Shown: positions 1 to 64,000 of the stretch, in pieces | Numbering within the stretch: the first letter of the stretch is position 1 | How the letters are laid out: every line of letters begins with the position of its first letter | Assembly: GCF_900343145.1 (NCBI RefSeq) | Contig: NZ_LT996886.1 | Span: 992,001-1,056,000, forward strand | Origin: Tessaracoccus timonensis | GTDB lineage: Bacteria > Actinomycetota > Actinomycetes > Propionibacteriales > Propionibacteriaceae | Direction: 5' to 3' | Length of the DNA stretch: 64,000 nt | Position numbers and translations under genes: made by a program | The notes under the pieces: generated by a model | What the model was told of the DNA's origin: nothing | Databases searched by the model: none | Seen by the model: the letters and a program-made list of their open reading frames with translations, nothing else

Positions 1-615
1 CAGTCGGCCATGCTCGAAGCGATGCAGGAGAGGCAGACCTCCATCGGCGGTGTCACGCACGAGCTGCCGGACCCGTTCGTCGTGATGGCTACCCAAAACC
101 CCATCGAGGAAGAGGGCACCTACGTGCTGCCGCAGGCGCAGATGGACCGCTTCCTCGTCAAGGAAGTCGTCAACTACCCCGCCGCGGACGCCGAGGTGGA
201 GGTGCTCCGTCGCGTTCGCTCGGGCGTGTTCGAGCAGCCGGCTCCCGCCGTCGCATCGATCGACGACGTGCGTCGCCTGCGGGCGATCACGCGACAGGTG
301 CACGTCGACGAGGCCATCGAGCGCTACATCGTCGAGCTGGTGAACGTGACCAGGCGCCCGGCGGACTTCCTGCAGTCCGACACCGCAAGGTGGATCGAGT
401 ACGGCGCCAGCCCGCGCGCGTCGATCGCGTTCCTGCAGATCGCCCGCGCACACGCGCTGCTGCAGGGCAGGCCCCACGTCATCCCCGACGACATCACCGC
501 GATGCGGCACGCGATTCTGCGTCACCGCATCGTGCTGACCTTCGAAGCGATGGCGGAACAGGTGCCCGTCGACGAGATCGTCGACGCAGTGTTCAACGCG
601 GTGACGGCCCCGTAA
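1..615 (+). CDS. MoxR-family AAA+ ATPase, C-terminal part (cut by window start)
   Basis: The open frame runs in from base 1 with no start inside the window, so only the C-terminal 204 or so residues are present. The segment begins with QSAMLEAMQERQ and carries ATQNPIEEEGTY followed by LPQAQMDRF, the Walker B-to-sensor region and arginine-finger area typical of MoxR ATPases. Walker A lies upstream, outside the window. The rest is the helical lid domain. MoxR proteins act as chaperone-like ATPases that work with VWA-domain partners on metal-centre insertion or envelope maturation. The following genes (DUF58, small membrane protein, two VWA proteins, TPR protein) form the classical Bat-type operon and support the call. 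The stop is one base before the next start codon, so translation is probably coupled. Confidence 0.93.
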   Translation, partial: QSAMLEAMQERQTSIGGVTHELPDPFVVMATQNPIEEEGTYVLPQAQMDRFLVKEVVNYPAADAEVEVLRRVRSGVFEQPAPAVASIDDVRRLRAITRQVHVDEAIERYIVELVNVTRRPADFLQSDTARWIEYGASPRASIAFLQIARAHALLQGRPHVIPDDITAMRHAILRHRIVLTFEAMAEQVPVDEIVDAVFNAVTAP

Positions 616-616
616 C

Positions 617-1495
617 ATGGCCCGGCTCACTCGTGTGCGCACCGAGGTGATGCTCGCTACCCGAGGCAAGGTGAGCGGGTGGCTCGACGGTGCCCACCCG
701 TCGGTGAACGCGGGGCGTTCGCTGGAGTTTCACGACGTGCGGGAGTACGTGCGCGGCGACGACGTCGCCGACATCGACTGGAAGGCGTCTGCGCGTCGTG
801 GCGAGCTGCTGGTGCAACGGCACGTGGCCGAACGCCGCACGACGCTGCTCGTCGCGCTTGCCACGGGACAGTCGATGGCGGCGATGGCCGGCCCGTCGAC
901 GCTCAAACGTGAACTCATGCTCGATACCGCCGCAACACTCGCGAGCCTCGCGCTGGCCGGCGGCGACTACGTCGGCATGCTGCATTGGGGGGCCGCTGGC
1001 GCTCTCGCGGCGCGCCCAAGCACCAGAGCCGTGCGGGTGGAGCGCATGCTCACGCAGGCGGAGCGTGCCTGCGATCCCACTTCCCCCGACGGCGACCTCC
1101 CGGTGCTCTTGGAGCGCACCGGCACGTCCATTCGGCGCCGAGGGATCGTCGCGGTGGTCACGGGCGACATCGACGTCGACGCCAACCTCGAGCTGCATCT
1201 GCGCCGGCTCGCCGTGCAGCACACCGTGGTGCACGTGGTGGTGCCCGACGTCGACCCCACCGACGAGCGCATCTCGCGCCCGGTGCACGACCTCATCGCA
1301 GCGCGCGAACTCCCGCGCGCGCTGTTGCGTGATCCCGCGCTGGCCACCGCGTGGCGAGCCGACGTGGCAGACCGCGCGACGCGTCGGAGCGCAGCACTGT
1401 CGAGGCTTGCCATCCCGACGGTGACCCTCACCCCCGGCAGTCCTGTTGTGCCGCAGCTGCTTTCCTGGTTGAGGAGTGTGCGTCGTGCTGCTTGA
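617..1495 (+). CDS. DUF58 domain protein of the MoxR/Bat operon
   Basis: A 292-residue soluble protein. The N-terminal third carries the DUF58 signature, with SLEFHDVREYVRGDDVADIDWKASAR around residues 35-60 (arginine/aspartate/tryptophan-rich) and then a VWA-like alpha/beta domain that lacks an obvious complete MIDAS. DUF58 proteins are encoded next to MoxR and are thought to be scaffold or adaptor partners of the ATPase; the biochemical role is not established. The start ATG lies one base after the moxR stop. The gene end overlaps the next gene by about 11 bases, so the whole set looks like one transcript. Confidence 0.9.
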   Translation: MARLTRVRTEVMLATRGKVSGWLDGAHPSVNAGRSLEFHDVREYVRGDDVADIDWKASARRGELLVQRHVAERRTTLLVALATGQSMAAMAGPSTLKRELMLDTAATLASLALAGGDYVGMLHWGAAGALAARPSTRAVRVERMLTQAERACDPTSPDGDLPVLLERTGTSIRRRGIVAVVTGDIDVDANLELHLRRLAVQHTVVHVVVPDVDPTDERISRPVHDLIAARELPRALLRDPALATAWRADVADRATRRSAALSRLAIPTVTLTPGSPVVPQLLSWLRSVRRAA

Positions 1496-1952
1496 ACTGC
1501 CGCCCATCGAACCTGTCGTGGCTGCTTCCTGGTGGTGGTGGCTGGTTGCCGTCGGGGGGCTCGTCCTGGCGCTCGGGGTGCTCGCCGTCGGCGTGTGGCG
1601 CTGGCGCGCGCTGCGCCCGTCGCCGCCGGAGGCGGACACGTCGCTGGAGCGGCTGCGGGAATCCGCGCTGGAGCAGGTGGGTGCCGATGCGCGCCTAGCG
1701 CAGCCCAAGGACGCTGCCCAGGCGCTCAGCCGGACGGTGCGGCGCTTCGTCGGTGTGGCTTCCGGGGGGAGCGCCGACTACGAAACCGCAAGCCAGCTGG
1801 CTGCTGCCGCGGAGCGTGACCGGCGGCTGGCTCCCGTCGCGGCGTTGGTGAGCGACCTGCAAGAGGTGAGCTTCTCTGCATCCCCCGGCGACGACTTCGA
1901 CGTGGCCGCGCACGCGGAGCAGGCGCGGGAGGTGATTCGCGCATGGCGTTGA
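1485..1952 (+). CDS. Small single-pass membrane protein of the Bat operon (DUF4381-like)
   Basis: About 155 residues. A tryptophan-rich segment (ASWWWWLVAV) opens one transmembrane helix at roughly residues 15-40, followed by a charged, helical cytoplasmic domain. I chose GTG 1485 because GAGGAG (1470s) is properly spaced in front of it; GTG 1476 is possible. Size, topology and place between DUF58 and VWA genes match the small DUF4381-type membrane protein found in many MoxR/Bat operons, though sequence similarity alone is weak. It overlaps both neighbours (11 bases upstream, 10 bases downstream), as expected for a coupled operon. Confidence 0.7.
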   Translation: MLLELPPIEPVVAASWWWWLVAVGGLVLALGVLAVGVWRWRALRPSPPEADTSLERLRESALEQVGADARLAQPKDAAQALSRTVRRFVGVASGGSADYETASQLAAAAERDRRLAPVAALVSDLQEVSFSASPGDDFDVAAHAEQAREVIRAWR

Positions 1953-2905
1953 GTCAGCCGTGGTGGGGTGTGGCGGTGATCGTCGCCGCCACACTGGTGG
2001 CCCTGGTGGCCTGGTGGTGGCCGCGCCGTCGGACTCCGGCGGGAGAGGCGCTGCTGTTCAGCGCGGGCGCCAGACTGCGCGCGTTGCCGCAGTATCGCGA
2101 CGCGGCCCGGCGGCGAATGCGGTGGCTCACGGTGGAATTCCTCGCGGTGGCCGTCGCGGTGGGCGGGGCGGCGCTCACGGTGGCGCGCCCCGTCGACGAA
2201 CGCCAGCTGCCGTCAGCGCGCAGCAACCGCGACGTCGTGCTGTGCATGGACACGTCGGCGTCCATGTCGTCGGTGGTGCAGGACGTGCTGGGCGCCTACA
2301 AGCAGCTGGCGGAGCGCCTCGACGGAGAACGCATCGCGCTGGTGATGTTCGACGCCTCCGCGGTGACTTCCTTTCCCCTCACCGACGACGCCAACTACAT
2401 CGCAGAACAGCTCGACGCCGCGTCGCAGGAAGTGGGCGCGGGGCCGGTTCGCGGCACGCAGGTAGGTGACGTCGGAAGCTCGCTCATCGGCGACGGGCTC
2501 GCGAGCTGCCTACAGCGCTTCGACACCACCGATCCGGGCCGCTCGCGCACCGTCGTGCTCGCCACAGACAACCAGACCTCGGGTAAGAGCATCTTCACAT
2601 TGGATGAGGCGGCACAGCACGCAGTCAGCCAGCACACGCTCGTGTTCGGCATTGCCCCGAACGACAACCAGGTCGCCGCCACGCAGGCCATGACTGCCGC
2701 GCTGCAGCTGACCGGGGGCGACACGCTCGCCCTCGAACCCAACGCTCCGCTGGCGAGCATCGTCGACGCGGTCGAGCGCACCCAGGCCCGCGAGCTGGAA
2801 GATCCGCCCCGCACCGACGCCGAGCCCCTCCTGTGGCCGGGCATGGCCCTGCTGAGTCTCGGAGCTGCGGGGGCCGCCGTCGCACGAAGGAGGGTTGGGG
2901 CATGA
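1943..2905 (+). CDS. VWA-domain membrane protein (BatA-like)
   Basis: A 320-residue protein with transmembrane helices near residues 8-27 and 62-82, a VWA domain (about 95-290) and a C-terminal hydrophobic helix. The MIDAS motif is intact: DTSAS at residues 103-107, preceded by a hydrophobic beta strand (RDVVLCM). This is the layout of BatA-type proteins, which display a metal-dependent adhesion domain at the membrane and partner with MoxR ATPases. The start overlaps the preceding gene by 10 bases; the end overlaps the next VWA gene through an ATGA. Confidence 0.9.
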   Translation: MALSQPWWGVAVIVAATLVALVAWWWPRRRTPAGEALLFSAGARLRALPQYRDAARRRMRWLTVEFLAVAVAVGGAALTVARPVDERQLPSARSNRDVVLCMDTSASMSSVVQDVLGAYKQLAERLDGERIALVMFDASAVTSFPLTDDANYIAEQLDAASQEVGAGPVRGTQVGDVGSSLIGDGLASCLQRFDTTDPGRSRTVVLATDNQTSGKSIFTLDEAAQHAVSQHTLVFGIAPNDNQVAATQAMTAALQLTGGDTLALEPNAPLASIVDAVERTQARELEDPPRTDAEPLLWPGMALLSLGAAGAAVARRRVGA

Positions 2906-3837
2906 CCTTCGACGTGCAACCCGCCGCGCTGGCGCTCGTCACCGTCGCGCTCGTGGTGACGCTGTGGTGGCAACGCCGGATGTGGCGCGACATCCACACC
3001 TGGCTCCGCCTTGCGGCGCTGGTGTTGCTGGCTGGCGTGGCGCTCCAGCCGGGCTTCGAACACGCCTCCGCAGAGGAGGCCCCCACCGGCATGGACGTGG
3101 TGCTGCTCGTCGATCGCACCACGTCGATGGCCGCACAGGATTACGACGGCAACCGCCCCCGCATGGAGGGGGTGGCCGCCGACGTCGAGGCGCTCGTCGG
3201 CACCATGCCGGGCGCGAGGTACACCGTCGTGACTTCGGACAATGAGGCGCGCGTGGCCGCTCCCTGGACCACCGACGGCGCCGCCGTCATCACGCTCGCC
3301 CGCACGATGGGTTGGCGCGAGGAGGGCCTGGGCACCGGCTCCGACATCGCCGCCGGGCTACCGCTGGCCAAACAGCTCCTGCAGGATTCGGCGGCTGAGC
3401 GTCCGGGTGTGCGTCGATACTTCGTGTACTTGGGTGACGGCGAGCAGATCTCCAAGCACAGCCCGGCGTCGTTTGCACCGCTTCGGGAGCTCGTCGACGA
3501 CGCGCTCGTGCTGGGCTACGGCACTTCCGCTGGTGGCGTGATGGCGATGCATGTGGGCACCGACGAGCTCGTCACGCGCGACGGGAAACCGGCCAAGTCG
3601 AAGATTGACGAGGCGGCGCTGCGGACGATCGCGGAGCAGACGGGCGGCTCATACCAACACCGCACCGCCCCCGGAGCGTTGGAGGGTTGGACACCTGCGG
3701 CCGGCGCCAGCGTGTCGGAGGCTGCTCACCGTGACACCTCGCTGGCCTGGTGGCTCGCCGTCGGAGCTGCGACGATGTGGTGCGCAGACCTGGCCGTGGC
3801 CGCGCGTCGGATGCGGGGCGCGAAGGAGGAGCTGTGA
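2902..3837 (+). CDS. Second VWA-domain membrane protein (BatB-like)
   Basis: About 311 residues from ATG 2902, which overlaps the previous stop (ATGA) and has AAGGAGGG just upstream; a longer reading frame to 2833 exists but is unsupported. Two hydrophobic helices lie in the first 50 residues, a VWA domain follows from about residue 63, and a final helix sits near the C-terminus. The MIDAS is DRTTS (71-75) instead of the canonical DxSxS: the first serine is replaced by threonine, so metal coordination may still work but is atypical. Tandem VWA genes are usual in Bat operons. Confidence 0.88.
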   Translation: MTFDVQPAALALVTVALVVTLWWQRRMWRDIHTWLRLAALVLLAGVALQPGFEHASAEEAPTGMDVVLLVDRTTSMAAQDYDGNRPRMEGVAADVEALVGTMPGARYTVVTSDNEARVAAPWTTDGAAVITLARTMGWREEGLGTGSDIAAGLPLAKQLLQDSAAERPGVRRYFVYLGDGEQISKHSPASFAPLRELVDDALVLGYGTSAGGVMAMHVGTDELVTRDGKPAKSKIDEAALRTIAEQTGGSYQHRTAPGALEGWTPAAGASVSEAAHRDTSLAWWLAVGAATMWCADLAVAARRMRGAKEEL

Positions 3838-4496
3838 AGCGTTCACGTCTGGGTTGGCTGGTGTGGCCAGCGCTCGCCGCGGTGCTCGTCGGGGGTGCGG
3901 GTGTGGCACTGCTCACGTGGCAGGCGTCGATGTGGCTGGGCGACGAGGCGATACGCGAGGGGCGGCCCCTGGATGCCGAGCGCCACTACTCGCGGGCGGT
4001 GCGGTTGCCCGTCGAGGGTTGGAAGGCGCCGTTCAACCGCGGGGTCGCGCGGTACGAGCAGGAGAAGTGGGACGCGGCCGCGAGCGACTTCGAACTCGCG
4101 GCGCTGCGGGCTCCCGTCGAGCACGATTGCATGATTCGGCTCAACTGGTCGACGGCGTTGGAGCGCTCTGCCGACGCGCTCCGCCAGCACGACGACCTCG
4201 ACAGCGCCACCGCTCGTTACCGAAGCGCGCTGTTGGTACTGGCCAGCGCGGCGTGCGACGACCAGCAGCGCACGGCAAGCGGGCAGTCGGCGCAGTCGCA
4301 GAAATCGCAAACCCAGCAGCGGTTGGCGGGGAAGGCTGGGCAGAGCAAGGAGGAGCCGACGGGTGAGCCTCCCGCAGACGACGTCGACCGCGAGCAGGAG
4401 ATCGACGAGCGCGCCGAGCAAGCGCAACAAGAGCGGCAACGGGCTGAGCAGAAGCCAGATCCTCGCACAGGCGGCGAGGGAGAACGCACCTGGTAG
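3834..4496 (+). CDS. TPR-repeat membrane protein (BatC-like), last gene of the Bat operon
   Basis: About 220 residues from GTG 3834, overlapping the previous stop through GTGA with GAAGGAGGAG upstream. One N-terminal transmembrane helix (about residues 8-32) is followed by helical repeats at about 40-150 that resemble tetratricopeptide repeats (WLGDEAIREGRPLDAERHYSRA and the next units), then a low-complexity tail very rich in Gln, Glu, Arg and Lys. TPR proteins close many Bat operons and probably act as extracytoplasmic scaffolds for the VWA proteins. A cobalamin riboswitch begins within about 50 bases of the stop, so the operon ends here. Confidence 0.85.
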   Translation: MKRSRLGWLVWPALAAVLVGGAGVALLTWQASMWLGDEAIREGRPLDAERHYSRAVRLPVEGWKAPFNRGVARYEQEKWDAAASDFELAALRAPVEHDCMIRLNWSTALERSADALRQHDDLDSATARYRSALLVLASAACDDQQRTASGQSAQSQKSQTQQRLAGKAGQSKEEPTGEPPADDVDREQEIDERAEQAQQERQRAEQKPDPRTGGEGERTW

Positions 4497-4539
4497 CCCG
4501 GATGATTGGGCGAGCCCTGCCTGCCACCGCTGGTGTAAA

Positions 4540-4640
4540 ATTCGGCACGACCGTGCGTCGGGGGAATGTGGTGCAAATCCACAGCTGACCCGCAACCGTA
4601 ACGAGCAACGCTCGAAGCCGGAATGCCCGCCCGTGGTCAT
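4540..4640 (+). promoter_or_regulatory. Cobalamin riboswitch (B12 element)
   Basis: The core reads GGTGCAAATCCACAGCTGAC followed directly by CCGCAACCGTA (4570-4600), which matches the conserved B12 box; the 3' part (GAAGCCGGAATGCCCGCC, 4613-4630) matches the terminal conserved block. A TAAAAT hexamer at 4536-4541 is a plausible -10, which would place the transcript start near the 5' edge of the element. Downstream, TGAAAC (4682-4687) can pair with GTTTCA (4708-4713) immediately before the AAGGAG of the next gene, a possible expression platform acting on translation. Such elements repress uptake or synthesis genes when cobalamin is plentiful. The exact 5' boundary is uncertain. Confidence 0.93.
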
Positions 4641-4728
4641 GTTGTAACACCGTCGAGGTCTGCGGTGGAGCGATTTCTTGGTGAAACAGCTCCCAACCGT
4701 GAGGACCGTTTCAGCCAAGGAGTCGTAT

Positions 4729-6573
4729 ATGACCTTGCAGCGAAATCGCGTCCTGGCGTTGCTGATGGCACTCATGCTCGCCATTGGCACACTAGGCACC
4801 GCCCCCGCTCATGCAGACGCGAAACAAGATTCCGTCTCGCAGGCAGCCGATTGGCTCGCCACCACCTGGAAGGAAAAGCCAGGCCAGTACTTTGCCGCCG
4901 GCACCATCGCCGACGGCATCCTCGCCCTGAGCGCTGCGGAAGCGCATCCCGACGTCGTCGAGTCGATGCTCCGAGCGCTGCATGAGAAGACGCCGAGCTA
5001 CGTCGGTACCCCGGACGCAAAGCCCAACCCGGCTGGGCAGGCAAAGATCATCATCACGCTGCTCGCGTCCAACCAGGACCCCCGCACGTTCCTGCCTGGG
5101 CGCGACCTCGTCGCTGAGCTGGTGGACTACGCCAAGGCGAATTCGCAGGACACCAAGGATTTCTGGGCCCCCTACCTGATCGCCATTGCGCTCTCGCGGG
5201 CGGGCGAGCAGGTGCCGCAGTCCGTCATCGACAACATGCTCGCCAACCAGCAGGACGGCGCCTTCGGGTACACCTACAACGGCAAGTTCAACGCCGACCC
5301 CGACTACACCGGCATCGGCATCATGGCCATGAATCTGTTGTCGACGGAAGCCCCCGACCGAGCCACGAGAAACATAGCACTCGACAGCGCGCTGGATGCC
5401 ATCGATTGGGCACAGAACCCGGCCAACCAGAAAACCGACGCCAACGGCAACACGTACTGGGCGACGTACTCGTCGGCAAACAGCACGGGCATGGTCGCCG
5501 GGGGCCTCGCCGAGGCCGGCGAAAACATTGAGTCGCCGGTCGCGTACCTCGTCGACCAGCAGAAGAAGACCGGCACCGGGGCGTGGTCGAACGTGCACGA
5601 TGGCACCAGGAGCGACGTCATGGCCACTACCCAGGCCATCTTTGCTCCCGCGGGTAAGGGCTACGCCACCATCAAGAGCACGCAGGTGAAGCCCATCAAC
5701 TTCAACCCCGCGCCTGATCCGGAGCCGCGGAAACCCGCTACCGCTGACGTTGCGAAAGTAAAGCCTGTCGGCGTACCCGCAAACATCTGGGGCACCGTCG
5801 ACACCGACAAGCCCGTGAAGGTGTGGACGGAGGTGAAGCTGCCCAACGGCACGTGGTCCAAGTCACAAGAACGCACCACCAACGCCAACGGCTACTACGT
5901 CATCCCCCTCACCTACGGCCTGCACACCGCCGGCACCTTGAGCTGGCGCGTCGCAGTCCAGCATGCTGTTGGTGACATCGAGTACACGCCGACGGTTGAA
6001 CAGCGCCGCGTCGTTTCCGTCACCGCGTCTACCGCTGGGCGCGCTGCCGTCGGTACTACCCCGAACGTGTGGGGCACCGCCCGCGGCGCAAGCAACGCGC
6101 GCGTGTGGACAGAGGTGAAGCTGCCCAACGGCACGTGGTCCAAGTCACAAGAACGCACCACCAACGCCAACGGCTACTACGTCATCCCCCTCACCTACGG
6201 CCTGCACACCGCCGGCACCTTGAGCTGGCGCGTCGCAGTCCAGTCCGGCTCCTCTGTGGTACGCAGCGCACCGTTCAACTTCCAGCGCGTAGCTACGGTG
6301 ACCAGCGCATCGGCGGGTACCGCTGCCGTCGGTACTACCCCGAACGTGTGGGGCACCGCCCGCGGCGCAAGCAACGCGCGCGTGTGGACAGAGGTGAAAC
6401 TGCCTAACGGCACGTGGTCGAGATCACAAGAACGCACCACCAACGCCAACGGCTACTACGTCATCCCCCTCACCTACGGCAAGTACACCGCCGGCACCAC
6501 CACCTGGCGCGTCGGTGTGCAAGTAGGAAACACCATCACCTACGGCGCAGCGTTCAACTTCGTGCGCCGCTGA
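4729..6573 (+). CDS. Secreted transcobalamin-like alpha-barrel protein with three C-terminal repeats
   Basis: 614 residues from ATG 4729, chosen over an upstream GTG (4681) because AAGGAG at 4717-4722 precedes it and it gives a clean signal peptide ending in AHA at about residue 30. Residues 35-325 form helical repeats of the prenyltransferase/squalene-cyclase-like alpha6/alpha6 type seen in the alpha domain of intrinsic factor and transcobalamin (ADGILALSAAEAHPDVVESM, AGQAKIIITLLASNQDPRTF, YTGIGIMAMNLLS). The C-terminus has three near-identical units of 93-94 residues, each with ARVWTEVKLPNGTWS and NANGYYVIPLTYG, probably Ig-like and possibly for cell-wall attachment. There is no anchor, so the protein should be exported. 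Being under a cobalamin riboswitch suggests extracellular B12 capture. Cobalamin binding itself is inferred. Confidence 0.82.
   Translation: MTLQRNRVLALLMALMLAIGTLGTAPAHADAKQDSVSQAADWLATTWKEKPGQYFAAGTIADGILALSAAEAHPDVVESMLRALHEKTPSYVGTPDAKPNPAGQAKIIITLLASNQDPRTFLPGRDLVAELVDYAKANSQDTKDFWAPYLIAIALSRAGEQVPQSVIDNMLANQQDGAFGYTYNGKFNADPDYTGIGIMAMNLLSTEAPDRATRNIALDSALDAIDWAQNPANQKTDANGNTYWATYSSANSTGMVAGGLAEAGENIESPVAYLVDQQKKTGTGAWSNVHDGTRSDVMATTQAIFAPAGKGYATIKSTQVKPINFNPAPDPEPRKPATADVAKVKPVGVPANIWGTVDTDKPVKVWTEVKLPNGTWSKSQERTTNANGYYVIPLTYGLHTAGTLSWRVAVQHAVGDIEYTPTVEQRRVVSVTASTAGRAAVGTTPNVWGTARGASNARVWTEVKLPNGTWSKSQERTTNANGYYVIPLTYGLHTAGTLSWRVAVQSGSSVVRSAPFNFQRVATVTSASAGTAAVGTTPNVWGTARGASNARVWTEVKLPNGTWSRSQERTTNANGYYVIPLTYGKYTAGTTTWRVGVQVGNTITYGAAFNFVRR
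5761..6570 (+). repeat. Three in-frame tandem repeats of about 280 bp
   Basis: Units start near 5761, 6043 and 6322. Corresponding positions are 282 and then 279 bases apart (94 and 93 codons). The stretch beginning AGGTGAAGCTGCCCAACGGC is almost identical in all three, with long runs of perfect identity including synonymous positions, so the units were duplicated or homogenised recently. The units differ mainly in the linker between the conserved blocks (for example HAVGDIEYTP versus SGSSVVRSAP). Confidence 0.92.
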
Positions 6574-6590
6574 TTACGGCAAGCGAACCT

Positions 6591-6619
6591 GGGGCCGGTA
6601 CTGTCAAGGTACCGGCCCC
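6591..6619 (+). terminator. Perfect intercistronic hairpin, possible attenuating terminator
   Basis: GGGGCCGGTAC (6591-6601) pairs perfectly with GTACCGGCCCC (6609-6619), an 11-bp stem with a 7-nt loop, in the 70-base gap between the two riboswitch-controlled genes. No T-tract follows. It could be a partial terminator, a processing site, or a 3'-end stabiliser that sets the ratio of the two products. Confidence 0.6.
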
Positions 6620-6643
6620 AGTGCCGTATCGGAAGGATCTTCT

Positions 6644-7306
6644 ATGCGCCGTGTGCTCTGTCTCCTCGCCGCACTGCTGTTCTGCGCAGCACCGCTGGCC
6701 GTCGCCGACGACGCGCCGCCCGTCGAGCAACCGTCGAAGGAGGGCAGCAACGCCGTCGGCGCTTGTCTGGGTGCGGGACAGGTGTGGCTGTACGTCACCG
6801 ACGTAGACGGCACCGTCGTCGCGAACCAGTGCGTGGGCACGCCCGACAACGGTGAGGCTGCGCTGCGGGCAGCCAATGTGACGGTTGAGCATGACAAGGG
6901 CGGCATGATCTGTGCGCTCGGCGGGCGCCCCAACCCGTGCCCTAAGACGTTCGACGGCTCGTTCTGGAATTACTGGCACGCGTCGGCCGACAAGGATTGG
7001 GAGTTCTCGTCCAAGGGCGCGAAGGAGTGGAAGCCCAAGCCAGGCACCATCGAAGGCTGGTGCCGCAACAGCAAAGACACGGAGGGGTGCACACCGAAAC
7101 CGCTGCGTGTCGAGATCGACGGGGAACTGCGGCTCCCGTCGGGTGTGTCCGAAGCTGATCTCGCCGACCCGGAGGTGGTCATGCCGGAGCCGGTGCCGGA
7201 GTCTGGTTTCCCCACCGGCACCGTCGTGGCGGTGGGGTTGATCGTCGTGCTTGGCGCGGCTGCCGTGGTGATCGTCAGGCAGCGGCGCCAATCGAGCCAG
7301 GCGTAG
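6644..7306 (+). CDS. Membrane-anchored transcobalamin beta-domain-like (DUF4430-like) protein
   Basis: 220 residues, with GGAAGGA seven bases before the ATG. There is a signal peptide (about 1-21, ending in AVA), an extracellular domain (about 30-150) and a C-terminal helix (about 190-212) followed by RQRRQSSQA, so the protein is type I anchored. The extracellular part follows the DUF4430/transcobalamin beta-domain pattern: GEAALRAANVTVE, GGMICALGG, FDGSFWNYWHAS, DWEFSSKGA and PGTIEGW. Six cysteines suggest disulfides. It follows the alpha-barrel gene in the same riboswitch-controlled unit; together they resemble the two halves of intrinsic factor or transcobalamin. No transporter gene follows, so ligand transfer must involve genes elsewhere. 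The family assignment rests on pattern, not a search. Confidence 0.68.
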   Translation: MRRVLCLLAALLFCAAPLAVADDAPPVEQPSKEGSNAVGACLGAGQVWLYVTDVDGTVVANQCVGTPDNGEAALRAANVTVEHDKGGMICALGGRPNPCPKTFDGSFWNYWHASADKDWEFSSKGAKEWKPKPGTIEGWCRNSKDTEGCTPKPLRVEIDGELRLPSGVSEADLADPEVVMPEPVPESGFPTGTVVAVGLIVVLGAAAVVIVRQRRQSSQA

Positions 7307-7316
7307 GCGAGCCGCC

Positions 7317-7931
7317 TCAGCCTGCCGGGGGCTGCTCGCGCGGCAGCCACATGGCGTAGGTGGGCGACGTGCCTGGAGCAGGGACCTCGCCCATCTCCAC
7401 GAACCCGAACTTCTTGTAGTACTCGACGTTCGCGCGGCTGGATGCTTCCAGGTAGGCGCCCACGCCGTCGCGTCGGGCCTGGTCGACGCCGTATTGCACC
7501 AACGCGGTGCCCACTCCACGGCCGCGCGCTGCGGGCGGCGTGCCCAGGTAGGCCAGGTACCAGTGCGGCACGCGCGGCTGGTGACGGCGCTCCGAGAGCG
7601 TGATGCGCAGGGCGTCGGGGAAGCGGCGGTGCAGCCGCCGCACGTAGAGCGGGAGGTTACGCAGCACGGCGGCCCACGGCGTCGATGCGCCCGGCGACTG
7701 CCACAGCGCCGCGCCGAGCGTCGTCTCCCCATCGACGGCGACCACCGCGCCCGGTCCGGCCGCCAGCATTTCGCTCACCTGCGCCAGCATGAGCGAACGC
7801 AGGCGCTCACGCGTGGAGCCCGCGGGCAGCATGGCGACGATGTGGTCGTCGGTCATGAACGCGTCCGCGAGTGCGCGTGCGGCGTCGCCGCGATTCTCTC
7901 TCGTCACCGGAACGACGGAAAACTCAGCCAT
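7317..7931 (-). CDS. GNAT-family N-acetyltransferase
   Basis: 204 residues. The acetyl-CoA-binding motif A is clear near residues 140-155: HWYLAYLGTPPAARGRGVGT, containing the R/QxxGxG/A signature (ARGRGVG). The C-terminal strand-helix part (YYKKFGFVEMGEV) is also typical, and the proline-rich approach PRVPHWYL is common in small-molecule acetyltransferases of actinobacteria. The substrate cannot be told. The gene converges on the B12-related operon, with only 10 bases between stops. GAGGTGAT upstream of the ATG serves as ribosome binding site. Confidence 0.88.
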   Translation of the reverse strand: MAEFSVVPVTRENRGDAARALADAFMTDDHIVAMLPAGSTRERLRSLMLAQVSEMLAAGPGAVVAVDGETTLGAALWQSPGASTPWAAVLRNLPLYVRRLHRRFPDALRITLSERRHQPRVPHWYLAYLGTPPAARGRGVGTALVQYGVDQARRDGVGAYLEASSRANVEYYKKFGFVEMGEVPAPGTSPTYAMWLPREQPPAG

Positions 7932-7959
7932 GTGAGATCACCTCTACTTCGCACAACGC

Positions 7960-8030
7960 GACTGAGCGCACTCCAGATCATGATTTTGGCCTCCCATGGG
8001 CCATGTTCGCCATCTGGCGTGCGCTCAGTC
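7960..8030. repeat. Palindromic repeat, family A copy 1
   Basis: GACTGAGCGCACTCCAGAT (7960-7978) pairs with ATCTGGCGTGCGCTCAGTC (8012-8030) with one mismatch in 19. A second, perfect copy of the same arms lies at 38274-38350. It sits between the GNAT start and the putP stop, so it could also terminate putP. Confidence 0.85.
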
Positions 8031-8042
8031 GACTTCTCGACG

Positions 8043-9539
8043 TTAGCCAACAACTCGGACGGTCTCCGTGAACTCGCGCTGCACGTCCGCATTCTCCCGG
8101 TAGGTGACGAGGCTCACGGCCCACGCCACCAGCAGGCCACCGAGGAAGCCGGGGAGGATTTCGTACAGGTCGAAGATGCCGCCGGAGATGTTGCCCCAGA
8201 TGCCGACGATCACCGCACCGGTCACCATGCCCGCGAGCGCACCCATCGCCGAGAGCTTGCGCCAGAACAGGGCGAGGATCACCGTCGGGCCAAATGAAGC
8301 GCCGAACCCCGCCCACGCGAAGGCGACCAGGGCGAGGATGGTGTCATTTTGGGTCCACGCCATCGCGGCCGCGACGATGGCGACGACGAGCACCGCCAGG
8401 CGGCTGAGCAACACGTAGTGATCGTCGGAGCGGGGATTCTTGTGGAGCGCCTTGACGATGTCTTCGATGAGTGCCGATGCGGTGACGAGCAGCTGGCTCG
8501 AGATCGTCGACATGATCGCGGCCAGCACCGCCGCCAGCAGGAAGCCCGCGATGAGCGGATGGAACAGGATCTGCCCCATGTCGATGAACACGGTTTCGGG
8601 GTCGGCGAGCGTGCTGCCCTCGCGCTGATGCCAGGCAACGCCGACGAGCGCCGTCGCCACCGCACCTGCCACGGCGAAGAGCATCCAGCCGATGCCGATT
8701 CGACGGCCGGCGCGGGCCTCGTCGGTGGAGCGCAGCGCCATGAACCGCACGATGATGTGCGGCTGCCCGAAGTAGCCAAGCCCCCAAGCCAGCGCGGAAA
8801 TGATGCCGATCGCCGCCACTGATGTCATGGGGCTGGGCAGCACGGCGAGCCGATTGAGGCCTTCCGCCGCGTCGGCCTGCGCCACCAGGCTGCCCACCGC
8901 GCCCGGGCCGCCGAGGACGATCATGCCTACCACCGGCACGAGGATCAGCCCGAGCGCCATCATGAGGCCCTGCACGAAGTCGGTGTAGCTCACGGCCAGG
9001 AAGCCGCCGACGAGCGTGTAGGTGATCGTGACCGCGGCGGCGATGAGCATGCCGACGCGGTAGTCGAGGCCAAAGCTGGACTGCATGAACACGCCGCCGG
9101 CCACCATGCCCGAGCTCACGTAGAACGTGAAGAACACCAAGATGATGAGGCCCGACGCGATCCGCAACAAGCGCGACCTGTCGCGCAGGCGGTTCTCAAG
9201 GAAGCTGGGGATGGTGATGGAATCGTTCGCCACCTGCGTGTACGCGCGCAGCCTCGGCGCGACGAGTTTCCAGTTGCACCATGCGCCGACGGTGAGCCCC
9301 ACCGCAATCCATGCCTCGACGAGCCCGCCGACGTAGATGGCACCCGGCAGCCCCATGAGCAGCCATCCGGACATGTCGGCGGCGCCTGCTGAGAGTGCCG
9401 CGACGGCGGGGTGGAGGTCGCGCCCACCGAGCATGTAGTCGCCGAGGTCGTTCGTCTTCTTGTACGAGTACCACCCGATCAGCAGCATGGCCACCAGGTA
9501 GGCGATCATCGCGATGAGTTGGAACGCGGATGCTCCCAC
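8043..9539 (-). CDS. putP: Sodium/proline symporter
   Basis: 498 residues with about 13 hydrophobic helices. The sodium:solute symporter signature is visible: DYMLGGRDLHPAVAALSAGA near residues 33-52 with ADMSGWLLMGLPGA after it, GLILVPVVGM further on, and a long run of glycine-rich helices. These match PutP, which takes up L-proline with Na+ for nutrition or osmoprotection. The length equals the family norm. A GTG start with an AAGGGG ribosome site is used. No putA is adjacent, so the role here is uptake rather than a coupled catabolic locus. A family B repeat lies just upstream. Confidence 0.92.
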   Translation of the reverse strand: MGASAFQLIAMIAYLVAMLLIGWYSYKKTNDLGDYMLGGRDLHPAVAALSAGAADMSGWLLMGLPGAIYVGGLVEAWIAVGLTVGAWCNWKLVAPRLRAYTQVANDSITIPSFLENRLRDRSRLLRIASGLIILVFFTFYVSSGMVAGGVFMQSSFGLDYRVGMLIAAAVTITYTLVGGFLAVSYTDFVQGLMMALGLILVPVVGMIVLGGPGAVGSLVAQADAAEGLNRLAVLPSPMTSVAAIGIISALAWGLGYFGQPHIIVRFMALRSTDEARAGRRIGIGWMLFAVAGAVATALVGVAWHQREGSTLADPETVFIDMGQILFHPLIAGFLLAAVLAAIMSTISSQLLVTASALIEDIVKALHKNPRSDDHYVLLSRLAVLVVAIVAAAMAWTQNDTILALVAFAWAGFGASFGPTVILALFWRKLSAMGALAGMVTGAVIVGIWGNISGGIFDLYEILPGFLGGLLVAWAVSLVTYRENADVQREFTETVRVVG

Positions 9540-9600
9540 GGTTTTCCCCTTTCACAAACCCTCGCCACGCTACCGCGTCGCCCACCTCATGCCCATTTGG

Positions 9601-9681
9601 CACCCGACGAGCGAGATAGTGTGAGATCTGTTGCGGGTTTCCGGAACAAATCTCACACGTTGAGGGGTGTGGGCGCGGCAG
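9601..9681. repeat. Palindromic repeat, family B copy 1
   Basis: Contains GTGTGAGATCTGTT (9619-9632) and AACAAATCTCACAC (9645-9658), an imperfect inverted repeat. The whole 81-base stretch recurs at 17221-17301 with only three or so differences, including flanks outside the hairpin (CACCCGACGAGCG before, TTGAGGGGTGTGGGCGCGGC after). It lies between putP and the ROK regulator. Confidence 0.88.
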
Positions 9682-9713
9682 GTGGTCACACTGCGGGCCG
9701 CACCCGATGAGGT

Positions 9714-10934
9714 TCAAGACGGAAGCCGGGTTTGGCCGTGGAGCATGAGTTTGGCAGGGCGTGGCCCGAGCAGTCGGTCAAAGACGAGACATGCAGCACC
9801 CACCGCGCCAAGGTCCTCGCCGAGGCGACTCGCGCGGCAGGTGACCTTGTGGATGGCGCGGGCGCTGAGCTCGTCGGCGAGCTCCCTGAGACGTCCCTGC
9901 GAAAGCCGCGGCTCGAAGAAGCACCACATCGGCCCGCCGAACACGAGCCGATTCACATCGTGAAGTAGCGCCATGTTGCGTCCAAGATGCAGGAGCCCAT
10001 CGGCAGCCGCGGTCAGGGCTCGATCCACCTGTGGTTCGTCGTCCGCCCGACGAACCAACTCGGCCATACCCACGCTCACCCGAGGTCCGCAACCGAAGCG
10101 GGCCACCAACGCCGAGGGCGCCACGACGGATGCGACGCACCCCTGCGAGCCGCAGTCGCAGCGAGCCCCATCGGGGTCGACGATGAGATGCCCCACTTCT
10201 CCGGCGTTGCCGGAGACTCCCACGCCGGTCTCTCCATCCACATGCACACCCACACCAATGCCCGTGCCGACATAAATAACGGCGGTAGAGTCACGGCGAA
10301 TCCCACTGCCGTACCACGCCTCCGCGACGGAGGCGGCGGCAACGTCCTTGGCGAGCACGACGGGCAAGCCGACTGCGTCTTGCAGGGCATCCGCCAGAGG
10401 CACCTCGACCCAACGAGGCAGGTTGGGGGGCCGCACCACAGCGCCTGCATCGCGATCGATGGGGCCAGGCGTGCCGACGCCGACTCCCAGCAGGCGCGCA
10501 CCATCCACGTCGGGCAGTTCGCACAGCTCGCGGACGACAGAGGCCATTGCTTCAATCGAAGGCCCGGGCTCGCCTCCGGACGGCAGCTCAAACTCCCGGC
10601 GTTCACGCACGTTGCCTGCGATGTCGAGTAGGACAGCTGACGATGTGTCCGGGTCAACGAGGACGCCTACCGCGAACAGCCCATCCGGCTTCGCGGCCAA
10701 CGCGGTGCGGGGCTTACCCGTCGGCGTCGCAATCCGGCCAGCTTCGACGATAATCCCGTCGTCGATCAGCCGTCGGCAGATGTTGGTCACCGTCTGCGAC
10801 GCAAGGCCGGTCATGGCCGCGATCTCTACGCGTGAGATCGACTTGGCTCTCCGAATCGCATCGAGCACCACGGCCTGATTCCAGGAGCCAACGAGCACGG
10901 CGTTACTGCCTGTGCGCGACGGTGCTCGATTCAC
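9714..10934 (-). CDS. ROK-family transcriptional regulator of the mannoside locus
   Basis: 406 residues. A winged helix-turn-helix lies at about 10-70 (ISRVEIAAMTGLASQTVTNI). A ROK sugar-kinase-like domain follows, with LLGVGVGTPGPIDRDAG, an AEVGHL-like block (NAGEVGHLIVDP) and the zinc site CDCGSQGC. NagC/Mlc/XylR-type ROK proteins repress sugar genes and release DNA when they bind a sugar ligand. The gene is divergent from the adjacent ABC importer and alpha-mannosidase, so it most likely controls them through the 94-base intergenic region. Whether it keeps kinase activity is unclear. Confidence 0.9.
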   Translation of the reverse strand: MNRAPSRTGSNAVLVGSWNQAVVLDAIRRAKSISRVEIAAMTGLASQTVTNICRRLIDDGIIVEAGRIATPTGKPRTALAAKPDGLFAVGVLVDPDTSSAVLLDIAGNVRERREFELPSGGEPGPSIEAMASVVRELCELPDVDGARLLGVGVGTPGPIDRDAGAVVRPPNLPRWVEVPLADALQDAVGLPVVLAKDVAAASVAEAWYGSGIRRDSTAVIYVGTGIGVGVHVDGETGVGVSGNAGEVGHLIVDPDGARCDCGSQGCVASVVAPSALVARFGCGPRVSVGMAELVRRADDEPQVDRALTAAADGLLHLGRNMALLHDVNRLVFGGPMWCFFEPRLSQGRLRELADELSARAIHKVTCRASRLGEDLGAVGAACLVFDRLLGPRPAKLMLHGQTRLPS

Positions 10935-11028
10935 GGATTGATCCTCTCACGAATGCTTGCATAAGACTTTATCCATATGATTGACTAACGCAAAGGTAGA
11001 CATTCCTCGCAGGCAAAGGAGCACGCGA

Positions 11029-12393
11029 ATGCACAAAAAACTCATCACACTCGGCAGCTTGGCGCTGAGCCTCACGCTCGCCCTCAGCGCCTGCGGGTCC
11101 GGGTCCGGGTCCGCAGACGGCAACGAGGACAAGACGATCAAGGTCATGTACCAGCGCACTGAAGGTGTGCAGACCATGGATCACTTGTTCAATGCCGCAA
11201 AAGAGCAATTCGAAAAGGAAAACGACGGCGTGACGATCAAGCTGGAGCCGATTGAGGCCGCGGAGGACGACTACGCCACCCAGCTCGCACTCTCTCAGCA
11301 GTCACCCGACACCGCACCCGACGTCTTCTATCAAGACACCTTCCGAGTGCGCTCCGACGTCGCCGCCGGATATCTCTTGCCGCTCGACAACTACCTGGAG
11401 CAGTGGGACGACTGGGGCAACTTCATCGACGCAGCAAAGGAAGCAGGCCGCGACGGCGACAAGACCTACGCTATTCCGCTCGGCACGGATACTCGCGGCA
11501 TCTGGTACAACAAGAACGTCTTCGAGAAGGCAGGGATCGCCACGCCCTGGCAGCCCAAGGACTGGCAGGACATCCTCGACGCTGCGGAGAAGATCAAGTC
11601 CTCGGATCCCGACGTGGTCCCCTTCCACATGTATGCCGGCAAGCCTGCCGGTGAAGGCACCGCGATGCAGAGCTTCCTCATGCTTCTCTACGGCACGGGC
11701 GACGGAAAGGGACTCTACGACGAGGACTCCAGCAAGTGGATCGTCGGCTCGAAGGGCTTTGTCGACTCGCTGCAGTTCTTGAAGGATCTGTACGACGGCG
11801 GCTACTCCGTCCCCGCCAAGGAGGCGCTCGACGCCAACCTCTGGCAGACCGTCTTCGACACGAGATTCCCCGAAAACAAGCTGGGCGGTATCGTCGAAGG
11901 TTCCTACGGCGCCTCGTTCTGGGCTGAGCAGGGCCCCTACCCGTGGGCCGAGTTCAAGGACAACATCGAGGTCACGGGCTTCCCGACGCAGGAAGGGCAG
12001 GGCCCGGGCTACGTCTCGATGTCGGGCGGCTGGACGGTCGCCATCGGCGCGAACACCAAGCACCCCGACGAGGCATTCAAATTCCTCACCTATGTGTTCA
12101 ACTTCGAGAACAACCGCGATCACGTCGTGGAGGCCGCCAAGATCGCCGTCCGTAAGGACGTCGCCAAGGACCCGAAGTATCTGGAATCCGACCCGTACGT
12201 CGAATTCTTCACCAAAGCGGTCGAGTTTTCTCACTACCGTCCGGCCACCGCGGATTACCCGCGCATCTCGGCTGAGCTGCAGAGCGCCACTGAGAAGGTG
12301 GTCACCGACGCTGCCACTCCGGAGGAGGCTGCCAAAGCCTACGACGAGGCCCTGAAGGGTATCGTCGGCGCCGATAACGTGACGGAGGGCTGA
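11029..12393 (+). CDS. ABC transporter sugar-binding lipoprotein
   Basis: 454 residues from ATG 11029, preceded by AAGGAG (11016-11021); an upstream in-frame TTG (10981) is less likely. It has a lipoprotein signal with lipobox LSAC, the lipid-bearing cysteine being residue 22. The mature protein is a family 1 extracellular solute-binding protein, with long alpha/beta lobes and motifs such as YAIPLGTDTRGIWYNKNVFEKAG and VSMSGGWTVAIGANTKHPDEAF. Two permeases and an alpha-mannosidase follow in the same operon, so the ligand is probably a mannose-containing oligosaccharide or glycoside (inference from context). A TATGAT hexamer at 10976-10981 may be the -10. Confidence 0.92.
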   Translation: MHKKLITLGSLALSLTLALSACGSGSGSADGNEDKTIKVMYQRTEGVQTMDHLFNAAKEQFEKENDGVTIKLEPIEAAEDDYATQLALSQQSPDTAPDVFYQDTFRVRSDVAAGYLLPLDNYLEQWDDWGNFIDAAKEAGRDGDKTYAIPLGTDTRGIWYNKNVFEKAGIATPWQPKDWQDILDAAEKIKSSDPDVVPFHMYAGKPAGEGTAMQSFLMLLYGTGDGKGLYDEDSSKWIVGSKGFVDSLQFLKDLYDGGYSVPAKEALDANLWQTVFDTRFPENKLGGIVEGSYGASFWAEQGPYPWAEFKDNIEVTGFPTQEGQGPGYVSMSGGWTVAIGANTKHPDEAFKFLTYVFNFENNRDHVVEAAKIAVRKDVAKDPKYLESDPYVEFFTKAVEFSHYRPATADYPRISAELQSATEKVVTDAATPEEAAKAYDEALKGIVGADNVTEG

Positions 12394-12398
12394 TACGT

Positions 12399-13322
12399 AT
12401 GGCCCGGCTAGGAACAGCCCCGACGCCACGCGTCGCCCAGCGGCGTCGTGAGCAAATCGACGTGCGCCCGCTCCAGCGCGCCCTGCCACTGGTGCCCGCC
12501 GTCTTGATGCTCGGGGTATTCCTTGCCGGGCCCATCGTCTGGTCGCTGTATAGCGCCTTCACCAACGCGGCACTCACGGGACCCAATGCCCAGAACCCCC
12601 AGTGGGTCGGTGGCGCCAACTTTGCAAAACTGTTCACCGACCCGACATTCCCCAATGCCTTGTGGCTCACGCTGGTGTTCGTCCTATTCTCGGCCATCAT
12701 CGGCCAGAATGGTCTCGGCATGGCGCTGGCCTTGCTCATGCAGGTCTCGGGACGCACCATCGCCAGGCTCACCGGCACGATCGTCGTCGTGGCTTGGATC
12801 CTCCCTGAGATCGTCGCCGCCTTCGCCCTGTACGCATTCTTTGTCGGAGATGGCATGCTCGACCAGGGCATGGCCCTCATCGGGCTGGCTCCCGGTAACT
12901 GGCTCTACACCGCGCCCCTCGTCGCTGTCATTCTCGCCAACATCTGGCGCGGCACCGCGTTCTCCATGATGATTTACCAAGCCGCATTTAGCGGCATCCC
13001 GGATGATGTGCTCGAGGCCGCGCAGATTGACGGCGCGGGCGCCTGGCAGCGATTTACCAGGGTGTCACTTCCCATGATCCGCACGTCGATCGGCACCAAC
13101 CTGATGCTCATCACGCTGCAAACCTTGTCGGTGTTCACCCTCGTGTGGGTCATGACCAAGGGCGGGCCGAGCAACCGTTCGATGATTCTTCCGGTATATG
13201 CCTACGAGCAGGCATTCAGCTTCTACGACATCGGCTATGGCTCCGCGATCGCGACGGTCATGCTGCTCGTGGGCGCCGTATTCGGCCTCACGTATGTCCG
13301 GCTACTCAGGACGGAGGACTGA
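12399..13322 (+). CDS. ABC sugar permease, MalF-type
   Basis: 307 residues with six predicted membrane helices after a basic N-terminus. The EAA loop that docks the ATPase is clear near residues 205-225: EAAQIDGAGAWQRFTRVSLP. This is the first of the usual pair of CUT1-type permeases. It begins six bases after the binding-protein gene and is followed by the partner permease two bases after its stop. No ATPase gene lies in the operon; many actinobacterial CUT1 systems share one ATPase encoded elsewhere (MsiK type). Confidence 0.93.
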   Translation: MARLGTAPTPRVAQRRREQIDVRPLQRALPLVPAVLMLGVFLAGPIVWSLYSAFTNAALTGPNAQNPQWVGGANFAKLFTDPTFPNALWLTLVFVLFSAIIGQNGLGMALALLMQVSGRTIARLTGTIVVVAWILPEIVAAFALYAFFVGDGMLDQGMALIGLAPGNWLYTAPLVAVILANIWRGTAFSMMIYQAAFSGIPDDVLEAAQIDGAGAWQRFTRVSLPMIRTSIGTNLMLITLQTLSVFTLVWVMTKGGPSNRSMILPVYAYEQAFSFYDIGYGSAIATVMLLVGAVFGLTYVRLLRTED

Positions 13323-13324
13323 CA

Positions 13325-14167
13325 ATGCGTCGACACACATTGGGCGCAACGGGCCTGACGTCCCGACTCGCCGCCAATCTGGCCCTGATCTTCGTGGGGG
13401 TCGTGTTTCTCGTCCCGCTCGCCTGGCTCGTGCTCGCCTCGCTTGATTCGGCTCCATCCGCGCAAATAGCCGCGCCGAGGAGTATCACGCTCAAGAACTT
13501 CGCCGAGGTCTTCACGTGGGAGCTCGGCATCCAGCCGCTAATCAACAGCCTTCTGCTGTCGCTGGGGTCGTCGCTCGTCACTGTGATCGTCGCATTGCTG
13601 GCGAGCTATCCGCTCTCCCGGTATCAGATGCGATTCAACCAGCCGTTCCTCTACACAGTGCTGCTGACCTCATGCCTACCCATGTCCGCGCTGATGGTGC
13701 CCGTGTTCTCGCTCGCCGTGCGCGCCGGAGTGCTCGACTCCCTACCGGTGACCGCCCTCTTCATGTCTGCAACCGCCCTGCCCATGGCGATCTGGATGAC
13801 GAAGAACTTCATGGACTCGGTTCCCATCGTGCTCGAAGAGGCTGCCTGGACCGACGGCGCTTCCCGCCTACACGGCCTCTGGCGGGTTGTCGTACCACTG
13901 ATGCAACCGGGCGTCGCAGTGGTGTTCATTTACGTGTTCATGCAGGCATGGGGCAACTTCTTCGTACCCTTCCTGCTGTTGCGTAGCCGGAGCAAACACC
14001 CCGCTGCTGTGACGATCTACCAATTCTTCGGCCAGTACGGCGCAATCAACTACGGCATGCTGGCGGCCTTCTCGATCCTCTACGCCTTGCCGGCCATCTT
14101 CCTGTATCTCCTCGTATCCCAGAAATTCGGAGCCTCATTCGCGGGCTCTGGCGCGGTGAAAGGTTGA
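13325..14167 (+). CDS. ABC sugar permease, MalG-type
   Basis: 280 residues from ATG 13325, two bases after the first permease's stop; the longer upstream frame would overlap the first permease by almost 180 bases and is rejected. Six membrane helices are predicted. The EAA loop reads EEAAWTDGASRLHGLWRVVV near residues 175-195, and the C-terminal end (QKFGASFAGSGAVKG) is typical of MalG-type proteins. It completes the membrane channel of the importer. Confidence 0.93.
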   Translation: MRRHTLGATGLTSRLAANLALIFVGVVFLVPLAWLVLASLDSAPSAQIAAPRSITLKNFAEVFTWELGIQPLINSLLLSLGSSLVTVIVALLASYPLSRYQMRFNQPFLYTVLLTSCLPMSALMVPVFSLAVRAGVLDSLPVTALFMSATALPMAIWMTKNFMDSVPIVLEEAAWTDGASRLHGLWRVVVPLMQPGVAVVFIYVFMQAWGNFFVPFLLLRSRSKHPAAVTIYQFFGQYGAINYGMLAAFSILYALPAIFLYLLVSQKFGASFAGSGAVKG

Positions 14168-14170
14168 TCC

Positions 14171-17100
14171 GTGGCACATTTCAGCACCCAACACGTCCGT
14201 GACCAGGCCAGTCGTTGGCTCGATCAGGTGATCCGACCGGCCGTCCATATTGCCAAGGCGCCCGTCGTCGTCGATGCGTGGGAAATCCCCGACGAACCGA
14301 TTCCTTTCACGCAGGCAGTGCAGGGCGACTTCCGACCCATGGATTTGGATGCCCCTTGGGGCCGCCCATGGGGCACCACATGGCTGCGCGTCAGCGGTGA
14401 GATCCCGTCCCAATGGGAGCAGGGCCCGACGCAGAGTGCAGAACTCATCGCCGACATCGGTTTCAACGCCGTGCAGACGGGTTTTCAGTGCGAAGCTCTC
14501 GCCTACGACTCCCGGGGCCGCGTCATCAAGGCTGTTGAGCCGTTCAATCGCTACGTGCCGCTAGAGCGCGTCACCGAAGGAGGCCGCTTCGAGCTGTACC
14601 TAGAGGCGGCGTCCAACCCCGACGTCATCCACGGCTGGAGCTTCGAACCGACGAGGCTCGGCACCCCGGACGCGCTGCAGGGAGAGCGCCAATACCGCGT
14701 CCGTGAGATCGCTGTCGGACTACGCAGCACGGTGGTGGCTGATCTCATCATCGACCTCGAAGTGCTGCTGGGGCTCGCCCAGGAGCTGGGCGACGATACA
14801 ACGCGAGGTACGCAGATCTTGTCTGCGGTCTCGCGAGCCCTCCAGTCACTCGACCCGGGCGACGTCGTCGGCACCGCCGCGACGGCCCGTGCGGCTCTTG
14901 AACCCGTACTGCGGGGCCCAGCCCACGTCGGAGCCCACAACATCAGCGCTGTCGGGCACGCACACATCGATTCCGCCTGGCTCTGGCCCATCCGAGAGAC
15001 CGCACGCAAAGTGGCCCGCACCTGGTCCAATGTGCTCGACCTCATGGATCAGCACCCAGACTTCCACTTCGCCGCGTCATCCGCGCAGCAGTACGCGTGG
15101 CTGAAGGAACACCATCCCGACCTGTTCGCGCGGCTGCGCGAAGCTGTGCGGTCGGGCAAGTTCGTCCCCGTCGGCGGGATGTGGGTCGAGTCCGATTCCA
15201 ACATGCCGGGCGGCGAGGCGATGGCGCGGCAGTTCATCGAAGGGACGAAGCTCTTCCGAAAGGAATTCGGCACCGAGCCGGCCGAGGCGTGGCTTCCGGA
15301 CTCGTTCGGCTATTCGGCGTCGATGCCGCAGATCGCGAAGCTCGCCGGTGCGAAGTGGTTCCTGACGCAGAAGCTCTCCTGGAACGAGGTCAACCGGATG
15401 CCACACCACACGTTCTGGTGGGAGGGACTCGACGGTTCACGCATTTTCACGCATTTCCCACCCTCAGATACGTACGGCTCTGATCTAGGAGCAGCTGACC
15501 TGCACCGGGCTGAACGCCAATACAGCGAAAAGTCGGTTGCCAACTCGTCGCTGTTGCTCTTCGGCTACGGCGACGGCGGTGGCGGCCCCACCCGCGAGAT
15601 GCTGGCGCGCGCACAGCGGTGCGCAGAACTGGCTGGCTCGCCGAAGGTCAAGCTGGACAGCCCACGTAACTTCTTTGCCTCGGCTCAGGAGGAGTACCCC
15701 GACGCGCCAGTGTGGAACGGTGAGATGTACCTCGAATTCCATCGCGGCGTCTTCACGTCCCAAGCCGAGGGCAAGCGGGGCAACCGTCGTACCGAAGCGC
15801 TGCTCCACGAAGCCGAGCTCTGGGCGGCCACCGCCGCCGTGCGCGCTGGGCGTCGCTACCCCTACGAGCAGCTCGAGCGCCTCTGGCGACAGACGTTGCT
15901 GTTCCAATTCCACGACATCCTGCCCGGCACCTGCATCAAATGGGTGCACGACGAGGTCGCACGCACCTACGCCGAGATGTTCGCCGAGCTCGAGACGATC
16001 ATCGACGAGTCCCTCACCGCGATCGTTGGGGATGGACATTCCGAGATGAACGCCGTCGCGGCGCCGATCGAGGCCACCCAGGGCGGCATCACTGCGATGA
16101 CCACCGACGACCAACCTGTCGCCGCGAGAACCGAGGGCGACCTCGTCATCCTCGAACACGCGCACGCCAGAGTCGTTGTCAACCGTTTGGGGCGCATCGT
16201 GAGTGCCGTGGATCTCGCGACGGGGAGGGAAGCGATCGCCGAGGGGGCTGGCGGCAACGTTCTGCAGCTGTTCCGCGACCGCCCCACGACGTGGGACGCG
16301 TGGAACATCGACCGCGACTACGAACTCGTTGGCCGGTTGCTCGAAGCCGATTCAGTGACGTTGGAGGGCGACGTAATCGTCGTCGTGACGAGCACGGGTC
16401 CGTCAACCATCACCCAGCGGATCACGCTGACCCCAAGGCGGGCTGGCGTCGCCATCTCCACTGTTGTGGACTGGGCGGATCAGGAGCAGCTGTTGAAGCT
16501 CGGTTTCGGACTCGACGCTCATGCCGACTATTCGGCGTGCGAGACGCAGTTCGGTCATGTGAAGCGTCCGGTGCACCGCAATACGTCGTGGGACGCCGCA
16601 CGCTATGAGATCCCCGCGCACCGCTGGTTGCACGTCGGCGAGACCGATTACGGCTTCGCTCTGGCCACGTCGGTCTACGGTCACGACGTGACCCGCACCG
16701 TGGGCGAGGACGGGGGCACCACGACGTGGGTCCGCGCATCCTTGCTCCGCGGCCCGCGATACCCGGACCCGGAGGCCGACCAGGGCCGGCACGAATTCCA
16801 CCATGTCCTGCGCCTAGGTGCGACGATCGCCGACGCCTGTGACGAGGGCTACCTGCTGCACCACCGGCCACGGACGCTTACTGGCGCCCACCCCGTCGAG
16901 CCGCTCGCGACGGTGACCGGACGTGCGGTGCGGCTCGAGACCGTGAAGCTCGCCGAGGATGGCTCAGGCGACCTTGTGCTGCGGCTTTACGAATCACTCG
17001 GCGGACGGGCGTCGACGGTGCTGAGCGTGGACCCCGAATTCGTGTCCGCGAGCATCACCGACCTCCACGAGACTGTGCTCGACCCACTGGAAGTGGAGCC

Positions 17101-17176
17101 CGGGGCGCGCAGCTCCATCCAACTCACGCTGCGACCGTTCCAGATTCTGACCGTTCGCTGCGCGCGGAAGGCGTGA
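14171..17176 (+). CDS. Alpha-mannosidase, glycoside hydrolase family 38
   Basis: 1001 residues from GTG 14171, three bases after the permease. The N-terminal part is a beta-rich domain; the catalytic GH38 domain starts around residue 255 with GHAHIDSAWLWP, whose His and Asp bind zinc. The likely nucleophile is the Asp of WLPDSFGYS near residue 377. A helical domain and a long beta-sandwich C-terminal region follow, and the length matches bacterial and vacuolar-type GH38 enzymes. There is no signal peptide, so it should cleave imported mannosides in the cytoplasm. Together with the importer and ROK regulator it forms a mannose-glycan utilisation operon. Confidence 0.94.
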   Translation: MAHFSTQHVRDQASRWLDQVIRPAVHIAKAPVVVDAWEIPDEPIPFTQAVQGDFRPMDLDAPWGRPWGTTWLRVSGEIPSQWEQGPTQSAELIADIGFNAVQTGFQCEALAYDSRGRVIKAVEPFNRYVPLERVTEGGRFELYLEAASNPDVIHGWSFEPTRLGTPDALQGERQYRVREIAVGLRSTVVADLIIDLEVLLGLAQELGDDTTRGTQILSAVSRALQSLDPGDVVGTAATARAALEPVLRGPAHVGAHNISAVGHAHIDSAWLWPIRETARKVARTWSNVLDLMDQHPDFHFAASSAQQYAWLKEHHPDLFARLREAVRSGKFVPVGGMWVESDSNMPGGEAMARQFIEGTKLFRKEFGTEPAEAWLPDSFGYSASMPQIAKLAGAKWFLTQKLSWNEVNRMPHHTFWWEGLDGSRIFTHFPPSDTYGSDLGAADLHRAERQYSEKSVANSSLLLFGYGDGGGGPTREMLARAQRCAELAGSPKVKLDSPRNFFASAQEEYPDAPVWNGEMYLEFHRGVFTSQAEGKRGNRRTEALLHEAELWAATAAVRAGRRYPYEQLERLWRQTLLFQFHDILPGTCIKWVHDEVARTYAEMFAELETIIDESLTAIVGDGHSEMNAVAAPIEATQGGITAMTTDDQPVAARTEGDLVILEHAHARVVVNRLGRIVSAVDLATGREAIAEGAGGNVLQLFRDRPTTWDAWNIDRDYELVGRLLEADSVTLEGDVIVVVTSTGPSTITQRITLTPRRAGVAISTVVDWADQEQLLKLGFGLDAHADYSACETQFGHVKRPVHRNTSWDAARYEIPAHRWLHVGETDYGFALATSVYGHDVTRTVGEDGGTTTWVRASLLRGPRYPDPEADQGRHEFHHVLRLGATIADACDEGYLLHHRPRTLTGAHPVEPLATVTGRAVRLETVKLAEDGSGDLVLRLYESLGGRASTVLSVDPEFVSASITDLHETVLDPLEVEPGARSSIQLTLRPFQILTVRCARKA

Positions 17177-17220
17177 GCTGCCTCGGCATCAACCCTGCTG
17201 GGAGCGCCGCACGCAGGTCG

Positions 17221-17301
17221 CACCCGACGAGCGGGACAGTGTGAGATCTGTTGCGGGTTTCCGTAACAAATCTCACACGTTGAGGGGTGTGGGCGCGGCA
17301 G
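17221..17301. repeat. Palindromic repeat, family B copy 2
   Basis: Near-identical to 9601-9681 over 81 bases, including flanks. The hairpin arms lie at 17239-17252 and 17265-17278. It sits between the stops of the alpha-mannosidase and gtrA-like genes, which converge. Confidence 0.88.
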
Positions 17302-17331
17302 ACGCCGTCGGCGACGGTCCCCGTCGGGGAT

Positions 17332-17811
17332 TTACGACGGCGAGAGCCGCCGTCGAAACACCCACAACCGGGACAGCAGGTAGATATAGATGCCCTCTGC
17401 GAAGGCGGCGAGGATGCGCGCCAGCTCAGGGGGTACGCCGAGCGCGTTCAGCATCCACGAAAAGCAGAGGATCCAGAGCACGTAGTTCGTCACCAGCACC
17501 AACAGGTAGCGCCCGGATTGCCGCCCGGTGTCGCCGTGGGCGCGGAAGTTGAGCAGCTTGTTGAGCACGAACGCGACGCTCGCCGCCACTGCGAAACTCA
17601 CCGACACCGCGACGGGGTACGGCCACCTGAGCCCACGCGTGCTGAACGACAACAGGACTAGGTCGAGGAGGAACGTCGAGGAGTTGATGATCGCAAACCC
17701 GATGAAGGTCTGCGGCAGGAAGCGCCGGATTTGGCTGGGCATGAGGGCATGCAACCAGCCGGTGAAGGCATTGAATGCCTCCGCCGCTGTTGTCTTCGTC
17801 GCGTCCGCCAC
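17332..17811 (-). CDS. GtrA-family membrane protein
   Basis: About 159 residues with four membrane helices. The first helix (TFIGFAIINSSTFLLDLVLL) and the motif SFAVAASVAFVLNKLLNF are typical of GtrA/DPMS_related proteins, which are thought to move polyprenyl-linked sugars or aid glycosyltransferases. I prefer GTG 17811 because a CATACT hexamer stands 6 bases before it, consistent with a leaderless transcript; a longer frame to 17841 is possible. There is no adjacent glycosyltransferase, so the substrate is unknown. Confidence 0.83.
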   Translation of the reverse strand: MADATKTTAAEAFNAFTGWLHALMPSQIRRFLPQTFIGFAIINSSTFLLDLVLLSFSTRGLRWPYPVAVSVSFAVAASVAFVLNKLLNFRAHGDTGRQSGRYLLVLVTNYVLWILCFSWMLNALGVPPELARILAAFAEGIYIYLLSRLWVFRRRLSPS

Positions 17812-17970
17812 AGGGAAAGTATGACGCACGACGGGCACCACGCGACGCGGTCGTCAAGGGCCGAGAGGCCGAGGAGCGGTATCGGCCGTGAGTCGACGTC
17901 GTCGGCGAGCAGGCGCAGGGGCCCCGAATTCGGCCGCCACGTCGGTTGTCCCTGAACGCCTCCGCCAGGT

Positions 17971-18993
17971 TCAACCCAAGAAGCTCGCAAGCCCAATCAG
18001 CAGCGGAAGCAGCAGTAGGCCCAGCACGACGGACACGAACAGCCGGTGGTCTCGCAACACGGCCAGGTATTCGCGGATCGTCGCCGCCGGCCAGTAGTAG
18101 CGCGCGGTCCGGTAGCCAAGGGCATAGCCCGGCACCTTGGCGCGACGCATCATCGTCGCGGCACGAAACGCGTGATAGTCATTCGTCGCAACCACCACAG
18201 GCCCATGAATCCCCTTGTCCCGCAGCAGTTCGGCAGTGAGGGCGAGGTTCTCTGCGGTCGTCGTCGAGCGATCTTCCAGCCAGATTCTCTCCGACGGCAC
18301 CCCTCGGCCATGCGCATACTCAGCCATGGCCGACGCCTCGGAGACCTCTTCATCGGCGCCCTGTCCACCAGACATGATGATGGGAATGTCACGCCCTCCG
18401 CTCCACTCCTTGCGCGCGAGTTCCAGCCCCTTATCGATGCGACGCCCGAGCAGCGGCGACACCGACCGTCCACGCAGCGCACCACCCAGCACGACGACCG
18501 CACTCACCTGCCTACCGAACCGGCCAAACCACCAGACATAAAAGTTGGAGTAGAAGAGGAAGCTCACGAACCCGACGGCCAACGCCAGCAGGGGTAGCCC
18601 GAGCGCGCCAAGAATGAATGCCTGCCGTTCCCACTGCAGCAAGTAAGCGACGAGGAACGCGGCCACGTAGGCGAGCATCCCGGCTCCGACAAGGCCGGAC
18701 AGCAACGTGGCGCGGGTGCGTCCTTCTCTGCGCAGCATCAACACGAAGTTGGCGATGAGGAATACCCCGACGATCACCGGCGAGCCCAGCAACACCAAGG
18801 CGAGCACGACGAGCACTAACTCGAACGGCAACCCCACCACCGGCAACGTAGCGGCAACGCCCATCCACAGCGCCACCTGCGCCAGGAACGCAGCAACCCC
18901 GAAGGTCAGCAGAAACCCCGGCCACACGACGCGTGGCTCGATGGCGAACCACACCGCAAACGCGACAAGACACACCAAGGCAACGACAAGCAT
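17971..18993 (-). CDS. YdcF/DUF218-family membrane protein
   Basis: 340 residues. The first half holds five or so membrane helices; the second half (from about residue 165) is a DUF218 domain, with VVVLGGALRGRSVSPLLGRR, IIMSGGQGADEEVSEASAM, LEDRSTTTAENL and VVVATNDYHAFRAATMMRR. DUF218 proteins such as ElyC and SanA are linked to envelope and peptidoglycan-precursor homeostasis; the molecular activity is not settled. The fusion of a polytopic N-terminal part to DUF218 is common in actinobacteria. It ends with one more C-terminal helix. Confidence 0.85.
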   Translation of the reverse strand: MLVVALVCLVAFAVWFAIEPRVVWPGFLLTFGVAAFLAQVALWMGVAATLPVVGLPFELVLVVLALVLLGSPVIVGVFLIANFVLMLRREGRTRATLLSGLVGAGMLAYVAAFLVAYLLQWERQAFILGALGLPLLALAVGFVSFLFYSNFYVWWFGRFGRQVSAVVVLGGALRGRSVSPLLGRRIDKGLELARKEWSGGRDIPIIMSGGQGADEEVSEASAMAEYAHGRGVPSERIWLEDRSTTTAENLALTAELLRDKGIHGPVVVATNDYHAFRAATMMRRAKVPGYALGYRTARYYWPAATIREYLAVLRDHRLFVSVVLGLLLLPLLIGLASFLG

Positions 18994-19148
18994 GACCTAA
19001 TTACACCGCAAGCTGTTGTCGCACGTCAGTAGTGCCAGCTCCACTGTCGACGGTGGCCCGGCCCCTACGCACTTGGCGGCGCGGGCGTCGTCGGGGCAAT
19101 CTTCGTCTACACGACACAGGATTCTCGCGGGACGACGGGCCTCATAGT

Positions 19149-19184
19149 GTGAGATGTGTTGCGGAAAACCGCAACACATCTCAC
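19149..19184. repeat. Palindromic repeat, family B-like copy 3; possible feo terminator
   Basis: GTGAGATGTGTTGCGG (19149-19164) and CCGCAACACATCTCAC (19169-19184) form a perfect 16-bp stem with an AAAA loop. The arms resemble family B (GTGTGAGATCTGTTGCGG). It lies 14 bases past the stop of the leftward feo operon, so it may double as its terminator, though no T-run follows. Confidence 0.85.
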
Positions 19185-19197
19185 GAAATGAGCGATC

Positions 19198-19485
19198 TTA
19201 GCCGGGGCGTCGGGTGAGTTTCAGCATCACGGGCCCGCGCGCGGTGTGCATTCCCGACGCGCCACAGCCGGCCGATCCGTCGGCCTTGCCGCTGGGGCAG
19301 GCGCCGCAGCCACCGTCGGGGCAACCGGACGAGAGCTGCTCCGAGACGAGGAACCCCGTGCGCTCAAGGTGGGCCAGGGCGGCGTCGACAACATCGGGCG
19401 CGAGGCCCGTCGCGCGTGCGATGCCGGCGCGAGTGCCGACGCCGTCGCCGATCGCGTGGGCCACCTGGGTGAGCGGGCCGCTCAC
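19198..19485 (-). CDS. FeoC-like winged-helix protein with cysteine cluster
   Basis: About 95 residues from GTG 19485, which overlaps the feoB stop (GTGA). The N-terminal half reads as a small winged helix (AHAIGDGVGTRAGIARATGL, then VVDAALAHLERTGFLVSE). It is followed by a loop with four closely spaced cysteines (GCPDGGCGACPSG) and one more (GCGASG), the kind of cluster that binds an Fe-S centre in FeoC proteins. FeoC is thought to regulate or stabilise FeoB. Gene position, size and cysteine loop all fit; sequence identity to characterised FeoC cannot be checked here. Confidence 0.8.
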   Translation of the reverse strand: MSGPLTQVAHAIGDGVGTRAGIARATGLAPDVVDAALAHLERTGFLVSEQLSSGCPDGGCGACPSGKADGSAGCGASGMHTARGPVMLKLTRRPG

Positions 19486-21434
19486 GCGATCAGGCTCCCG
19501 ATCTGGAACACCGCGACGGCCAGGAGCCAGGCCCCAGCGAGCTGTGTGCCGACCCCGAACAGCGTCCACTTCCAGCCAATCTCCCGCAGTTGCGCAGCCA
19601 GCACCGCCATGCACGGCGTGTAGGCGAGGAGGAACACCAGGAACGCCCACACGGCGGGGATCTTGTGCCCGCCCGACGACGCTTCGAAGGCCTGGTTGAT
19701 CTTCGCGGCGAGCGCGGCGTCGTCGCCGGTTTCTTCGGGATCGTCGACGGCGTAGGTCTGCGCCCACGTCGAGATGACGGCCTCCTTCGCGACGAAGCCC
19801 GTCACCAGCGCGCCGGTGGTCTCCCACGTGCCGAAACCGGCGGGTTCAAAGACCGGTGCGACGGTCTTCGCCACGGCCGCGTAGGCGGAGTCCTCGGGCT
19901 CGAGGTCGCCGAACGAGCCCTCACCGGTTACCGGAATGGACTGCAACACGAACACCGCAGCTACGGTGACGACGATGATGCCGGTGGCGGTTTCCAGGAA
20001 GCCCTTGAGACGGGTCCACGTCACCGACGCGGTGATGCGCGCCGTCGGGAATTGGTAGGGCGGCAGGTCCATGATGAGCGGTTCGCTGCCCATCGTGCGC
20101 CACAGCGTGTTCTTCATGAGTAGCCCGACGAGCACGATGAGCGCGATGGAGAGCAGGTACATCACGAACACGACGCTGCCCGCGTGCCCGGGGAAGAATG
20201 CGCTTGCCACCAGCATGTAGACCGTGAGGCGCGCCGAGCACGACGTGAACGGCACGAGCAGAGCGGTCATGATGCGGTGGCGACGTTGCGAGAGCACGCG
20301 CGTGGCGGAAATGGCCGGCACGTTGCAGCCGTAGCCCACGATGAGCGGCAGGAATGCCTTGCCGGGCAGGCCGATCCAGCGCATAGTGCGATCGGCGACG
20401 ACGGCGGCACGCGCCATGTAGCCGGAGTCTTCCAGGATGGCCAACAACACGAACATGAGCGTCATCAACGGGATGAACGGCATGAGCGCGCCGACGCCGG
20501 CGATGATCCCGTCGACGAGGAAGCCCGTGACGAAGCTCGGCAGGTGGATGGCTTCCAGCCCGGCGCGCGCCCAGTCGGTGATGGGGCCGGTGACAAGGCC
20601 TTCCAGGCCGTCCTGTAGCGGTGCTGCCACCGTCGTCGTGATCTGAAACACCAGCCACATCGTCGCCAAGAACAGCAGCGGGCCGGCGACGGGGTGCAGT
20701 GCGATCTTGTCGAAGCGCTCCGTGTTGGTGAGTTTCGGCTGCGCGGGCTGGGTCGTGGCAGAGGCGACGGCGGCGTCGATCCAGGCGAAGCGGTCGTCGG
20801 CCAGCGCGAACTCGTCCGCGTCGGCGGGCAGCGCGCGAGGCGTCGCGCAGCACCCGTCGAGGGCATTCATCACGGCCTCCTCCAACTCGACGAGACCAGT
20901 GCGCGTGCGCGGATTCACGGCGACGACGGGCACACCGACGGCAGCGCTCAGCACCTGCTGGTCGACGTCGATCCCCCGCTGGCGAGCGACGTCGTCCATC
21001 GTCATGGCCACGACGATCCGGAAGCGGTGCTCGCGCACCTGCGAGAGGAGGTACATGGAACGGCTGAGGTGGGCTGCGTCGACGATCACCACGACGACGT
21101 CAGGGCGCTCGTCCTCCGGCGCCTGGAGCAGGAGCGCGTGGGTGAGTTCCTCGTCGGGTGACATCGCGTCGAGTGAATACGCGCCGGGTAGATCGAGCAG
21201 GTCGTACGTGCGGCGGCCTTTCCACGCGCCGCGCCCCACCTCGACGGAGGTACCGGGCCAGTTGCCCATGGTGCGCCGGGCGCCGGTGAGGACGTTGAAC
21301 AACGTCGACTTTCCGACGTTGGGTGAGCCGACGAGCGCGACGATGGGCGAACCTTTGGGAGCGACGGCCCCAGCGTCGTTGCAATGGCAACTGACGACGG
21401 GCTTTGCGGGCTCGATGCGGAGGGCGTCGGTCAT
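19482..21434 (-). CDS. feoB: Ferrous iron transporter FeoB
   Basis: 650 residues. The N-terminal G domain has G1 GSPNVGKS (36-43), and G3 is DLPG in DLLDLPGAYSL. It is followed by the helical GDI-like part and a membrane domain with about nine helices including the two Gate motifs (SCSARLTVYML and the later YTPCMAVLAAQLREIG). FeoB moves Fe2+ across the membrane. It overlaps feoA (ATGA) and the feoC-like gene (GTGA), so all three are translated from one mRNA that starts at a DtxR-type box. Confidence 0.96.
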   Translation of the reverse strand: MTDALRIEPAKPVVSCHCNDAGAVAPKGSPIVALVGSPNVGKSTLFNVLTGARRTMGNWPGTSVEVGRGAWKGRRTYDLLDLPGAYSLDAMSPDEELTHALLLQAPEDERPDVVVVIVDAAHLSRSMYLLSQVREHRFRIVVAMTMDDVARQRGIDVDQQVLSAAVGVPVVAVNPRTRTGLVELEEAVMNALDGCCATPRALPADADEFALADDRFAWIDAAVASATTQPAQPKLTNTERFDKIALHPVAGPLLFLATMWLVFQITTTVAAPLQDGLEGLVTGPITDWARAGLEAIHLPSFVTGFLVDGIIAGVGALMPFIPLMTLMFVLLAILEDSGYMARAAVVADRTMRWIGLPGKAFLPLIVGYGCNVPAISATRVLSQRRHRIMTALLVPFTSCSARLTVYMLVASAFFPGHAGSVVFVMYLLSIALIVLVGLLMKNTLWRTMGSEPLIMDLPPYQFPTARITASVTWTRLKGFLETATGIIVVTVAAVFVLQSIPVTGEGSFGDLEPEDSAYAAVAKTVAPVFEPAGFGTWETTGALVTGFVAKEAVISTWAQTYAVDDPEETGDDAALAAKINQAFEASSGGHKIPAVWAFLVFLLAYTPCMAVLAAQLREIGWKWTLFGVGTQLAGAWLLAVAVFQIGSLIA

Positions 21435-21688
21435 GCCGGACGCACCTCGAGCATGCGCAGCGTGGCGCGGTCGAGGGCCAGATGGGAGCCGGCGACGCCG
21501 ACGACGCGGCCCCCACCTGGGGTGCGCTGCCCGGCCGTGATCTGCGCGCCGGGGCGGATACCGAGTTCGGCGAGACGGCGAACGACGAAGTGGTTGCCTG
21601 GTGTGCGTACAACGTTGGTAACGACGGCGCCAGTGCCGGCTTGGAGTTCACCCAATTCAGCGCGATCCCGTGACTGCTGCGTGTTCAT
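21431..21688 (-). CDS. feoA: FeoA, SH3-like partner of FeoB
   Basis: 85 residues with the FeoA pattern: LGELQAGTGAVVTNV, RRLAELGIRPGAQIT, and a C-terminal SHLALDRATLRMLEV strand region. FeoA is a small cytoplasmic SH3-like protein that supports FeoB. The transcript may be leaderless: TAGTAT (complement of 21696-21701) stands seven bases before the ATG. The overlapping DtxR-type palindrome just upstream suggests iron repression. Confidence 0.93.
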   Translation of the reverse strand: MNTQQSRDRAELGELQAGTGAVVTNVVRTPGNHFVVRRLAELGIRPGAQITAGQRTPGGGRVVGVAGSHLALDRATLRMLEVRPA

Positions 21689-21713
21689 ATCGGGGATACT
21701 ACATGGCGTAATA

Positions 21714-21728
21714 AGGTTAGCCTAACCT
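21714..21728. promoter_or_regulatory. DtxR/IdeR-type iron box upstream of feoA
   Basis: AGGTTAGCCTAACCT is a perfect 15-base palindrome inside TAAGGTTAGCCTAACCTGG, close to the known consensus TTAGGTTAGSCTAACCTAA. It lies 12 bases upstream of the feoA -10 hexamer, covering the -35 area, where an iron-loaded repressor would block transcription. Confidence 0.92.
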
Positions 21729-21836
21729 GGGGTCGATTTATGATCGATACTCGTTGCGGTAATCTCCGCCGTGGTTTTCCAGCACCGCGTTCGGTGAGGG
21801 TGAGGGACCCCGTCGTGGTTGTTCCGGACATAAGGC

Positions 21837-21868
21837 GCAGGAGCGGCCACGCAATGGACCGCTCCTGC
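21837..21868. terminator. Strong hairpin, 10-bp stem
   Basis: GCAGGAGCGG (21837-21846) pairs perfectly with CCGCTCCTGC (21859-21868) around a 12-nt loop. No upstream gene reads into it from the left, so it may be the 3' end of a small unrecognised transcript or a relic. Confidence 0.55.
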
Positions 21869-21875
21869 TTCAACA

Positions 21876-21913
21876 GGCGAGATTGAGAGAAGGAGAGAGG
21901 TGAGAATCTCGCC
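21876..21913. terminator. Second hairpin with purine-only loop
   Basis: GGCGAGATT (21876-21884) pairs with AATCTCGCC (21905-21913). The 20-nt loop is nearly all A and G and contains AAGGAGAGAGG, a Shine-Dalgarno-like stretch. It follows the first hairpin by 7 bases. Confidence 0.5.
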
Positions 21914-22043
21914 ACCTCTAACCAACCACGCGCAGGGTGCACTTCGGGCCGAGAACCGGCAGGAACCTGCGTAATTCCGCCAACCCGCTCCCCTCCGACG
22001 TGGCCCGTCGCTCTCGGAGAGCCGAGTCGGTACATTGGCTCAC

Positions 22044-23171
22044 GTGAGCATCCAAGTTCGTCCCGTGTCCGCATCCCGTGTGCTTGAGTTCATCGCGCAG
22101 CGGGGGTCCGCGTCGTTCCTGCAAACTCCGGCCTGGGCCAAGGTGAAGTCCGACTGGCGAGGTGAGACCGTCGGCTTCTTCGATGGCGACGAACTCACCG
22201 GCACCGCACTCATCTTGTATCGCAAGCTGCCGAAGCTGCGTCGCTACCTGGCGTACCTTCCCGAGGGTCCCGTGCTCGACTGGGAACGCGCCGACTTCGC
22301 AGAACACCTCGACGCACTGGTCGCCTACGCCAAGCGCAACCGTGCGTTCGCGGTGCGGATCGGCCCGGCCGTGGTGCACCGTCGCTGGACCGCCCCCACT
22401 ATCAAGAGCGCCATCGCCGACGACGAGATCACCAAGCTCTCGCAGGCCACCCCCGATGAGACGACCCTGGAAGGCACCCGGGCGCTGCGTGCGTTGCAGC
22501 AGCGGCGGTGGATCACCGACGAGTCCGGCGAAGGGTTCGCGGCAGGCCAGCCGCAGTTCAACTTCCAGCTGCCGCTTCGCCACGCCGACGGCACGCAGAA
22601 AACCGACGACGAGCTCCTCAAGGGCATGAACCAGCTCTGGCGCCGCAACATCAAGAAGGCCGCCAAGATGGGCGTCGAGGTACGGCTCGGCACCCGCGAC
22701 GACCTCGCGCGCTTCCATGAGCTCTACCTCGAAACCGCCGAACGCGACGGGTTCACCGGGCGCCCGCTGGCGTACTTCGAGCACATGTGGGACGCCCTCA
22801 ACGCGGAGGAGGACGGGCGCATGAAGCTGTACCTGTCCGAACACGAGGGCGACCTCGTTGCCGCGACGACCTTCGTCACCGTCGGCGAGCACGCCTGGTA
22901 CTCCTACGGCGCGTCCTCGACGCACAAGCGCGAGGTGCGCGGCTCGAACGCCGTGCAGTGGCAGATGATCCGCGATGCAAACGCCGCCGACTGCGCCGTC
23001 TACGACCTGCGCGGCATCGTCGAGGGAGTAGGCGCCGACGATCCCGAGCTCGGCCTAATCCAGTTCAAGGTGGGCACCGGCGGCGAGGCCGTCGCGTACC
23101 TCGGCGAGTGGGATTTCCCCATCAACAAGGTGCTGTACAAGGCTTTCGACATTTACATGAAGCGACGCTGA
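22044..23171 (+). CDS. FemAB-family peptidyltransferase (peptidoglycan bridge formation)
   Basis: About 375 residues with two GNAT-like halves typical of the Fem family: SASFLQTPAWAKVKSDWRGE near the N-terminus, GPVLDWERADF, the helical RRNIKKAAKMGVEVRLGTRDD, and AWYSYGASS plus GSNAVQWQMIRDA in the second half. Fem proteins add amino acids from aminoacyl-tRNA to lipid-linked peptidoglycan precursors. GTG 22044 is preferred over TTG 22035, since TACATT ends seven bases before it, consistent with a leaderless mRNA. An alanine-racemase-like gene follows one base after the stop. Confidence 0.9.
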   Translation: MSIQVRPVSASRVLEFIAQRGSASFLQTPAWAKVKSDWRGETVGFFDGDELTGTALILYRKLPKLRRYLAYLPEGPVLDWERADFAEHLDALVAYAKRNRAFAVRIGPAVVHRRWTAPTIKSAIADDEITKLSQATPDETTLEGTRALRALQQRRWITDESGEGFAAGQPQFNFQLPLRHADGTQKTDDELLKGMNQLWRRNIKKAAKMGVEVRLGTRDDLARFHELYLETAERDGFTGRPLAYFEHMWDALNAEEDGRMKLYLSEHEGDLVAATTFVTVGEHAWYSYGASSTHKREVRGSNAVQWQMIRDANAADCAVYDLRGIVEGVGADDPELGLIQFKVGTGGEAVAYLGEWDFPINKVLYKAFDIYMKRR

Positions 23172-23172
23172 C

Positions 23173-24201
23173 ATGCTGAAACTCCACATCAACACCGAAC
23201 TCTGGCGCGCCCACCAGCGCGACGTCGTCGCGCAGTGCCCGGGCATCGTGCCCGTCGCGAAGGGCTGCGGGTACGGCTTCGGCAACGGGGTGCTGGCGGG
23301 TGAGGTCGAACGCCTCGGCCTGGACACCGTCGCGGTCGGCACCGCCCACGAGGTGGCCGAGCTGCGCGAGGCCGGCTGGGCGGGCGACATCGTCGTGCTG
23401 AACCCGTGGCGGCCGTTCGACGCCCTCGCGACGCAGTACCTCGCCGACCCGCACGTCATCGCCACCGTGTCGCGCGTCGAGGACGTGCAGGCACTCACGC
23501 GCGAGCACCCGGGCACGGCCGTGCTCGTGGAGGTGGAGACGTCGATGTACCGCCACGGCATCGCCCCCGACGAGCTCCCGTGCGCCGATCTCTCCGCACT
23601 CGACGTGCGTGGCTGGACGGTGCACCTGCCCGCACCCGGTTCCCTCGACGAGGCCCGCGCGCTTGCCGCCGCCATCGCCCGGCATCCGCAAGCCGACAAG
23701 GGCATCTGGTTCTCGCACCTTTCTTTCGACGACTACCGCGCCCTCGCGGCAGAACTCGACGTGCCGGTGCGGATGCGCGTCGGCACCCGCTTGTGGCTGG
23801 GCAACCCGAAGGCCTACCGCGCTATCGGTACCGTCCTCGACGTGCACCAACTGCCGAAGGGAACGCCCGTCGGTTACCACGGCGAGAAGACCCCGTCGCA
23901 AGGCTGCCTCGTCGTGATCTCCGGCGGCACGGCGCACGGCGTGGCACTCGCCGCACCCGCCACCGCGCGTTCGTTCAAGCAGCGCCTCATCCCGTTCGCG
24001 GAGGCCTTCGACGAGTTCCGCGGCCAGGTGACAAGCCCGTTCACTATCGACGGACGCAAGCGCCCGTTCGCCGAGCCGCCACACATGCACGCGTCGTTGG
24101 TGTTCGTCGACGGCCCGGGCCGCCCGGTCACCGTGGGCGATGAGGTTCCCGTCACCGTCCGGATGACCACCACCACCTTCGACGAGTGCGTCTTCGAGTA
24201 G
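23173..24201 (+). CDS. Alanine-racemase-like PLP enzyme paired with FemAB-like ligase
   Basis: 342 residues. The N-terminal segment VPVAKGCGYGFGNGVLAGEV resembles the PLP-lysine site of alanine racemases (normally VVKADAYGHG), with the likely Schiff-base lysine in VAKGCGYG near residue 29. TIM-barrel elements follow (VLVEVETSMYRHG, VRMRVGTRLWLG) and a C-terminal beta domain. The usual alanine racemase sequence is only loosely kept, so the true substrate may be another amino acid. Immediate coupling to a FemAB-type gene suggests a job in peptidoglycan bridge or stem modification. It could be a non-catalytic paralogue. Confidence 0.75.
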   Translation: MLKLHINTELWRAHQRDVVAQCPGIVPVAKGCGYGFGNGVLAGEVERLGLDTVAVGTAHEVAELREAGWAGDIVVLNPWRPFDALATQYLADPHVIATVSRVEDVQALTREHPGTAVLVEVETSMYRHGIAPDELPCADLSALDVRGWTVHLPAPGSLDEARALAAAIARHPQADKGIWFSHLSFDDYRALAAELDVPVRMRVGTRLWLGNPKAYRAIGTVLDVHQLPKGTPVGYHGEKTPSQGCLVVISGGTAHGVALAAPATARSFKQRLIPFAEAFDEFRGQVTSPFTIDGRKRPFAEPPHMHASLVFVDGPGRPVTVGDEVPVTVRMTTTTFDECVFE

Positions 24202-24303
24202 GCTCAACAGCTCAGCGCGGGGATTGAGCACCGCTACCTATCGGTAGCAACCCTCCTGCCGCATAGATTGAGACCCAGCTGTATGTGGAACAGGAGTATG
24301 AAC
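24202..24303. promoter_or_regulatory. Small hairpins before the ESX-like locus
   Basis: GCTCAA (24202-24207) can pair with TTGAGC (24224-24229), and GCTACC TATC GGTAGC (24233-24248) makes a second short hairpin. They may end the FemAB transcript. CAGGAG (24291-24296) is the ribosome site of the next gene. Confidence 0.35.
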
Positions 24304-24594
24304 ATGACGATTCGGTTCGACCCCGGCATGATTCGCACAGTCGCGGGAGCCGTGGGGGACGCAGTTTCCGGTGTGCGCGCCCTCAAAGCCAACAATGCTT
24401 CACCGGGCGGCAACAGCGGCTTCACGACGAGCGATGCCATTGCGCAACTCAATGATGAGCTGAACGGCGAGGTCGACGAGATGTCAGAGTCCGTCCAGAG
24501 CGACAGCGACGCGCTCTACGCCACTGCGTCCTCGTATACCCACACCGAGGACGAAGCCACTGGCGCCTCATCAGGCTTCTTTAAGGAGGTCTGA
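24304..24594 (+). CDS. ESX/WXG100-like small protein
   Basis: About 96 residues from ATG 24304 (CAGGAG seven bases before; the upstream ATG 24298 is too close). It has two predicted helices separated by a short Gly/Asn turn (NNASPGGNSGF) and a polar C-terminus. The second part, SDAIAQLNDELNGEVDEMSE followed by SDALYATASSYTHTEDEATG, matches type VII secretion small partners of the EspC/WXG100 superfamily. These form helical dimers with secreted effectors. It ends two bases before the following gene, which carries AAGGAGG inside this gene's last codons. A role as secretion partner is inferred. Confidence 0.72.
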   Translation: MTIRFDPGMIRTVAGAVGDAVSGVRALKANNASPGGNSGFTTSDAIAQLNDELNGEVDEMSESVQSDSDALYATASSYTHTEDEATGASSGFFKEV

Positions 24595-24595
24595 G

Positions 24596-25780
24596 ATGGG
24601 TGAGGTGACGCTGAGTGAGTTGCTTGATTTCAAACCGCGCCTCTGGACCTCTCAAGCCGACAAATGGGAAAAGAACGCCAACGAGCTGGCTACGCAGGCC
24701 ACAGACATCCACGCAGCGGCAGACAACCTCGAGAGCTCGCTCACAGGGCCCAGCGGCAAGAAGGCATCCGCAGCGCTGCGAGATAAGGCCGATCAGCTCC
24801 TGAAAGCGAGCGATGTATACCTCATGGTAAGCCTCATCCTCAGTGAAGGTGCCGGCAAGATGGAGGAACACCAAGCAAAGGCTGGGGACCTTAAACGTCA
24901 ATTGGAGTTGGGTCACGTCGACGTCCACGAGGACGGCCTATGCACGCCGCAGTTTACGATAAACCCCATTGAATTGGCGCGCCGAGCTAGTCTTGCTGGC
25001 GCAGGCACCGCCAAATTGAAAAGCATTCTGCAGTTGGCGGTGGACCTCGATCGGCGGATCGCCGAAGCTCTGAAAATGCGGGAATCCCTCCCCCCGGTGG
25101 ATACAGCTAAAACCGGCCCCATCGACATCAGCATCGGCGCAATCCAGGCTGCAGCCGCAACGGATGCGCAGGGAGAATGGGGAAACTGCGTCCAGCTTTC
25201 ATCCTTGCGTGCGCTCGCCAAGGCAAACCCGCAATGGCTAGAGGACCACGTCAACTGGGATGCAAAGAAAGGCGCCTACGTCGTAAATCTGTGGGACCCC
25301 GACACCGGTGAACCGAAGGATGTATACGTCGACCCGACGATGCTGACCGATTCCGAGCATGATTCGAAGGATCCCAGCAAACTCACCATCTTCGATATCT
25401 ACGAGCAGGCGCTCATTAGCGTCGACCCAACTCACAGCGGCGAAAACTTGTCGGACGGATTCGAAACAATCATGGGCAAGGAAGCAGACTGGGCCGGGAG
25501 CACGGGTGAAGTCATCGATGCGGTAAATGACGATAAAGCTGTCACCGCTGGGGGATCGAAGCAGGACTACAAGCATGCCAGTATCCCCGCGGAAAAACGT
25601 CTCGTTCCGAACCATGCCTACCACGTGAAAGAGATCACCCCGGACGGTAACATCGTCCTGGAAAATCCTTGGGGCCCGAACGGTGGAACAATGGATGGTG
25701 TGCATTTCCCTGGCAGAGTTGAGCTCACTCCTGAGGAATATGACAAATGGATCGGCCACAGCGCGGTAGCGAATTCGTAA
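24596..25780 (+). CDS. Putative type VII-secreted calpain-like cysteine protease effector
   Basis: 394 residues. Residues 1-110 are helical with a WXG100-like look (ADKWEKNANELATQATDI, AADNLESSLTG) and a charged coil. From about 190 the sequence follows family C2 (calpain-like) proteases: EWGNCVQLSSLRALAK with Cys198, PNHAYHVKEI with His340, and LENPWGPNGG with Asn357. This spacing and the NPWG motif are diagnostic of the calpain catalytic core. The preceding ESX-like gene and the following small gene, a candidate immunity factor, give the layout of a secreted polymorphic toxin. No signal peptide is seen, as expected for type VII cargo. Toxicity is inferred. Confidence 0.78.
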   Translation: MGEVTLSELLDFKPRLWTSQADKWEKNANELATQATDIHAAADNLESSLTGPSGKKASAALRDKADQLLKASDVYLMVSLILSEGAGKMEEHQAKAGDLKRQLELGHVDVHEDGLCTPQFTINPIELARRASLAGAGTAKLKSILQLAVDLDRRIAEALKMRESLPPVDTAKTGPIDISIGAIQAAAATDAQGEWGNCVQLSSLRALAKANPQWLEDHVNWDAKKGAYVVNLWDPDTGEPKDVYVDPTMLTDSEHDSKDPSKLTIFDIYEQALISVDPTHSGENLSDGFETIMGKEADWAGSTGEVIDAVNDDKAVTAGGSKQDYKHASIPAEKRLVPNHAYHVKEITPDGNIVLENPWGPNGGTMDGVHFPGRVELTPEEYDKWIGHSAVANS

Positions 25781-25790
25781 GGAGCATCTC

Positions 25791-26171
25791 ATGGTGAATC
25801 TCAAGCGTTTTGAACGAGAGTTCACGCCGGTGCTGGAGCAGCTGCGCACGTCCCTTGAGCCCGCGGTCGGCGTGCTGCTGTGGAAGGATGCGCGAGAGGC
25901 TCGTCTCGTCACACACACCGAACGCCGCGACTTCGTGCGGGTCGGCCCCATCTTCGGCGACGGCGTAGCCCGGAGCACCGTTGACCCCGATCAGGTGCTC
26001 AAGATTTTCAACAAAGCGGCTGCCTCAGCCGACCTCCATCCAGCAGAGCGCACCGAGTCGGTGAACGGTGAGTTCAGCTGGACTGCCGACGACCAGATTG
26101 GCACCACCCTGGAGCTGCGTATTGGGCGTGATGTTCGTATCTGGATGGACACCGAGGCACTCGCCGAATAG
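25791..26171 (+). CDS. Small protein, candidate immunity factor for the calpain-like effector
   Basis: 126 residues, soluble, starting 10 bases after the effector with AAGGAG overlapping the gap. I do not recognise the family. It opens with a helix (LKRFEREFTPVLEQLRTSLE), then beta-rich segments (VGVLLWKDAREARLVTHTER, GTTLELRIGRDVRIWMD). It is acidic. Small, co-transcribed and last in the operon, it fits the profile of an immunity protein that neutralises the protease in the producer, but a chaperone role cannot be excluded. Confidence 0.6.
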   Translation: MVNLKRFEREFTPVLEQLRTSLEPAVGVLLWKDAREARLVTHTERRDFVRVGPIFGDGVARSTVDPDQVLKIFNKAAASADLHPAERTESVNGEFSWTADDQIGTTLELRIGRDVRIWMDTEALAE

Positions 26172-26187
26172 GCGGTCCCCACACAGT

Positions 26188-27453
26188 TCAACTCGACTGG
26201 GTCCGACGCCGCACGCTGTGCATGGTCTCCAGCAGCAGGGCGAGTTCGAAGCCGACGCGCAGCACCACGACGAGATGGTAGAGCATCCATGGCCCGCTCT
26301 TGCCAGGCTCGAGGTGCCCGGCAAGTCGTCCCCACACGGCTGCAGTATGCAGGAGCTGCACGAGCGAATACGCCCACAGCACACCGCCGGCCGGGCGCAC
26401 CAAGAACAGCGCAAACAGCACCCACAAGGCCATCTGCGGCGGATACGTCGGCGCGAGCAGCACCCAGATGAGCACTATCGTCGCCGTCAGTTCCCCCAGA
26501 CTCGGCGTGCGCCGCGACGTGTACAGCCACGCCAGCCACACCCCGATCACGAGCAGCGCCACCACGAACGTCAGCGACCCGAAATCCCGAAGCGGCACCC
26601 CCATGTCCTGCGCCAAGTACCACACCGACCCATAGCTGATCTGCCCGTTGATCACAGTGTGGTAGAACCGAAACACCGACGAGAGACTCGTCGCGGCCTG
26701 CGGCACATGCACCAGCACCACCGTGATACTGAACGCAGCGGCGAACCTCGCGCATCGCCGCCACTGCGCCCGCAGCACACACCATGCGCACATCGCCACG
26801 ACGAACGCTAGCGCCATCGTCGACGTCGACGCGGCCAAGCCAGCCACCAGGGCGGCTTCAAACGTGCGCTCGGCGCTGAATGCGAGCACCGCGAGTGCGG
26901 TGAGCGCCAGCCCGAACATGTCCCAACTGATGAGGCCCGCCGCGAGCACGACGGGGGACGCCGCGATCATCATCACGTCCCAGGCTCGGCCCTCGCGACG
27001 CGCGATGTGCGCGCTCACCACCACTAACAGCAAGAACGCGGCGAACAGCATGATCGCCGTCGCACCAAAGAACTCTGGCAGCCCCACGTACGCGTTGGCA
27101 GCGGGCTGCGACCTGAACCGCCAGCCGAGCAACCGCCCAAACCAGCTACTCAGCGTGATGAGCATCGCCAGCAGCGGCGGGTAGTCGAGGCTCGACCCAC
27201 CCAGCAAGTGCACGCCGGAAACCCACTCGTTGTACGAGTACTTCACCAACACGTCCGAGTAACACAGCCGGATGTAGGCGTTTACCGGGTTCGAGGGGTC
27301 CGTGATGATGCACGGGAGATGGCGAAGGTACAAGAGCATAAACACGCCGGTGGCAACGAGGATCGCCCAGGGCAGCGGCTGAAAGAACGGCCCAGACCTG
27401 CGCCCATGCGCGCCCAGAGGACCGCCGAGCGCAGGAATGAGTGCATTGTTCAC
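26188..27453 (-). CDS. Polytopic GT87/DUF2029-like membrane glycosyltransferase
   Basis: 421 residues with about ten membrane helices. The first periplasmic loop is long and acidic (CYSDVLVKYSYNEWV, SSLDYPPLLAMLITL), resembling GT-C enzymes that use polyprenyl-phosphate sugars; the tyrosine-aspartate-rich SSLDYPP motif is the likely catalytic loop. It directly follows ponA in the leftward direction. In mycobacteria a comparable DUF2029 membrane protein (Rv0051) is also the neighbour of ponA1, so this arrangement is probably ancestral. The sugar acceptor is unknown. Confidence 0.78.
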   Translation of the reverse strand: MNNALIPALGGPLGAHGRRSGPFFQPLPWAILVATGVFMLLYLRHLPCIITDPSNPVNAYIRLCYSDVLVKYSYNEWVSGVHLLGGSSLDYPPLLAMLITLSSWFGRLLGWRFRSQPAANAYVGLPEFFGATAIMLFAAFLLLVVVSAHIARREGRAWDVMMIAASPVVLAAGLISWDMFGLALTALAVLAFSAERTFEAALVAGLAASTSTMALAFVVAMCAWCVLRAQWRRCARFAAAFSITVVLVHVPQAATSLSSVFRFYHTVINGQISYGSVWYLAQDMGVPLRDFGSLTFVVALLVIGVWLAWLYTSRRTPSLGELTATIVLIWVLLAPTYPPQMALWVLFALFLVRPAGGVLWAYSLVQLLHTAAVWGRLAGHLEPGKSGPWMLYHLVVVLRVGFELALLLETMHSVRRRTQSS

Positions 27454-27482
27454 CTGCGTTACCCTAGTGGATTCGCGTGGCG

Positions 27483-29753
27483 TTACGCCCCGGCGTTCTC
27501 GCCTGCCCCAGATTGCGTGGGCTGCGGCTTACTCGGCTGCGACTTGGTCGGTTGCGGCTCGGTCGACCGCGTTTCCGTGGGCTCGGGCTGCGGAGCAGGC
27601 TTCGTCGGGCGATAGGTAGATTGCTGAGTCGGCTCAGGCTCCGTCGGTTCTTCCGAAGGCTCGGCTGAGGGCGGCTCCGATGTTGGCGTCTCGCTGGGCT
27701 GCTCCGTTCGCTCCGACGGTGTGGGCTCGGGCGTCGACTCCTCCGTCGTCTCCGGTTCTCGCGGTTCGGGTTTCTCCTCGACGGGTGTCTTGCGCTTGCG
27801 CTCCAGCTCCGGTGGGGTGGCGAACTCCTCGACTGGCTGCCCCTCCGTCGCGGCCTTCATGTAGGCCAACCATGTGCGCAGCGGGTAGCCAGAGCCGTAG
27901 AAGGTGCGGTGCTCCGGCGCCCGATACGGCACGAGGTCGCCAGTGCCGCTATCGCCTGCGACGAACATCACCGCGGTCGATACCTGCTTCGTCATCCCGA
28001 CGAACCACGCCGAGGTGATCTTCTCGTCGATGCCGTTCGTGCCGGTCTTGCCCGCGACGGGGCGCCCCAGCTCGGATGCCTTCGCGCCGGTGCCCTCGTC
28101 CACCACGGAGGTGAGTGCCTCGACGACGTTCGCCGCCACCTCCGGCTCCACCGTCTGCTTCCCAGCGGTGTCCGCCTCGTACAGCACCTCTCCGCGGCTG
28201 TCGGTGACCTTCTCGACGATGTGCGCGGCGTTGCGTTTCCCCTCGTTGGCGAGCGTCGCGTACGCGTTGGCCATGTTCACCGGGTTCACCTCAGCGACGC
28301 CGAGCGCCAGGCGGTTGTTGCGCTCCCAGCCGTTACCCTCGGGGGCGCCAGCGTCGTTGGCGGCCTTGGCGATGGCGTCGGCGCCGCCTTCCATCTGCTG
28401 CGTGAGGTCGACGAATGCGGTGTTGATCGACTTTGCCAACGCTCGCCTCAGCGTCACGTTGCCGTACTCTTCGTCGCCCTGGTTGTGCACCGGCGACGAG
28501 TCTCCGCGCGGCGTGAACGTGTCGCCGTCGAAGATGGAGCGCAGCGTGAACCCCTGACGGAGGCCAGCGATCACCGCGAACGTCTTGAACGTCGACGCGG
28601 CCGGGCGCCCCGTCGTGGCCCAGTTGCGCGGCGCCTGCACGTAGTCGGGCCCGCCGTACATGGCCTTCAGCCCGCCCGTGGCGGTATCGACCGAAGCCAG
28701 CGCGATGTGGAGGTCGTCGGCTTTCGCACCGTCGCGGCTCCCTTCAGCCGCCTTCTTCGTGTATTCCTGCGCCACCTCGACGGCCTTGTCTTGCAGGCGT
28801 TTGTCGATGGTGGTGGTGATACGCAGGCCGCCGCCGTGGATCTGTTCTTCAGGGATGCCGGCGGCTCCCAGCTCGCGCTCCACCATCTTGATGAGGTGGC
28901 CCTTCGGTCCGCCGTAGCGGTTATTCACCGGCACGTCGGGGAACGTCGGCAGCTGCGCGTAGGCCTCGTCGTACTGCTGCTTCGTGATCGAACCCTGCTC
29001 CAGCATGCCCGCCAGCACGTACTGGTAGCGCCCCAGCAGTTTCGCGCGTTTGGCTTCGCCTCCCGACGGGTTCAGCCCCGCTGGGTTGTTGAGCAGCGCC
29101 GCGAGCGTAGCCGCCTCCGAGACGCTCACGTCGCTCACGGGTTTCAGGAAGTACGACTTCGACGCCGCCTGCACGCCGTAGGCGCCGCGGCCGAAGTAGA
29201 TGGTGTTGAGGTAGCCCGCGAGCACCTCTTCCTTCGGCACTTCCTTGCCCAGCTTCACAGCGAGCATCAGCTCGCGCACCTTGCGCTTCAGCGTGCGTTC
29301 GGAGTCGAGGTAGAGGATCTTGATGTACTGCTGAGTGATGGTGGAGCCGCCCTGCATTTCGCCACCCGACGCGATACTCCATGCCGCGCGCGCGATGCCG
29401 AGTGCCGAGAAGCCGGGGTTGTCCCAAAATGAGCGGTCCTCAGCGGCGATCACCGCGTCCTTCATCACCTTTGGGATCTCGTCGTAGCCGAGGGTTTCGC
29501 GGTTTTGCACCGAGAGCGATCCCAGCTGGGTCTTGCCGTCGGCGTAGTAGATGAAGGTGGTGTTGGTCTGGAAGTCATCGTTGGGGTTGGGAACCTCGGT
29601 GGTGGCGTACAGCGCGGCCAGCGCGCCGAGCCCAGCGAGAGCGACGACGAGCACCGTAATGGTGAGCCCCAGTGCGAGGCGCCTCCACAGGCTTCGCCGC
29701 TTGCGGGCGCGCTGCGGCTTCCCGTTGGGTTTTCGCTGCTTCGAGCGATTCAC
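27483..29753 (-). CDS. ponA: Class A penicillin-binding protein (transglycosylase/transpeptidase)
   Basis: About 756 residues from GTG 29753 with GGGAGGA upstream; a longer frame to 29792 is less likely. A basic N-terminus is followed by one membrane helix (about 25-50). The GT51 domain has AAEDRSFW (catalytic Glu105) and GGSTITQQYIK (136-146). The transpeptidase domain has STFK (Ser387, Lys390), SIN in AKSINTAF and KTGTNG. The last 100 or so residues are a Pro/Glu/Ser/Thr tail. The enzyme polymerises and crosslinks peptidoglycan outside the membrane. The gene order ponA then GT87-like matches mycobacteria. Confidence 0.96.
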   Translation of the reverse strand: MNRSKQRKPNGKPQRARKRRSLWRRLALGLTITVLVVALAGLGALAALYATTEVPNPNDDFQTNTTFIYYADGKTQLGSLSVQNRETLGYDEIPKVMKDAVIAAEDRSFWDNPGFSALGIARAAWSIASGGEMQGGSTITQQYIKILYLDSERTLKRKVRELMLAVKLGKEVPKEEVLAGYLNTIYFGRGAYGVQAASKSYFLKPVSDVSVSEAATLAALLNNPAGLNPSGGEAKRAKLLGRYQYVLAGMLEQGSITKQQYDEAYAQLPTFPDVPVNNRYGGPKGHLIKMVERELGAAGIPEEQIHGGGLRITTTIDKRLQDKAVEVAQEYTKKAAEGSRDGAKADDLHIALASVDTATGGLKAMYGGPDYVQAPRNWATTGRPAASTFKTFAVIAGLRQGFTLRSIFDGDTFTPRGDSSPVHNQGDEEYGNVTLRRALAKSINTAFVDLTQQMEGGADAIAKAANDAGAPEGNGWERNNRLALGVAEVNPVNMANAYATLANEGKRNAAHIVEKVTDSRGEVLYEADTAGKQTVEPEVAANVVEALTSVVDEGTGAKASELGRPVAGKTGTNGIDEKITSAWFVGMTKQVSTAVMFVAGDSGTGDLVPYRAPEHRTFYGSGYPLRTWLAYMKAATEGQPVEEFATPPELERKRKTPVEEKPEPREPETTEESTPEPTPSERTEQPSETPTSEPPSAEPSEEPTEPEPTQQSTYRPTKPAPQPEPTETRSTEPQPTKSQPSKPQPTQSGAGENAGA

Positions 29754-29898
29754 TCGTCCTCCCGGTGCTGACCAACCATATAAACGGGCCAATTCTACGC
29801 CGCGAACCCAAGGCTTCCGACGTCGTGGCTTAGGGCAACGCTACGCAAACAGCGCGAACACCCGTGAGTTGACCCTCTGGGCGCGTGGTGTTCATTGC
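29754..29898. promoter_or_regulatory. Divergent intergenic region between ponA and the toxin operon
   Basis: 145 bases containing the promoters of ponA (leftward) and of the YbaB-like gene (rightward). I see no repeat or clear hexamer pair, and the YbaB-like ATG lacks a good Shine-Dalgarno sequence. Confidence 0.4.
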
Positions 29899-30291
29899 AT
29901 GGCTGGTGGATTTGATGATGCGTTTTCTGCGATTGCGGACGTGACAAAACAGGCTGCGGCTCTGCCGGATCATCGTGAGCGTGAGGTGCCGGAGCTGGAG
30001 GTGGAGGCTATCTCCGAGCGGGCTGAGGTGCGTGTGGGGGTGCGTGATTCGCAGGTGGCGTGGCTTGAGTGTGACCCGTTCTGGTTTGAGCAGGCTTCTT
30101 GTGAGGATGTGGAGGGTGTGGTGCGAGCGACGGTGAATCGCGCGTTGGAGGAGTTCAACCGGCGATCGTTGGAGGAGCTATCGCAGCAGTTACCTGATTT
30201 GCGTGAGTTGGGTGCCGCGTTCCAGGTGGCGAACAGCAAGCTGGATCGGGCGTGGGCTGACACGTTAGCGGCTGCGAAGGTGCAGCCGTGA
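29899..30291 (+). CDS. YbaB/EbfC-like small protein heading the nuclease-toxin operon
   Basis: 130 residues from ATG 29899. The middle part (RAEVRVGVRDSQVAWLECD then VEGVVRATVNRALEEFNRRS) follows the strand-helix pattern of YbaB/EbfC nucleoid-associated proteins, which are often the first gene of actinobacterial type VII toxin loci. N- and C-terminal helices flank it. It overlaps the following EspC-like gene by 4 bases. In such loci the YbaB-like protein is suspected to be a secretion chaperone or adaptor rather than a DNA binder; this is inference. Confidence 0.7.
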   Translation: MAGGFDDAFSAIADVTKQAAALPDHREREVPELEVEAISERAEVRVGVRDSQVAWLECDPFWFEQASCEDVEGVVRATVNRALEEFNRRSLEELSQQLPDLRELGAAFQVANSKLDRAWADTLAAAKVQP

Positions 30292-30626
30292 GTGGGCAGG
30301 TGGAGTTCAATCCGCGGTCGTGGCTGAACGCCGCGGAGGGGTTTGATGATGCGGCGCAGGCGTCGTCGAGGCTGGTGCAGGATGTGGTGGCGGCTACCAC
30401 GGATGCGGGTGCGTGTGGTGCTGCAGGGGGCCTGTCCACGGTTGATGGTGCACTGACGATCATGTTGCAGGTGTTCGGGCAGGTGATGCACGAGCAGGTG
30501 CTGACCCCGTATGTGGAGGGTGTGGCCAGCGAAGCAGCGGCTATGGACGCGATCGCGCAGGATTACCAAACCGTCGAGGCTGACAGTCAACAGTTGGCTG
30601 GGCAAGCAGGTAGGGAGGTTATCTGA
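30288..30626 (+). CDS. EspC/ESX-like small secretion partner
   Basis: 112 residues, GTG start overlapping the previous stop. Predicted as two long helices: ARSWLNAAEGFDDAAQASSR-type N-terminus, a glycine-rich turn (ACGAAGGLSTVDG), then QVMHEQVLTPYVEGVASEAA with a closing helix. The length and helical hairpin suit the EspC/WXG100 superfamily of type VII secretion substrates. It overlaps the next gene by one base. It probably forms a secretion-competent complex with the following targeting protein. Confidence 0.72.
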   Translation: MSGQVEFNPRSWLNAAEGFDDAAQASSRLVQDVVAATTDAGACGAAGGLSTVDGALTIMLQVFGQVMHEQVLTPYVEGVASEAAAMDAIAQDYQTVEADSQQLAGQAGREVI

Positions 30627-31156
30627 TGGAGGTGACGTTTCTTGGTTTGGAAGTCACGATCCCTGACGATCCGGTCGCGTTCATTAAAGCCAAAGCGATT
30701 GAGTTGTTGAATCATTTGGGCTACGAGTGGCCCACCAGCAATGAGGACATGCTGGATCAGTGGGCAACGCTGTGGGAGGAGCTACCGGCCCGGGTGGATG
30801 CGCAGTTAGCGCAATTCGAGCAGGCAATCACCCACGTGGCCAACAACAACACCGGGCCTACCGTCGACGCGTTCCGCGCCTACATGACAGGCGGTGAGGC
30901 GAACATTGAGACGATGGTCTCGATTCGTGATCATGCGCCTGCCGCGGCCGCGTCGTATCGTGGTGCCGCGTTGTTGGTGCGTGGGCTACGAGCCTTCGTG
31001 ATCGGGAAACTGCTGCTGGATGCGGTCATGCTGGCGGCAGCGATCATCTCCGGCGGCGCCTCAGCCGGCGCCTCGTTGTTGATGCGTAAAGGGATCGGTG
31101 CGGCAATCTCGATCGCGATCGATCAGGCCATCAACCAGCTCCTAGGAGGCCAGTGA
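30626..31156 (+). CDS. Toxin N-terminal targeting/channel-like protein (CpnT NTD-like), separate from its nuclease
   Basis: 176 residues. The first 130 or so form amphipathic helices with a WXG-type motif region (YEWPTSNEDMLDQWATLWEE, ARVDAQLAQFEQAITHVANN). The C-terminal part is strongly hydrophobic (LLLDAVMLAAAIISGGASAG), as in the N-terminal domain of CpnT and similar type VII toxins. Usually this domain is fused to a toxin domain; here it stops and overlaps by one base (TGATG) with a separate nuclease gene, with AGGAGG (31144-31149) for the downstream start. It may deliver the nuclease as a partner rather than as a single chain. Confidence 0.7.
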   Translation: MEVTFLGLEVTIPDDPVAFIKAKAIELLNHLGYEWPTSNEDMLDQWATLWEELPARVDAQLAQFEQAITHVANNNTGPTVDAFRAYMTGGEANIETMVSIRDHAPAAAASYRGAALLVRGLRAFVIGKLLLDAVMLAAAIISGGASAGASLLMRKGIGAAISIAIDQAINQLLGGQ

Positions 31157-31740
31157 TGGCGAAAATCCCGGCGTCTGCGGGGTCGAAGATCGTCCGCGAG
31201 TTCGTAGAAAAACTGGTTGTCAAAGGCAAACGCTACGTCCCCGGCAACCCCGTCAAACGCGGGAAAGTGCCGAAAGGGTTCGGGAAACTGGAACCCGACG
31301 CGGTGTACACCGCGGGCCGTCGCGGAGCAAAAGACAAGGCCGGGCGCCCTATTAAGTACGTGTACCAAACCGACCACCTCGGGCGCATCATCAAAGCACA
31401 CGCCCGCCCCCTACAACGCCCCGCCAAGAAACTCCGCCGCGGCTCCCACAACCGCCGCCCGGCAGGCAAACAAACAAACGACCACGCAGGCCACCTCTTC
31501 GCCGACATCTTCGGCGGCTCTGGCAGACTAGACAACATCGTCGCACAACTCGACAACGTCAACCTGTCCAAGATGAAAACGATCGAAAACGATTGGGCTC
31601 GCCGCCTCGACGCCGGTGAAGTCTTCGACGTCGACATCGACATCCTCTACGACAAAGACGGACTACGCCCCACAGGATTCAAAATCACAGAAATCGTAGA
31701 CGGCGTGCGCCATATGCCGCACCATATTAAGAACAGTTAG
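31156..31740 (+). CDS. DNA/RNA non-specific endonuclease toxin domain protein
   Basis: 194 residues from ATG 31156 (six bases after AGGAGG; GTG 31153 is less well placed). The N-terminal half is basic and proline/lysine-rich. The C-terminal half fits the Endonuclea_NS_2 (YeeF/NucA-like) pattern: TNDHAGHLFADIFGGSGRLDNI with catalytic His113, then MKTIENDWARRL and DVDIDILYDKDGLRPTGFKI. A separate small gene for the toxin tip, directly downstream of a targeting protein and upstream of immunity genes, is the layout of a contact-dependent or secreted polymorphic toxin. Activity is inferred from the motif. Confidence 0.82.
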   Translation: MAKIPASAGSKIVREFVEKLVVKGKRYVPGNPVKRGKVPKGFGKLEPDAVYTAGRRGAKDKAGRPIKYVYQTDHLGRIIKAHARPLQRPAKKLRRGSHNRRPAGKQTNDHAGHLFADIFGGSGRLDNIVAQLDNVNLSKMKTIENDWARRLDAGEVFDVDIDILYDKDGLRPTGFKITEIVDGVRHMPHHIKNS

Positions 31741-31750
31741 GAGCATGAGT

Positions 31751-32218
31751 ATGAGCTTCCAAGACGCCTTCGAGAAATACGCGCCCCACTTCGTCTGGGA
31801 CGCCTACGACTACGCCAACAACTCACCACAAATCGAGATGCTCTGGCTCCACATCGAATCCAACGGCACCAAATCAGTCACTACAGCTACTATCTACCGC
31901 ATCAACGGCAAACCCTACCTCGCCCACGACCTACACAAAGTACTCGACAACTTCGACTACGATGACGAGGCCATCCAAGCCTTCTATGACCAGCAATTCG
32001 ACTGCTGGGAGGGGCTCTACGACGAGTCCCAACCAGACGAGCTACCCACCCGCATGATCCTGCGGTTCCGGCCAGAAGACCAAGACTTCACCGCAGACTT
32101 CCATTACGGCGACCTCCAACCAGGCGTCCCAGAAGAAGAGAAATCCGCACCACGCGAGATCATCATGAAGTGGATCGAACGGCTCGAAGCCACCGGCAAC
32201 GACTCCGCCGCACCCTAA
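31751..32218 (+). CDS. YezG/DUF600-like immunity protein, copy 1
   Basis: 155 residues; ATG 31751 is chosen because GGAG (31740-31743) is spaced correctly and because all four copies start MSFQDAF. The order of blocks, HIESNG, TIYRINGK, YDDEAIQ, a conserved CWEGLYDESQPDELPTRMIL and DFTADFHYGDLQPG, matches DUF600 proteins such as YezG, the immunity factor for the B. subtilis YeeF nuclease toxin. It is acidic, as is common for nuclease immunity. It follows the nuclease by 10 bases. It is the only copy with a clear ribosome site. Confidence 0.82.
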   Translation: MSFQDAFEKYAPHFVWDAYDYANNSPQIEMLWLHIESNGTKSVTTATIYRINGKPYLAHDLHKVLDNFDYDDEAIQAFYDQQFDCWEGLYDESQPDELPTRMILRFRPEDQDFTADFHYGDLQPGVPEEEKSAPREIIMKWIERLEATGNDSAAP

Positions 32219-32233
32219 CCCACCAACCACACC

Positions 32234-32701
32234 ATGAGTTTCCAAGACGCCTTCGAAGAATACGCTCCCCACTTCGTCTGGGACGCCTACGACTACGCCA
32301 ACAACTCACCACAAATCGAGATGCTCTGGCTCCACATCGAATCCAACGGCACCAAATCAGTCACCATTACCACCATCTACCGCATCAACGGCAAACTCTA
32401 CGAAACCCACAAAATCGACGAAATACTCGACAACTTCGACTACGACGAAGACACCCTCCGAAGCCTCTATGACCAGCAATTCGACTGCTGGGAGGGGCTC
32501 TACGACGAATCCCAACCAGATGAGCTCCCCACCCGCATGATCCTACGCTTCCGGCCCGAAGACCAAGACTTCACCGCAGACTTCCACTACGGCGACCTCC
32601 AACCAGGCATCCCAGAAGAAGAGCGGTTGGGACCCGACGGGATCTCCACAAAGTGGATCGAACGGCTCGAAGCCACCGGCAACGACTCCGTCGCCCCCTA
32701 A
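32234..32701 (+). CDS. YezG/DUF600-like immunity protein, copy 2
   Basis: 155 residues, very similar to copy 1. Differences cluster around residues 43-47, 55-80 (ETHKIDEILDNFDYDEDTLR instead of LAHDLHKVLDNFDYDDEAIQ) and 131-140 (ERLGPDGIST). No Shine-Dalgarno sequence precedes the ATG; the 15-base gap reads CCCACCAACCACACC, so translation probably depends on re-initiation from copy 1. The changed patches are where specificity could vary against different nuclease variants. Confidence 0.8.
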   Translation: MSFQDAFEEYAPHFVWDAYDYANNSPQIEMLWLHIESNGTKSVTITTIYRINGKLYETHKIDEILDNFDYDEDTLRSLYDQQFDCWEGLYDESQPDELPTRMILRFRPEDQDFTADFHYGDLQPGIPEEERLGPDGISTKWIERLEATGNDSVAP

Positions 32702-32716
32702 CCCACCAACCACACC

Positions 32717-33184
32717 ATGAGTTTCCAAGATGCCTTCGAAGAATACGCGCCCCACTTCGTCTGGGACGCATACGACTACGCCAACAACTCACCCCAAATC
32801 GAGATGCTCTGGCTCCACATCGAATCCAACGGCACCAAATCCGCCACTACAGCTACTATCTATCGCATCAACGGCAAACTCTACCTCGCCCATGACCTCG
32901 ACGAAGCACTAGACGATTTCAAGTACGACGATGAGCAGATGCGATCCTTCTACCGCCAGCAAATCGACTGTTGGTTCGGGCTCTACGACGAGTCCCAACC
33001 AGACCAGGTCCCTGACCGCATGATCCTACGGTTCCGGCCCGAAGATCAAGACTTCACCGCAGACTTCTACTACGGCGACCTCCAACCAGGCATCCCAGAA
33101 GAAGAGAAATCCGCACCACGCGTCATCATAAAGAAGTGGGTCGAACGGCTCGAAGCCACCGGCAACGACTCCGCCGCCCCCTAA
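32717..33184 (+). CDS. YezG/DUF600-like immunity protein, copy 3
   Basis: 155 residues. It shares most of copy 1's sequence but carries FKYDDEQMRSFYRQQIDCWF around residues 68-86, DQVPDR in place of DELPTR, and DFYYGD in place of DFHYGD. The C-terminal PRVIIKKWVERL resembles copy 1. The 15-base upstream gap repeats CCCACCAACCACACC and lacks a ribosome site. Its reading frame is intact, so all copies look expressible. Confidence 0.8.
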   Translation: MSFQDAFEEYAPHFVWDAYDYANNSPQIEMLWLHIESNGTKSATTATIYRINGKLYLAHDLDEALDDFKYDDEQMRSFYRQQIDCWFGLYDESQPDQVPDRMILRFRPEDQDFTADFYYGDLQPGIPEEEKSAPRVIIKKWVERLEATGNDSAAP

Positions 33185-33194
33185 CCCACCAACC

Positions 33195-33662
33195 ATGAGT
33201 TTCCAAGACGCCTTCGAAAAATACGCGCCCCACTTCATCTGGGACGCCTACGACTACGCCAACAACTCACCACAAGTCGAGATGCTATGGCTCCACATCG
33301 AATCCAACGGCACCAAATCAGTCGCGCCGGCCACCATCTACCGCATCAACGGCAAACCCTACCTCGTACACGACCTACACAAAGTACTCGACGGTTTCGA
33401 CTACGACGACGACGCCATCCGAAGCCTCTACCGCCAACAACTCGACTGCTGGTACGGGCTCTACGACGAATCCCAACCAGACGAACTCCCCACCCGCATG
33501 ATCCTACGCTTCCGGCCCGAAGACCAAGACTTCACCGCAGACTTCCACTACGGCGACCTCCAACCAGGCATCCCAGAAGAAGAACAAGCACCATTTGGCC
33601 GCCTCGTCTTCAAATGGATCGAACGGCTCGAAACCACCGGCAACGACTCCGCCGCGCCCTAA
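33195..33662 (+). CDS. YezG/DUF600-like immunity protein, copy 4
   Basis: 155 residues. It differs from copy 1 at VAPATIYRINGKPYLVHDLH (43-62), FDYDDDAIRSLYRQQLDCWY and the tail EEEQAPFGRLVFKWIERLET. The upstream gap is shorter (10 bases, CCCACCAACC), again without a ribosome site. It is the last gene before the convergent glgX, whose stop lies 34 bases further. Confidence 0.8.
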   Translation: MSFQDAFEKYAPHFIWDAYDYANNSPQVEMLWLHIESNGTKSVAPATIYRINGKPYLVHDLHKVLDGFDYDDDAIRSLYRQQLDCWYGLYDESQPDELPTRMILRFRPEDQDFTADFHYGDLQPGIPEEEQAPFGRLVFKWIERLETTGNDSAAP

Positions 33663-33695
33663 GGCCAATCGCCTTCGGCGAAGACGGCTCTTGCC

Positions 33696-36044
33696 TCAGC
33701 TCTGCGTGCCTGGCGCGTCCTTCTGCGTCTCGTGCCACACCGCGACGGACCACGCCGGCAGCGCTTGACCCCCGACGACGATGTCGCCGGTGCCTTCCTG
33801 CCAGAAGTTCCACTGCGGCTCGTACTGCAGCGAGGTATCGATGAGCCGCCGCCACTGCCACCCGTCGCGGGCCTTCGGCACCTGGAAGTCGACGGTGTGG
33901 CTGTCCATGTTGACCATCACGTAGAAGTCTTCTTCCGGGGCGTTGATGCCGAGTGCGACGGCGCGGGCGGAATCCTCGGGCTTCCCGCCGTCGGGTGAGC
34001 GCCAGAGGTAGGTGACGTCGCCGTCGTCCACCTCGAAGTTGCCCCAGTTGCGCTGGCGCAGGGCCTGGTGGCGCTTACGCACGCCCAGCAGGAACTGCGA
34101 GAACCGGAAGAGGCCGTTGATGTTCTCCTCGGTCTGGAATTCGCCCAGGTTGTCGTGGTAGCCGACGTCGAACCCATGGCCGAGCGGCACCTGCTGGGGC
34201 TTGTTCGTCGGGATCATGGCGTAGTTGTTCCACATGGCCGGCGAATGCAGCGCCCACGGGTTGTTGTTGCCGTTTTGGGTGCGCCCGAATTCGTCGCCGG
34301 CCACCACCATCGGCACGCCGCGCGAGAACAGCAGGATGGTCCACAGGTTGCGCAGGCGCTGGCGGCGCAGCGTGTGCGAGCCGCCGGAATCCCACGAAAG
34401 GTTGTTGTCGGAGCCGCCATCGGAGGGGCCAAAGGGGTAGTCCCAGTGGTTTTGCTTCTCCTGGTAGCTCACGAGGTCGGCCATGTTGAAGCCGTCGTGG
34501 GCGGTGATGAAGTTCACCGTCTTCTGCGCGCCACCGTTGTCTTGGAAGTGGTGGTAGTCGCCGTTCATCATCTCGAGGAACTCGCGGTTGTTGCCATCGC
34601 CCTTCGTGAAGCGACGGATGGCGTCGCGGTAGCGCCCGTTCCATTCGCCCCAGCCGCGCGGGAAGTTGCCCACCTCGTAGCCCCACAGGTCCCACGCCTC
34701 GGCGATCACTTCGATCTGTTCGCGCTCCGCGAAGTCGGCGATCTGCATGAGCAGCGGATGGTCGGTGAAGAAGCGCTTCTGGGCGCCCCAATCCTCCGGG
34801 TCGGCGTCGGCGGGTTTGCGGCCGAGCACCGTCGCAAGATCGAAGCGGAACCCGTCGACGTGCATGTCGACCGTCCAGTACTGCAGCGAGTCCAGCACCA
34901 AGTCAATGGCGGATTGCGACGAGTAGTTGAGCTGATTCGACGTGCCGGTGGCGCCATCGACGAGCCGCAGATCGTTCGTCATGGAGTAGTACTCGCTGCA
35001 CGCGAAACCGCCCAGCGACGTGAACCCCGTCGTGTTCACATCCCCAGACCAGTTGCCGCCCTCGGCGGTGTGGTTGTACACCACGTCGAGGTACACCTCG
35101 ATGCCGTGCTCGTGGAAGGCGTCCACCATTTCGCGGAACTCGCGCGTGGGGCCGCCGGGGGTCTGATCCGACGAGTACCGGCGGTTGGGCGCGAAGAAAC
35201 CGAGCGTCATGTAGCCCCACGAATTCGACTTGCCCTCGCGCCGCGATTCGGAGTGATTCGTCTCGTGGATGGGCAGGAACTCCACCGTCGTGATGCCAAG
35301 ACCCTTGAGGTACGGGGCCATCATGCCCGCGCCCTTGTAGGTGCCGCGGTACTCCTCGGGGATGTCGACGACGTCCTCGAAACCTGGCTGGTCGGCGAGC
35401 AGTTCGCGCAGGCGCCCCGTCGATTCGTGGCCGGAGAGCTGCTCCACCTGCACCTCGTAAATCTGCGCGTCCTCCTCCGGCAGGCGCGGCTTGCGGCTCT
35501 TCGCGGGAGGCTCCGCGACGATGACACCCTTCGGCGCGTACTTCGCGGTGTCCCATTCCCGACGAGGCGCACCGTGGTAGTCGTCGGCACCCGTGCCGAA
35601 CATGCCGTCGTCGTAACCGAGGTCAGCGATTTCGTCGGCGTACACCGAGTGCGTGATCTCGCGGGCGTACGGGTCGAACAGGAGCTTGTTGGGGTTGAAG
35701 CGGTTGCCCTTCTCGTCCAGATCGGCGACGAATCCCTCCGCCGTGCCGGGCGTCCATGCATCCACCGACGGCCAGTTCGGGCCCCAGGCGCGGAACCCGT
35801 AGAAGGTGCCGAGGTCGAGGCCCTGCAGCTTGCCGCGCCACACGCCGTCGCTGCACTTGGCGAGGTCGTAGGTGGCGAGCGGGTCGGCGCCGATCGCGGC
35901 GTCGAAGATCGCGAGGAGGATGCGGGTGGCGTCGGGGGCGTGCACCGCGAAGGTGACCCCGTCGGCGTGGGGGTGAGCGCCGAGCGGCCAGGTGGCGTCG
36001 GCCCAGGCATCCTGTTCGAGAGGAACTATGTTCATACTGAACAT
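33696..36044 (-). CDS. glgX: Glycogen debranching enzyme GlgX (isoamylase type)
   Basis: 782 residues. It has an N-terminal carbohydrate-binding (E-set) domain (GVTFAVHAPDATRILLAIFD), then a GH13 barrel with DVVYNHTAEGGN, GFRFDLATVLGR (catalytic Asp region), EAWDLWGYEVG (acid/base Glu) and FITAHDGFN. It ends with a beta domain. GlgX hydrolyses alpha-1,6 branches of limit dextrin during glycogen breakdown. Family length is normally about 660-720, so this version is somewhat longer. There is a possible second start at MNIVPLEQD. No other glg gene is next to it. Confidence 0.94.
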   Translation of the reverse strand: MFSMNIVPLEQDAWADATWPLGAHPHADGVTFAVHAPDATRILLAIFDAAIGADPLATYDLAKCSDGVWRGKLQGLDLGTFYGFRAWGPNWPSVDAWTPGTAEGFVADLDEKGNRFNPNKLLFDPYAREITHSVYADEIADLGYDDGMFGTGADDYHGAPRREWDTAKYAPKGVIVAEPPAKSRKPRLPEEDAQIYEVQVEQLSGHESTGRLRELLADQPGFEDVVDIPEEYRGTYKGAGMMAPYLKGLGITTVEFLPIHETNHSESRREGKSNSWGYMTLGFFAPNRRYSSDQTPGGPTREFREMVDAFHEHGIEVYLDVVYNHTAEGGNWSGDVNTTGFTSLGGFACSEYYSMTNDLRLVDGATGTSNQLNYSSQSAIDLVLDSLQYWTVDMHVDGFRFDLATVLGRKPADADPEDWGAQKRFFTDHPLLMQIADFAEREQIEVIAEAWDLWGYEVGNFPRGWGEWNGRYRDAIRRFTKGDGNNREFLEMMNGDYHHFQDNGGAQKTVNFITAHDGFNMADLVSYQEKQNHWDYPFGPSDGGSDNNLSWDSGGSHTLRRQRLRNLWTILLFSRGVPMVVAGDEFGRTQNGNNNPWALHSPAMWNNYAMIPTNKPQQVPLGHGFDVGYHDNLGEFQTEENINGLFRFSQFLLGVRKRHQALRQRNWGNFEVDDGDVTYLWRSPDGGKPEDSARAVALGINAPEEDFYVMVNMDSHTVDFQVPKARDGWQWRRLIDTSLQYEPQWNFWQEGTGDIVVGGQALPAWSVAVWHETQKDAPGTQS

Positions 36045-36217
36045 CTTGCCTCAAAATGCCGCATCACACCGATAGGCGCCCCTCACAGCGACGTTCGTAA
36101 CCGAACGTTCAACCTTGCCGAGCCAGGGCGCACGCGTGGCAATAGTGTGAGTCGAACCTTCTCAAATACTTGAACGAGGTTGGAGGGTGTGGGCTGATCG
36201 TGCCTATGATTCGATGC

Positions 36218-37105
36218 GTGAATCGACGCCTACTTCTCGTGCATGCGCACCCCGACGACGAGTCCAGCCAGTCCTCCGCCACGATCGCGCGCTACTGTGC
36301 CGCCGGCGCGCAGGTCACGCTGGTGACCTGTACGTTGGGCGAGCGCGGCGAGATCTTGGTACCCGAACTCGAGCACCTCTCCGAGGCTGAGCTCGGCGAG
36401 CACCGCATCGCTGAACTCGGGCAGGCAATGACGCACATGGGGCTCACCGACCAGGTGTTCCTCGGCGGCGCCGGCCGCTACCACGACACCGGCATGGACC
36501 GCTCCCCCGACGGCGCCGTCATCGTGCCCGACATCTCTCCGAGCAATGCCTTCTGGCATGCGGACTTGCTCGAGGCAGCGAACTTCCTCGTCGAGATCAT
36601 TCGAGATCGCAAGCCCCAGGTGGTCTCCACCTACAACCCCTTCGGTGGCTACGGTCACCCGGACCACATCCAGGCCCACCGCGTCGCGACGTATGCCGTC
36701 GCGCTGGCCGGCACCGCGGCGCATCGCCCCGATCTGGGCGAGCCATGGACGGTGTCGCGGATGGTGTGGAGCGTCCACAACACCATGATGTGGAAGAAGG
36801 CGTATCCGCTTGCCAAGAAGGAATTCCCCGACCTCTTCGACGGCGTTGAGCGCTACCCGGATTCGTTCGGCCCGCCCGAGCGCGACATCGTCTGCGTGGT
36901 GCCCATCGGGGAGTTCTACGACGTCACCCGCAAGGCGCTCGGCTCGCACCCGAGCCAGGTGAATATGGACGACGTGTTCTGGCGCTTCCACGGCATGGTG
37001 AATCAGCTGGATGGCGCCGGAGAGGCGTACGTCTACGCGTCCGGCGTGCCTTTCCCACCGTCGGATATTCCGCACGACGACCTGTTCGCCGGGCTGGAGC
37101 TGTAG
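36218..37105 (+). CDS. mshB: Mycothiol biosynthesis deacetylase MshB
   Basis: About 295 residues from GTG 36218 (MNRRLLLVHAHPDDE), with TATGAT at 36205-36210 seven bases upstream, suggesting a leaderless mRNA; ATG 36206 overlaps that hexamer and is less likely. The metal site of PIG-L deacetylases is clear: AHPDDE (His11, Asp14) and GYGHPDHIQAH. TLGERGEI and the VNMDDVFWRF C-terminal block fit MshB rather than Mca. The enzyme removes the acetyl group from GlcNAc-inositol in mycothiol synthesis, an actinobacterial thiol pathway. Confidence 0.92.
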   Translation: MNRRLLLVHAHPDDESSQSSATIARYCAAGAQVTLVTCTLGERGEILVPELEHLSEAELGEHRIAELGQAMTHMGLTDQVFLGGAGRYHDTGMDRSPDGAVIVPDISPSNAFWHADLLEAANFLVEIIRDRKPQVVSTYNPFGGYGHPDHIQAHRVATYAVALAGTAAHRPDLGEPWTVSRMVWSVHNTMMWKKAYPLAKKEFPDLFDGVERYPDSFGPPERDIVCVVPIGEFYDVTRKALGSHPSQVNMDDVFWRFHGMVNQLDGAGEAYVYASGVPFPPSDIPHDDLFAGLEL

Positions 37106-37178
37106 CGGTTCGCTGCCCTGACGCTGCGGGGAGTCGGCCTGCTCAGGGGCCCCTTCGGCGGCTGCCTACACTGGCTGC

Positions 37179-37643
37179 ATGATGCGACTGGTGCGTCCGA
37201 TCTTCGCGGGGTGCTGCTGCGCGGCGCTCGTCGCGTGCGGTGCGCCCACCGCGACGGTGAGCTCTGCCCCGTCGCATCCTCAGGCGTCGCTACCCCACCC
37301 GTCTCGGGCGTGGAATGAAGACTTCGCCTCCGAGATCGAGCTCGACACCATCACCGTCGGTACCCAGTCGGTGCTCGTGCCCGAGGGCGTCCGGGTGCCG
37401 GCCGACGCGCGCGTCACCGCGAGCACGGAAGCAATGCTCGTGATGACCGACGACGACCCCGCGGCCGTGAGGAGCGCCGTCGAGAGAAGTGCTGATAAGG
37501 CGGGCTACGAGCGATATGCCCACTCCGGCAAGGTCACTGTCTGGGTGGGGCGGGGCATGGCCTTGCGTCTCGAGGCCGACGCGGGCGTGCAGGTGCTCGC
37601 CTGGGGGCCCGAGGAGATGAAAGACGCGTTCGCCGCGCAGTAG
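37179..37643 (+). CDS. Hypothetical lipoprotein
   Basis: 154 residues. It has a signal sequence with lipobox LVAC near residue 20 (run of three cysteines before it), then a Ser/Pro/Thr spacer and a small alpha/beta domain (VLVPEGVRVPADARVTASTE, AVERSADKAGYERYAHSGKV, VTVWVGRGMALRLEADAGVQ). I do not recognise a family. TACACT lies 6 bases before the ATG, so the transcript may be leaderless. Function unknown; probably surface-attached. Confidence 0.75.
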   Translation: MMRLVRPIFAGCCCAALVACGAPTATVSSAPSHPQASLPHPSRAWNEDFASEIELDTITVGTQSVLVPEGVRVPADARVTASTEAMLVMTDDDPAAVRSAVERSADKAGYERYAHSGKVTVWVGRGMALRLEADAGVQVLAWGPEEMKDAFAAQ

Positions 37644-37667
37644 CGCGGATAGTGGGTTCAGCGGGGG

Positions 37668-38213
37668 TTAACGTCGTCGGGTGGCACGAACCACCAGCCC
37701 GATAATGAGCACTACGAAACCAGCGAAGCCGACGAACAGGCCGAGGAGGAAGGCGCCGATTCCACCAAACAGGGCTGTCAGGCCAAGTGGCGGGGACACT
37801 GCGCCGACGCCGTGTTCGCACTCGACGGTGTATTCGCCCTTGCCGGCAAATTTGCCGATGGACACGAACGAGCCTTGGCTGTTCGTAAAGTTCAGGGAAC
37901 CGTTCAATCTCATGTCCACGGGTTCGCCCGATGCATCCAGCACACGGCACGCTACGTTCGATCCTTCCGGTCTCCACACCGTTCGTTCTTCACCTTCGGC
38001 CAGCTGCACCTTGAGGGAGCCATCCACTCGCTGCACCTCGTCGGATTTGGGGATCGCGAAGCTGAGGCCACCCACGAACCCCCCGACGCTGAGGATGAGC
38101 GCCACCACGATCAGCACGCTGCCGAAGATCATGAAACCCGTGCCTGGTTTCTTGAGCTTGACCGATTCGTGCGGCGGCTGCCCAGACCATTGGGGGTTGT
38201 TCGGATTGTTCAT
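37668..38213 (-). CDS. Two-helix membrane protein of unknown function, paralogue 1
   Basis: About 181 residues from ATG 38213 with GGAGGG upstream. A Pro/Asn-rich N-terminus (MNNPNNPQWSGQPP) is followed by a membrane helix, an extracellular domain of about 70 residues (EGEERTVWRPEGSNVACRVL, GKGEYTVECEHG, two cysteines) and a second helix with a basic tail. The next leftward-reading gene upstream (38370-38969) has the same architecture and the matching blocks GGEERTVWVEG, CRVLGPDEQPVTL and GEYTVEC. Family unknown; the domain looks like a small beta sandwich. Confidence 0.75.
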   Translation of the reverse strand: MNNPNNPQWSGQPPHESVKLKKPGTGFMIFGSVLIVVALILSVGGFVGGLSFAIPKSDEVQRVDGSLKVQLAEGEERTVWRPEGSNVACRVLDASGEPVDMRLNGSLNFTNSQGSFVSIGKFAGKGEYTVECEHGVGAVSPPLGLTALFGGIGAFLLGLFVGFAGFVVLIIGLVVRATRRR

Positions 38214-38273
38214 GCGTTCCCTCCTTGCGCGTACCACTGTCGCATGCGAGCGGGTCAGGGCATCTCGCGTTTG

Positions 38274-38350
38274 CGCGACTGAGCGCACGCCAGATGCCGA
38301 AAACGGGCCTTACACGGCCAAAATATGCATCTGGCGTGCGCTCAGTCGCG
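38274..38350. repeat. Palindromic repeat, family A copy 2 (perfect)
   Basis: The left arm 38274-38297 (CGCGACTGAGCGCACGCC...) and the right arm 38327-38350 are perfect reverse complements over 24 bases, with a 29-nt loop. It carries the same arms as 7960-8030. It separates the two paralogous membrane-protein genes. Confidence 0.92.
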
Positions 38351-38369
38351 CAATCCCTGATTGGCCTCG

Positions 38370-38969
38370 TCAGCGAGAGCGTCTCCTTCCACGCAAGAAC
38401 AGGAACACGCTCCAGAGGATCAGCAGGAATCCTCCGACGATGGAGAAGGCCAACTTGGCCAGTCCCGCGATGTCTGGTGGATCGGTGAGTCTGCCCTTGT
38501 GTCCATCACACTCGACGGTGTATTCGCCACCAGCGGGCCCAGCTTGGAAGGTGCCGACAGTGCGTGAGGTCACGCCGTTGTTGGTCATCTTCGAGCGGGG
38601 CTGCGCTGAGAGCGTCACGGGTTGCTCGTCCGGTCCGAGTACTCGGCACGTGTCCACCGGCGGGTACTCGTCGTCGTTGTCGGAGGGCAGCCCTTCCACC
38701 CACACGGTGCGTTCCTCCCCACCCGCCAGCACGACGCTCACCGAGCCGGAGAAACGCTGTGAATGCATGTCGTCGGTGAGGTAACCCACCAACCAGACCA
38801 CCCCGAAGGAGAGGAGCGCCACGCCTGTGACAAGCGCCAGGATGCCCAAGATTCGCAGGAGGGAGGCCGGCGCTGTCTTCGATCGGCCCGTGCCAGGCTG
38901 CAACATCCGCGGCGGTCCGGGCTGCGGGTCGGTGTGGCCCGTCGGCCCCCGGTGATACTGATTACTCAT
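38370..38969 (-). CDS. Two-helix membrane protein of unknown function, paralogue 2
   Basis: 199 residues. A Pro/Gly/Arg-rich N-terminus (about 40 residues) precedes helix 1 (LALVTGVALLSFGVVWLVGY); then come a cysteine-containing domain sharing GGEERTVWVEG, CRVLGPDEQPVTL and GEYTVECDGHKG with the neighbour, and helix 2 before RGRRRSR. It is a duplicate of the 37668-38213 gene that has diverged in its terminal parts. Both stand alone with no recognisable partner, so no function can be given. Confidence 0.75.
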   Translation of the reverse strand: MSNQYHRGPTGHTDPQPGPPRMLQPGTGRSKTAPASLLRILGILALVTGVALLSFGVVWLVGYLTDDMHSQRFSGSVSVVLAGGEERTVWVEGLPSDNDDEYPPVDTCRVLGPDEQPVTLSAQPRSKMTNNGVTSRTVGTFQAGPAGGEYTVECDGHKGRLTDPPDIAGLAKLAFSIVGGFLLILWSVFLFLRGRRRSR

Positions 38970-39011
38970 CCGTGCTCCGTCCTCGGGCGGGGCTCGTCGG
39001 GATCAGGTGGC

Positions 39012-40091
39012 TCAGGCGACGCGCTGCGTCCACCCGAATGGGTCTTCAGCACGACCGTACTGAATGTCCACCAGCGCCGCACGAATCTCGGCGGTCTTGG
39101 CGCCGGGAGTGCCGTCGGCCACCACGTGGTGCACGTCGCCCGGGGCCTTGAAGCCGACGATGGGCGTCACCACGGCGGCCGTCCCACATGCGAAGGCCTC
39201 GACAATCTCGCCGGAGCGCACACCGTCGAAGAGTTCCTCGACGGTGACTCGCCGCTCAACCGGGGTGAGGCCGTGGCGTGGGGCGAGCTGGAGGATGGAG
39301 TCGCGGGTGATGCCGGGGAGGATGGAGCCGGTGAGTTCCGGCGTCACGAGGGTGCCGTCGGCGGTGATGAACATGAAGTTCATGGTGCCGCATTCCTCGA
39401 TGTACTTGCGCTCGGCGCCGTCGGTCCACAGCACCTGGCCGCACCCGTGTTCTTCGGCCTCCATGGCGGCTTCCAGCGACGCGGCGTAGTTGCCGCCGCA
39501 CTTCGCGGCGCCGGTACCACCGGGGGCGGCGCGGGTGTAGTTGGGGGTGAGCCAGAGGGTGACGGGTTCGTCGTAGTACGCGCCGACGGGGGAGGCCAGC
39601 ACGCAGAAGGTGTAGCCAGAGGCGGGTCGCACACCCAGGTAGGGTTCGGAGGCCACCATGAATGGACGGATGTAGAGGGCCTGCTCGCCGGCGGGGTCTG
39701 GCACCCAGTCCCGTTCGAGTTCGACGAGCTGGCGGATGCCGTCGACGAAGTCCTGCTCCGGGAAGACGGGCATACCCAGGCGTTTGGCGGAGCGGGCGAA
39801 TCGGGCGGCGTTCGCGTCGGGGCGGAACAGCCAAACGGAGCCGTCGGCGTGGCGGTAGGCCTTCAGCCCCTCGAAGATCTCCTGGCCGTAGTGGAGGACG
39901 GCGGCGGCGGGGTGCATCTGCCAGGTGCCCATGGCTTCGATGCGCTGGTTCGTCCAGCCGCGCTCCGGCACGTACTCCGCGAGCAGCTGGTGGTCGACGA
40001 AGAAGTGGCCGAACACTGGGTTGGCAAGAATCTCCGCGCGGCGCTGTTCGCTCGTCGGAGACATGGTGCGGTGCAGGACGAATTCGCTCAT
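39012..40091 (-). CDS. ilvE: Branched-chain amino acid aminotransferase
   Basis: About 359 residues from ATG 40091 (MSEFVLHRT); a longer upstream frame is unsupported. Class IV PLP aminotransferase motifs are present: HYGQEIFEGLKAYRHADG near residue 67, GTGAAKCGGNYAAS with the PLP lysine at 197, and EECGTMNFMFI, which contains the conserved catalytic-loop region. The enzyme interconverts Leu, Ile and Val with their keto acids. It is a stand-alone gene here. Confidence 0.95.
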   Translation of the reverse strand: MSEFVLHRTMSPTSEQRRAEILANPVFGHFFVDHQLLAEYVPERGWTNQRIEAMGTWQMHPAAAVLHYGQEIFEGLKAYRHADGSVWLFRPDANAARFARSAKRLGMPVFPEQDFVDGIRQLVELERDWVPDPAGEQALYIRPFMVASEPYLGVRPASGYTFCVLASPVGAYYDEPVTLWLTPNYTRAAPGGTGAAKCGGNYAASLEAAMEAEEHGCGQVLWTDGAERKYIEECGTMNFMFITADGTLVTPELTGSILPGITRDSILQLAPRHGLTPVERRVTVEELFDGVRSGEIVEAFACGTAAVVTPIVGFKAPGDVHHVVADGTPGAKTAEIRAALVDIQYGRAEDPFGWTQRVA

Positions 40092-40391
40092 GGCCGCAAG
40101 GGTAGTCGCGTGGGCCGCTTCGCGGGCGGCCGGTTCACCAATCGACCCGGCGCGGACCCCGTCGGGGCTTGGCTCGGGGGTGGCTCCGGTGCCGGCCCGG
40201 GGCCACCCCACCCTCCCCCCCGCCGCACAGGTTACAGGTGCCTGCCGGGCGGGCAGTGTGGAGCGGGCACCACGTTATCCACAGATATGGCACCCGCGCT
40301 TTCATCTGGGTGGCAGTATCTGTACTGTTGTCCTCGTGCTTCCTGAGATTTTTTCAGGTGGCCTTGTTGAATCGACGATGAAGGGAGCCTG
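40092..40391. promoter_or_regulatory. 300-base divergent intergenic region, ilvE / secreted metallopeptidase
   Basis: GC-rich next to ilvE and AT-richer near the right end. It should hold both promoters. I see no clear hexamer pair, no repeat of the families found elsewhere, and no gene. AAGGGAG (40381-40387 area) is the ribosome site of the downstream gene. Confidence 0.45.
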
Positions 40392-41231
40392 GTGCGTAAG
40401 TTTCTGCTCGGCATTGCTGCTGCAGCCACAGCGTTGATTGCCGCCTTGGGCCTCACGCAGGCGTCCGCGCTCCCCGTCGCACCGAAACCGGCACCGCCGG
40501 TCGCTGGCATCCCCACCCCCTGCGCCGCGCAGCACCCGTGGCCGGCCGACGCGTCGATCTCGTCGATCCGCGAGCAAATGGAAGAGAACTTCCACCTCAA
40601 GCTGACGGGCGACTACTGGTCGAATGAGCATCGAGCGTCGATCAAAATCCTGTGGGAGACCCTCGATGGCGTGGCCTGCACCGACTACGTCGACACGCTG
40701 CTCGAAAAGAACGGCGGCAACGTCGGCATCAGCGCAGCGAACACCCGAAGCTGGGCGTGGGGCGACTGGTCGCTCACCAAGCCGGGCTACGTCACCCTCG
40801 ACTTCCAGAAGTTCAAGACGGCACTGGATAACGACGACGAGGGCCGCCTCGTGCGCCTCGTCATTCACGAGCTCGGCCACGCGTGGAACTCCGACCGCGG
40901 CTCCGAGCCCCCGTATTGGCGCGAGTTCCAGAAGCTGCAGCGCTCGCAGGGCACATTCTCGAAGTACGCCGGATCGTCGGTCACCGAAACGTTCGCCGAC
41001 GCCGTCGGGTACTACGTCGGCCGGTGCGCGCTGAACAACCCGTACGACACCGGCAAGTTCTCCGGCTACTACGAGTTCGTCAAAGACAACGTCTTCGACG
41101 GCAAAGAGTTCGGCCCCGCCCCCGGCGAGAAGCCCAACTGCGCCGTGCCGAAGCAAGGCGCCGAAGAGCCCCGCCCTGGAAAACCCACCGATACGAAAGC
41201 CAAATGGGTCTCCGACCTCGCCGGTGAGTAG
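40392..41231 (+). CDS. Secreted HEXXH metallopeptidase-like protein
   Basis: 279 residues from GTG 40392 with an AAGGGAG site. A signal peptide ends near ASA-L at residue 26. The motif VIHELGHAWNS (HEXXH at about 157-161) is followed 40 residues later by SVTETFADAVGYYVGRCAL, providing the third ligand glutamate, a minigluzincin-like arrangement. Four or more cysteines (TPCAAQ, VACTDY, GRCAL, NCAVP) could form disulfides. The C-terminus is Pro/Lys-rich. It looks like a small secreted zinc peptidase; the substrate is unknown. Confidence 0.78.
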   Translation: MRKFLLGIAAAATALIAALGLTQASALPVAPKPAPPVAGIPTPCAAQHPWPADASISSIREQMEENFHLKLTGDYWSNEHRASIKILWETLDGVACTDYVDTLLEKNGGNVGISAANTRSWAWGDWSLTKPGYVTLDFQKFKTALDNDDEGRLVRLVIHELGHAWNSDRGSEPPYWREFQKLQRSQGTFSKYAGSSVTETFADAVGYYVGRCALNNPYDTGKFSGYYEFVKDNVFDGKEFGPAPGEKPNCAVPKQGAEEPRPGKPTDTKAKWVSDLAGE

Positions 41232-41328
41232 GCCCGACGACGAATCAGTCGCCCAGTGACCGCTGCGCGGCGGCCCCAGCCCCCACCCCGGCCGCCTCGT
41301 CGAAATCGCTCCTACCTATACTCGGGAC

Positions 41329-42038
41329 ATGTCCGAGTCAGCGCCCGCCCCGGTAGCACGGAGGACTCCGTCGTCCTTCGTGCTGAAGCAGGTTATGGCC
41401 GTCACCGGTTTCGTGTTCGTGGCGTTCGTCGTCGTGCACATGATGGGCAACCTCAAGGTGTACGCCGGCCCCGAATCGTTCAACGCCTACGCGGCGTGGC
41501 TGCGTGAGGTCGGCTACCCGCTCATCCCCAAGGAAGGCGTGCTGTGGGCGTTCCGGGTGACGTTGCTCGTCGCGCTCGTGCTGCATGTCTGGGCGGCCAT
41601 CACCATCTGGGCGCGAGGTCGTCGCGCGAGGGGCAGCCACCGTCGCAAGCGTATGCCTGGGCTCATGGCGACGAGCGCGCGCACGATGCTGCCCGGCGGC
41701 GCCGTCATCCTGGTGTTCATCGTGGTGCATTTGCTGGACCTCACCATCGGCGCCGCACTGCATTCCAGCACCTTCACTCCCCCCGACGGCAACAAGTTCT
41801 ACGCGTACGAGAACCTCGTCGCGAGCTTCCAGCGCCCGTGGATGGCCATCTTCTACAGCGTGTGCATGCTCATCATCGCGCTCCACGTCGAGCACGGCTG
41901 GCGCACCATCTTGCAAGACGTGGGCGTCACCGGCCGCCGCTTCCGCACGTTCTGGGTGGTGCTCGGCGGCTTGCTCGCGCTGGCCATCATCCTCGGTAAC
42001 GCCACCATTCCTCTGCTGGTACTCACAGGGGTGATCGC

Positions 42039-42042
<4 letters not shown>
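41329..42042 (+). CDS. sdhC: Succinate dehydrogenase cytochrome b subunit
   Basis: 237 residues with five membrane helices. Heme-ligand histidines lie in VAFVVVHMMGNLK, LLVALVLHVWAAI, VFIVVHLLDL and IIALHVEHGWRT. This is the single-subunit cytochrome b558 anchor of Bacillus/actinobacterial type B SDH. TATACT ends six bases before the ATG, consistent with a leaderless start. It overlaps sdhA by ATGA, and the order sdhC-sdhA-sdhB is conserved for this type. Confidence 0.95.
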
Positions 42043-44020
<1,978 letters not shown>

Positions 44021-44024
<4 letters not shown>

Positions 44025-44770
44025 GAGTAGAACTGGAAATCTGGCGGCAGGACTCCCCCAAGACGAAGGGGCGGTTCGAGACGCACGTCGTCGAGGATGC
44101 GACGCCCGAGATGAGCCTGCTGGAGTTGCTGGACCGCCTCAACGATCAGCTGTTCGACGAGGGCAAGGAGCCCATCCAATTTGAGTCTGACTGCCGCGAG
44201 GGCGTGTGCGGCGCGTGCGGCGTGACCGTGAACGACGTGCCGCACGGGCCCGTGCCGAATACGCCGTCGTGCCGCCAGCATCTGCGTGCCTTCGGCGGCA
44301 TCCGGAAGCTGCGGGTTGAGCCACTGCGGAGCGGCGCGTTCCCCGTCGTACGGGATCTGGTGGTGGACCGATCGGCGCTCGATCGGGTGATCCGCGCGGG
44401 AGGGACCGTCGACGTCGCAGCCGGCACCGCACCCGATGCCGACGCCGTGCGGGTTGGGCACGGAGATGCCGAACTGGCGCTTGACTTCGCCGCTTGCATC
44501 GGTTGCGGCGCGTGCGTGGCCGCGTGCCCGAACGGGGCGGCGCATCTGTTCGCGGGCGCGAAACTCGCGCACCTGGCGCTCGTCCCGCAGGGCAAGGAGG
44601 AGCGAGGGCGACGTGCACGCAGCGTCGGCGACGCCGTCGACGCCGAGTTCGGGCCGTGCTCCACGTACGGCGAGTGCGTGAAGGTGTGCCCCGCGGGTAT
44701 TCCGCTGGAGGCCGTGGCAGCGCTGCACCGCGAGCGCCTGCGCGCCGGGGTGCGCGGCAAGAATGACTGA
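44021..44770 (+). CDS. sdhB: Succinate dehydrogenase/fumarate reductase iron-sulfur subunit
   Basis: 249 residues from GTG 44021 (GTGA overlap with sdhA). The [2Fe-2S] cysteines lie in ESDCREGVCGACGV and SCRQHL, and the ferredoxin-like region has CIGCGACVAACPNGAA and CSTYGECVKVCPAGIP for the [4Fe-4S] and [3Fe-4S] clusters. It transfers electrons between the flavoprotein and quinone. With sdhC and sdhA it forms a complete complex II operon. Confidence 0.96.
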
Positions 44771-44825
44771 CTCTAGGCGGTCGTCAAGCTGCCGTGCCAG
44801 ATTGCTGTACTGCCCTCACCAGATC

Positions 44826-44975
44826 GTCGAGTAAGGCCGAAGGCCTGTATCGAGACGTGTCTCGGTTTCGATACGCCCGCTACGCGGGCTGCTCAACCAT
44901 CGTGTCTTCTGGCCGTCGAGTAGGCCGCCCTCCTCCGACCGTCGAGTAGGGCCGAAGGCCCGTATCGAGACGCAC
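44826..44975. repeat. GTCGAGTA / TATCGAGAC palindromic repeat cluster (family F)
   Basis: Two hairpin-type units: GTCGAGTAAGGCCGAAGGCC followed by TGTATCGAGAC with the opposite arm GTTTCGATACGCCCGCTACG to about 44903, and a second, partial unit (44919-44975). This motif family is a common intergenic repeat in many actinobacteria. A related copy is at 54301-54430. Confidence 0.8.
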
Positions 44976-44984
44976 CGACAGAAA

Positions 44985-45064
44985 AACTTCATAATCCGTA
45001 CGCAGTTTGACCAAACTCCCCAAAATCGGGCCCGTAGTCTCATCTGCGTACGGATTATGAAGTT
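44985..45064. repeat. 80-bp palindromic element, family C copy 1
   Basis: Perfect 21-bp terminal inverted repeats at 44985-45005 and 45044-45064 (AACTTCATAATCCGTACG...) enclose a 38-bp core. It lies in the sdhB-adh intergenic region. Copies 2 and 3 have the same total length. Confidence 0.92.
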
Positions 45065-45122
45065 CTGTCGACGTCTCACTACCCCCTAGTCTGGTGAGGG
45101 AAGTGTCTTTTGAGGAGTGACC

Positions 45123-46169
45123 ATGGAAGTTTCTGCGTATCAGATCGATTCGGCCGACGGCCGCTTCACCAAGACCACCATCACCCGACGCGAACCCGGG
45201 CCAACGGAAGTGTTCTTCGACGTGAAGTTCGCCGGCATCTGCCACTCAGACATCCACACCGGACGCGGCGAATGGGGCAAGTGCCTATACCCGCTGGTGC
45301 CCGGCCACGAAATCGCCGGCATCGTCACCAAGGTGGGCAGCGACGTGACGAAGTTCAAGGTGGGCGACCGCGTCGGCGTCGGCTGCTTCGTCGACTCCTG
45401 CGGCGAGTGCGACGAGTGTCGCTCCGGCTGGGAGAATTTCTGCCTGCGCGGGGAGACCGTCGGTACGTACAACTCTATTGGTCGCGACGGGCTACCCACC
45501 GCGGGCGGCTACTCGCGCGGCATCACCGTCGAGCAAGATTATGTGCTGCGCATTCCCGACGAAATCCCGCTAGAGAAGGCAGCGCCCATCCTGTGCGCTG
45601 GCATCACGACGTACTCGCCGCTGAAGCGTTGGGGCGCCGGGCCGGGCAAGAAGGTGGCAGTGATTGGCGTCGGCGGGCTTGGGCACATGGCGGTGCAGAT
45701 CGCTGCCGCGCTGGGCGCCGAGGTGACCGGCATCGGCCGCACCCTGTCGAAGCGCGACGATGCCATGAAGATGGGCGCGACGGACTACGTCGCATCGTCC
45801 GATCCGGAGGCGATGAAGACGCTCAGGAAGACCTTCGACATCATCATCACGACGGTGTCCGACGGGCTCGACCTCAACCTACTGCTGTCGCTGTTGAAGA
45901 ACCGCGGCGTGCTCGTCGACGTCGGCATGCCCGAGCATCCCGCTGAGCTGCACGTGAAGCGACTCATTGGCGGCAACAAGGTGCTGACAGGCTCCAACAT
46001 CGGCGGCATCCCCGAAACGCAAGAGGTGCTCGACTTCTGCGCTGAGCACAACGTCGCCCCGTGGGTTGAGATCATCGGCGGTGAAGACATCGACGACGCC
46101 TGGGACAAGGTGGTGGGCTCCCAGGTCCGCTACCGCTACGTCATCGACACCTCCACCTTCGACGACTGA
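45123..46169 (+). CDS. Zinc-dependent alcohol dehydrogenase (YahK/cinnamyl-type)
   Basis: 348 residues from ATG 45123 with GAGGAG before it. Catalytic zinc ligands are in GICHSDIHTGRGEWG and GHEIAGIV; structural zinc cysteines are in CGECDECRSGWENFC. The Rossmann motif VIGVGGLGHMAVQIA binds NAD(P). The length and the HSDIHTGRGEWG motif match the YahK/AdhA NADP-linked aldehyde reductase subgroup. It stands alone between two copies of an 80-bp repeat, so its exact substrate cannot be told from context. Confidence 0.93.
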   Translation: MEVSAYQIDSADGRFTKTTITRREPGPTEVFFDVKFAGICHSDIHTGRGEWGKCLYPLVPGHEIAGIVTKVGSDVTKFKVGDRVGVGCFVDSCGECDECRSGWENFCLRGETVGTYNSIGRDGLPTAGGYSRGITVEQDYVLRIPDEIPLEKAAPILCAGITTYSPLKRWGAGPGKKVAVIGVGGLGHMAVQIAAALGAEVTGIGRTLSKRDDAMKMGATDYVASSDPEAMKTLRKTFDIIITTVSDGLDLNLLLSLLKNRGVLVDVGMPEHPAELHVKRLIGGNKVLTGSNIGGIPETQEVLDFCAEHNVAPWVEIIGGEDIDDAWDKVVGSQVRYRYVIDTSTFDD

Positions 46170-46198
46170 CGCCGGTTGCGCGCCGGCGCCGGATGCGA

Positions 46199-46278
46199 AA
46201 CTTCAAAATCCGTACGCAGATGAGACTAAGGGCCTGATTTAGAGGGGTTCAGTCAAACTGCGTACGGATTTTGAAGTT
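46199..46278. repeat. 80-bp palindromic element, family C copy 2 (inverted core)
   Basis: Perfect inverted repeats 46199-46219 and 46258-46278. The 38-bp core is similar to copy 1 only on the opposite strand, so this copy is inverted relative to copies 1 and 3. It follows the alcohol dehydrogenase gene by 29 bases. Confidence 0.92.
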
Positions 46279-46342
46279 CTCCGGCAGGAAGGGCATACCC
46301 CTCCGATAACCCCGCCACGGACCACACCGGCACAGCGTCGGA

Positions 46343-47503
46343 TTACCATTCCCGTCGACGGGGCGCCGCAGTTGCGACGCGGTCGAATGCGTCGGTTACG
46401 GCCCGGGCTACCCACACCCGGTTGCGGCTACCCGTCGAAATCTTCGACAGCACCCCGGCGTCCTCCAGCGCCCGGATTGCCGTGCGAGCTGCCTCGTCGG
46501 AGACGTCCAAAGTGCTCGCAACGTAACGGACGTCGACCGCCGGCTGGCCAAGCAGCGTGTCGAGGAGCCGTACCGCCGTCGATCCTGACCGCCCCCGGTA
46601 CTGATCGTGCAGTCGAGTCTGCACGTTCGCGAGTTCCTCGAGCAGTCGTCGTCCCTGGTCCGCTCCCCGACGGGCGGCCTCGGCAAGGCAGCGAACGATG
46701 GGATCCAACTCGCCCGATTGGAAGCGGCGCAAGGCGTCTAGATACCGGTCGGTGTCGGCGAGGAGCCCAGCAGACAGAGGCACGGTTAAGTGCTGCACCA
46801 AGCCTGTCCGGTGCACAATGGCATGGATCAGCGCCCGCCCAACACGACCATTACCGTCGGCGAACGGGTGGATGGTCTCGAACTGGGCATGGGCCAGCGC
46901 AGCCTGCGCGAGGGGCGATGGAGTCGACTCCTTGGCGAAAGCGAGCAGGTCCTCCACAAGCGGTTCGACCTCATCAGGTTCAACCCCGACGTGGTCCGCA
47001 CCGGCAGGACTCAGCGATGAAGTCCCGATCCACACCAGCTCGCGACGTAGTCCCGAGGATAGATCGCTGTGAGCCATGAGCGCACTGTGCAGTCGTTCCA
47101 ACGTCGCAAGATCGAGGTGTTCGGCGAAGTCAGCGACGGTACGCATCGCTGCGACGTTGTCGGCCACGAGATTGGCATTCAGCTTGCGGGATGCTCCCAG
47201 GACGGCGACGGACAGCTGCGCCGCACCGACCGTGAGATGCTCGATCTGCGACGAACTACTCGCCTCGCTGCGGAGCAATACTCCCTGAATTGCGCCCAAT
47301 TCCATGCCCCCGAAGCGCCTCCCCCAGTCTGCATCGAACGCGACGATCGCGCGCTCGGCGTCCGCCGCGTCAAGCAACGCCTCGACGCTGACGCCAGTGT
47401 GGGCCGTGCTGCGGTCGATCGGGGCTACCGTCGACGCGAGGTATCGGCTTCCATCACTCCAGCGCCGTTCCTCCCGACGAACCGTCGGCCAGTTAGTCGT
47501 CAT
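46343..47503 (-). CDS. Fic-domain protein with C-terminal winged helix
   Basis: About 386 residues from ATG 47503 with GGAGGGA upstream. The Fic motif HPFADGNGRVGR is perfect (residues 212-223), so AMP transfer or a related nucleotidyl transfer is likely. An inhibitory motif precedes it: SSSQIEHL with Glu88, matching the class II (S/T)xxxE pattern. The C-terminal 80 residues look like a winged helix (VRYVASTLDVSDEAARTAIR), so it may also bind DNA, such as the CCTTGGGTAT repeats just upstream. It is divergent from the Wadjet operon. Confidence 0.9.
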   Translation of the reverse strand: MTTNWPTVRREERRWSDGSRYLASTVAPIDRSTAHTGVSVEALLDAADAERAIVAFDADWGRRFGGMELGAIQGVLLRSEASSSSQIEHLTVGAAQLSVAVLGASRKLNANLVADNVAAMRTVADFAEHLDLATLERLHSALMAHSDLSSGLRRELVWIGTSSLSPAGADHVGVEPDEVEPLVEDLLAFAKESTPSPLAQAALAHAQFETIHPFADGNGRVGRALIHAIVHRTGLVQHLTVPLSAGLLADTDRYLDALRRFQSGELDPIVRCLAEAARRGADQGRRLLEELANVQTRLHDQYRGRSGSTAVRLLDTLLGQPAVDVRYVASTLDVSDEAARTAIRALEDAGVLSKISTGSRNRVWVARAVTDAFDRVATAAPRRREW

Positions 47504-47515
47504 TCGTCCCTCCAA

Positions 47516-47583
47516 CCTTGGGTATACAACTCCATACCCAAGGATACGGGCACAACCTTGGGTATGGGATTCCTTACGCAAGG
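47516..47583. promoter_or_regulatory. Repeated CCTTGGGTAT boxes between fic and jetA
   Basis: CCTTGGGTAT occurs at 47516-47525 and 47556-47565, its reverse complement at 47534-47543, and a degenerate palindrome CCTTACGCAAGG at 47572-47583. The first two form an inverted repeat with an 8-base spacer. They lie from 13 bases upstream of the fic start. They look like operators of a repressor, possibly the Fic protein's own winged helix. Confidence 0.78.
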
Positions 47584-47682
47584 TTATTCTGCGGTACTGT
47601 CGCCGCTCACAGTGGCTTCCCCCAATGCTCCACGCATCCGGCCACACAGACTTTTGTCAGAGCTGTCCGTTACTCTGGCGCC

Positions 47683-49116
47683 ATGGATCACGACTACGTT
47701 GCAGCGCTGCGCGAGCGGCACGTCGCATGGCGCATCTTGCGCGCCGGCAACGCGCCCTTGATCCTGTCGTTCCTCGGTGAGTACTTCGTCGAGGCCAACC
47801 GTGGCGCATCCCCGGCGGCGGAACTCGTCGCCGCTTTGGATGACGTCCTCTATGAGCTACGGCGCACGGGCGCTGACGCCGACGGCAACCCGCGCTACCC
47901 GAAGGAGCCACGAGACTATCTGGACGACTGGGCAAGCGAGGACGCCGGTTACCTCCGTCGCTTCTATCCTCTCGGCAGCGACGAGCTCCACTACGAGATC
48001 ACCCCGGCGTTCGAAAAGGCATACTCCTTCCTCGCGTCCCTGCAGGATCAGCAGTTCGTCGGCACCCAATCGCGCCTCCAGACCGTCGTTGATCTGCTGC
48101 GCCAAATCGTGCACGGCACCGAAGAACGCCCCGACGAACGTATCCGCGAGCTCACCCGCCGTCGCGATGAGATCGATGCGGAGATCGCCCGCGTGAAGGC
48201 TGGCGACATCACAGTCATGGATGCCACCGGCGTGCGTGAGCGATACCAGCAGCTCGCCACGACGTCGCGCGAGCTCCTCGCAGATTTCCGGCAGGTCGAC
48301 GAGAACTTCCGCGCACTCGACCGCTCTACTCGCGAACGCATTGCGCAGTGGCGGGGGTCGAAGGGTGAATTGCTCGACGACCTCACTCGCGGCCGTCACG
48401 ACATCGACAGCTCCGACCAGGGCCGAAGTTTCAACGCCTTCTACGAGTTCCTCCTCTCCTCACGCCGGCAAGAGGAGCTGTCGTCGTTGCTCGAACGCCT
48501 GCAAGAGCTCGACGATGTCCCCGCCGATTCGCGAGTGTTCACTGTGCACCACGACTGGGCCGAGGCCGCCGAACGCACCCAGCGCACGGTACGGCAGATC
48601 TCCGAACAGCTGCGCCGTTTCCTCGACGACCGCGTCTGGTTCGAGAATCGCCGTGTACTGGAGCTGACCCGCAGCATCCAGCAGCTCGCCCTGGAGGTCC
48701 GCGACGATCCCCCTCCCCTGGGCATGGAGCTCGATGTCCCAGGCCTCGACATCACATTGCCGTTCGAGCGCCCCCTCTACCACCCGCCGGCCGAGGCAGC
48801 CGTCGACAGCCGGGTCGTCGTCGGCGACGAATTGCCCGACGACGAGGCGTTGTTCGAGCAGCACTACGTCGACCCCGCAAGGCTCATCACCAACCTGCGC
48901 GACGCGCTGCCCAGGGGTTCGTCTGCCCTCCTGGAAGAGATCCTGCAGCAAGCCCCCTTGGAGCAGGGGGCTGCGGAACTCGTCGCCTACCTCGCGCTCG
49001 ACGATGACGCGTTCGAGCTCGAGTTTCGAGACGAGGAAGCCCGCGTCGACTACACCGGCCCCGACGGTCAGGCTCGCACCATCACCATGCCCAGCACGGA
49101 AGTGAGGCGTCGATGA
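47683..49116 (+). CDS. jetA: Wadjet subunit JetA (DUF3375)
   Basis: About 477 residues from ATG 47683 (MDHDYVAALRERH); TACTCT 6 bases before it suggests a leaderless mRNA, and the longer frame from 47518 crosses the repeat boxes and is rejected. It is a kleisin-like protein of the MksF/DUF3375 type: winged-helix N-terminus, long helices with many Arg/Glu (YQQLATTSRELLADFRQVDE), and an acidic C-terminal domain. In Wadjet, JetA bridges the SMC-like JetC. The adjacent jetB, jetC and jetD confirm it. Confidence 0.93.
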   Translation: MDHDYVAALRERHVAWRILRAGNAPLILSFLGEYFVEANRGASPAAELVAALDDVLYELRRTGADADGNPRYPKEPRDYLDDWASEDAGYLRRFYPLGSDELHYEITPAFEKAYSFLASLQDQQFVGTQSRLQTVVDLLRQIVHGTEERPDERIRELTRRRDEIDAEIARVKAGDITVMDATGVRERYQQLATTSRELLADFRQVDENFRALDRSTRERIAQWRGSKGELLDDLTRGRHDIDSSDQGRSFNAFYEFLLSSRRQEELSSLLERLQELDDVPADSRVFTVHHDWAEAAERTQRTVRQISEQLRRFLDDRVWFENRRVLELTRSIQQLALEVRDDPPPLGMELDVPGLDITLPFERPLYHPPAEAAVDSRVVVGDELPDDEALFEQHYVDPARLITNLRDALPRGSSALLEEILQQAPLEQGAAELVAYLALDDDAFELEFRDEEARVDYTGPDGQARTITMPSTEVRRR

Positions 49117-49703
49117 GCGAACACGATACGGCCACGGCAATCATCCGCCTCATGCAAGGGGTGGTCTACCGTGAATCCGACGAGCAGAGTTGGGCCGCGC
49201 TCAAAGCAGAGCTGGGCGCGATTCGCGACCACTTCGCCACGATCGGCATCGACGTGGTCATCGCCGATGTCGAAGGCTACGCCTATCTACGCACCCGCGA
49301 AACTCCGGAGGGTGAGGAGCCGCTGCCACGTCTGGTGCGACGTCGAAGCCTCACCTACAACGTCAGTCTGCTGCTGGTGCTGTTGCGGGGGCGTCTCATG
49401 GAGTTCGAAACCACCGGGGACGAGGGCAAACTGGTGCTCACCACGGAACAGATCGTTGAGATGCTGCGGCTATTCCAGCGCGACACGAGCAACGAGGCAC
49501 GCATCGTCGACCAGGCCGAAACGACCATCAAGAAGGTCGAGGAACTGGGCTTTCTGAAGTTGCTGCGGGGGTCGCGCAACGAGTGGGAAGTGCGTCGAAT
49601 ATTGAAGGCGTACGTCGATGCGCAGACGATGCACGGATTCGAGGCGCAGTTGCGCGAGTACGCCACCGGCAGCCGTGCAGAAACGGGTGATATTCATGAC
49701 TGA
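49113..49703 (+). CDS. jetB: Wadjet subunit JetB (DUF4194)
   Basis: 196 residues, ATGA overlap with jetA. A DUF4194/MksE-like protein with winged-helix elements: VVIADVEGYAYLRTRE, RLVRRRSLTYNVSLLLVLLR and the conserved FLKLLRGSRNEWEVRRILKA near the C-terminus. It binds JetA as the KITE subunit. The last 8 bases overlap the jetC start. Confidence 0.93.
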   Translation: MSEHDTATAIIRLMQGVVYRESDEQSWAALKAELGAIRDHFATIGIDVVIADVEGYAYLRTRETPEGEEPLPRLVRRRSLTYNVSLLLVLLRGRLMEFETTGDEGKLVLTTEQIVEMLRLFQRDTSNEARIVDQAETTIKKVEELGFLKLLRGSRNEWEVRRILKAYVDAQTMHGFEAQLREYATGSRAETGDIHD

Positions 49704-52700
49704 CGCGCTGTTCTCCGCGCTCGAAATCCCCGACGCAAACGCTCCTGGCTACCGCCTCCACCACCTCGAGGTGCTCAACTGGGGCACCTTCCACGAAAAG
49801 ATCTGGCGCTTCGTCCCTGGCTGCGAAACATCGCTCCTCACCGGAGATATCGGCTCGGGCAAATCGACGATCGTCGACGGCATCACCACGCTGTTCATGC
49901 CCGCCCAGAAGATCGCATATAACAAGGCGGCGGGCGCCGAGGTTCGCGAGCGCACGCTGCGCAGTTACGTCGAAGGTCACTACCGCTCCGAACGCGGCGA
50001 CGACGCGCACCGCTCCCGCACCCGCGGCCTGCGCGAGGGGCGCTCGTCGTATTCCGTGCTGTTGGCGGTGTTCATCAACTCCGGCTACGACGAACGCGTC
50101 ACCATTGCGCAGGTGTTCCAGCAGCGCGAGTCGACGGGCCAGCCGTATCGGTTCTTCGTCACCCACAGCGGCGAGCTGTCGATCGCGGAAGACTTCAGCG
50201 ATTTCGGCTCTGACCTCCGAGACCTCCGCAAACGTCTACGCGGCAAGGGCGTTTCCATCTTCGACGAGTTCCCGAAGTACGGCGCCTCCATGCGTCGGTT
50301 GCTGGGAATCCCGTCGGAGCAGGCGATGGAGCTGTTCCATCAGACAGTCTCCATGAAGTCTGTGGGCAATTTGAACGAGTTCGTGCGCGAGCACATGCTC
50401 GAGCCATCGCCTGCCGACGAGCGCGTCCAGGCCATCATCGGGCACTTCGACGACCTCACCCAGGCCTACGACGCCGTCGTTCGCGCCCGAGAACAGCTCG
50501 ACGCGCTCGAACCGATCGCCCGCTCCGCGAAGAGCTACGACGACACCCTCGCCACCCGCACCGCGCTGGAGGTCGAGCGGGATTCGGTCGGGCCGTTCAT
50601 CCTCGAGCTGCGCCTCGGGCTTCTGGCACAGGAGATCACCGACGGCGAGACGCGCGTCGGGCAGCTCGAGCGGCAGGCAGGCGAGCTGGATGCGCGCCTG
50701 ACAAGCCTCGACGACGAACGCACGGAGCTGATTACCCAGCGCGCTCAAGCCGGCGGCGACCGTCTCGCAGAGCTGGAGCGCCTCGAACGGGAGGCTCGCG
50801 TCGAGGCAGACCGTCGCGCTGAACGGCGCAAGAGCTTCGACGACGCCGTCGCGGCCACCGAGTCCTCGCCGGTCACGAGCGCCGACGACTTCCTCCGTCT
50901 CACGGCGATGGCGGCCGCTCAGGCAGCTGAACTGGATAGCACCAAACGCGCACTCAGCCACGAGACAGCAGAGAAGATTGCCGACGCACGCGATGCGGCC
51001 AAGCGCGCAGCCACCATCGAGGCCGAGTTGGATAACCTCCGCACCCGGGAAAGCAACCTCCCCGCCGAGCAGGTGCAGCTGCGCGCATGGTTGTGTCAGG
51101 AGCTGGGGCTCACACCCGCCGACATACCGTTCGCAGGCGAGCTGATGGACGTCGCTCCCGAGCACACCGAGTGGCGCGGAGCTGCCGAACGGGTACTGCG
51201 CGGGTTCGCGCTCTCGATGCTCGTACCCGTCAAGCACTACGCAGCGGTATCGCAGTGGGTCAATACGCACAAGCTCGGATTCGTCGACGGCGAGGGGCGT
51301 CGCCTGGGTGGACGGCTCGTCTACGAGAAAGTGACAGACCGCATCGTGCCGCTGCGTGACGAGACCCACGGCATGCTCGCCGAGGTGGTGACGCTGCGCC
51401 CAGGCCCATTCGAGGAGTATCTGCGCAACGAGCTGCTGCGCCGCGCCAACCACCACCGTGCCCTCACACTCGACGAGTTCCGTTCCGCGGAGCACCAGCG
51501 GGCCGTGACGCGTGAGGGTCAGGTGCGTTCGGGGGCACGGCACGAGAAGGATGATCGCCACCGGGTCGACGATCCCCGTCGCTTCGTGCTCGGTTGGGTC
51601 AACGAAGCCAAGGTCGCCGCACTCAGTGCCGACCTCGACGCGGCACGGGCGGCCGCCGTCGACGACGATGCCGCCGCCAATGAGCTTCTGGCAAGGCAAG
51701 ATGCCTTGGAGCAGCAGGCCCGGGCGTGGCGCGTACTCGCCCAGTTCACGCAGTGGGAGGAGCTAGACCACGACGAGGCCACGCGCCGCGCAAACCAGTA
51801 CCGCGAGGATCATCGTCGGCTCCGTGAGAGTTCAGATCAGCTGGCTGAGCTGCAAGCAGCGATCGATCGCGTCGAGAAACAGCGCGAGAGCCTCAGCGCC
51901 GAGAGCCACCGTGTGGCCGGCAAGCTTGCGATGGCGAGGGACGTCGTCGCCAGAGCTACGGCGCAGAAACAGCAGGATGAGCAGCAGCTATCCGCTTTCG
52001 ACGAGGCGCAGCTCGCCTCCGCTCGCGCGGCATATCCGTCGCTCGAGTCGAGGGTCGGGAAGCGGCGGGCGACATCGTCGGAAGCGTGTGACGGGATCGC
52101 CGGTGAGCTCAGTAACGAGCTGCACGCCGCAATTCACGCGCGCTCGAAGGAGCTCAGCGGTCACGCCGCGCAGCTCATCTCTGCGATGCACTCGATGCTC
52201 GGACGGTGGCCCGAATTGCGTTCTGACATGGACCCGAGCGTCGAAGCGAGGAGTGATTTCCTCGTGCTGCGGCGCAACCTCGCAGAAGATGACTTGCCGC
52301 GCTTCGAAGGCGAGTTCAAGGAACTGCTCAACCAGCACACCATTCAGGAGCTTGCTGGCTTCAACAACTGGCTGCAGCGACAGGCCAGCGCGATCACCGA
52401 TCGGATCGCGAAAATCAACGAGGCGCTCGGCGCCGTGCCTTACGGCGAGGGCACCTATCTGCGGCTCGACAAGGAACCCACCACGCATCAAGAGGTAATG
52501 GAGTTCCGGTCTGACCTGCGCAATCTCACCGACGACGCGCTCGCACAGGAAGACGACACCTACTCTGAGCAGCGGTTCCGCGACGTGCGGCGCATCATCG
52601 AGCGGTTCCGCGGACGTGAGGGGCATGCCGACGCCGACCGCACGTGGACTCGTCGGGTGACGGACGTGCGCAACTGGTTCGTGTTCTCCGCCTCCGAGCG

Positions 52701-53088
52701 ATATACCGACGATGATCGTGAGCGGGAGCACTATTCGGATTCCGACGGGAAATCGGGTGGCCAGAAGGAGAAGCTCGCGTACACCATTCTGGCGGCATCG
52801 CTGGCGTACCAGTTCGGCCTCGAATGGGGCGCCGACAAGTCGAAGGCGTTCCAGTTCGCCGTCATTGACGAAGCCTTCGGGCGCGGTTCGGATGCGTCGA
52901 CGAGGTACGCGCTTGAGCTGTTCGCCAAGCTGGGGCTGCAGCTGTTGATCGTCACGCCGCTGCAGAAGGTGCACATCATTGAGTCGTACGTGCAGGCCAT
53001 CGGGTTCGTGGACAACGTCGACGGCGCCAACTCCCGCATCCAAACCCTCACCATTGATGAATATCGCACCCGCAAGGCCAAACGATGA
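49696..53088 (+). CDS. jetC: Wadjet SMC-like ATPase JetC
   Basis: 1130 residues from ATG 49696, overlapping jetB by 8 bases. The N-terminal head has Walker A GDIGSGKS (50-57). A long alternating Glu/Arg-rich coiled coil runs from about 290 to 950, broken by a hinge-like globular part around 490-600. The C-terminal head has the ABC signature region SDGKSGGQKEKLA (about 1015) and Walker B FAVIDEAFG (about 1055). JetC powers DNA extrusion that lets Wadjet recognise circular plasmids. Confidence 0.95.
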   Translation: MTDALFSALEIPDANAPGYRLHHLEVLNWGTFHEKIWRFVPGCETSLLTGDIGSGKSTIVDGITTLFMPAQKIAYNKAAGAEVRERTLRSYVEGHYRSERGDDAHRSRTRGLREGRSSYSVLLAVFINSGYDERVTIAQVFQQRESTGQPYRFFVTHSGELSIAEDFSDFGSDLRDLRKRLRGKGVSIFDEFPKYGASMRRLLGIPSEQAMELFHQTVSMKSVGNLNEFVREHMLEPSPADERVQAIIGHFDDLTQAYDAVVRAREQLDALEPIARSAKSYDDTLATRTALEVERDSVGPFILELRLGLLAQEITDGETRVGQLERQAGELDARLTSLDDERTELITQRAQAGGDRLAELERLEREARVEADRRAERRKSFDDAVAATESSPVTSADDFLRLTAMAAAQAAELDSTKRALSHETAEKIADARDAAKRAATIEAELDNLRTRESNLPAEQVQLRAWLCQELGLTPADIPFAGELMDVAPEHTEWRGAAERVLRGFALSMLVPVKHYAAVSQWVNTHKLGFVDGEGRRLGGRLVYEKVTDRIVPLRDETHGMLAEVVTLRPGPFEEYLRNELLRRANHHRALTLDEFRSAEHQRAVTREGQVRSGARHEKDDRHRVDDPRRFVLGWVNEAKVAALSADLDAARAAAVDDDAAANELLARQDALEQQARAWRVLAQFTQWEELDHDEATRRANQYREDHRRLRESSDQLAELQAAIDRVEKQRESLSAESHRVAGKLAMARDVVARATAQKQQDEQQLSAFDEAQLASARAAYPSLESRVGKRRATSSEACDGIAGELSNELHAAIHARSKELSGHAAQLISAMHSMLGRWPELRSDMDPSVEARSDFLVLRRNLAEDDLPRFEGEFKELLNQHTIQELAGFNNWLQRQASAITDRIAKINEALGAVPYGEGTYLRLDKEPTTHQEVMEFRSDLRNLTDDALAQEDDTYSEQRFRDVRRIIERFRGREGHADADRTWTRRVTDVRNWFVFSASERYTDDDREREHYSDSDGKSGGQKEKLAYTILAASLAYQFGLEWGADKSKAFQFAVIDEAFGRGSDASTRYALELFAKLGLQLLIVTPLQKVHIIESYVQAIGFVDNVDGANSRIQTLTIDEYRTRKAKR

Positions 53089-54236
53089 ACTGGACTGGCG
53101 CGGACGTCATCACTGCGCGGATGCGCCGTCGGTGGAGCTCGGGCGAACTGCTGCGCACGTACGCAGCAGGCGAGCCATTCCCGACGATCAGCGTCGCCCT
53201 ACGCGGGCCGAAGGCCGGGGAGATCGGCGACGACCTGGCCGCTGTCCGCGAATGGGTGCGGGGCCTCGTCGATTCGTCGGGGGACGGGCGTCGGTACCGT
53301 CTCGAGTGGGCGTCAATCGGGGGCCGCGCTGTGGGCCGCAACCAGATCCCGGTGCGGGCGCACGTCGAAACATGGGAGCAAGCGTGGGCGTTGCTGGGGG
53401 TGCAGCGCGACGTGCGGCGCTTCGACGAACTGCTCGCTCTGGCGGAGGCGGAGCAGGCGGCGCCGGTGCGCGCGTGGATCGCGGCGCGCCCCAAGAGGGC
53501 GCTGGAGCTTGCCGACGATGTTCCCCGCCTGATTGCGGCGTGGCGGTGGCTTGAGGCCCACCGCGGGTCGGGCCGCTACCTGCGCGAGATCTCTGCGCCG
53601 GAGGTGGACACGAAGTTTGTAGAGCGGCACCGAGGAGTCCTCGCCGAGATGCTGGGAGTGCGCGGTGGCGCGGCAGATTTCCTTGTCGGGCTGGGGTTGG
53701 CAGGGACGCCGTCGATGATCAGGCTGCGATTGAGCCTTCCGCTGCCCGGTCTGGGTTCCGTCTCCGAGGTGGGGTTGCGCGTCGACGAGCTCGCGCAACT
53801 CGACCTGCGTGTGAGCACCGTGCTCGTGGTGGAGAACCTCGTCACCTACCTGAGTGTTCCCGTGCCCAGCGGAGGTGCGGTGCTGTGGGGGCAGGGTTTC
53901 GACGTGGGGCGGCTCGCTCTGCTCCCGTGGCTGCGTGCGGCTCGCGTCCGGTATTGGGGCGACCTGGATGCCAAAGGGTTCGAGATCCTGAACCAGCTCC
54001 GGGCTGCGTGTCCGCAGACGCAATCGGTGCTCATGGACGAGGAGACGCTGCTGGCGCACCGCGACCGCTGGGTGAGCGAGCCGCGCCCACCCAAGGGTGC
54101 CGCGCTGACCCACCTTTCAGCCGACGAGCAGCGCCTCTATCGGTCCCTCGTCGAGGACCGATTCGGGCAGGGCGTGCGCCTGGAGCAGGAGCGAATCGAC
54201 TGGGCTTGGGCGAGCGAGCGGTTGGCGTCCGGTTGA
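53085..54236 (+). CDS. jetD: Wadjet nuclease JetD (DUF3322/DUF2220, TOPRIM-like)
   Basis: 383 residues, ATGA overlap with jetC. The N-terminal DUF3322 half binds the complex; the C-terminal DUF2220 half carries the TOPRIM-like RVRYWGDLDAKGFEILNQLR (about 285-305), where the acidic residues bind metal. JetD cuts the plasmid DNA after loop extrusion. With it the operon is a complete type I Wadjet system in the order A-B-C-D. Confidence 0.94.
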   Translation: MNWTGADVITARMRRRWSSGELLRTYAAGEPFPTISVALRGPKAGEIGDDLAAVREWVRGLVDSSGDGRRYRLEWASIGGRAVGRNQIPVRAHVETWEQAWALLGVQRDVRRFDELLALAEAEQAAPVRAWIAARPKRALELADDVPRLIAAWRWLEAHRGSGRYLREISAPEVDTKFVERHRGVLAEMLGVRGGAADFLVGLGLAGTPSMIRLRLSLPLPGLGSVSEVGLRVDELAQLDLRVSTVLVVENLVTYLSVPVPSGGAVLWGQGFDVGRLALLPWLRAARVRYWGDLDAKGFEILNQLRAACPQTQSVLMDEETLLAHRDRWVSEPRPPKGAALTHLSADEQRLYRSLVEDRFGQGVRLEQERIDWAWASERLASG

Positions 54237-54300
54237 CGCGGCGTCGGGCCTTTGTCGCAGACCGTCGAACGGCCATGTCCTTGACCGCACTTCTCCCGAT

Positions 54301-54430
54301 CGTCGAGTAACGGGCGAAGCCCGTGTATCGAGACGCATCCCGTGGTTTCGACACGCCCGCTGTACGGGCGGCCCAACCGCCGGACCTGGCCCGATGGTTG
54401 AGCCGCGACGAAGTCGCGAGTCGAAACCAT
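54301..54430. repeat. GTCGAGTA / TATCGAGAC palindromic repeat (family F copy)
   Basis: GTCGAGTAACGGGCGAAGCC to GTGTATCGAGACGC is followed by GTTTCGACACGCCCGCTGTA and TGGTTGAGCCGCGACGAAGT. It shares the motif of the cluster at 44826-44975, with more divergence. Confidence 0.75.
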
Positions 54431-54442
54431 CTGCGTCGCATC

Positions 54443-54527
54443 AAAACTGCAAAACTCGCCAACAGTCGGTCGTCTCCCCGCTCAGCCAAGCGTGAGGCAT
54501 GCAGCTGTTGGCGAGTTTTGCAGTTTT
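54443..54527. repeat. 85-bp palindromic element with 23-bp inverted repeats (family D)
   Basis: The left arm begins AAAACTGCAAAACTCGCC (54443-54465); the right arm 54505-54527 is its perfect complement. The 39-bp core and overall size resemble the family C architecture, but the sequence is different. I saw a single copy. Confidence 0.85.
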
Positions 54528-54609
54528 TCCACACCGTATCTCCATGACGTTTTGGTCACCAAGCTCGATGCTTGAGTCGCCACCGCAGGTGGCGTGTCGA
54601 AATCATCAC

Positions 54610-54659
54610 CTTCAGTGGCAAATTTGCGCCCAAACATGGACCACGATCTGCCACTGAAG
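54610..54659. repeat. 50-bp inverted repeat element (family E)
   Basis: CTTCAGTGGCA (54610-54620) and TGCCACTGAAG (54649-54659) are perfect 11-bp arms around a 28-bp core. Single copy seen. Confidence 0.7.
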
Positions 54660-54785
54660 CTTGCGTTCGCTCTGCGCGGTCAGGGCTGGTCAACGCACGA
54701 TCATTCACGCACCTGTGGATAACTCCAGAAACTGCGACGAAGTGACCCCCACATCTGCTTCACTCAAAACCCTGGAGGAACAATC

Positions 54786-55436
54786 ATGGTCAAACAACGA
54801 CGTCTTGGCTACACCATCGCCACCACACTGCTACTCGCAACCGTCACCGCCTGCCAACCCGCACAGCCCGGGGCACAAGAACAACCCACGCCCACAGCAC
54901 CCACATCCATTAGACGCGTCCCCACCGCGAACCCGACCCCATCACCGACACCGTCGCCTTCCCCCACCGCCCACGAATCCTTCCCACCGCCAGAACCCGG
55001 CGAAAGTAAAGAAATCCAAGCCATCAGAAAAGGCTGGGAAGAATACGAGAACCAGTTCTACATCACGGCAAAGAACCCTCACCAAATCGATGTCACCCCC
55101 TTGTCGAACACCGCCACAGGCCAGGCTCAGATTGACGTGCTAAATGCCATAGGCGAAATGCGCGACAGAGGCTGGATTCAAACGGGCCATGTCACCTATC
55201 GCGACGTGAAAATCACGGATCCTGTCACCGATGATTCAGGAGGTACGACGGCTGTGATCACCGTCTGCAAAGACCTCACAGCGTTACATCTCCTGGAGTA
55301 CTCCAGCAAACAACCTCCACAGCTGGAAGAAGGACAAGTCTGGCCAGAAATGATCTACGGCACCTATACGATGTATCGCCACCCCAACGGTCAGTGGGTC
55401 GTCTCAGACGAAGCCGGGGAGATGAAAGAATGCTGA
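54786..55436 (+). CDS. Hypothetical NTF2-like lipoprotein
   Basis: 216 residues with GGAGGAACA before the ATG. Signal peptide with lipobox VTAC (Cys near 23), a Pro/Thr/Ser linker to about 72, then a single domain: helix KEIQAIRKGWEEYENQFY, RGWIQTGHVTYRDVKITDP, TTAVITVCKDLTALHLL and a final RHPNGQWVVSDEAGEMKEC. The helix-plus-curved-sheet order is like NTF2-fold lipoproteins common in actinobacteria. It overlaps the next gene by 7 bases. Function unknown; the next two genes suggest an envelope or pilus link. Confidence 0.78.
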   Translation: MVKQRRLGYTIATTLLLATVTACQPAQPGAQEQPTPTAPTSIRRVPTANPTPSPTPSPSPTAHESFPPPEPGESKEIQAIRKGWEEYENQFYITAKNPHQIDVTPLSNTATGQAQIDVLNAIGEMRDRGWIQTGHVTYRDVKITDPVTDDSGGTTAVITVCKDLTALHLLEYSSKQPPQLEEGQVWPEMIYGTYTMYRHPNGQWVVSDEAGEMKEC

Positions 55437-56362
55437 AACGCATCCCAGCGCTACTCACCCTTCTATTCGCATGTGGTGCGTTCAGCTCACAAGCTGTTGC
55501 CGATACCGACACTCATGCCAACTGTCCTGGAAAGCTGGTGTGTTCTGTTGAATCTCGCGGTGGTCACCAGGTCCCCGGTGACCCAAACAAAACAGACGAC
55601 AAACCAGCACCACGCAAGAAACGTGTATGCGAAGCGGACGGTGTCACTCTCCCATGTAGTACGGACTTGGGAGCGTGGGTCTCCCATCGACAAACGTGGT
55701 GCACACCCATCCATCCACAGCCACCGAAAACTGACCCCATCTGGGCAGGCCACACCGACGGCGTGATCAAACGCTGTACCCGCCCCGAAGGCATCCGCTT
55801 CCCCGATCAAGCAATGAGTCATCTCGCCTGGTTTCCCAGCAACGATGCACCCACACCACCACCAGACCCTGAACAACTCGCCTGGAAAGCACTCGCCACC
55901 ATCCACCTCCAACCCATCACCCCAGGCACCACACCCACCACCCTCGAACAAAACCCCAACGCACTCGGCGCCGTCGGCATGCCCCTATGGCTCTGGCCAC
56001 GAAACCCCACCCCCAACCAACTAGGCCCCACCACCGCATCCACCACCGAACAAGGCCACACCGTCACCATCACCGCCAAAGCCCAATCCATCACCTGGAA
56101 CCTCGGCAACAACACCCCACCCATCACCTGCACCACCTGGAAACAACCCCACCACAACACACACCCCAAAACCCCCGTCACCTGCGGCGCACAAACCGGC
56201 TACCACCAGCAAGGCACCTACACCATCACCGCCACCACCAACTGGACCATCCACTGGCAAGGCATCGGACAACAAGGAACCCTCCACCACACCACAACCA
56301 CCCAACAAACCCTCAAAATCGGCGAACTCCAAACACTCAACACCAACCCCAGGAACCCGTGA
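55430..56362 (+). CDS. Secreted PKD-like domain protein
   Basis: About 310 residues from ATG 55430, overlapping the lipoprotein end. Signal peptide (to about residue 25), a Cys-rich middle region, and a C-terminal PKD-like fold (SITWNLGNNTPPITC, YHQQGTYTITATTNWTIHW, MPLWLWPRNP). The 3' half of the coding strand is almost devoid of G, with Thr/Pro/Gln/His/Asn codons; base use here is unlike the neighbours. Its stop overlaps the next ATG by one base. The role is unknown, possibly a pilus-associated surface protein. Confidence 0.72.
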   Translation: MLKRIPALLTLLFACGAFSSQAVADTDTHANCPGKLVCSVESRGGHQVPGDPNKTDDKPAPRKKRVCEADGVTLPCSTDLGAWVSHRQTWCTPIHPQPPKTDPIWAGHTDGVIKRCTRPEGIRFPDQAMSHLAWFPSNDAPTPPPDPEQLAWKALATIHLQPITPGTTPTTLEQNPNALGAVGMPLWLWPRNPTPNQLGPTTASTTEQGHTVTITAKAQSITWNLGNNTPPITCTTWKQPHHNTHPKTPVTCGAQTGYHQQGTYTITATTNWTIHWQGIGQQGTLHHTTTTQQTLKIGELQTLNTNPRNP

Positions 56363-56769
56363 TGAGAAGGCACGATGAACGAGGAGCCATCGCGGTGTGG
56401 GCGTCGGTGGCGTTCTTCGCATTCATGATTGCGATCGGTATCGGCGTCGATTTCTCCGGACATGCCCGCGCGGAGCAAGAGCTGCGCACCGTCGCACGCG
56501 AGGCCGCCCGCACAGGGGCACAGGAGGCGAGCGTCGTCATCGACGATGCACAACTCGACCCCACCCGCGCCGCCGCAGCTGCCAAACGCTACGTCCACGC
56601 AGCCGGCTACGAAGGCACGGCAACTGTGACAGGCGGCAGGACCGTCGAAGTGCGACTACGCGACACCTACTCCTGCAAGTTCCTGTCCATCATCGGCATT
56701 CACACTCTGCCGACGAAGGGGGCAGGGCAGGCAATCATGCAGCCGGCCTACGAAGGACGCCCAGGGTAG
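56362..56769 (+). CDS. TadE/TadG-like pseudopilin-type membrane protein
   Basis: 135 residues. The N-terminus RGAIAVWASVAFFAFMIAIG is a hydrophobic helix preceded by a basic MRRHDE, typical of TadE/TadG-like proteins of Flp pilus systems. A polar domain follows with GVDFSGHARAEQELRTVARE, AAAAKRYVHAAGYEGTATVT and a closing CKFLSIIGIHTLP. No tad ATPase, flp pilin or prepilin peptidase is near. The three genes from 54786 may be a detached tail of a Tad/Flp locus. Confidence 0.75.
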   Translation: MRRHDERGAIAVWASVAFFAFMIAIGIGVDFSGHARAEQELRTVAREAARTGAQEASVVIDDAQLDPTRAAAAAKRYVHAAGYEGTATVTGGRTVEVRLRDTYSCKFLSIIGIHTLPTKGAGQAIMQPAYEGRPG

Positions 56770-56777
56770 CCACGAAA

Positions 56778-56857
56778 AACTTCATAATCCGTACGCAGCT
56801 TGACCAAACATGCCGAAATCGGGGGGTTAGCTGAATCTGCGTACGGATTTTGAAGTT
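56778..56857. repeat. 80-bp palindromic element, family C copy 3
   Basis: Terminal arms 56778-56798 and 56837-56857 are inverted repeats of 21 bases with one mismatch (AT versus TT near the centre). The core is in the same orientation as copy 1 and shares TTGACCAAAC and AAATCGGG with it. Confidence 0.92.
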
Positions 56858-56904
56858 TCAGTGCTGTTCACTGCTCACTCGCACCCACACGCGAGCGCTA
56901 AAGC

Positions 56905-57291
56905 TCAGGCATTCGTGAGGAACGCGACCGTCGGGAGATCCGCAGGCGCCCAGTTGAGCTGGGTGAGGTCCTCCGTCGCCACCCATCGCGCCTCGCTGTG
57001 CTCGATGAGCTGGGGTTCGCCGTCGACGATGGTGCACCGATATGTCGACAGCGCGACGAGGCCGTAGCTGTAGGCGTGTTCGGTGTCGACGAGGTGCTCG
57101 CCCACATCGACGGTGCAGCCGAGCTCTTCTTGGATCTCTCGCACGAGCGCCTGACTAGGGGTTTCCCCTGGTTCGAGCTTGCCTCCCGGGAACTCCCAAA
57201 GCCCATCGAGGGCACGTCCCGGCCCGCGGCGGGCAGCAAACACCAGCCCGTCGCGCATGATGACGGCTCCGACCACCTCGATGCGTTCCAC
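56905..57291 (-). CDS. NUDIX hydrolase, MutT/8-oxo-dGTPase-like
   Basis: About 128 residues from GTG 57291 (MERIEVVGAVIMRDG); a longer frame to 57330 exists. The NUDIX box is complete: GGKLEPGETPSQALVREIQE with EELGC after it, matching GX5EX7REUXEEXGU. GRALDGLWEFPGGK and YSYGLVALSTYRC follow the MutT pattern. A TACGTT hexamer stands 6 bases before the GTG, hinting at a leaderless mRNA. It removes damaged nucleoside triphosphates or a similar diphosphate substrate; exact substrate unknown. Confidence 0.86.
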   Translation of the reverse strand: MERIEVVGAVIMRDGLVFAARRGPGRALDGLWEFPGGKLEPGETPSQALVREIQEELGCTVDVGEHLVDTEHAYSYGLVALSTYRCTIVDGEPQLIEHSEARWVATEDLTQLNWAPADLPTVAFLTNA

Positions 57292-57363
57292 GTCGACAAC
57301 GTAACAGCATCCACGATCACCGCGCTGCACAGTATCCTTTCGATGAAACTAAGGCAGGTGATG

Positions 57364-58665
57364 ATGGCTCGACGTTGGCTGATGCTCGGGGCTGGCTTAT
57401 TGGCCTACATCGTCGCGATGCTGCACCGCTCTTCGTTAGGCGTCGCCGGTCTCGAAGCCGCCGAATACTTCGGGGCCACGCCGTCGGTGGTCTCGACGTT
57501 CGTCGTGATGCAGGTGGCTGTCTACGCGCTGGCGCAGGTCCCCGTCGGCACGCTGCTCGACCGCTTCGGGCCGCGCCTCGTGATGACGACGGGCTCCGCG
57601 GTGATGGCGTGTGGGCAGCTGCTACTTGCGACGGTTGACGTGCTGGCTTGGGCCTACGTTGCGCGGTTTCTCGTCGGGCTCGGGGATGCGTGTATCTACG
57701 TGTCGTTGTTGGCGCTGATTCCCCGGTGGTTCCCGCCGACGGTGGCGCCGCTGCTCGTCCAGCTTGCCGGGATGACGTCGGTGTTTGGCCAGCTCGTGGC
57801 CGTCTACGGACTGCTGCCGCTCATTCAGCATCAGGGTTGGCGCTTCGGTCTTCTGGTGGCCGCGGGACTCGGGGCAACGATGTCTGCGACGGTGTTCGCG
57901 CTCGTCCGAAACTCACCACACCATGAGCGATCAACCCCGACGAAACTGAGCGACGTCAACCGCAACCTCGCGGAGACAATCCGCCACCCAGGAACGCAGC
58001 TGGGGTTCTTCGTCCATTTGACGTCTGGGTTCTCTATGAACGCGTTCGTGCTGATGTGGGGGCTGCCGTACCTGCAGCAGGCTCAGGGGTTGAGTCAGGC
58101 GATGGCGTCGCTGATGTTCACGCTCATCACGGTGTCAGGCATCTTCATCGGCCCCCTCATCGGCGTGCTCACCGCTCGGCATCCGCTGCGACGGTCGAAC
58201 CTCGCGCTCACCATTATCTGGGCCTCATTGTGCTGCTGGCTAGCGGTGTTGCTGTGGCCGGGCCAGGCGCCGCTGTGGCTGATCGTGCTGCTGGTGCTGT
58301 CACTGGCAGCGGGCGGGCCGGGCACCGCCGTCGGGTTCGACTATCCGCGTACGTTGCTCCCGCTGGCGCGTATCGGGGTGGCGAGTGGCGTCGTCATCAT
58401 GGGCGGTTTTCTGGGCGCGACGCTCACGATCCTGCTCATCGGTTGGGTACTCGACACCATCTCCGGCGGCGCCAGCTCCTACACCTTCGAACAGTGGCAG
58501 CAGGCCATGTGGGTGCAGATTCCGGTGTTCGTCGTCGGGCTGCTCGGCATCTACATCACCCGCACGCGCCTCCGTCGCCAAATGCGGGCCCAAGGCGTGA
58601 TCGTGCCCACTTGGCGGGAGGCGATCGGCCGGCAGTGGCGCAACCGGCGGGTGCGCCGTCGGTAA
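57364..58665 (+). CDS. Major facilitator superfamily transporter
   Basis: 433 residues from ATG 57364, with AAGGCAGG a few bases upstream; 57361 and 57343 also are possible starts. Twelve membrane helices are predicted. The loop 2-3 motif GTLLDRFGPRLVM matches the MFS GXXXDRXGRR signature, and RFLVGLGDACIYVSLLALIP is the usual helix 4 glycine-rich region. It belongs with nitrate/sugar-phosphate-like or drug-type MFS proteins; the substrate cannot be named. Confidence 0.9.
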   Translation: MARRWLMLGAGLLAYIVAMLHRSSLGVAGLEAAEYFGATPSVVSTFVVMQVAVYALAQVPVGTLLDRFGPRLVMTTGSAVMACGQLLLATVDVLAWAYVARFLVGLGDACIYVSLLALIPRWFPPTVAPLLVQLAGMTSVFGQLVAVYGLLPLIQHQGWRFGLLVAAGLGATMSATVFALVRNSPHHERSTPTKLSDVNRNLAETIRHPGTQLGFFVHLTSGFSMNAFVLMWGLPYLQQAQGLSQAMASLMFTLITVSGIFIGPLIGVLTARHPLRRSNLALTIIWASLCCWLAVLLWPGQAPLWLIVLLVLSLAAGGPGTAVGFDYPRTLLPLARIGVASGVVIMGGFLGATLTILLIGWVLDTISGGASSYTFEQWQQAMWVQIPVFVVGLLGIYITRTRLRRQMRAQGVIVPTWREAIGRQWRNRRVRRR

Positions 58666-58736
58666 TAACGCACCAGATCTCGTACCGGCGGCCGGGACAG
58701 GCTGACCTCTCGACACCACGTCGCTAGACTGACCGC

Positions 58737-61700
58737 GTGCTGACGATGCAAGATGCCCTCCGCAAGCTTTCGGACTACTGGACCTCCAAGGGATGCCTCA
58801 CGTGGCAGCCCTTCAACACGGAGGTCGGTGCCGGCACCATGAACCAGGCGACGGTGCTGCGCGTGCTCGGCCCTGAGCCGTGGGACGTGGCGTACGTCGA
58901 GCCTTCGGTGCGCCCCGACGATTCCCGTTACGGCGAGAACCCGAACCGCCTGCAGACGCACACGCAGTTCCAGGTGATCTTGAAGCCCGAGCCGGGCAAC
59001 CCGCAGGAGCTGTACCTCGGCTCGCTCGAGGCGCTCGGCATCGACCTCGATGCCCACGACGTGCGCTTCGTCGAAGACAACTGGCAGCAGCCGGCCATCG
59101 GCGCGTGGGGGCTCGGCTGGGAGGTCTGGCTCGACGGCATGGAGATCACGCAGTTCACCTACTTCCAGCAAGTGGGCGGGCAGAACCTCGACCCGATCCC
59201 CGTCGAACTCACCTACGGCATCGAACGCATTTTGATGGCCCTACAAGGCAAAACGCACTTCAAGGACATCGTCTACGCCGTCGCAGCCGACGGTCGCGAG
59301 GTGACCTACGGCGAGGCGTACGGCCAGCAAGAGTACGAGATGAGCCGGTACTACCTCGACGACGCCGACGTCGACGCGAACCGCTCGCTGTACGAGGCGT
59401 ACGTCTCGGAGGCGACGCGCATGGTCGAGGCCCGCCTCCCCGTGCCCGCGCACATCTACATTCTGAAGTCGTCGCACGCGTTCAACGTGCTCGACGCCCG
59501 CGGTGCCATCTCCACGACGGAGCGCGCCAAGGCGTTCGCGACGATGCGCCGCCTCATGCGCGACACCGCCGCGCTCTGGGTAGAGCGGCGCGAGGAGCTT
59601 GGCTTCCCGCTACTGCGCGAGGCGCAGCCCGTCGAGGCTCAGCCCGTTGTGGAGGGGGATTTGCCGACGTCCGCGCAGACGCTCGCCGTGGAGATCGGCG
59701 TCGAGGAGCTGCCCCCGCACGTGGTGGCGCCCACCGTCGAATACGTGCGCTCGCAGCTCACCGAGAAGCTGGCGGGCACGCGCCTGAAGCACGGCGAGGT
59801 GCGGGTCGAGGGCACGCCGCGACGCATCGTCGCCACCGTGGCCGACGTCGCCCCCGCCGAGCCGGACACAAAGCAGCTGCGCAAGGGCCCGAAGTGGGCG
59901 GCGGCATTCGACGGCGACGGCAACCCGACGAAGGCGCTGCAGGGCTTCGCTCGTGGGCAGGGCGTGGACGTCGATGCCGTAGTCAAGGCCGAAATCGGCG
60001 GCAACGAACACGCCGCCGTCGAGGTCGAGGTGACCGGGCGCGACGTGCGAACCGTCGTGGCTGAGATCGTCGCCGACATCGTCGCAGGGTTGCGCGCCGA
60101 GAAGAACATGCGCTGGTGCGACGAGAAGCTGTCGTTCTCGCGCGCCATCCGCTGGCTGGTGGCGCTGTGGGGCACCGCGGTAGTGCCGGTGGAAGTCTCG
60201 GGTGTGCGCGCCGGGCGCACCACCTACCTGCAGCGGCTGACGGCGAGCACCGCCGAATCCAGCACCCGCGCCGACGGGGTGCCCGTAGGGTTCCGCGACG
60301 TCGCCTCCGCCGACGAGCTCATCCCCACCCTCGCTGCGGGCAAGGTGCTGCTTGCGACGGATGAGCGCCGGGCGAGCGTCGTCGAGCAGGCTGAGCGGCT
60401 GGCGGCGTCGGTGGGCGGTGTCACTGATTTCGACGCGAACGCCGCGCTGGTGGATGAGATCACCAACCTCGTCGAGGAACCCGTCGGCATTCTCGGCACC
60501 TTCGACGAGCGGTATTTGGAGTTGCCAGAGCGCATTTTGACCTCCGTCATGGCGAAGCACCAGCGCTACCTGCCGGTGCGCAACGCCGACGGGAAACTCA
60601 TGGCGTACTTCGTGACGATGGCCAACGGCATCTGTGACGAGCAGCTCGTCGCGGCCGGCAATGAGTCGGTGCTGCGCGCCCGCTACGAGGACGCGCTGTT
60701 CTTCTGGAACCAAGACCTGGCCGAGGAGCGCGTCGACGCCTTCGTGCCTGGCCTTGAGAAGCTCACGTTCGAGGATCGGCTGGGTTCCGTCGGCCAACGC
60801 GCGCGGCGCATCGCCGACGTTGCCGGGACGCTGGCGGACATCGTCGGGCTGGATGATCGGGCGACGCTGCAGCGTGCCGGCGAACTCGCGAAGTTCGACC
60901 TGGCTACCAATCTTGTTGTGGAGATGAGCTCCCTGGCGGGCTTCGTCGCACGCGAGTATGCGGTGCGCAAGGGCGAGACGCAGGCCGTCGCCGATGCCCT
61001 GTACGAGATGGAGCAGCCGCACACGTCCGCCGACGATGTGCCGTCGACGGTGCCTGGCGCGCTGCTGGCGTTGGGCGACCGCTTCGACCTCTTGGCCGCC
61101 ATGTTCGCGCTCGGCGCGAAGCCGACGGGTTCGTCGGACCCGTTTGGGCTGCGACGCGCCGCGCTCGGCGTCGTGCGTATCCTGCGCGAGGTGCCTGGCG
61201 TCGAGGCAATCACCATCCGACAAGGCCTTGAGGCGGCTGTCGCGCGCATCGCTGAGCAGGGCGTCGAGGTTGTCGACGGAGCCGTCGATGCCGCGGAGGA
61301 GTTCACCGATGGGCGCTTCGCGCAGTTGCTGCGCGACGAGGGCCACTCGGCCGAGATCGTCGCCGCCGTGCTGCCCGCCGCAAACGCTCCCGGCCGTGCC
61401 GCACGTCTGCTGCGAGAACTCGTCGAAGCCGGCGACTCGGTGAAACCCCTTGTCGCGGCGCTCGTGCGCATCCAGCGAATCCTTCCCGACGATGCCCCCG
61501 CCAGCTACGACGCCGCGCTGCTCACTGAGCCCGCCGAGGTGGCGCTGCGCGAACAGCTCGAGGCACTCCCCGACGGACTCCCCGACGCGCCGCTCGCCGA
61601 ACTCCTGCAGCGTACGGAACCACTCGTCGACGCCGCCCAGCGATTCTTCGACGACATCCTCGTGAACGCCGACGACGCCTCCGTCCGCGCCTCACGTCAA

Positions 61701-61775
61701 GGGCTGCTCGCCAGCGTGCTGGCAGTGGCACCGTCGGATATCGACTGGAAAGCCCTCGACGTGGCGCTGGGCTGA
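58737..61775 (+). CDS. glyQS: Glycyl-tRNA synthetase, alpha and beta chains fused
   Basis: 1012 residues from GTG 58737; TAGACT stands 6 bases earlier, so the mRNA is probably leaderless. Residues 1 to about 300 are the alpha chain (GAGTMNQATVLRVLGPEPWD, YVEPSVRPDDSRYGENPNRL, FTYFQQVGGQNLDPIPVE). After a linker (about 300-318) comes the beta chain (LAVEIGVEELPPHVVAPTVE, MRWCDEKLSFSRAIRWLVAL, VMAKHQRYLPVRNADGKLMA, and a C-terminal anticodon-binding helical part). It charges tRNA-Gly. Separate subunits are usual in bacteria; fused forms are known only in some groups. Confidence 0.95.
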   Translation: MLTMQDALRKLSDYWTSKGCLTWQPFNTEVGAGTMNQATVLRVLGPEPWDVAYVEPSVRPDDSRYGENPNRLQTHTQFQVILKPEPGNPQELYLGSLEALGIDLDAHDVRFVEDNWQQPAIGAWGLGWEVWLDGMEITQFTYFQQVGGQNLDPIPVELTYGIERILMALQGKTHFKDIVYAVAADGREVTYGEAYGQQEYEMSRYYLDDADVDANRSLYEAYVSEATRMVEARLPVPAHIYILKSSHAFNVLDARGAISTTERAKAFATMRRLMRDTAALWVERREELGFPLLREAQPVEAQPVVEGDLPTSAQTLAVEIGVEELPPHVVAPTVEYVRSQLTEKLAGTRLKHGEVRVEGTPRRIVATVADVAPAEPDTKQLRKGPKWAAAFDGDGNPTKALQGFARGQGVDVDAVVKAEIGGNEHAAVEVEVTGRDVRTVVAEIVADIVAGLRAEKNMRWCDEKLSFSRAIRWLVALWGTAVVPVEVSGVRAGRTTYLQRLTASTAESSTRADGVPVGFRDVASADELIPTLAAGKVLLATDERRASVVEQAERLAASVGGVTDFDANAALVDEITNLVEEPVGILGTFDERYLELPERILTSVMAKHQRYLPVRNADGKLMAYFVTMANGICDEQLVAAGNESVLRARYEDALFFWNQDLAEERVDAFVPGLEKLTFEDRLGSVGQRARRIADVAGTLADIVGLDDRATLQRAGELAKFDLATNLVVEMSSLAGFVAREYAVRKGETQAVADALYEMEQPHTSADDVPSTVPGALLALGDRFDLLAAMFALGAKPTGSSDPFGLRRAALGVVRILREVPGVEAITIRQGLEAAVARIAEQGVEVVDGAVDAAEEFTDGRFAQLLRDEGHSAEIVAAVLPAANAPGRAARLLRELVEAGDSVKPLVAALVRIQRILPDDAPASYDAALLTEPAEVALREQLEALPDGLPDAPLAELLQRTEPLVDAAQRFFDDILVNADDASVRASRQGLLASVLAVAPSDIDWKALDVALG

Positions 61776-61797
61776 GCGCTGATTCAACGTTCGTGAT

Positions 61798-61835
61798 GTC
61801 TGGGTGCCGACGTGCACCCACGTCGGCACCCAGAC
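61798..61835. terminator. Perfect 17-bp hairpin between glyQS and the IS remnant
   Basis: GTCTGGGTGCCGACGTG (61798-61814) and CACGTCGGCACCCAGAC (61819-61835) pair perfectly around a 4-base loop, 22 bases after the glyQS stop and directly at the stop of the IS3 orfA remnant. It may terminate both convergent transcripts, though no T-tract is seen. Confidence 0.75.
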
Positions 61836-62213
61836 TTACCGAGGAGTCTTGTCGCTCCACTCGTCGTGTTCACACACGAAATCGATAATCACCGCCCTGG
61901 CCGGTCGAGTTCGACCGATAGATGGCGACTTCGCCTTCAACACGGTGTTTTCCCTCTTCAGCGCTGCGTTCTCCCGCATCAGCCGCTTGATCTTTGCGGC
62001 TTCATCACTGGTTACGCCCGGGCGTTTGCCGTGGTCGATCTCGTCTTGTCGCACCCATCTGCGCAGAGTTTCAGGGGATGAGACGCCAACAGATTTGGCA
62101 ACTTCGCCCATCGCCGCCCAATCCCCGTCACAGTTCGGGCGAATCTCGTGATACATCTGCACCGCCCGAACCCTCAGTTCAGGTGGATATGGCTTTCTCG
62201 TGCTACTTGGCAT
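61836..62213 (-). pseudogene. IS3-family transposase OrfA remnant
   Basis: 125 residues. It has a helix-turn-helix (YPPELRVRAVQMYHEIRPNC, SVGVSSPETLRRWVRQDEI) and the leucine-zipper-like IKRLMRENAALKRENTVLKAK typical of IS3-group OrfA. The usual segment after the zipper is altered (KSPSIGRTRPARAVIIDF) and no orfB follows, as glyQS is only 60 bases away. It is an inactive insertion-sequence remnant marking the edge of the CRISPR-Cas region. Confidence 0.82.
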
Positions 62214-62669
62214 TCTTGCAACCTTCCTGGGGGTTCGGAGTACTCAAACGCCCCGCGGGGATTCAGTTCGATCTCTTCGAACCTCCAAGGATCTGAAATG
62301 GCGAACCGTTGCGATCAGGTTGGCTGACCACAACGCGGGCTGCCCGAACTGCACAGCGAAGGCGCGGTCGGCACCGCGTGTTTAGAGAGTTTCATACTAA
62401 GAAGCTCTTCCAGACAATGCCTCAACGAAGTCGGGCAGCCCGCATCGACCATGCTACCACGGCGTCCATATACATTGTTTGGAAAAGGTTTGGAAAAGAT
62501 CATGTTTCTCTCGAATTCGGTGTATGCTGTGATTGAAGCGGCAGCCGAAGCGGTGTTCCATGCCACGCAGGCTATGGGGGACCACTGACAACTCTGCAGG
62601 CTCGTCACAGTTCAAGGACGTACTGACCGGTTCACTGTCCGGATAAGAACAAGACAGGAAGTATGAGGC
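62214..62669. other. 456-base AT-rich stretch before the Cas operon
   Basis: Clearly richer in A and T than the surroundings. I see no gene and no CRISPR repeats. There is a short direct repeat, TTTGGAAAAG at about 62482-62502. It probably holds the promoter of the csb1 operon and the lost end of the IS. GACAGGAAG lies upstream of the csb1 start. Confidence 0.6.
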
Positions 62670-63932
62670 ATGGAAACCACACAGAGATCGCTAGAACTCA
62701 AGGACCTCCTGCGGGCGTGCGCGCCAGGCGGAGGCACATCGCTACGTGTACTGACCGAACTGGCGCCAGCTGGAGGGGTGGGAGCTCTCGTGGCGCCTGC
62801 TCGAGTGCTCGACGACAAGGAACCAACGTACGCCTTTGAACGTCGACTTGTAGAGCTATCCGAGTCGACGACACCCGAACCTGCCTGGACCGTGGTAATT
62901 GATTCCAAGCAGTCGGTACTCAACCGCGACGAGGACGCGGTCCTATCAGCGAGACGCGACGGTGAGACGCCAGAAGGACGAGCACTATTGCGCGTTCCAA
63001 CAATCGAAGTATCTGCAGGAAGTGAGGTGTTCTCGGATCTCTCGCTCCCCCACCGCGTCTTTGACGGGCACATACGATCTGCAACTCTCGAGGGGACGCC
63101 TGTGTCCCAAACCGCCGTATACCGACAGGCCAGAAACGCGACCCGACGCAATGCACGTGCCCTACTTGAGCTTGCGCCAACGTCGCTCGTCCTCGGCGCG
63201 TGGGACTCAACACGGAAGTTCAATCAGGGCCGATACCAGTCTTGCATTGTGGGAGAGATCGTCGGAGTACTCGCAGACCAAGACCCGAAGATTCGTCCCG
63301 TCGCGACTAGAAGGGCAGCTTCTCGAATAGATCCTGTGGCTGCCAGCGTGCGACCTACACAAAGCGCCGTCGAACGTCTCGTCGAGGCTCAATCCGAGGA
63401 ACTCAGTGAGAAACTGAAGGAAAAGATTCTCAACGAGGCAAAAAAGAAAGGTTCTGCCGGCTCATCCATGTCGACGTTGGGCCTCGGTAACATCCCACCT
63501 TCCTTGGACGGCCCACCTTCCTTGAAAGGACTCGGCGGTGTCTCTTGTCGCGCAATCACCCGTCGACGCGTGCTCTCATTCTCGGCACTGCGGCAGCTGC
63601 GCTTCGGCGGCCCCACCGAAGCCGATATCGCGTGTCGAGCGCTCTTGGCGGCGTATGGCCTGCTCGGGATGGCGTTGTCCGACCGTGAGCTGTACCTCCG
63701 GGCAAACTGCGACCTCATTGAGCTCAGCGTGCCGCAGGTGGTGATCGATCAGCGATTCGGCCAAGAAGAACAGCTCGCCCCCATCACTCCTGAGAACGCG
63801 CTCGCGGTCTTCGAGGAGGCCCTGAGGCACGCCGAAGACGTGGCTGATGTGCAGTGGCAAGGGCAGGTTCTACACCTCGAAGGCAACCCTGACATCCTCG
63901 GTTCCCTCAGCGCCGACGACCCCGAGAAGTGA
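62670..63932 (+). CDS. csb1: Type I-G (I-U) CRISPR-associated protein Csb1 (Cas7 family)
   Basis: 420 residues. The pattern of GSU0053/Csb1 proteins is visible: WTVVIDSKQSVLNRDEDAV, LPHRVFDGHIRSATLEGTPV, and ALLELAPTSLVLGAWDSTRK followed by GRYQSCIVGEIVG, plus the C-terminal LRANCDLIELSVPQVVIDQR. Csb1 is the Cas7-like backbone subunit of the type I-G Cascade. A Csb2-like gene begins two bases after the stop. No Cas8, Cas3 or array is within the window, so they should lie further right. Confidence 0.85.
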   Translation: METTQRSLELKDLLRACAPGGGTSLRVLTELAPAGGVGALVAPARVLDDKEPTYAFERRLVELSESTTPEPAWTVVIDSKQSVLNRDEDAVLSARRDGETPEGRALLRVPTIEVSAGSEVFSDLSLPHRVFDGHIRSATLEGTPVSQTAVYRQARNATRRNARALLELAPTSLVLGAWDSTRKFNQGRYQSCIVGEIVGVLADQDPKIRPVATRRAASRIDPVAASVRPTQSAVERLVEAQSEELSEKLKEKILNEAKKKGSAGSSMSTLGLGNIPPSLDGPPSLKGLGGVSCRAITRRRVLSFSALRQLRFGGPTEADIACRALLAAYGLLGMALSDRELYLRANCDLIELSVPQVVIDQRFGQEEQLAPITPENALAVFEEALRHAEDVADVQWQGQVLHLEGNPDILGSLSADDPEK

Positions 63933-63934
63933 TC

Positions 63935-64000
63935 ATGTCTGGCATCGCCATCTCCGCGTCCTTTCCTTTGGGGACATACACGGGGCACGCCAACGACGGT
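63935..64000 (+). CDS. csb2: Csb2-like protein (Cas5-Cas6 fusion type), cut by window end
   Basis: Only the first 22 residues are present: MSGIAISASF, then PLGTYTGHANDG. This resembles the start of Csb2 (GSU0054) proteins, where a beta strand is followed by a glycine, tyrosine, histidine turn and an acidic-glycine pair. The start codon two bases after csb1 and the family context support it. The Csb2 protein is the Cas5-Cas6 fusion of type I-G systems and processes crRNA. Confidence 0.7.
   Translation, partial: MSGIAISASFPLGTYTGHANDG

Follow-up and report, generated by a model that had tools for sequence, protein, structure and literature searches.

We propose that two adjacent genes in an actinobacterial genome encode a transcobalamin-like module of two chains, which captures corrinoids for an ECF uptake system, and we put the probability of this reading at roughly 0.7. 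The ligand would be cobalamin or another corrinoid, the alpha and beta chains would pair with each other, and their cargo would be handed over to the importer. The proposal is directly supported by the riboswitch, the gene order, the fold of beta, the fold family of alpha, the fusions between the two, and their co-occurrence across the class, ECF genes included. Intrinsic factor and transcobalamin are usually regarded as an animal invention, and little is known about how Gram-positive bacteria capture B12 at their surface ahead of import by ECF systems. We found no description of a bacterial two-chain counterpart in the literature searched, a body of work that leaves out most subscription journals.

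A riboswitch-led gene pair

The window, by which we mean the whole stretch of 64 kb that was analysed, covers bases 992001-1056000 of a 2.76-Mb genome from the genus that holds Tessaracoccus and Arachnia; judged by the alpha protein, the nearest named relative is T. massiliensis. A cobalamin riboswitch aptamer (RF00174) lies at 4514-4648 on the forward strand, aligned to the consensus over model positions 1-189, with a cmscan score of 41.3 bits (E 5.1e-7) compared with a gathering score of 31.5. It is the sole Rfam match within the window, and it bears out the clear cobalamin riboswitch of the original prediction. Folding of the RNA at 4649-4740 (-36.8 kcal/mol, z -3.4) places a long expression-platform hairpin at 4670-4726 (+). 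The Shine-Dalgarno sequence of the alpha gene, AAGGAG at 4717-4722, falls within its 3' arm (4708-4726). The pairing of this site within the hairpin fits a translational off-switch of the alpha gene, which is the probable function of the element.

The alpha gene (4729-6573, +) starts at ATG 4729 and encodes 614 amino acids. After a gap of 70 bases it is followed by the beta gene (6644-7306, +), which encodes 220 amino acids. The open reading frames, the signal segments, and the transmembrane segment of beta agree with the secreted alpha-barrel protein and type I membrane protein that had been predicted at this spacing. Most of the gap is taken up by a second, very stable stem-loop at 6575-6628 (+), found once in the window and without a U tract (-41 kcal/mol for 6574-6643, fold z -6.2); possibly it acts as a differential-expression or stability element that controls the alpha:beta ratio.

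Downstream, an open reading frame on the opposite strand (7317-7931, -) reads as a convergent GNAT-type acetyltransferase gene, and on that reading we place it outside the B12 system. It occupies the slot that EcfT-EcfAA'-S genes fill in relatives (compared: L052-L054, L056, L059, L076, and L077). Upstream, window positions 1-4500 hold a block of MoxR, DUF58, vWA, and TPR-type genes between an upstream ECF operon and the alpha gene, and the same block is found at the same position in several Tessaracoccus/Arachnia relatives.

Gene order and fusions

Both alpha and beta matches occur in 27 genomes of a class sample of 148, and in 24 of these 27 the beta match follows alpha on the same strand at a distance of at most 2.5 kb. 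Cobalamin riboswitches stand at the head of many such loci. At the non-congener loci inspected, alpha and beta are in separate frames. Together with the adjacency, this indicates that the split pair is the usual actinobacterial form and is not peculiar to this genome.

Fused proteins are found among congeners, and they come in both orders: alpha-beta (L055/L074, L052/L069, and L068) as well as beta-alpha (L053, L054, L072, and L073), often accompanied by an extra, separate beta gene. In the window, by comparison, the two domains are encoded by two open reading frames and do not form one chain. The alpha tree pairs the window protein with the T. massiliensis fusion (97/95), within a group that includes another fusion (89/90). 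Given this grouping with fused relatives, the ancestor of the window alpha may have been a fusion from which the internal beta domain was lost.

The adjacency in 24 of 27 genomes and the fusions in both orders speak for the two domains acting together. They count, accordingly, against the alternative that corrinoid binding and delivery to the ECF importer are the work of beta alone, with alpha serving as a wall scaffold or binding something else and no clamp being formed. That alternative can point to PDB entry 5np4, by its title the human transcobalamin beta domain alone with cyanocobalamin, and to loci such as L140 and L143, where beta and ECF genes occur and alpha was not detected. Weighing both sides, we consider it unlikely that beta works alone.

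Predicted fold and family of beta

The beta protein has a signal peptide, eight cysteines, and a single C-terminal transmembrane segment (residues 193-211), and is thus a type I membrane protein; its transcobalamin-beta-like domain spans approximately residues 43-145. Structure prediction of beta alone had been suggested as a check, and it gave the expected match. For the beta domain of the window itself, an AlphaFold model built from 15 sequences has a pLDDT of 91.6 and a pTM of 0.87. Foldseek ranks transcobalamin, haptocorrin, and intrinsic factor, together with the Ruminococcus gnavus protein 3u7z, at positions 1-17. In VIA-align, 15 PDB entries, all of them beta domains of these three carriers or 3u7z (Z 8.4), score Z 8.0-9.0, and the next entry, which is unrelated, scores 4.9. 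According to the model, then, the beta domain has the fold of the transcobalamin C-terminal beta domain, and we regard this predicted gap in Z from 8.0 to 4.9 as the strongest single piece of evidence in the analysis.

The family assignment by sequence is a separate matter. The window beta matches NF040672 (the SCO2322 family) at 28.5 bits (E 1.6e-6), below the cut-off of 85, and all 15 beta relatives match the same model weakly, the best at 1.1e-9. PF14478 (DUF4430) gave no match over its gathering score in the window beta, in 14 relatives, or in the whole genome of the window. A sequence tie to bona fide DUF4430 proteins was rejected, with an hhalign probability of 0.2% against two Streptomyces-type DUF4430 sequences, and a beta profile search of PDB sequences returned no reliable match. 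By its sequence, beta is a distant relative of the SCO2322 family and not a member of PF14478. The description of beta as 'DUF4430-like' holds for the fold and fails for the sequence family, in which the PF14478 match that had been anticipated is absent.

One Streptomyces-type genome (G125) connects the two families. Its alpha gene is of the type in our alignment A1 and encodes a protein ending in an LPXTG-like motif; the very next gene exceeds the PF14478 cut-off, and this arrangement suggests that SCO2322-like and DUF4430 proteins can fill the same slot. In a congener, a 1503-residue open reading frame (L062, 9047-13558) carries tandem beta-type domains, two of them clear and one weaker.

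A second alternative concerns what is captured: while regulated by B12, the pair might take up another ligand, for instance cobalt or a complex of it, or a corrinoid other than cobalamin, for example cobinamide. The riboswitch tells of regulation by B12 and not of cargo; ECF systems import cobalt too (PMC2667541); and 3u7z carries the PDB title 'putative metal binding protein'. However, both predicted folds match proteins that grip cobalamin between precisely these two domains, and the window alpha contains no cysteine at all. We judge another ligand to be quite improbable.

Predicted fold of alpha

From alignment A1 of 10 relatives, the alpha protein is divided into a hydrophobic signal peptide (approximately residues 1-29), a predicted alpha6/alpha6-type barrel (approximately 30-325), and wall-type repeats (approximately 340-614). 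Residues that do not vary in A1 include D164, N223, T225, and Q274. The C-terminus contains three tandem repeats of 236 nt each (5725-5960, 6007-6242, and 6286-6521, all +), 77-100% alike in the repeat search. The same repeats occur in other secreted proteins of this genome, among them, by sequence reading, a nuclease-like protein, a probable L,D-transpeptidase, and a probable D,D-carboxypeptidase. Since alpha has its repeats in common with secreted proteins of the latter two kinds, it is probably associated with the wall through them. Those two proteins belong to a cluster of secreted proteins with alpha-type repeats (L146). Other alpha proteins end in an LPXTG-type or plain membrane anchor; the fused alpha-beta proteins L052 and L055 have LPKTGA and LPSTGV as their last residues, with no membrane tail beyond the LPXTG-like motif.

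Single-sequence searches of Pfam, NCBIfam, and PDB sequences gave no transcobalamin or intrinsic factor match for either alpha or beta. The profile of the alpha family, when compared with PDB sequences, reaches only squalene-hopene cyclases, which are members of the alpha/alpha toroid superfamily. The transcobalamin barrel belongs to that superfamily by fold. PF01122 is absent from the window alpha in a Pfam search and matches 1 of 10 relatives at E 0.0045. By sequence, alpha is thus closer to squalene-hopene cyclases than to PF01122, and this counts against a clamp.

We read the fold of alpha from the model of a one-chain relative, L074, whose alpha is 45-46% identical to that of the window and is followed by a beta domain. 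The AlphaFold model has a pLDDT of 82.4. In Foldseek, all 13 PDB matches at E<=1e-3 are transcobalamin or haptocorrin, with the best at 8e-9 and the first other protein at 8e-3. VIA-align places intrinsic factor first (Z 22.1) and gives transcobalamin alpha a Z of 21.8 over 257 residues at 3.2 A; cyclases and GH76 enzymes come next, at Z of about 20-21. The barrel alone is therefore unspecific, all the more because alpha6/alpha6 barrels are common. When alpha and beta of L074 are taken jointly, they do not superpose on holo carriers (rmsd 21-23), so that the model, with this placement of its domains, does not predict the clamp geometry. Judged by the homologous domain of L074, the window alpha may have a transcobalamin-type alpha6/alpha6 barrel.

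A terpene-cyclase function was judged unlikely for alpha. It is very improbable that alpha works outside the cell as an enzyme, whether related to squalene cyclases and prenyltransferases or to glycosidases, with a function unrelated to beta. Despite the profile matches to squalene-hopene cyclases, alpha is secreted, its relatives fuse it to transcobalamin-type beta domains, and the DXDD motif of the cyclases is not kept among relatives, which have DPDYT, SPDDT, DADFV, or QPDDT in alignment A1.

The original prediction of a transcobalamin-like alpha and beta on two genes is supported by the folds, the fusions, the adjacency, and the link to the riboswitch; it needs amending in that the split is not peculiar to this genome, that beta is SCO2322-like by sequence, and that the unit includes an ECF importer, whose genes are found at another place in this genome.

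ECF importer genes

The gene order alpha-beta-EcfT-EcfAA'-S is found in Acidipropionibacterium timonense and in Aestuariimicrobium; of these two loci, the Aestuariimicrobium one has an over-threshold cobalamin riboswitch in front of it. EcfT-EcfAA'-S genes also follow beta in congeners and in many other actinobacteria, several of these loci being headed by a cobalamin riboswitch. In the window no ECF genes adjoin beta, so that the pair does not share an operon with an ECF-type cobalamin importer, and T. massiliensis is likewise without ECF genes directly after beta.

The sole matching EcfT, EcfAA', and S genes of this genome lie at 1.9525-1.9560 Mb, 0.95 Mb away. Ahead of this cassette is a riboswitch of the cobalamin type, sub-threshold at 23.6 bits (L011, 8248-8398, -). 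Between this weak riboswitch and EcfT, at about 1.956 Mb, there is a stub open reading frame of 39 codons that resembles a signal peptide; it may be what is left of an alpha or beta gene that has been lost. Compared over the full length, EcfAA' of this distant cassette is 57% identical to a Streptomyces-type copy, as against 48-51% for congeners (one partial match reaches 55%). Since it is nearest to the Streptomyces-type copy, a simple relocation of the cassette from the window locus is not secure, and replacement is possible.

A second riboswitch-led operon (L007, 8714-13633) stops 0.4 kb short of the window. Its products are two secreted proteins, of which one is beta-like, and proteins resembling EcfT, EcfA, and an S component; the beta-like protein is a distant relative of the window beta (hhalign probability 87%, E 4e-6, for an alignment of two sequences). 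The earlier statement that no B12 importer is adjacent is accordingly correct inside the window and has to be qualified by this upstream operon and by the ECF genes that follow beta in relatives. The other cobalamin riboswitches of the genome stand in front of genes for cobalamin synthesis, a BtuF-like ABC system, and a ribonucleotide reductase of apparently B12-dependent type; the reductase and the synthesis genes are named by sequence reading.

Proposed function

When cobalamin is scarce, the riboswitch would leave the ribosome site of alpha free, and both proteins would be made. The alpha barrel would be exported and probably kept in the wall by its repeats, and the small beta domain would be anchored to the membrane. 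Cobalamin would lie between the mouth of the barrel and the beta domain, or would be taken by one of them and then enclosed by the other, before being passed to the S component of an ECF-type ABC importer, presumably the one encoded at 1.95 Mb.

A wider proposal is possible, which we consider less likely than not: that throughout Actinomycetia ECF importers are pre-loaded with corrinoids by a surface-anchored homologue of the vertebrate B12 carriers that consists of two chains; that these chains became fused in both orders inside a single genus; and that the one-chain carriers of animals represent one form of a bacterial clamp that is older and has two parts. If our reading is true, it would give a role to two actinobacterial families whose annotation is poor, the secreted squalene-cyclase/prenyltransferase-repeat proteins and SCO2322. 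A bacterial two-chain B12 clamp tied to riboswitches and ECF importers would, moreover, be a directly testable system.

Comparison with known systems

The loci of the SCO2322 family (NF040672) in Streptomyces-type and other actinobacteria have the same gene order and the same two kinds of protein as the window. In those loci the family member lies beside a squalene-cyclase/prenyltransferase-repeat gene and ECF genes, whereas no ECF genes adjoin the pair in the window. Proteins of DUF4430 (PF14478) have a beta fold in common with the window beta and no sequence match to it.

Animal carriers consist of a PF01122 barrel and a DUF4430-type C-terminal domain. We do not claim membership of the transcobalamin/intrinsic factor family for the window pair, because PF01122, PF14478, and a single chain are all absent from it.

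ECF-type import of cobalamin is established for ECF-CbrT of Lactobacillus delbrueckii (PMC5997447). The loci described here resemble it in having EcfT, EcfA, and S-like genes, recognised from the genes alone, under cobalamin riboswitches; they differ in the putative extracytoplasmic alpha/beta binding pair, of which the cited portions of that report give no description (PMC5997447).

The C-terminal domain of transcobalamin is called DUF4430 (PMC4350170). Compared with the animal carriers, the window pair is made of two chains, is surface-anchored, bacterial, and riboswitch-controlled, and matches no carrier family by sequence; the animal carriers, for their part, deliver to receptors and not to an ABC importer. 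Transcobalamin, intrinsic factor, and haptocorrin nevertheless have what appear to be the same two folds, which some congeners join in one chain in the same order, and the window pair, as far as it can be judged from its sequence, would work like these animal carriers of B12.

Follow-up and report, generated by a model that had tools for sequence, protein, structure and literature searches.

We have investigated a window of 64,000 nt from Tessaracoccus timonensis, corresponding to bases 992001-1056000 of the single 2.759-Mb contig of its genome (G000), in which a mannoside utilisation locus is found between two copies of a hairpin-forming repeat (Table 1). The locus, 7.6 kb in length, comprises genes for a ROK-family regulator, a solute-binding protein and two permeases of an ABC importer, and a GH38 alpha-mannosidase. 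As the first-pass annotation had claimed, it is bracketed by near-identical sequences, units D and E, which are 96% identical over 81-82 nt and run in the same direction (E 2.1e-32, whole genome). Reading of the alignment revealed three differences in 81 bases, with a single difference in the 40-nt hairpin core, which consists of 18-nt arms and a 4-nt loop and is accompanied on one side by a tail of ~20 nt. In unit D this tail separates the hairpin from the ROK stop codon and has the - strand sequence CCGCGCCCACACCCCTCAAC. The third, shorter relative reported at 19149-19184 was also recovered as a diverged copy, unit F, with a perfect 16-bp stem (19149-19164/19169-19184) and an AAAA loop, 11 nt past the stop codon of the small gene that directly follows the feoB gene. 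When three strands of units D and E were folded, two scored better than all 200 dinucleotide shuffles, and the + strand of the unit at 9601 better than all but one of 200.

Table 1. Genes and hairpin units at the mannoside locus, and copies of the hairpin elsewhere in the T. timonensis chromosome. Window positions count from the first base of the window; core starts are contig positions obtained by BLAST with the 83-nt unit.
Feature	Window position	Strand	Core start in contig	Remarks
putP, sodium/proline symporter	8043..9539	-		left neighbour of unit D; TIGR02121 above cut-off
Unit (copy) D	9601..9681	+	1001619	left flank, core 9619-9658, tail 9659-9681
ROK-family regulator	9714..10898	-		3' end facing unit D; start by codon model, longest ORF to 10934
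ABC importer solute-binding protein	11029..12393	+		longest ORF from 10981
ABC permease 1	12462..13322	+		longest ORF from 12399
ABC permease 2	13340..14167	+		longest ORF from 13145
GH38 alpha-mannosidase	14171..17176	+		3' end facing unit E
Unit (copy) E	17221..17301	+	1009239	core 17239-17278, tail as in D; convergent gap GH38/GtrA
GtrA-type membrane protein	17332..17811	-		3' end facing unit E tail
DUF218 protein	17971..18993	-		between units E and F
Unit (copy) F	19147..19186	-	1011147	diverged copy, 16-bp perfect stem
Small cysteine-containing protein	19198..19485	-		directly behind FeoB, then unit F
Copy A			280717	
Copy B			281718	
Copy C			707507	
Copy G			1800491	
Copy H			2067028	
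Copy I			2626524	
Copy J			near 52254	half copy

Other repeats were observed in the same sequence. A second palindromic family, 84 nt in length with arms AACTTCATAATCCGTACGCAG and variable middles, is present at 44981-45064, 46195-46278 and 56774-56857 of the window, and a third, which includes GTGACACATGTTCCGG in an imperfect palindrome about 125 nt long, occurs as 11 copies in eight of nine stretches outside the window (L105-L108, L110-L113). Four tandem 155-aa ORFs are located at 31751-33662, their DNA being 86-89% identical to the first over 300 nt with a spacing of 478-483. At 4514-6573 a cobalamin riboswitch, the only element detected in an Rfam scan of the window, is followed by a 614-aa ORF containing three 236-nt repeats in its 3' part.

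The hairpin of units D, E and F, here termed family B, is dispersed across the chromosome, where ten firm places were detected, three of them inside the window; a covariance model added two doubtful places, 526762 and 833135, which stand outside this count. Most copies are single and adjoin core genes, gltX, AHCY and an ABC-F gene among them. Among the nine full copies, the 40-nt cores agree at 34-40 of 40 positions and several carry the same off-centre mismatches, indicating that the copies descend from one another, and from this we infer that they have been copied around the chromosome as a unit. The tenth, copy J, is a half copy whose right arm is gone where an IS30-type element starts, next to the hairpin loop. 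This element (1,251 bp, GCGGGTTCTAGGGG ends, HTH_38 and rve domains) occupies about 52250-53535 of the contig (L046:5254-6533).

A small, dispersed palindromic unit without coding sequence is also what characterises a MITE, and family B might represent a miniature inverted-repeat element that a DDE insertion sequence mobilises in trans. Its short palindromes are dispersed, and the arm GTGAGATCTGTTGCGG resembles GTGACATCTGTTCCGG, an arm from another palindromic family of G000. However, all 14 exact arm matches in G000 fall within the hairpins themselves, so that no full element with these ends, and hence no parent, was found there, and inspection of the copy alignments by eye revealed no flanking target duplication, the borders of the element not being sharp. 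We consider a MITE origin highly improbable.

Family B is restricted in its occurrence. Among 39 genomes of the genus it was detected in G000 only, being absent from the 38 other species (one genome per species). A covariance model matched five of 198 genomes of the family, G000 included, of which one proved on reading to be a true relative: a MAG of another genus of the same family (G082). Read individually, the matches in G144, G134 and G086 are unrelated hairpins having only the stem tip in common with family B. The MAG contains 14 sister hairpins with the structure GATCGTGTGAGAT-21 nt-ATCTCACACGATC, one or two mismatches being present in some arms. A strict pattern returned 0 stretches in 84,980 species, in scans which may omit records of the window's own genome, and a loose pattern applied to genome contigs returned 19, six of them in MAG JAAYAO01 (Propionibacterium sp.), which is taken as G082. 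No family-B match was observed in phage and plasmid collections, and viral contigs yielded 0 stretches with the strict and five with the loose pattern.

The position of the hairpins with respect to genes was determined with a simple codon-model gene caller corrected by Pfam hits. In G000 the copies are mostly near gene 3' ends, three being in convergent (A, E, G), six in tandem (B, C, D, F, H, J) and one in divergent gaps (I), with site C reassigned from the script's convergent call to tandem owing to a PIN-domain ORF and site I divergent owing to an ASCH gene. Taken on its own the bias in this genome is weak (convergent 3/10, p 0.08). In G082, ten hairpins are in tandem gaps, four of the 14 in convergent gaps (p 0.02) and none in divergent gaps (0/14, p 0.004 against gap lengths), and most lie 22 nt or less from a gene 3' end. 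For tandem gaps of both genomes, the hairpin is nearer the 3' end in 13 of the 15 evaluated sites (p 0.004; C and I left out), or 13 of 16 if site I is counted against. Six copies (A, B, C, D, E, J) have a tail similar to CCGCGCCCACACCCCTCAAC, which separates the hairpin from the end of the coding sequence. Thus, family B lies preferentially behind genes. Location mostly behind genes, as opposed to promoters, argues against a duplex operator or architectural element bound by a protein through GTGTGAGAT half-sites. Such a site would fit the conservation of the outer arm GTGTGAGAT in both genera, the inner part being variable in G082. However, comparison of neighbour genes within 2.6 kb of the hairpins in G000 and G082 revealed one homologous pair only, at different gaps, and we give the operator reading very little credence.

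Location behind genes is shared with REP elements. One source (PMC3733652) describes these as palindromes found mostly behind genes and between unidirectional or convergent genes, tagged at the foot with GTAG or CGTC, some units supplying the stop codon of a neighbour; copy numbers above 100 per genome are given in another (PMC2817692). Family B resembles REP and REPIN sequences in being a short palindromic intergenic hairpin, mostly behind genes and rarely between divergent ones, and hairpin A, which contains the TGA stop codon of an AbiEi-like ORF, matches the stop-codon supply described there. It differs in numbering about ten copies, compared with the more than 100 given for REP, and in having a tail on one side. 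Alignment of the G000 copies revealed no foot tag common to them, neither GTAG nor CGTC, the foot sequences being different. Membership of the RAYT/REP system itself was rejected for want of Y1_Tnp, as the Y1 (PF01797)/RAYT transposase gave 0 matches in G000, G082 and G022, a further genome of the genus, while five of 14 control genomes were positive.

A strong stem-loop shortly behind stop codons is equally a property of intrinsic terminators. No U-run follows the full stem, the only structure listed being a 5-bp internal stem with a T-run on the - strand of D and E, and the family-B hairpin is therefore not a canonical intrinsic terminator. The copies are, in addition, mutually homologous, which distinguishes them from such terminators. 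They could still be fixed terminators of some kind, alike through function and without any mobility, as most G082 sites and several G000 sites are close behind stop codons and as the AHCY gap, which is conserved in G022, contains a different, unrelated strong hairpin in that genome (GGATCCGGGGTCGA...TCGACCCCGGATCC, L158) in the place of copy G. However, unrelated terminators would not have 34-40 of 40 bases, off-centre mismatches and a 20-nt tail in common, and absence from the 38 other species of the genus, together with the lack of a U-run, also contradicts this explanation, which appears improbable. A hand tally of G-U against A-C on the sense strand of tandem sites revealed no consistent RNA-level selection, with 7 G-U and 2 A-C in G000 (six tandem sites, one doubtful) and 13 and 16, respectively, in G082 (nine tandem sites; L156 left out). 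Covariation in the G000 copies was no better than in shuffles.

The first-pass annotation had further proposed that the direct repeats could mediate gain or loss of the locus they flank, and had suggested a genome-wide search for the unit. As direct repeats of 81 bp, D and E could in principle recombine. The search established dispersal to the ten firm places described above, and the connection with gain and loss was supported in part only. The locus was compared with G022, the nearest searched relative, this being the member of the genus with the closest DUF218 homologue (71%), which is located elsewhere in that genome. Neither GH38 nor PutP has a match in G022 at the thresholds used, in agreement with the proposal. 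In G022 the genes for FeoB, the small protein and GtrA are consecutive, DUF218 is found about 7 kb further and other genes come after GtrA, while 23 to 62 kb of the window is collinear with one G022 contig. This comparison of gene order indicates that differences in gene content occur not only near units E and F but also on the far side of unit D, so that G022 differs beyond the repeats. Also against the proposal, family B is present at ten dispersed places, and over 30 kb separate each of the two other GH38 genes of G000 from the nearest firm copy. Base composition inside the locus is ordinary (63.9% G+C, window mean 64.9%), and another genome (G001) contains ROK-SBP-permease-permease-GH38 in the same order without a family-B hairpin.

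There is a second direct pair. Copies A and B, whose cores are identical at 40/40 positions, are 1.0 kb apart (280717-281757; L047:4717-5757) and enclose one solo gene with AbiEi and weak DUF559 similarity. In G022, the gene A_L (56% identical) and gltX (85%) converge directly, with 3 nt separating the stop codons, and this gap contains no hairpin; in G000 they are separated by 1,060 nt, hairpin A beginning 2 nt past the stop codon of one gene and the tail of hairpin B extending up to that of the other. The hairpin-gene-hairpin arrangement at gltX was either inserted cleanly in G000 or deleted cleanly in G022, two alternatives indistinguishable from the single relative compared at this site.

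Both closest pairs, A/B and D/E, thus enclose genes which are missing at that place in G022. These most similar core pairs, 40/40 and 39/40, are both direct and both less than 10 kb apart (permutation p 0.008 for the 40-nt core, a test done after relatedness and neighbourhood had been compared over 52 nt with flanks, p 0.22), and three of ten spacings between copies are under 10 kb (simulated p 0.003). Copy C is likewise located, with the PIN-domain ORF, inside ~3.4 kb that is extra with respect to G022 (about 705550-708950; L048:3550-6947), between the gene for peptide methionine sulfoxide reductase and its convergent neighbour. These observations are compatible with cassette-like boundaries, in which recombination, whether homologous or dedicated, would insert a block whose last gene is followed by a hairpin at another hairpin already in place, so that the block comes to lie between two direct hairpins and could be lost precisely again. 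At gltX, for example, A, B and the AbiEi/DUF559-like gene replace the 3-nt gap, the extra DNA being delimited by the hairpin units themselves. Integron cassettes and IS26-type translocatable units work in a similar manner, the arrangement considered here being neither. Integron attC sites, with their RYYYAAC ... GTTRRRY core sites, resemble family B in forming a hairpin behind a gene, and the direct hairpins around an extra gene at 280717/281718 are reminiscent of a cassette. In contrast to integron cassettes, the family-B sites are scattered and form no cassette array. The attC consensus was not seen in most copies, CCTCAAC / GTTGAGG-like flanks being present in part of them.

Several findings speak against cassette-like exchange. 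An empty site with one hairpin left was not seen, the G022 gap being without one, and the 14 hairpins of G082 are on 14 different contigs with no close pair seen. Gene order is conserved in G022, the one relative compared, across one of nine hairpin gaps (J left out), against six of the 11 ordinary pairs of neighbours that served as a control. This control is weak, the pairs being few and not independent of one another, and consists of immediate neighbours in the window, bait genes not immediately adjacent being left out. The base composition inside the mannoside locus is, as noted, ordinary. We therefore regard insertion of such blocks at resident hairpins as unlikely, and their precise loss between direct hairpins as equally doubtful. 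A more far-reaching version, in which the hairpins are recombination or transposition ends and genes travel together with tail and hairpin to land beside resident hairpins, in the absence of any array or RAYT, has a slim chance of being correct. The hairpin-gene-hairpin beside gltX could then be the autonomous form, the DUF559-like protein acting on the hairpins; a literature search for AbiEi with DUF559 found no paper.

Combined, these results indicate that D and E are best taken for copies of a hairpin repeat specific to this lineage, rather than for dedicated mobility ends of a sugar-use locus. Family B is, with reasonable probability, a low-copy, lineage-restricted, REP-like hairpin repeat situated behind genes and probably acting on transcript ends. 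The unit, with its imperfect 18-bp stem and 4-nt loop, would have been spread through the chromosome by an agent that our searches did not reveal, and copies would persist mostly where harm is small or some benefit accrues, behind genes and between convergent genes. The folded transcript would probably serve as a bidirectional barrier to transcription or as a protector of 3' ends. D and E, a sister pair as are A and B, may have arisen by local copying, the mannoside locus simply being in between.

If the hairpins are ends that travel with genes, single genes or operons, such as the AbiEi/DUF559-like gene and the mannoside locus, would have precise direct-repeat boundaries and be subject to reversible loss. 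If family B is only REP-like, it would add a low-copy, RAYT-less case to the small repeats of genomes, one that has a sister family in a second genus of the Propionibacteriaceae. The A/B pair around a solo AbiEi/DUF559-like gene offers a clean, testable case for the relation between hairpins and gene gain, and the mannoside locus carries a warning that direct repeats flanking a catabolic locus need not be the ends of a mobile element.
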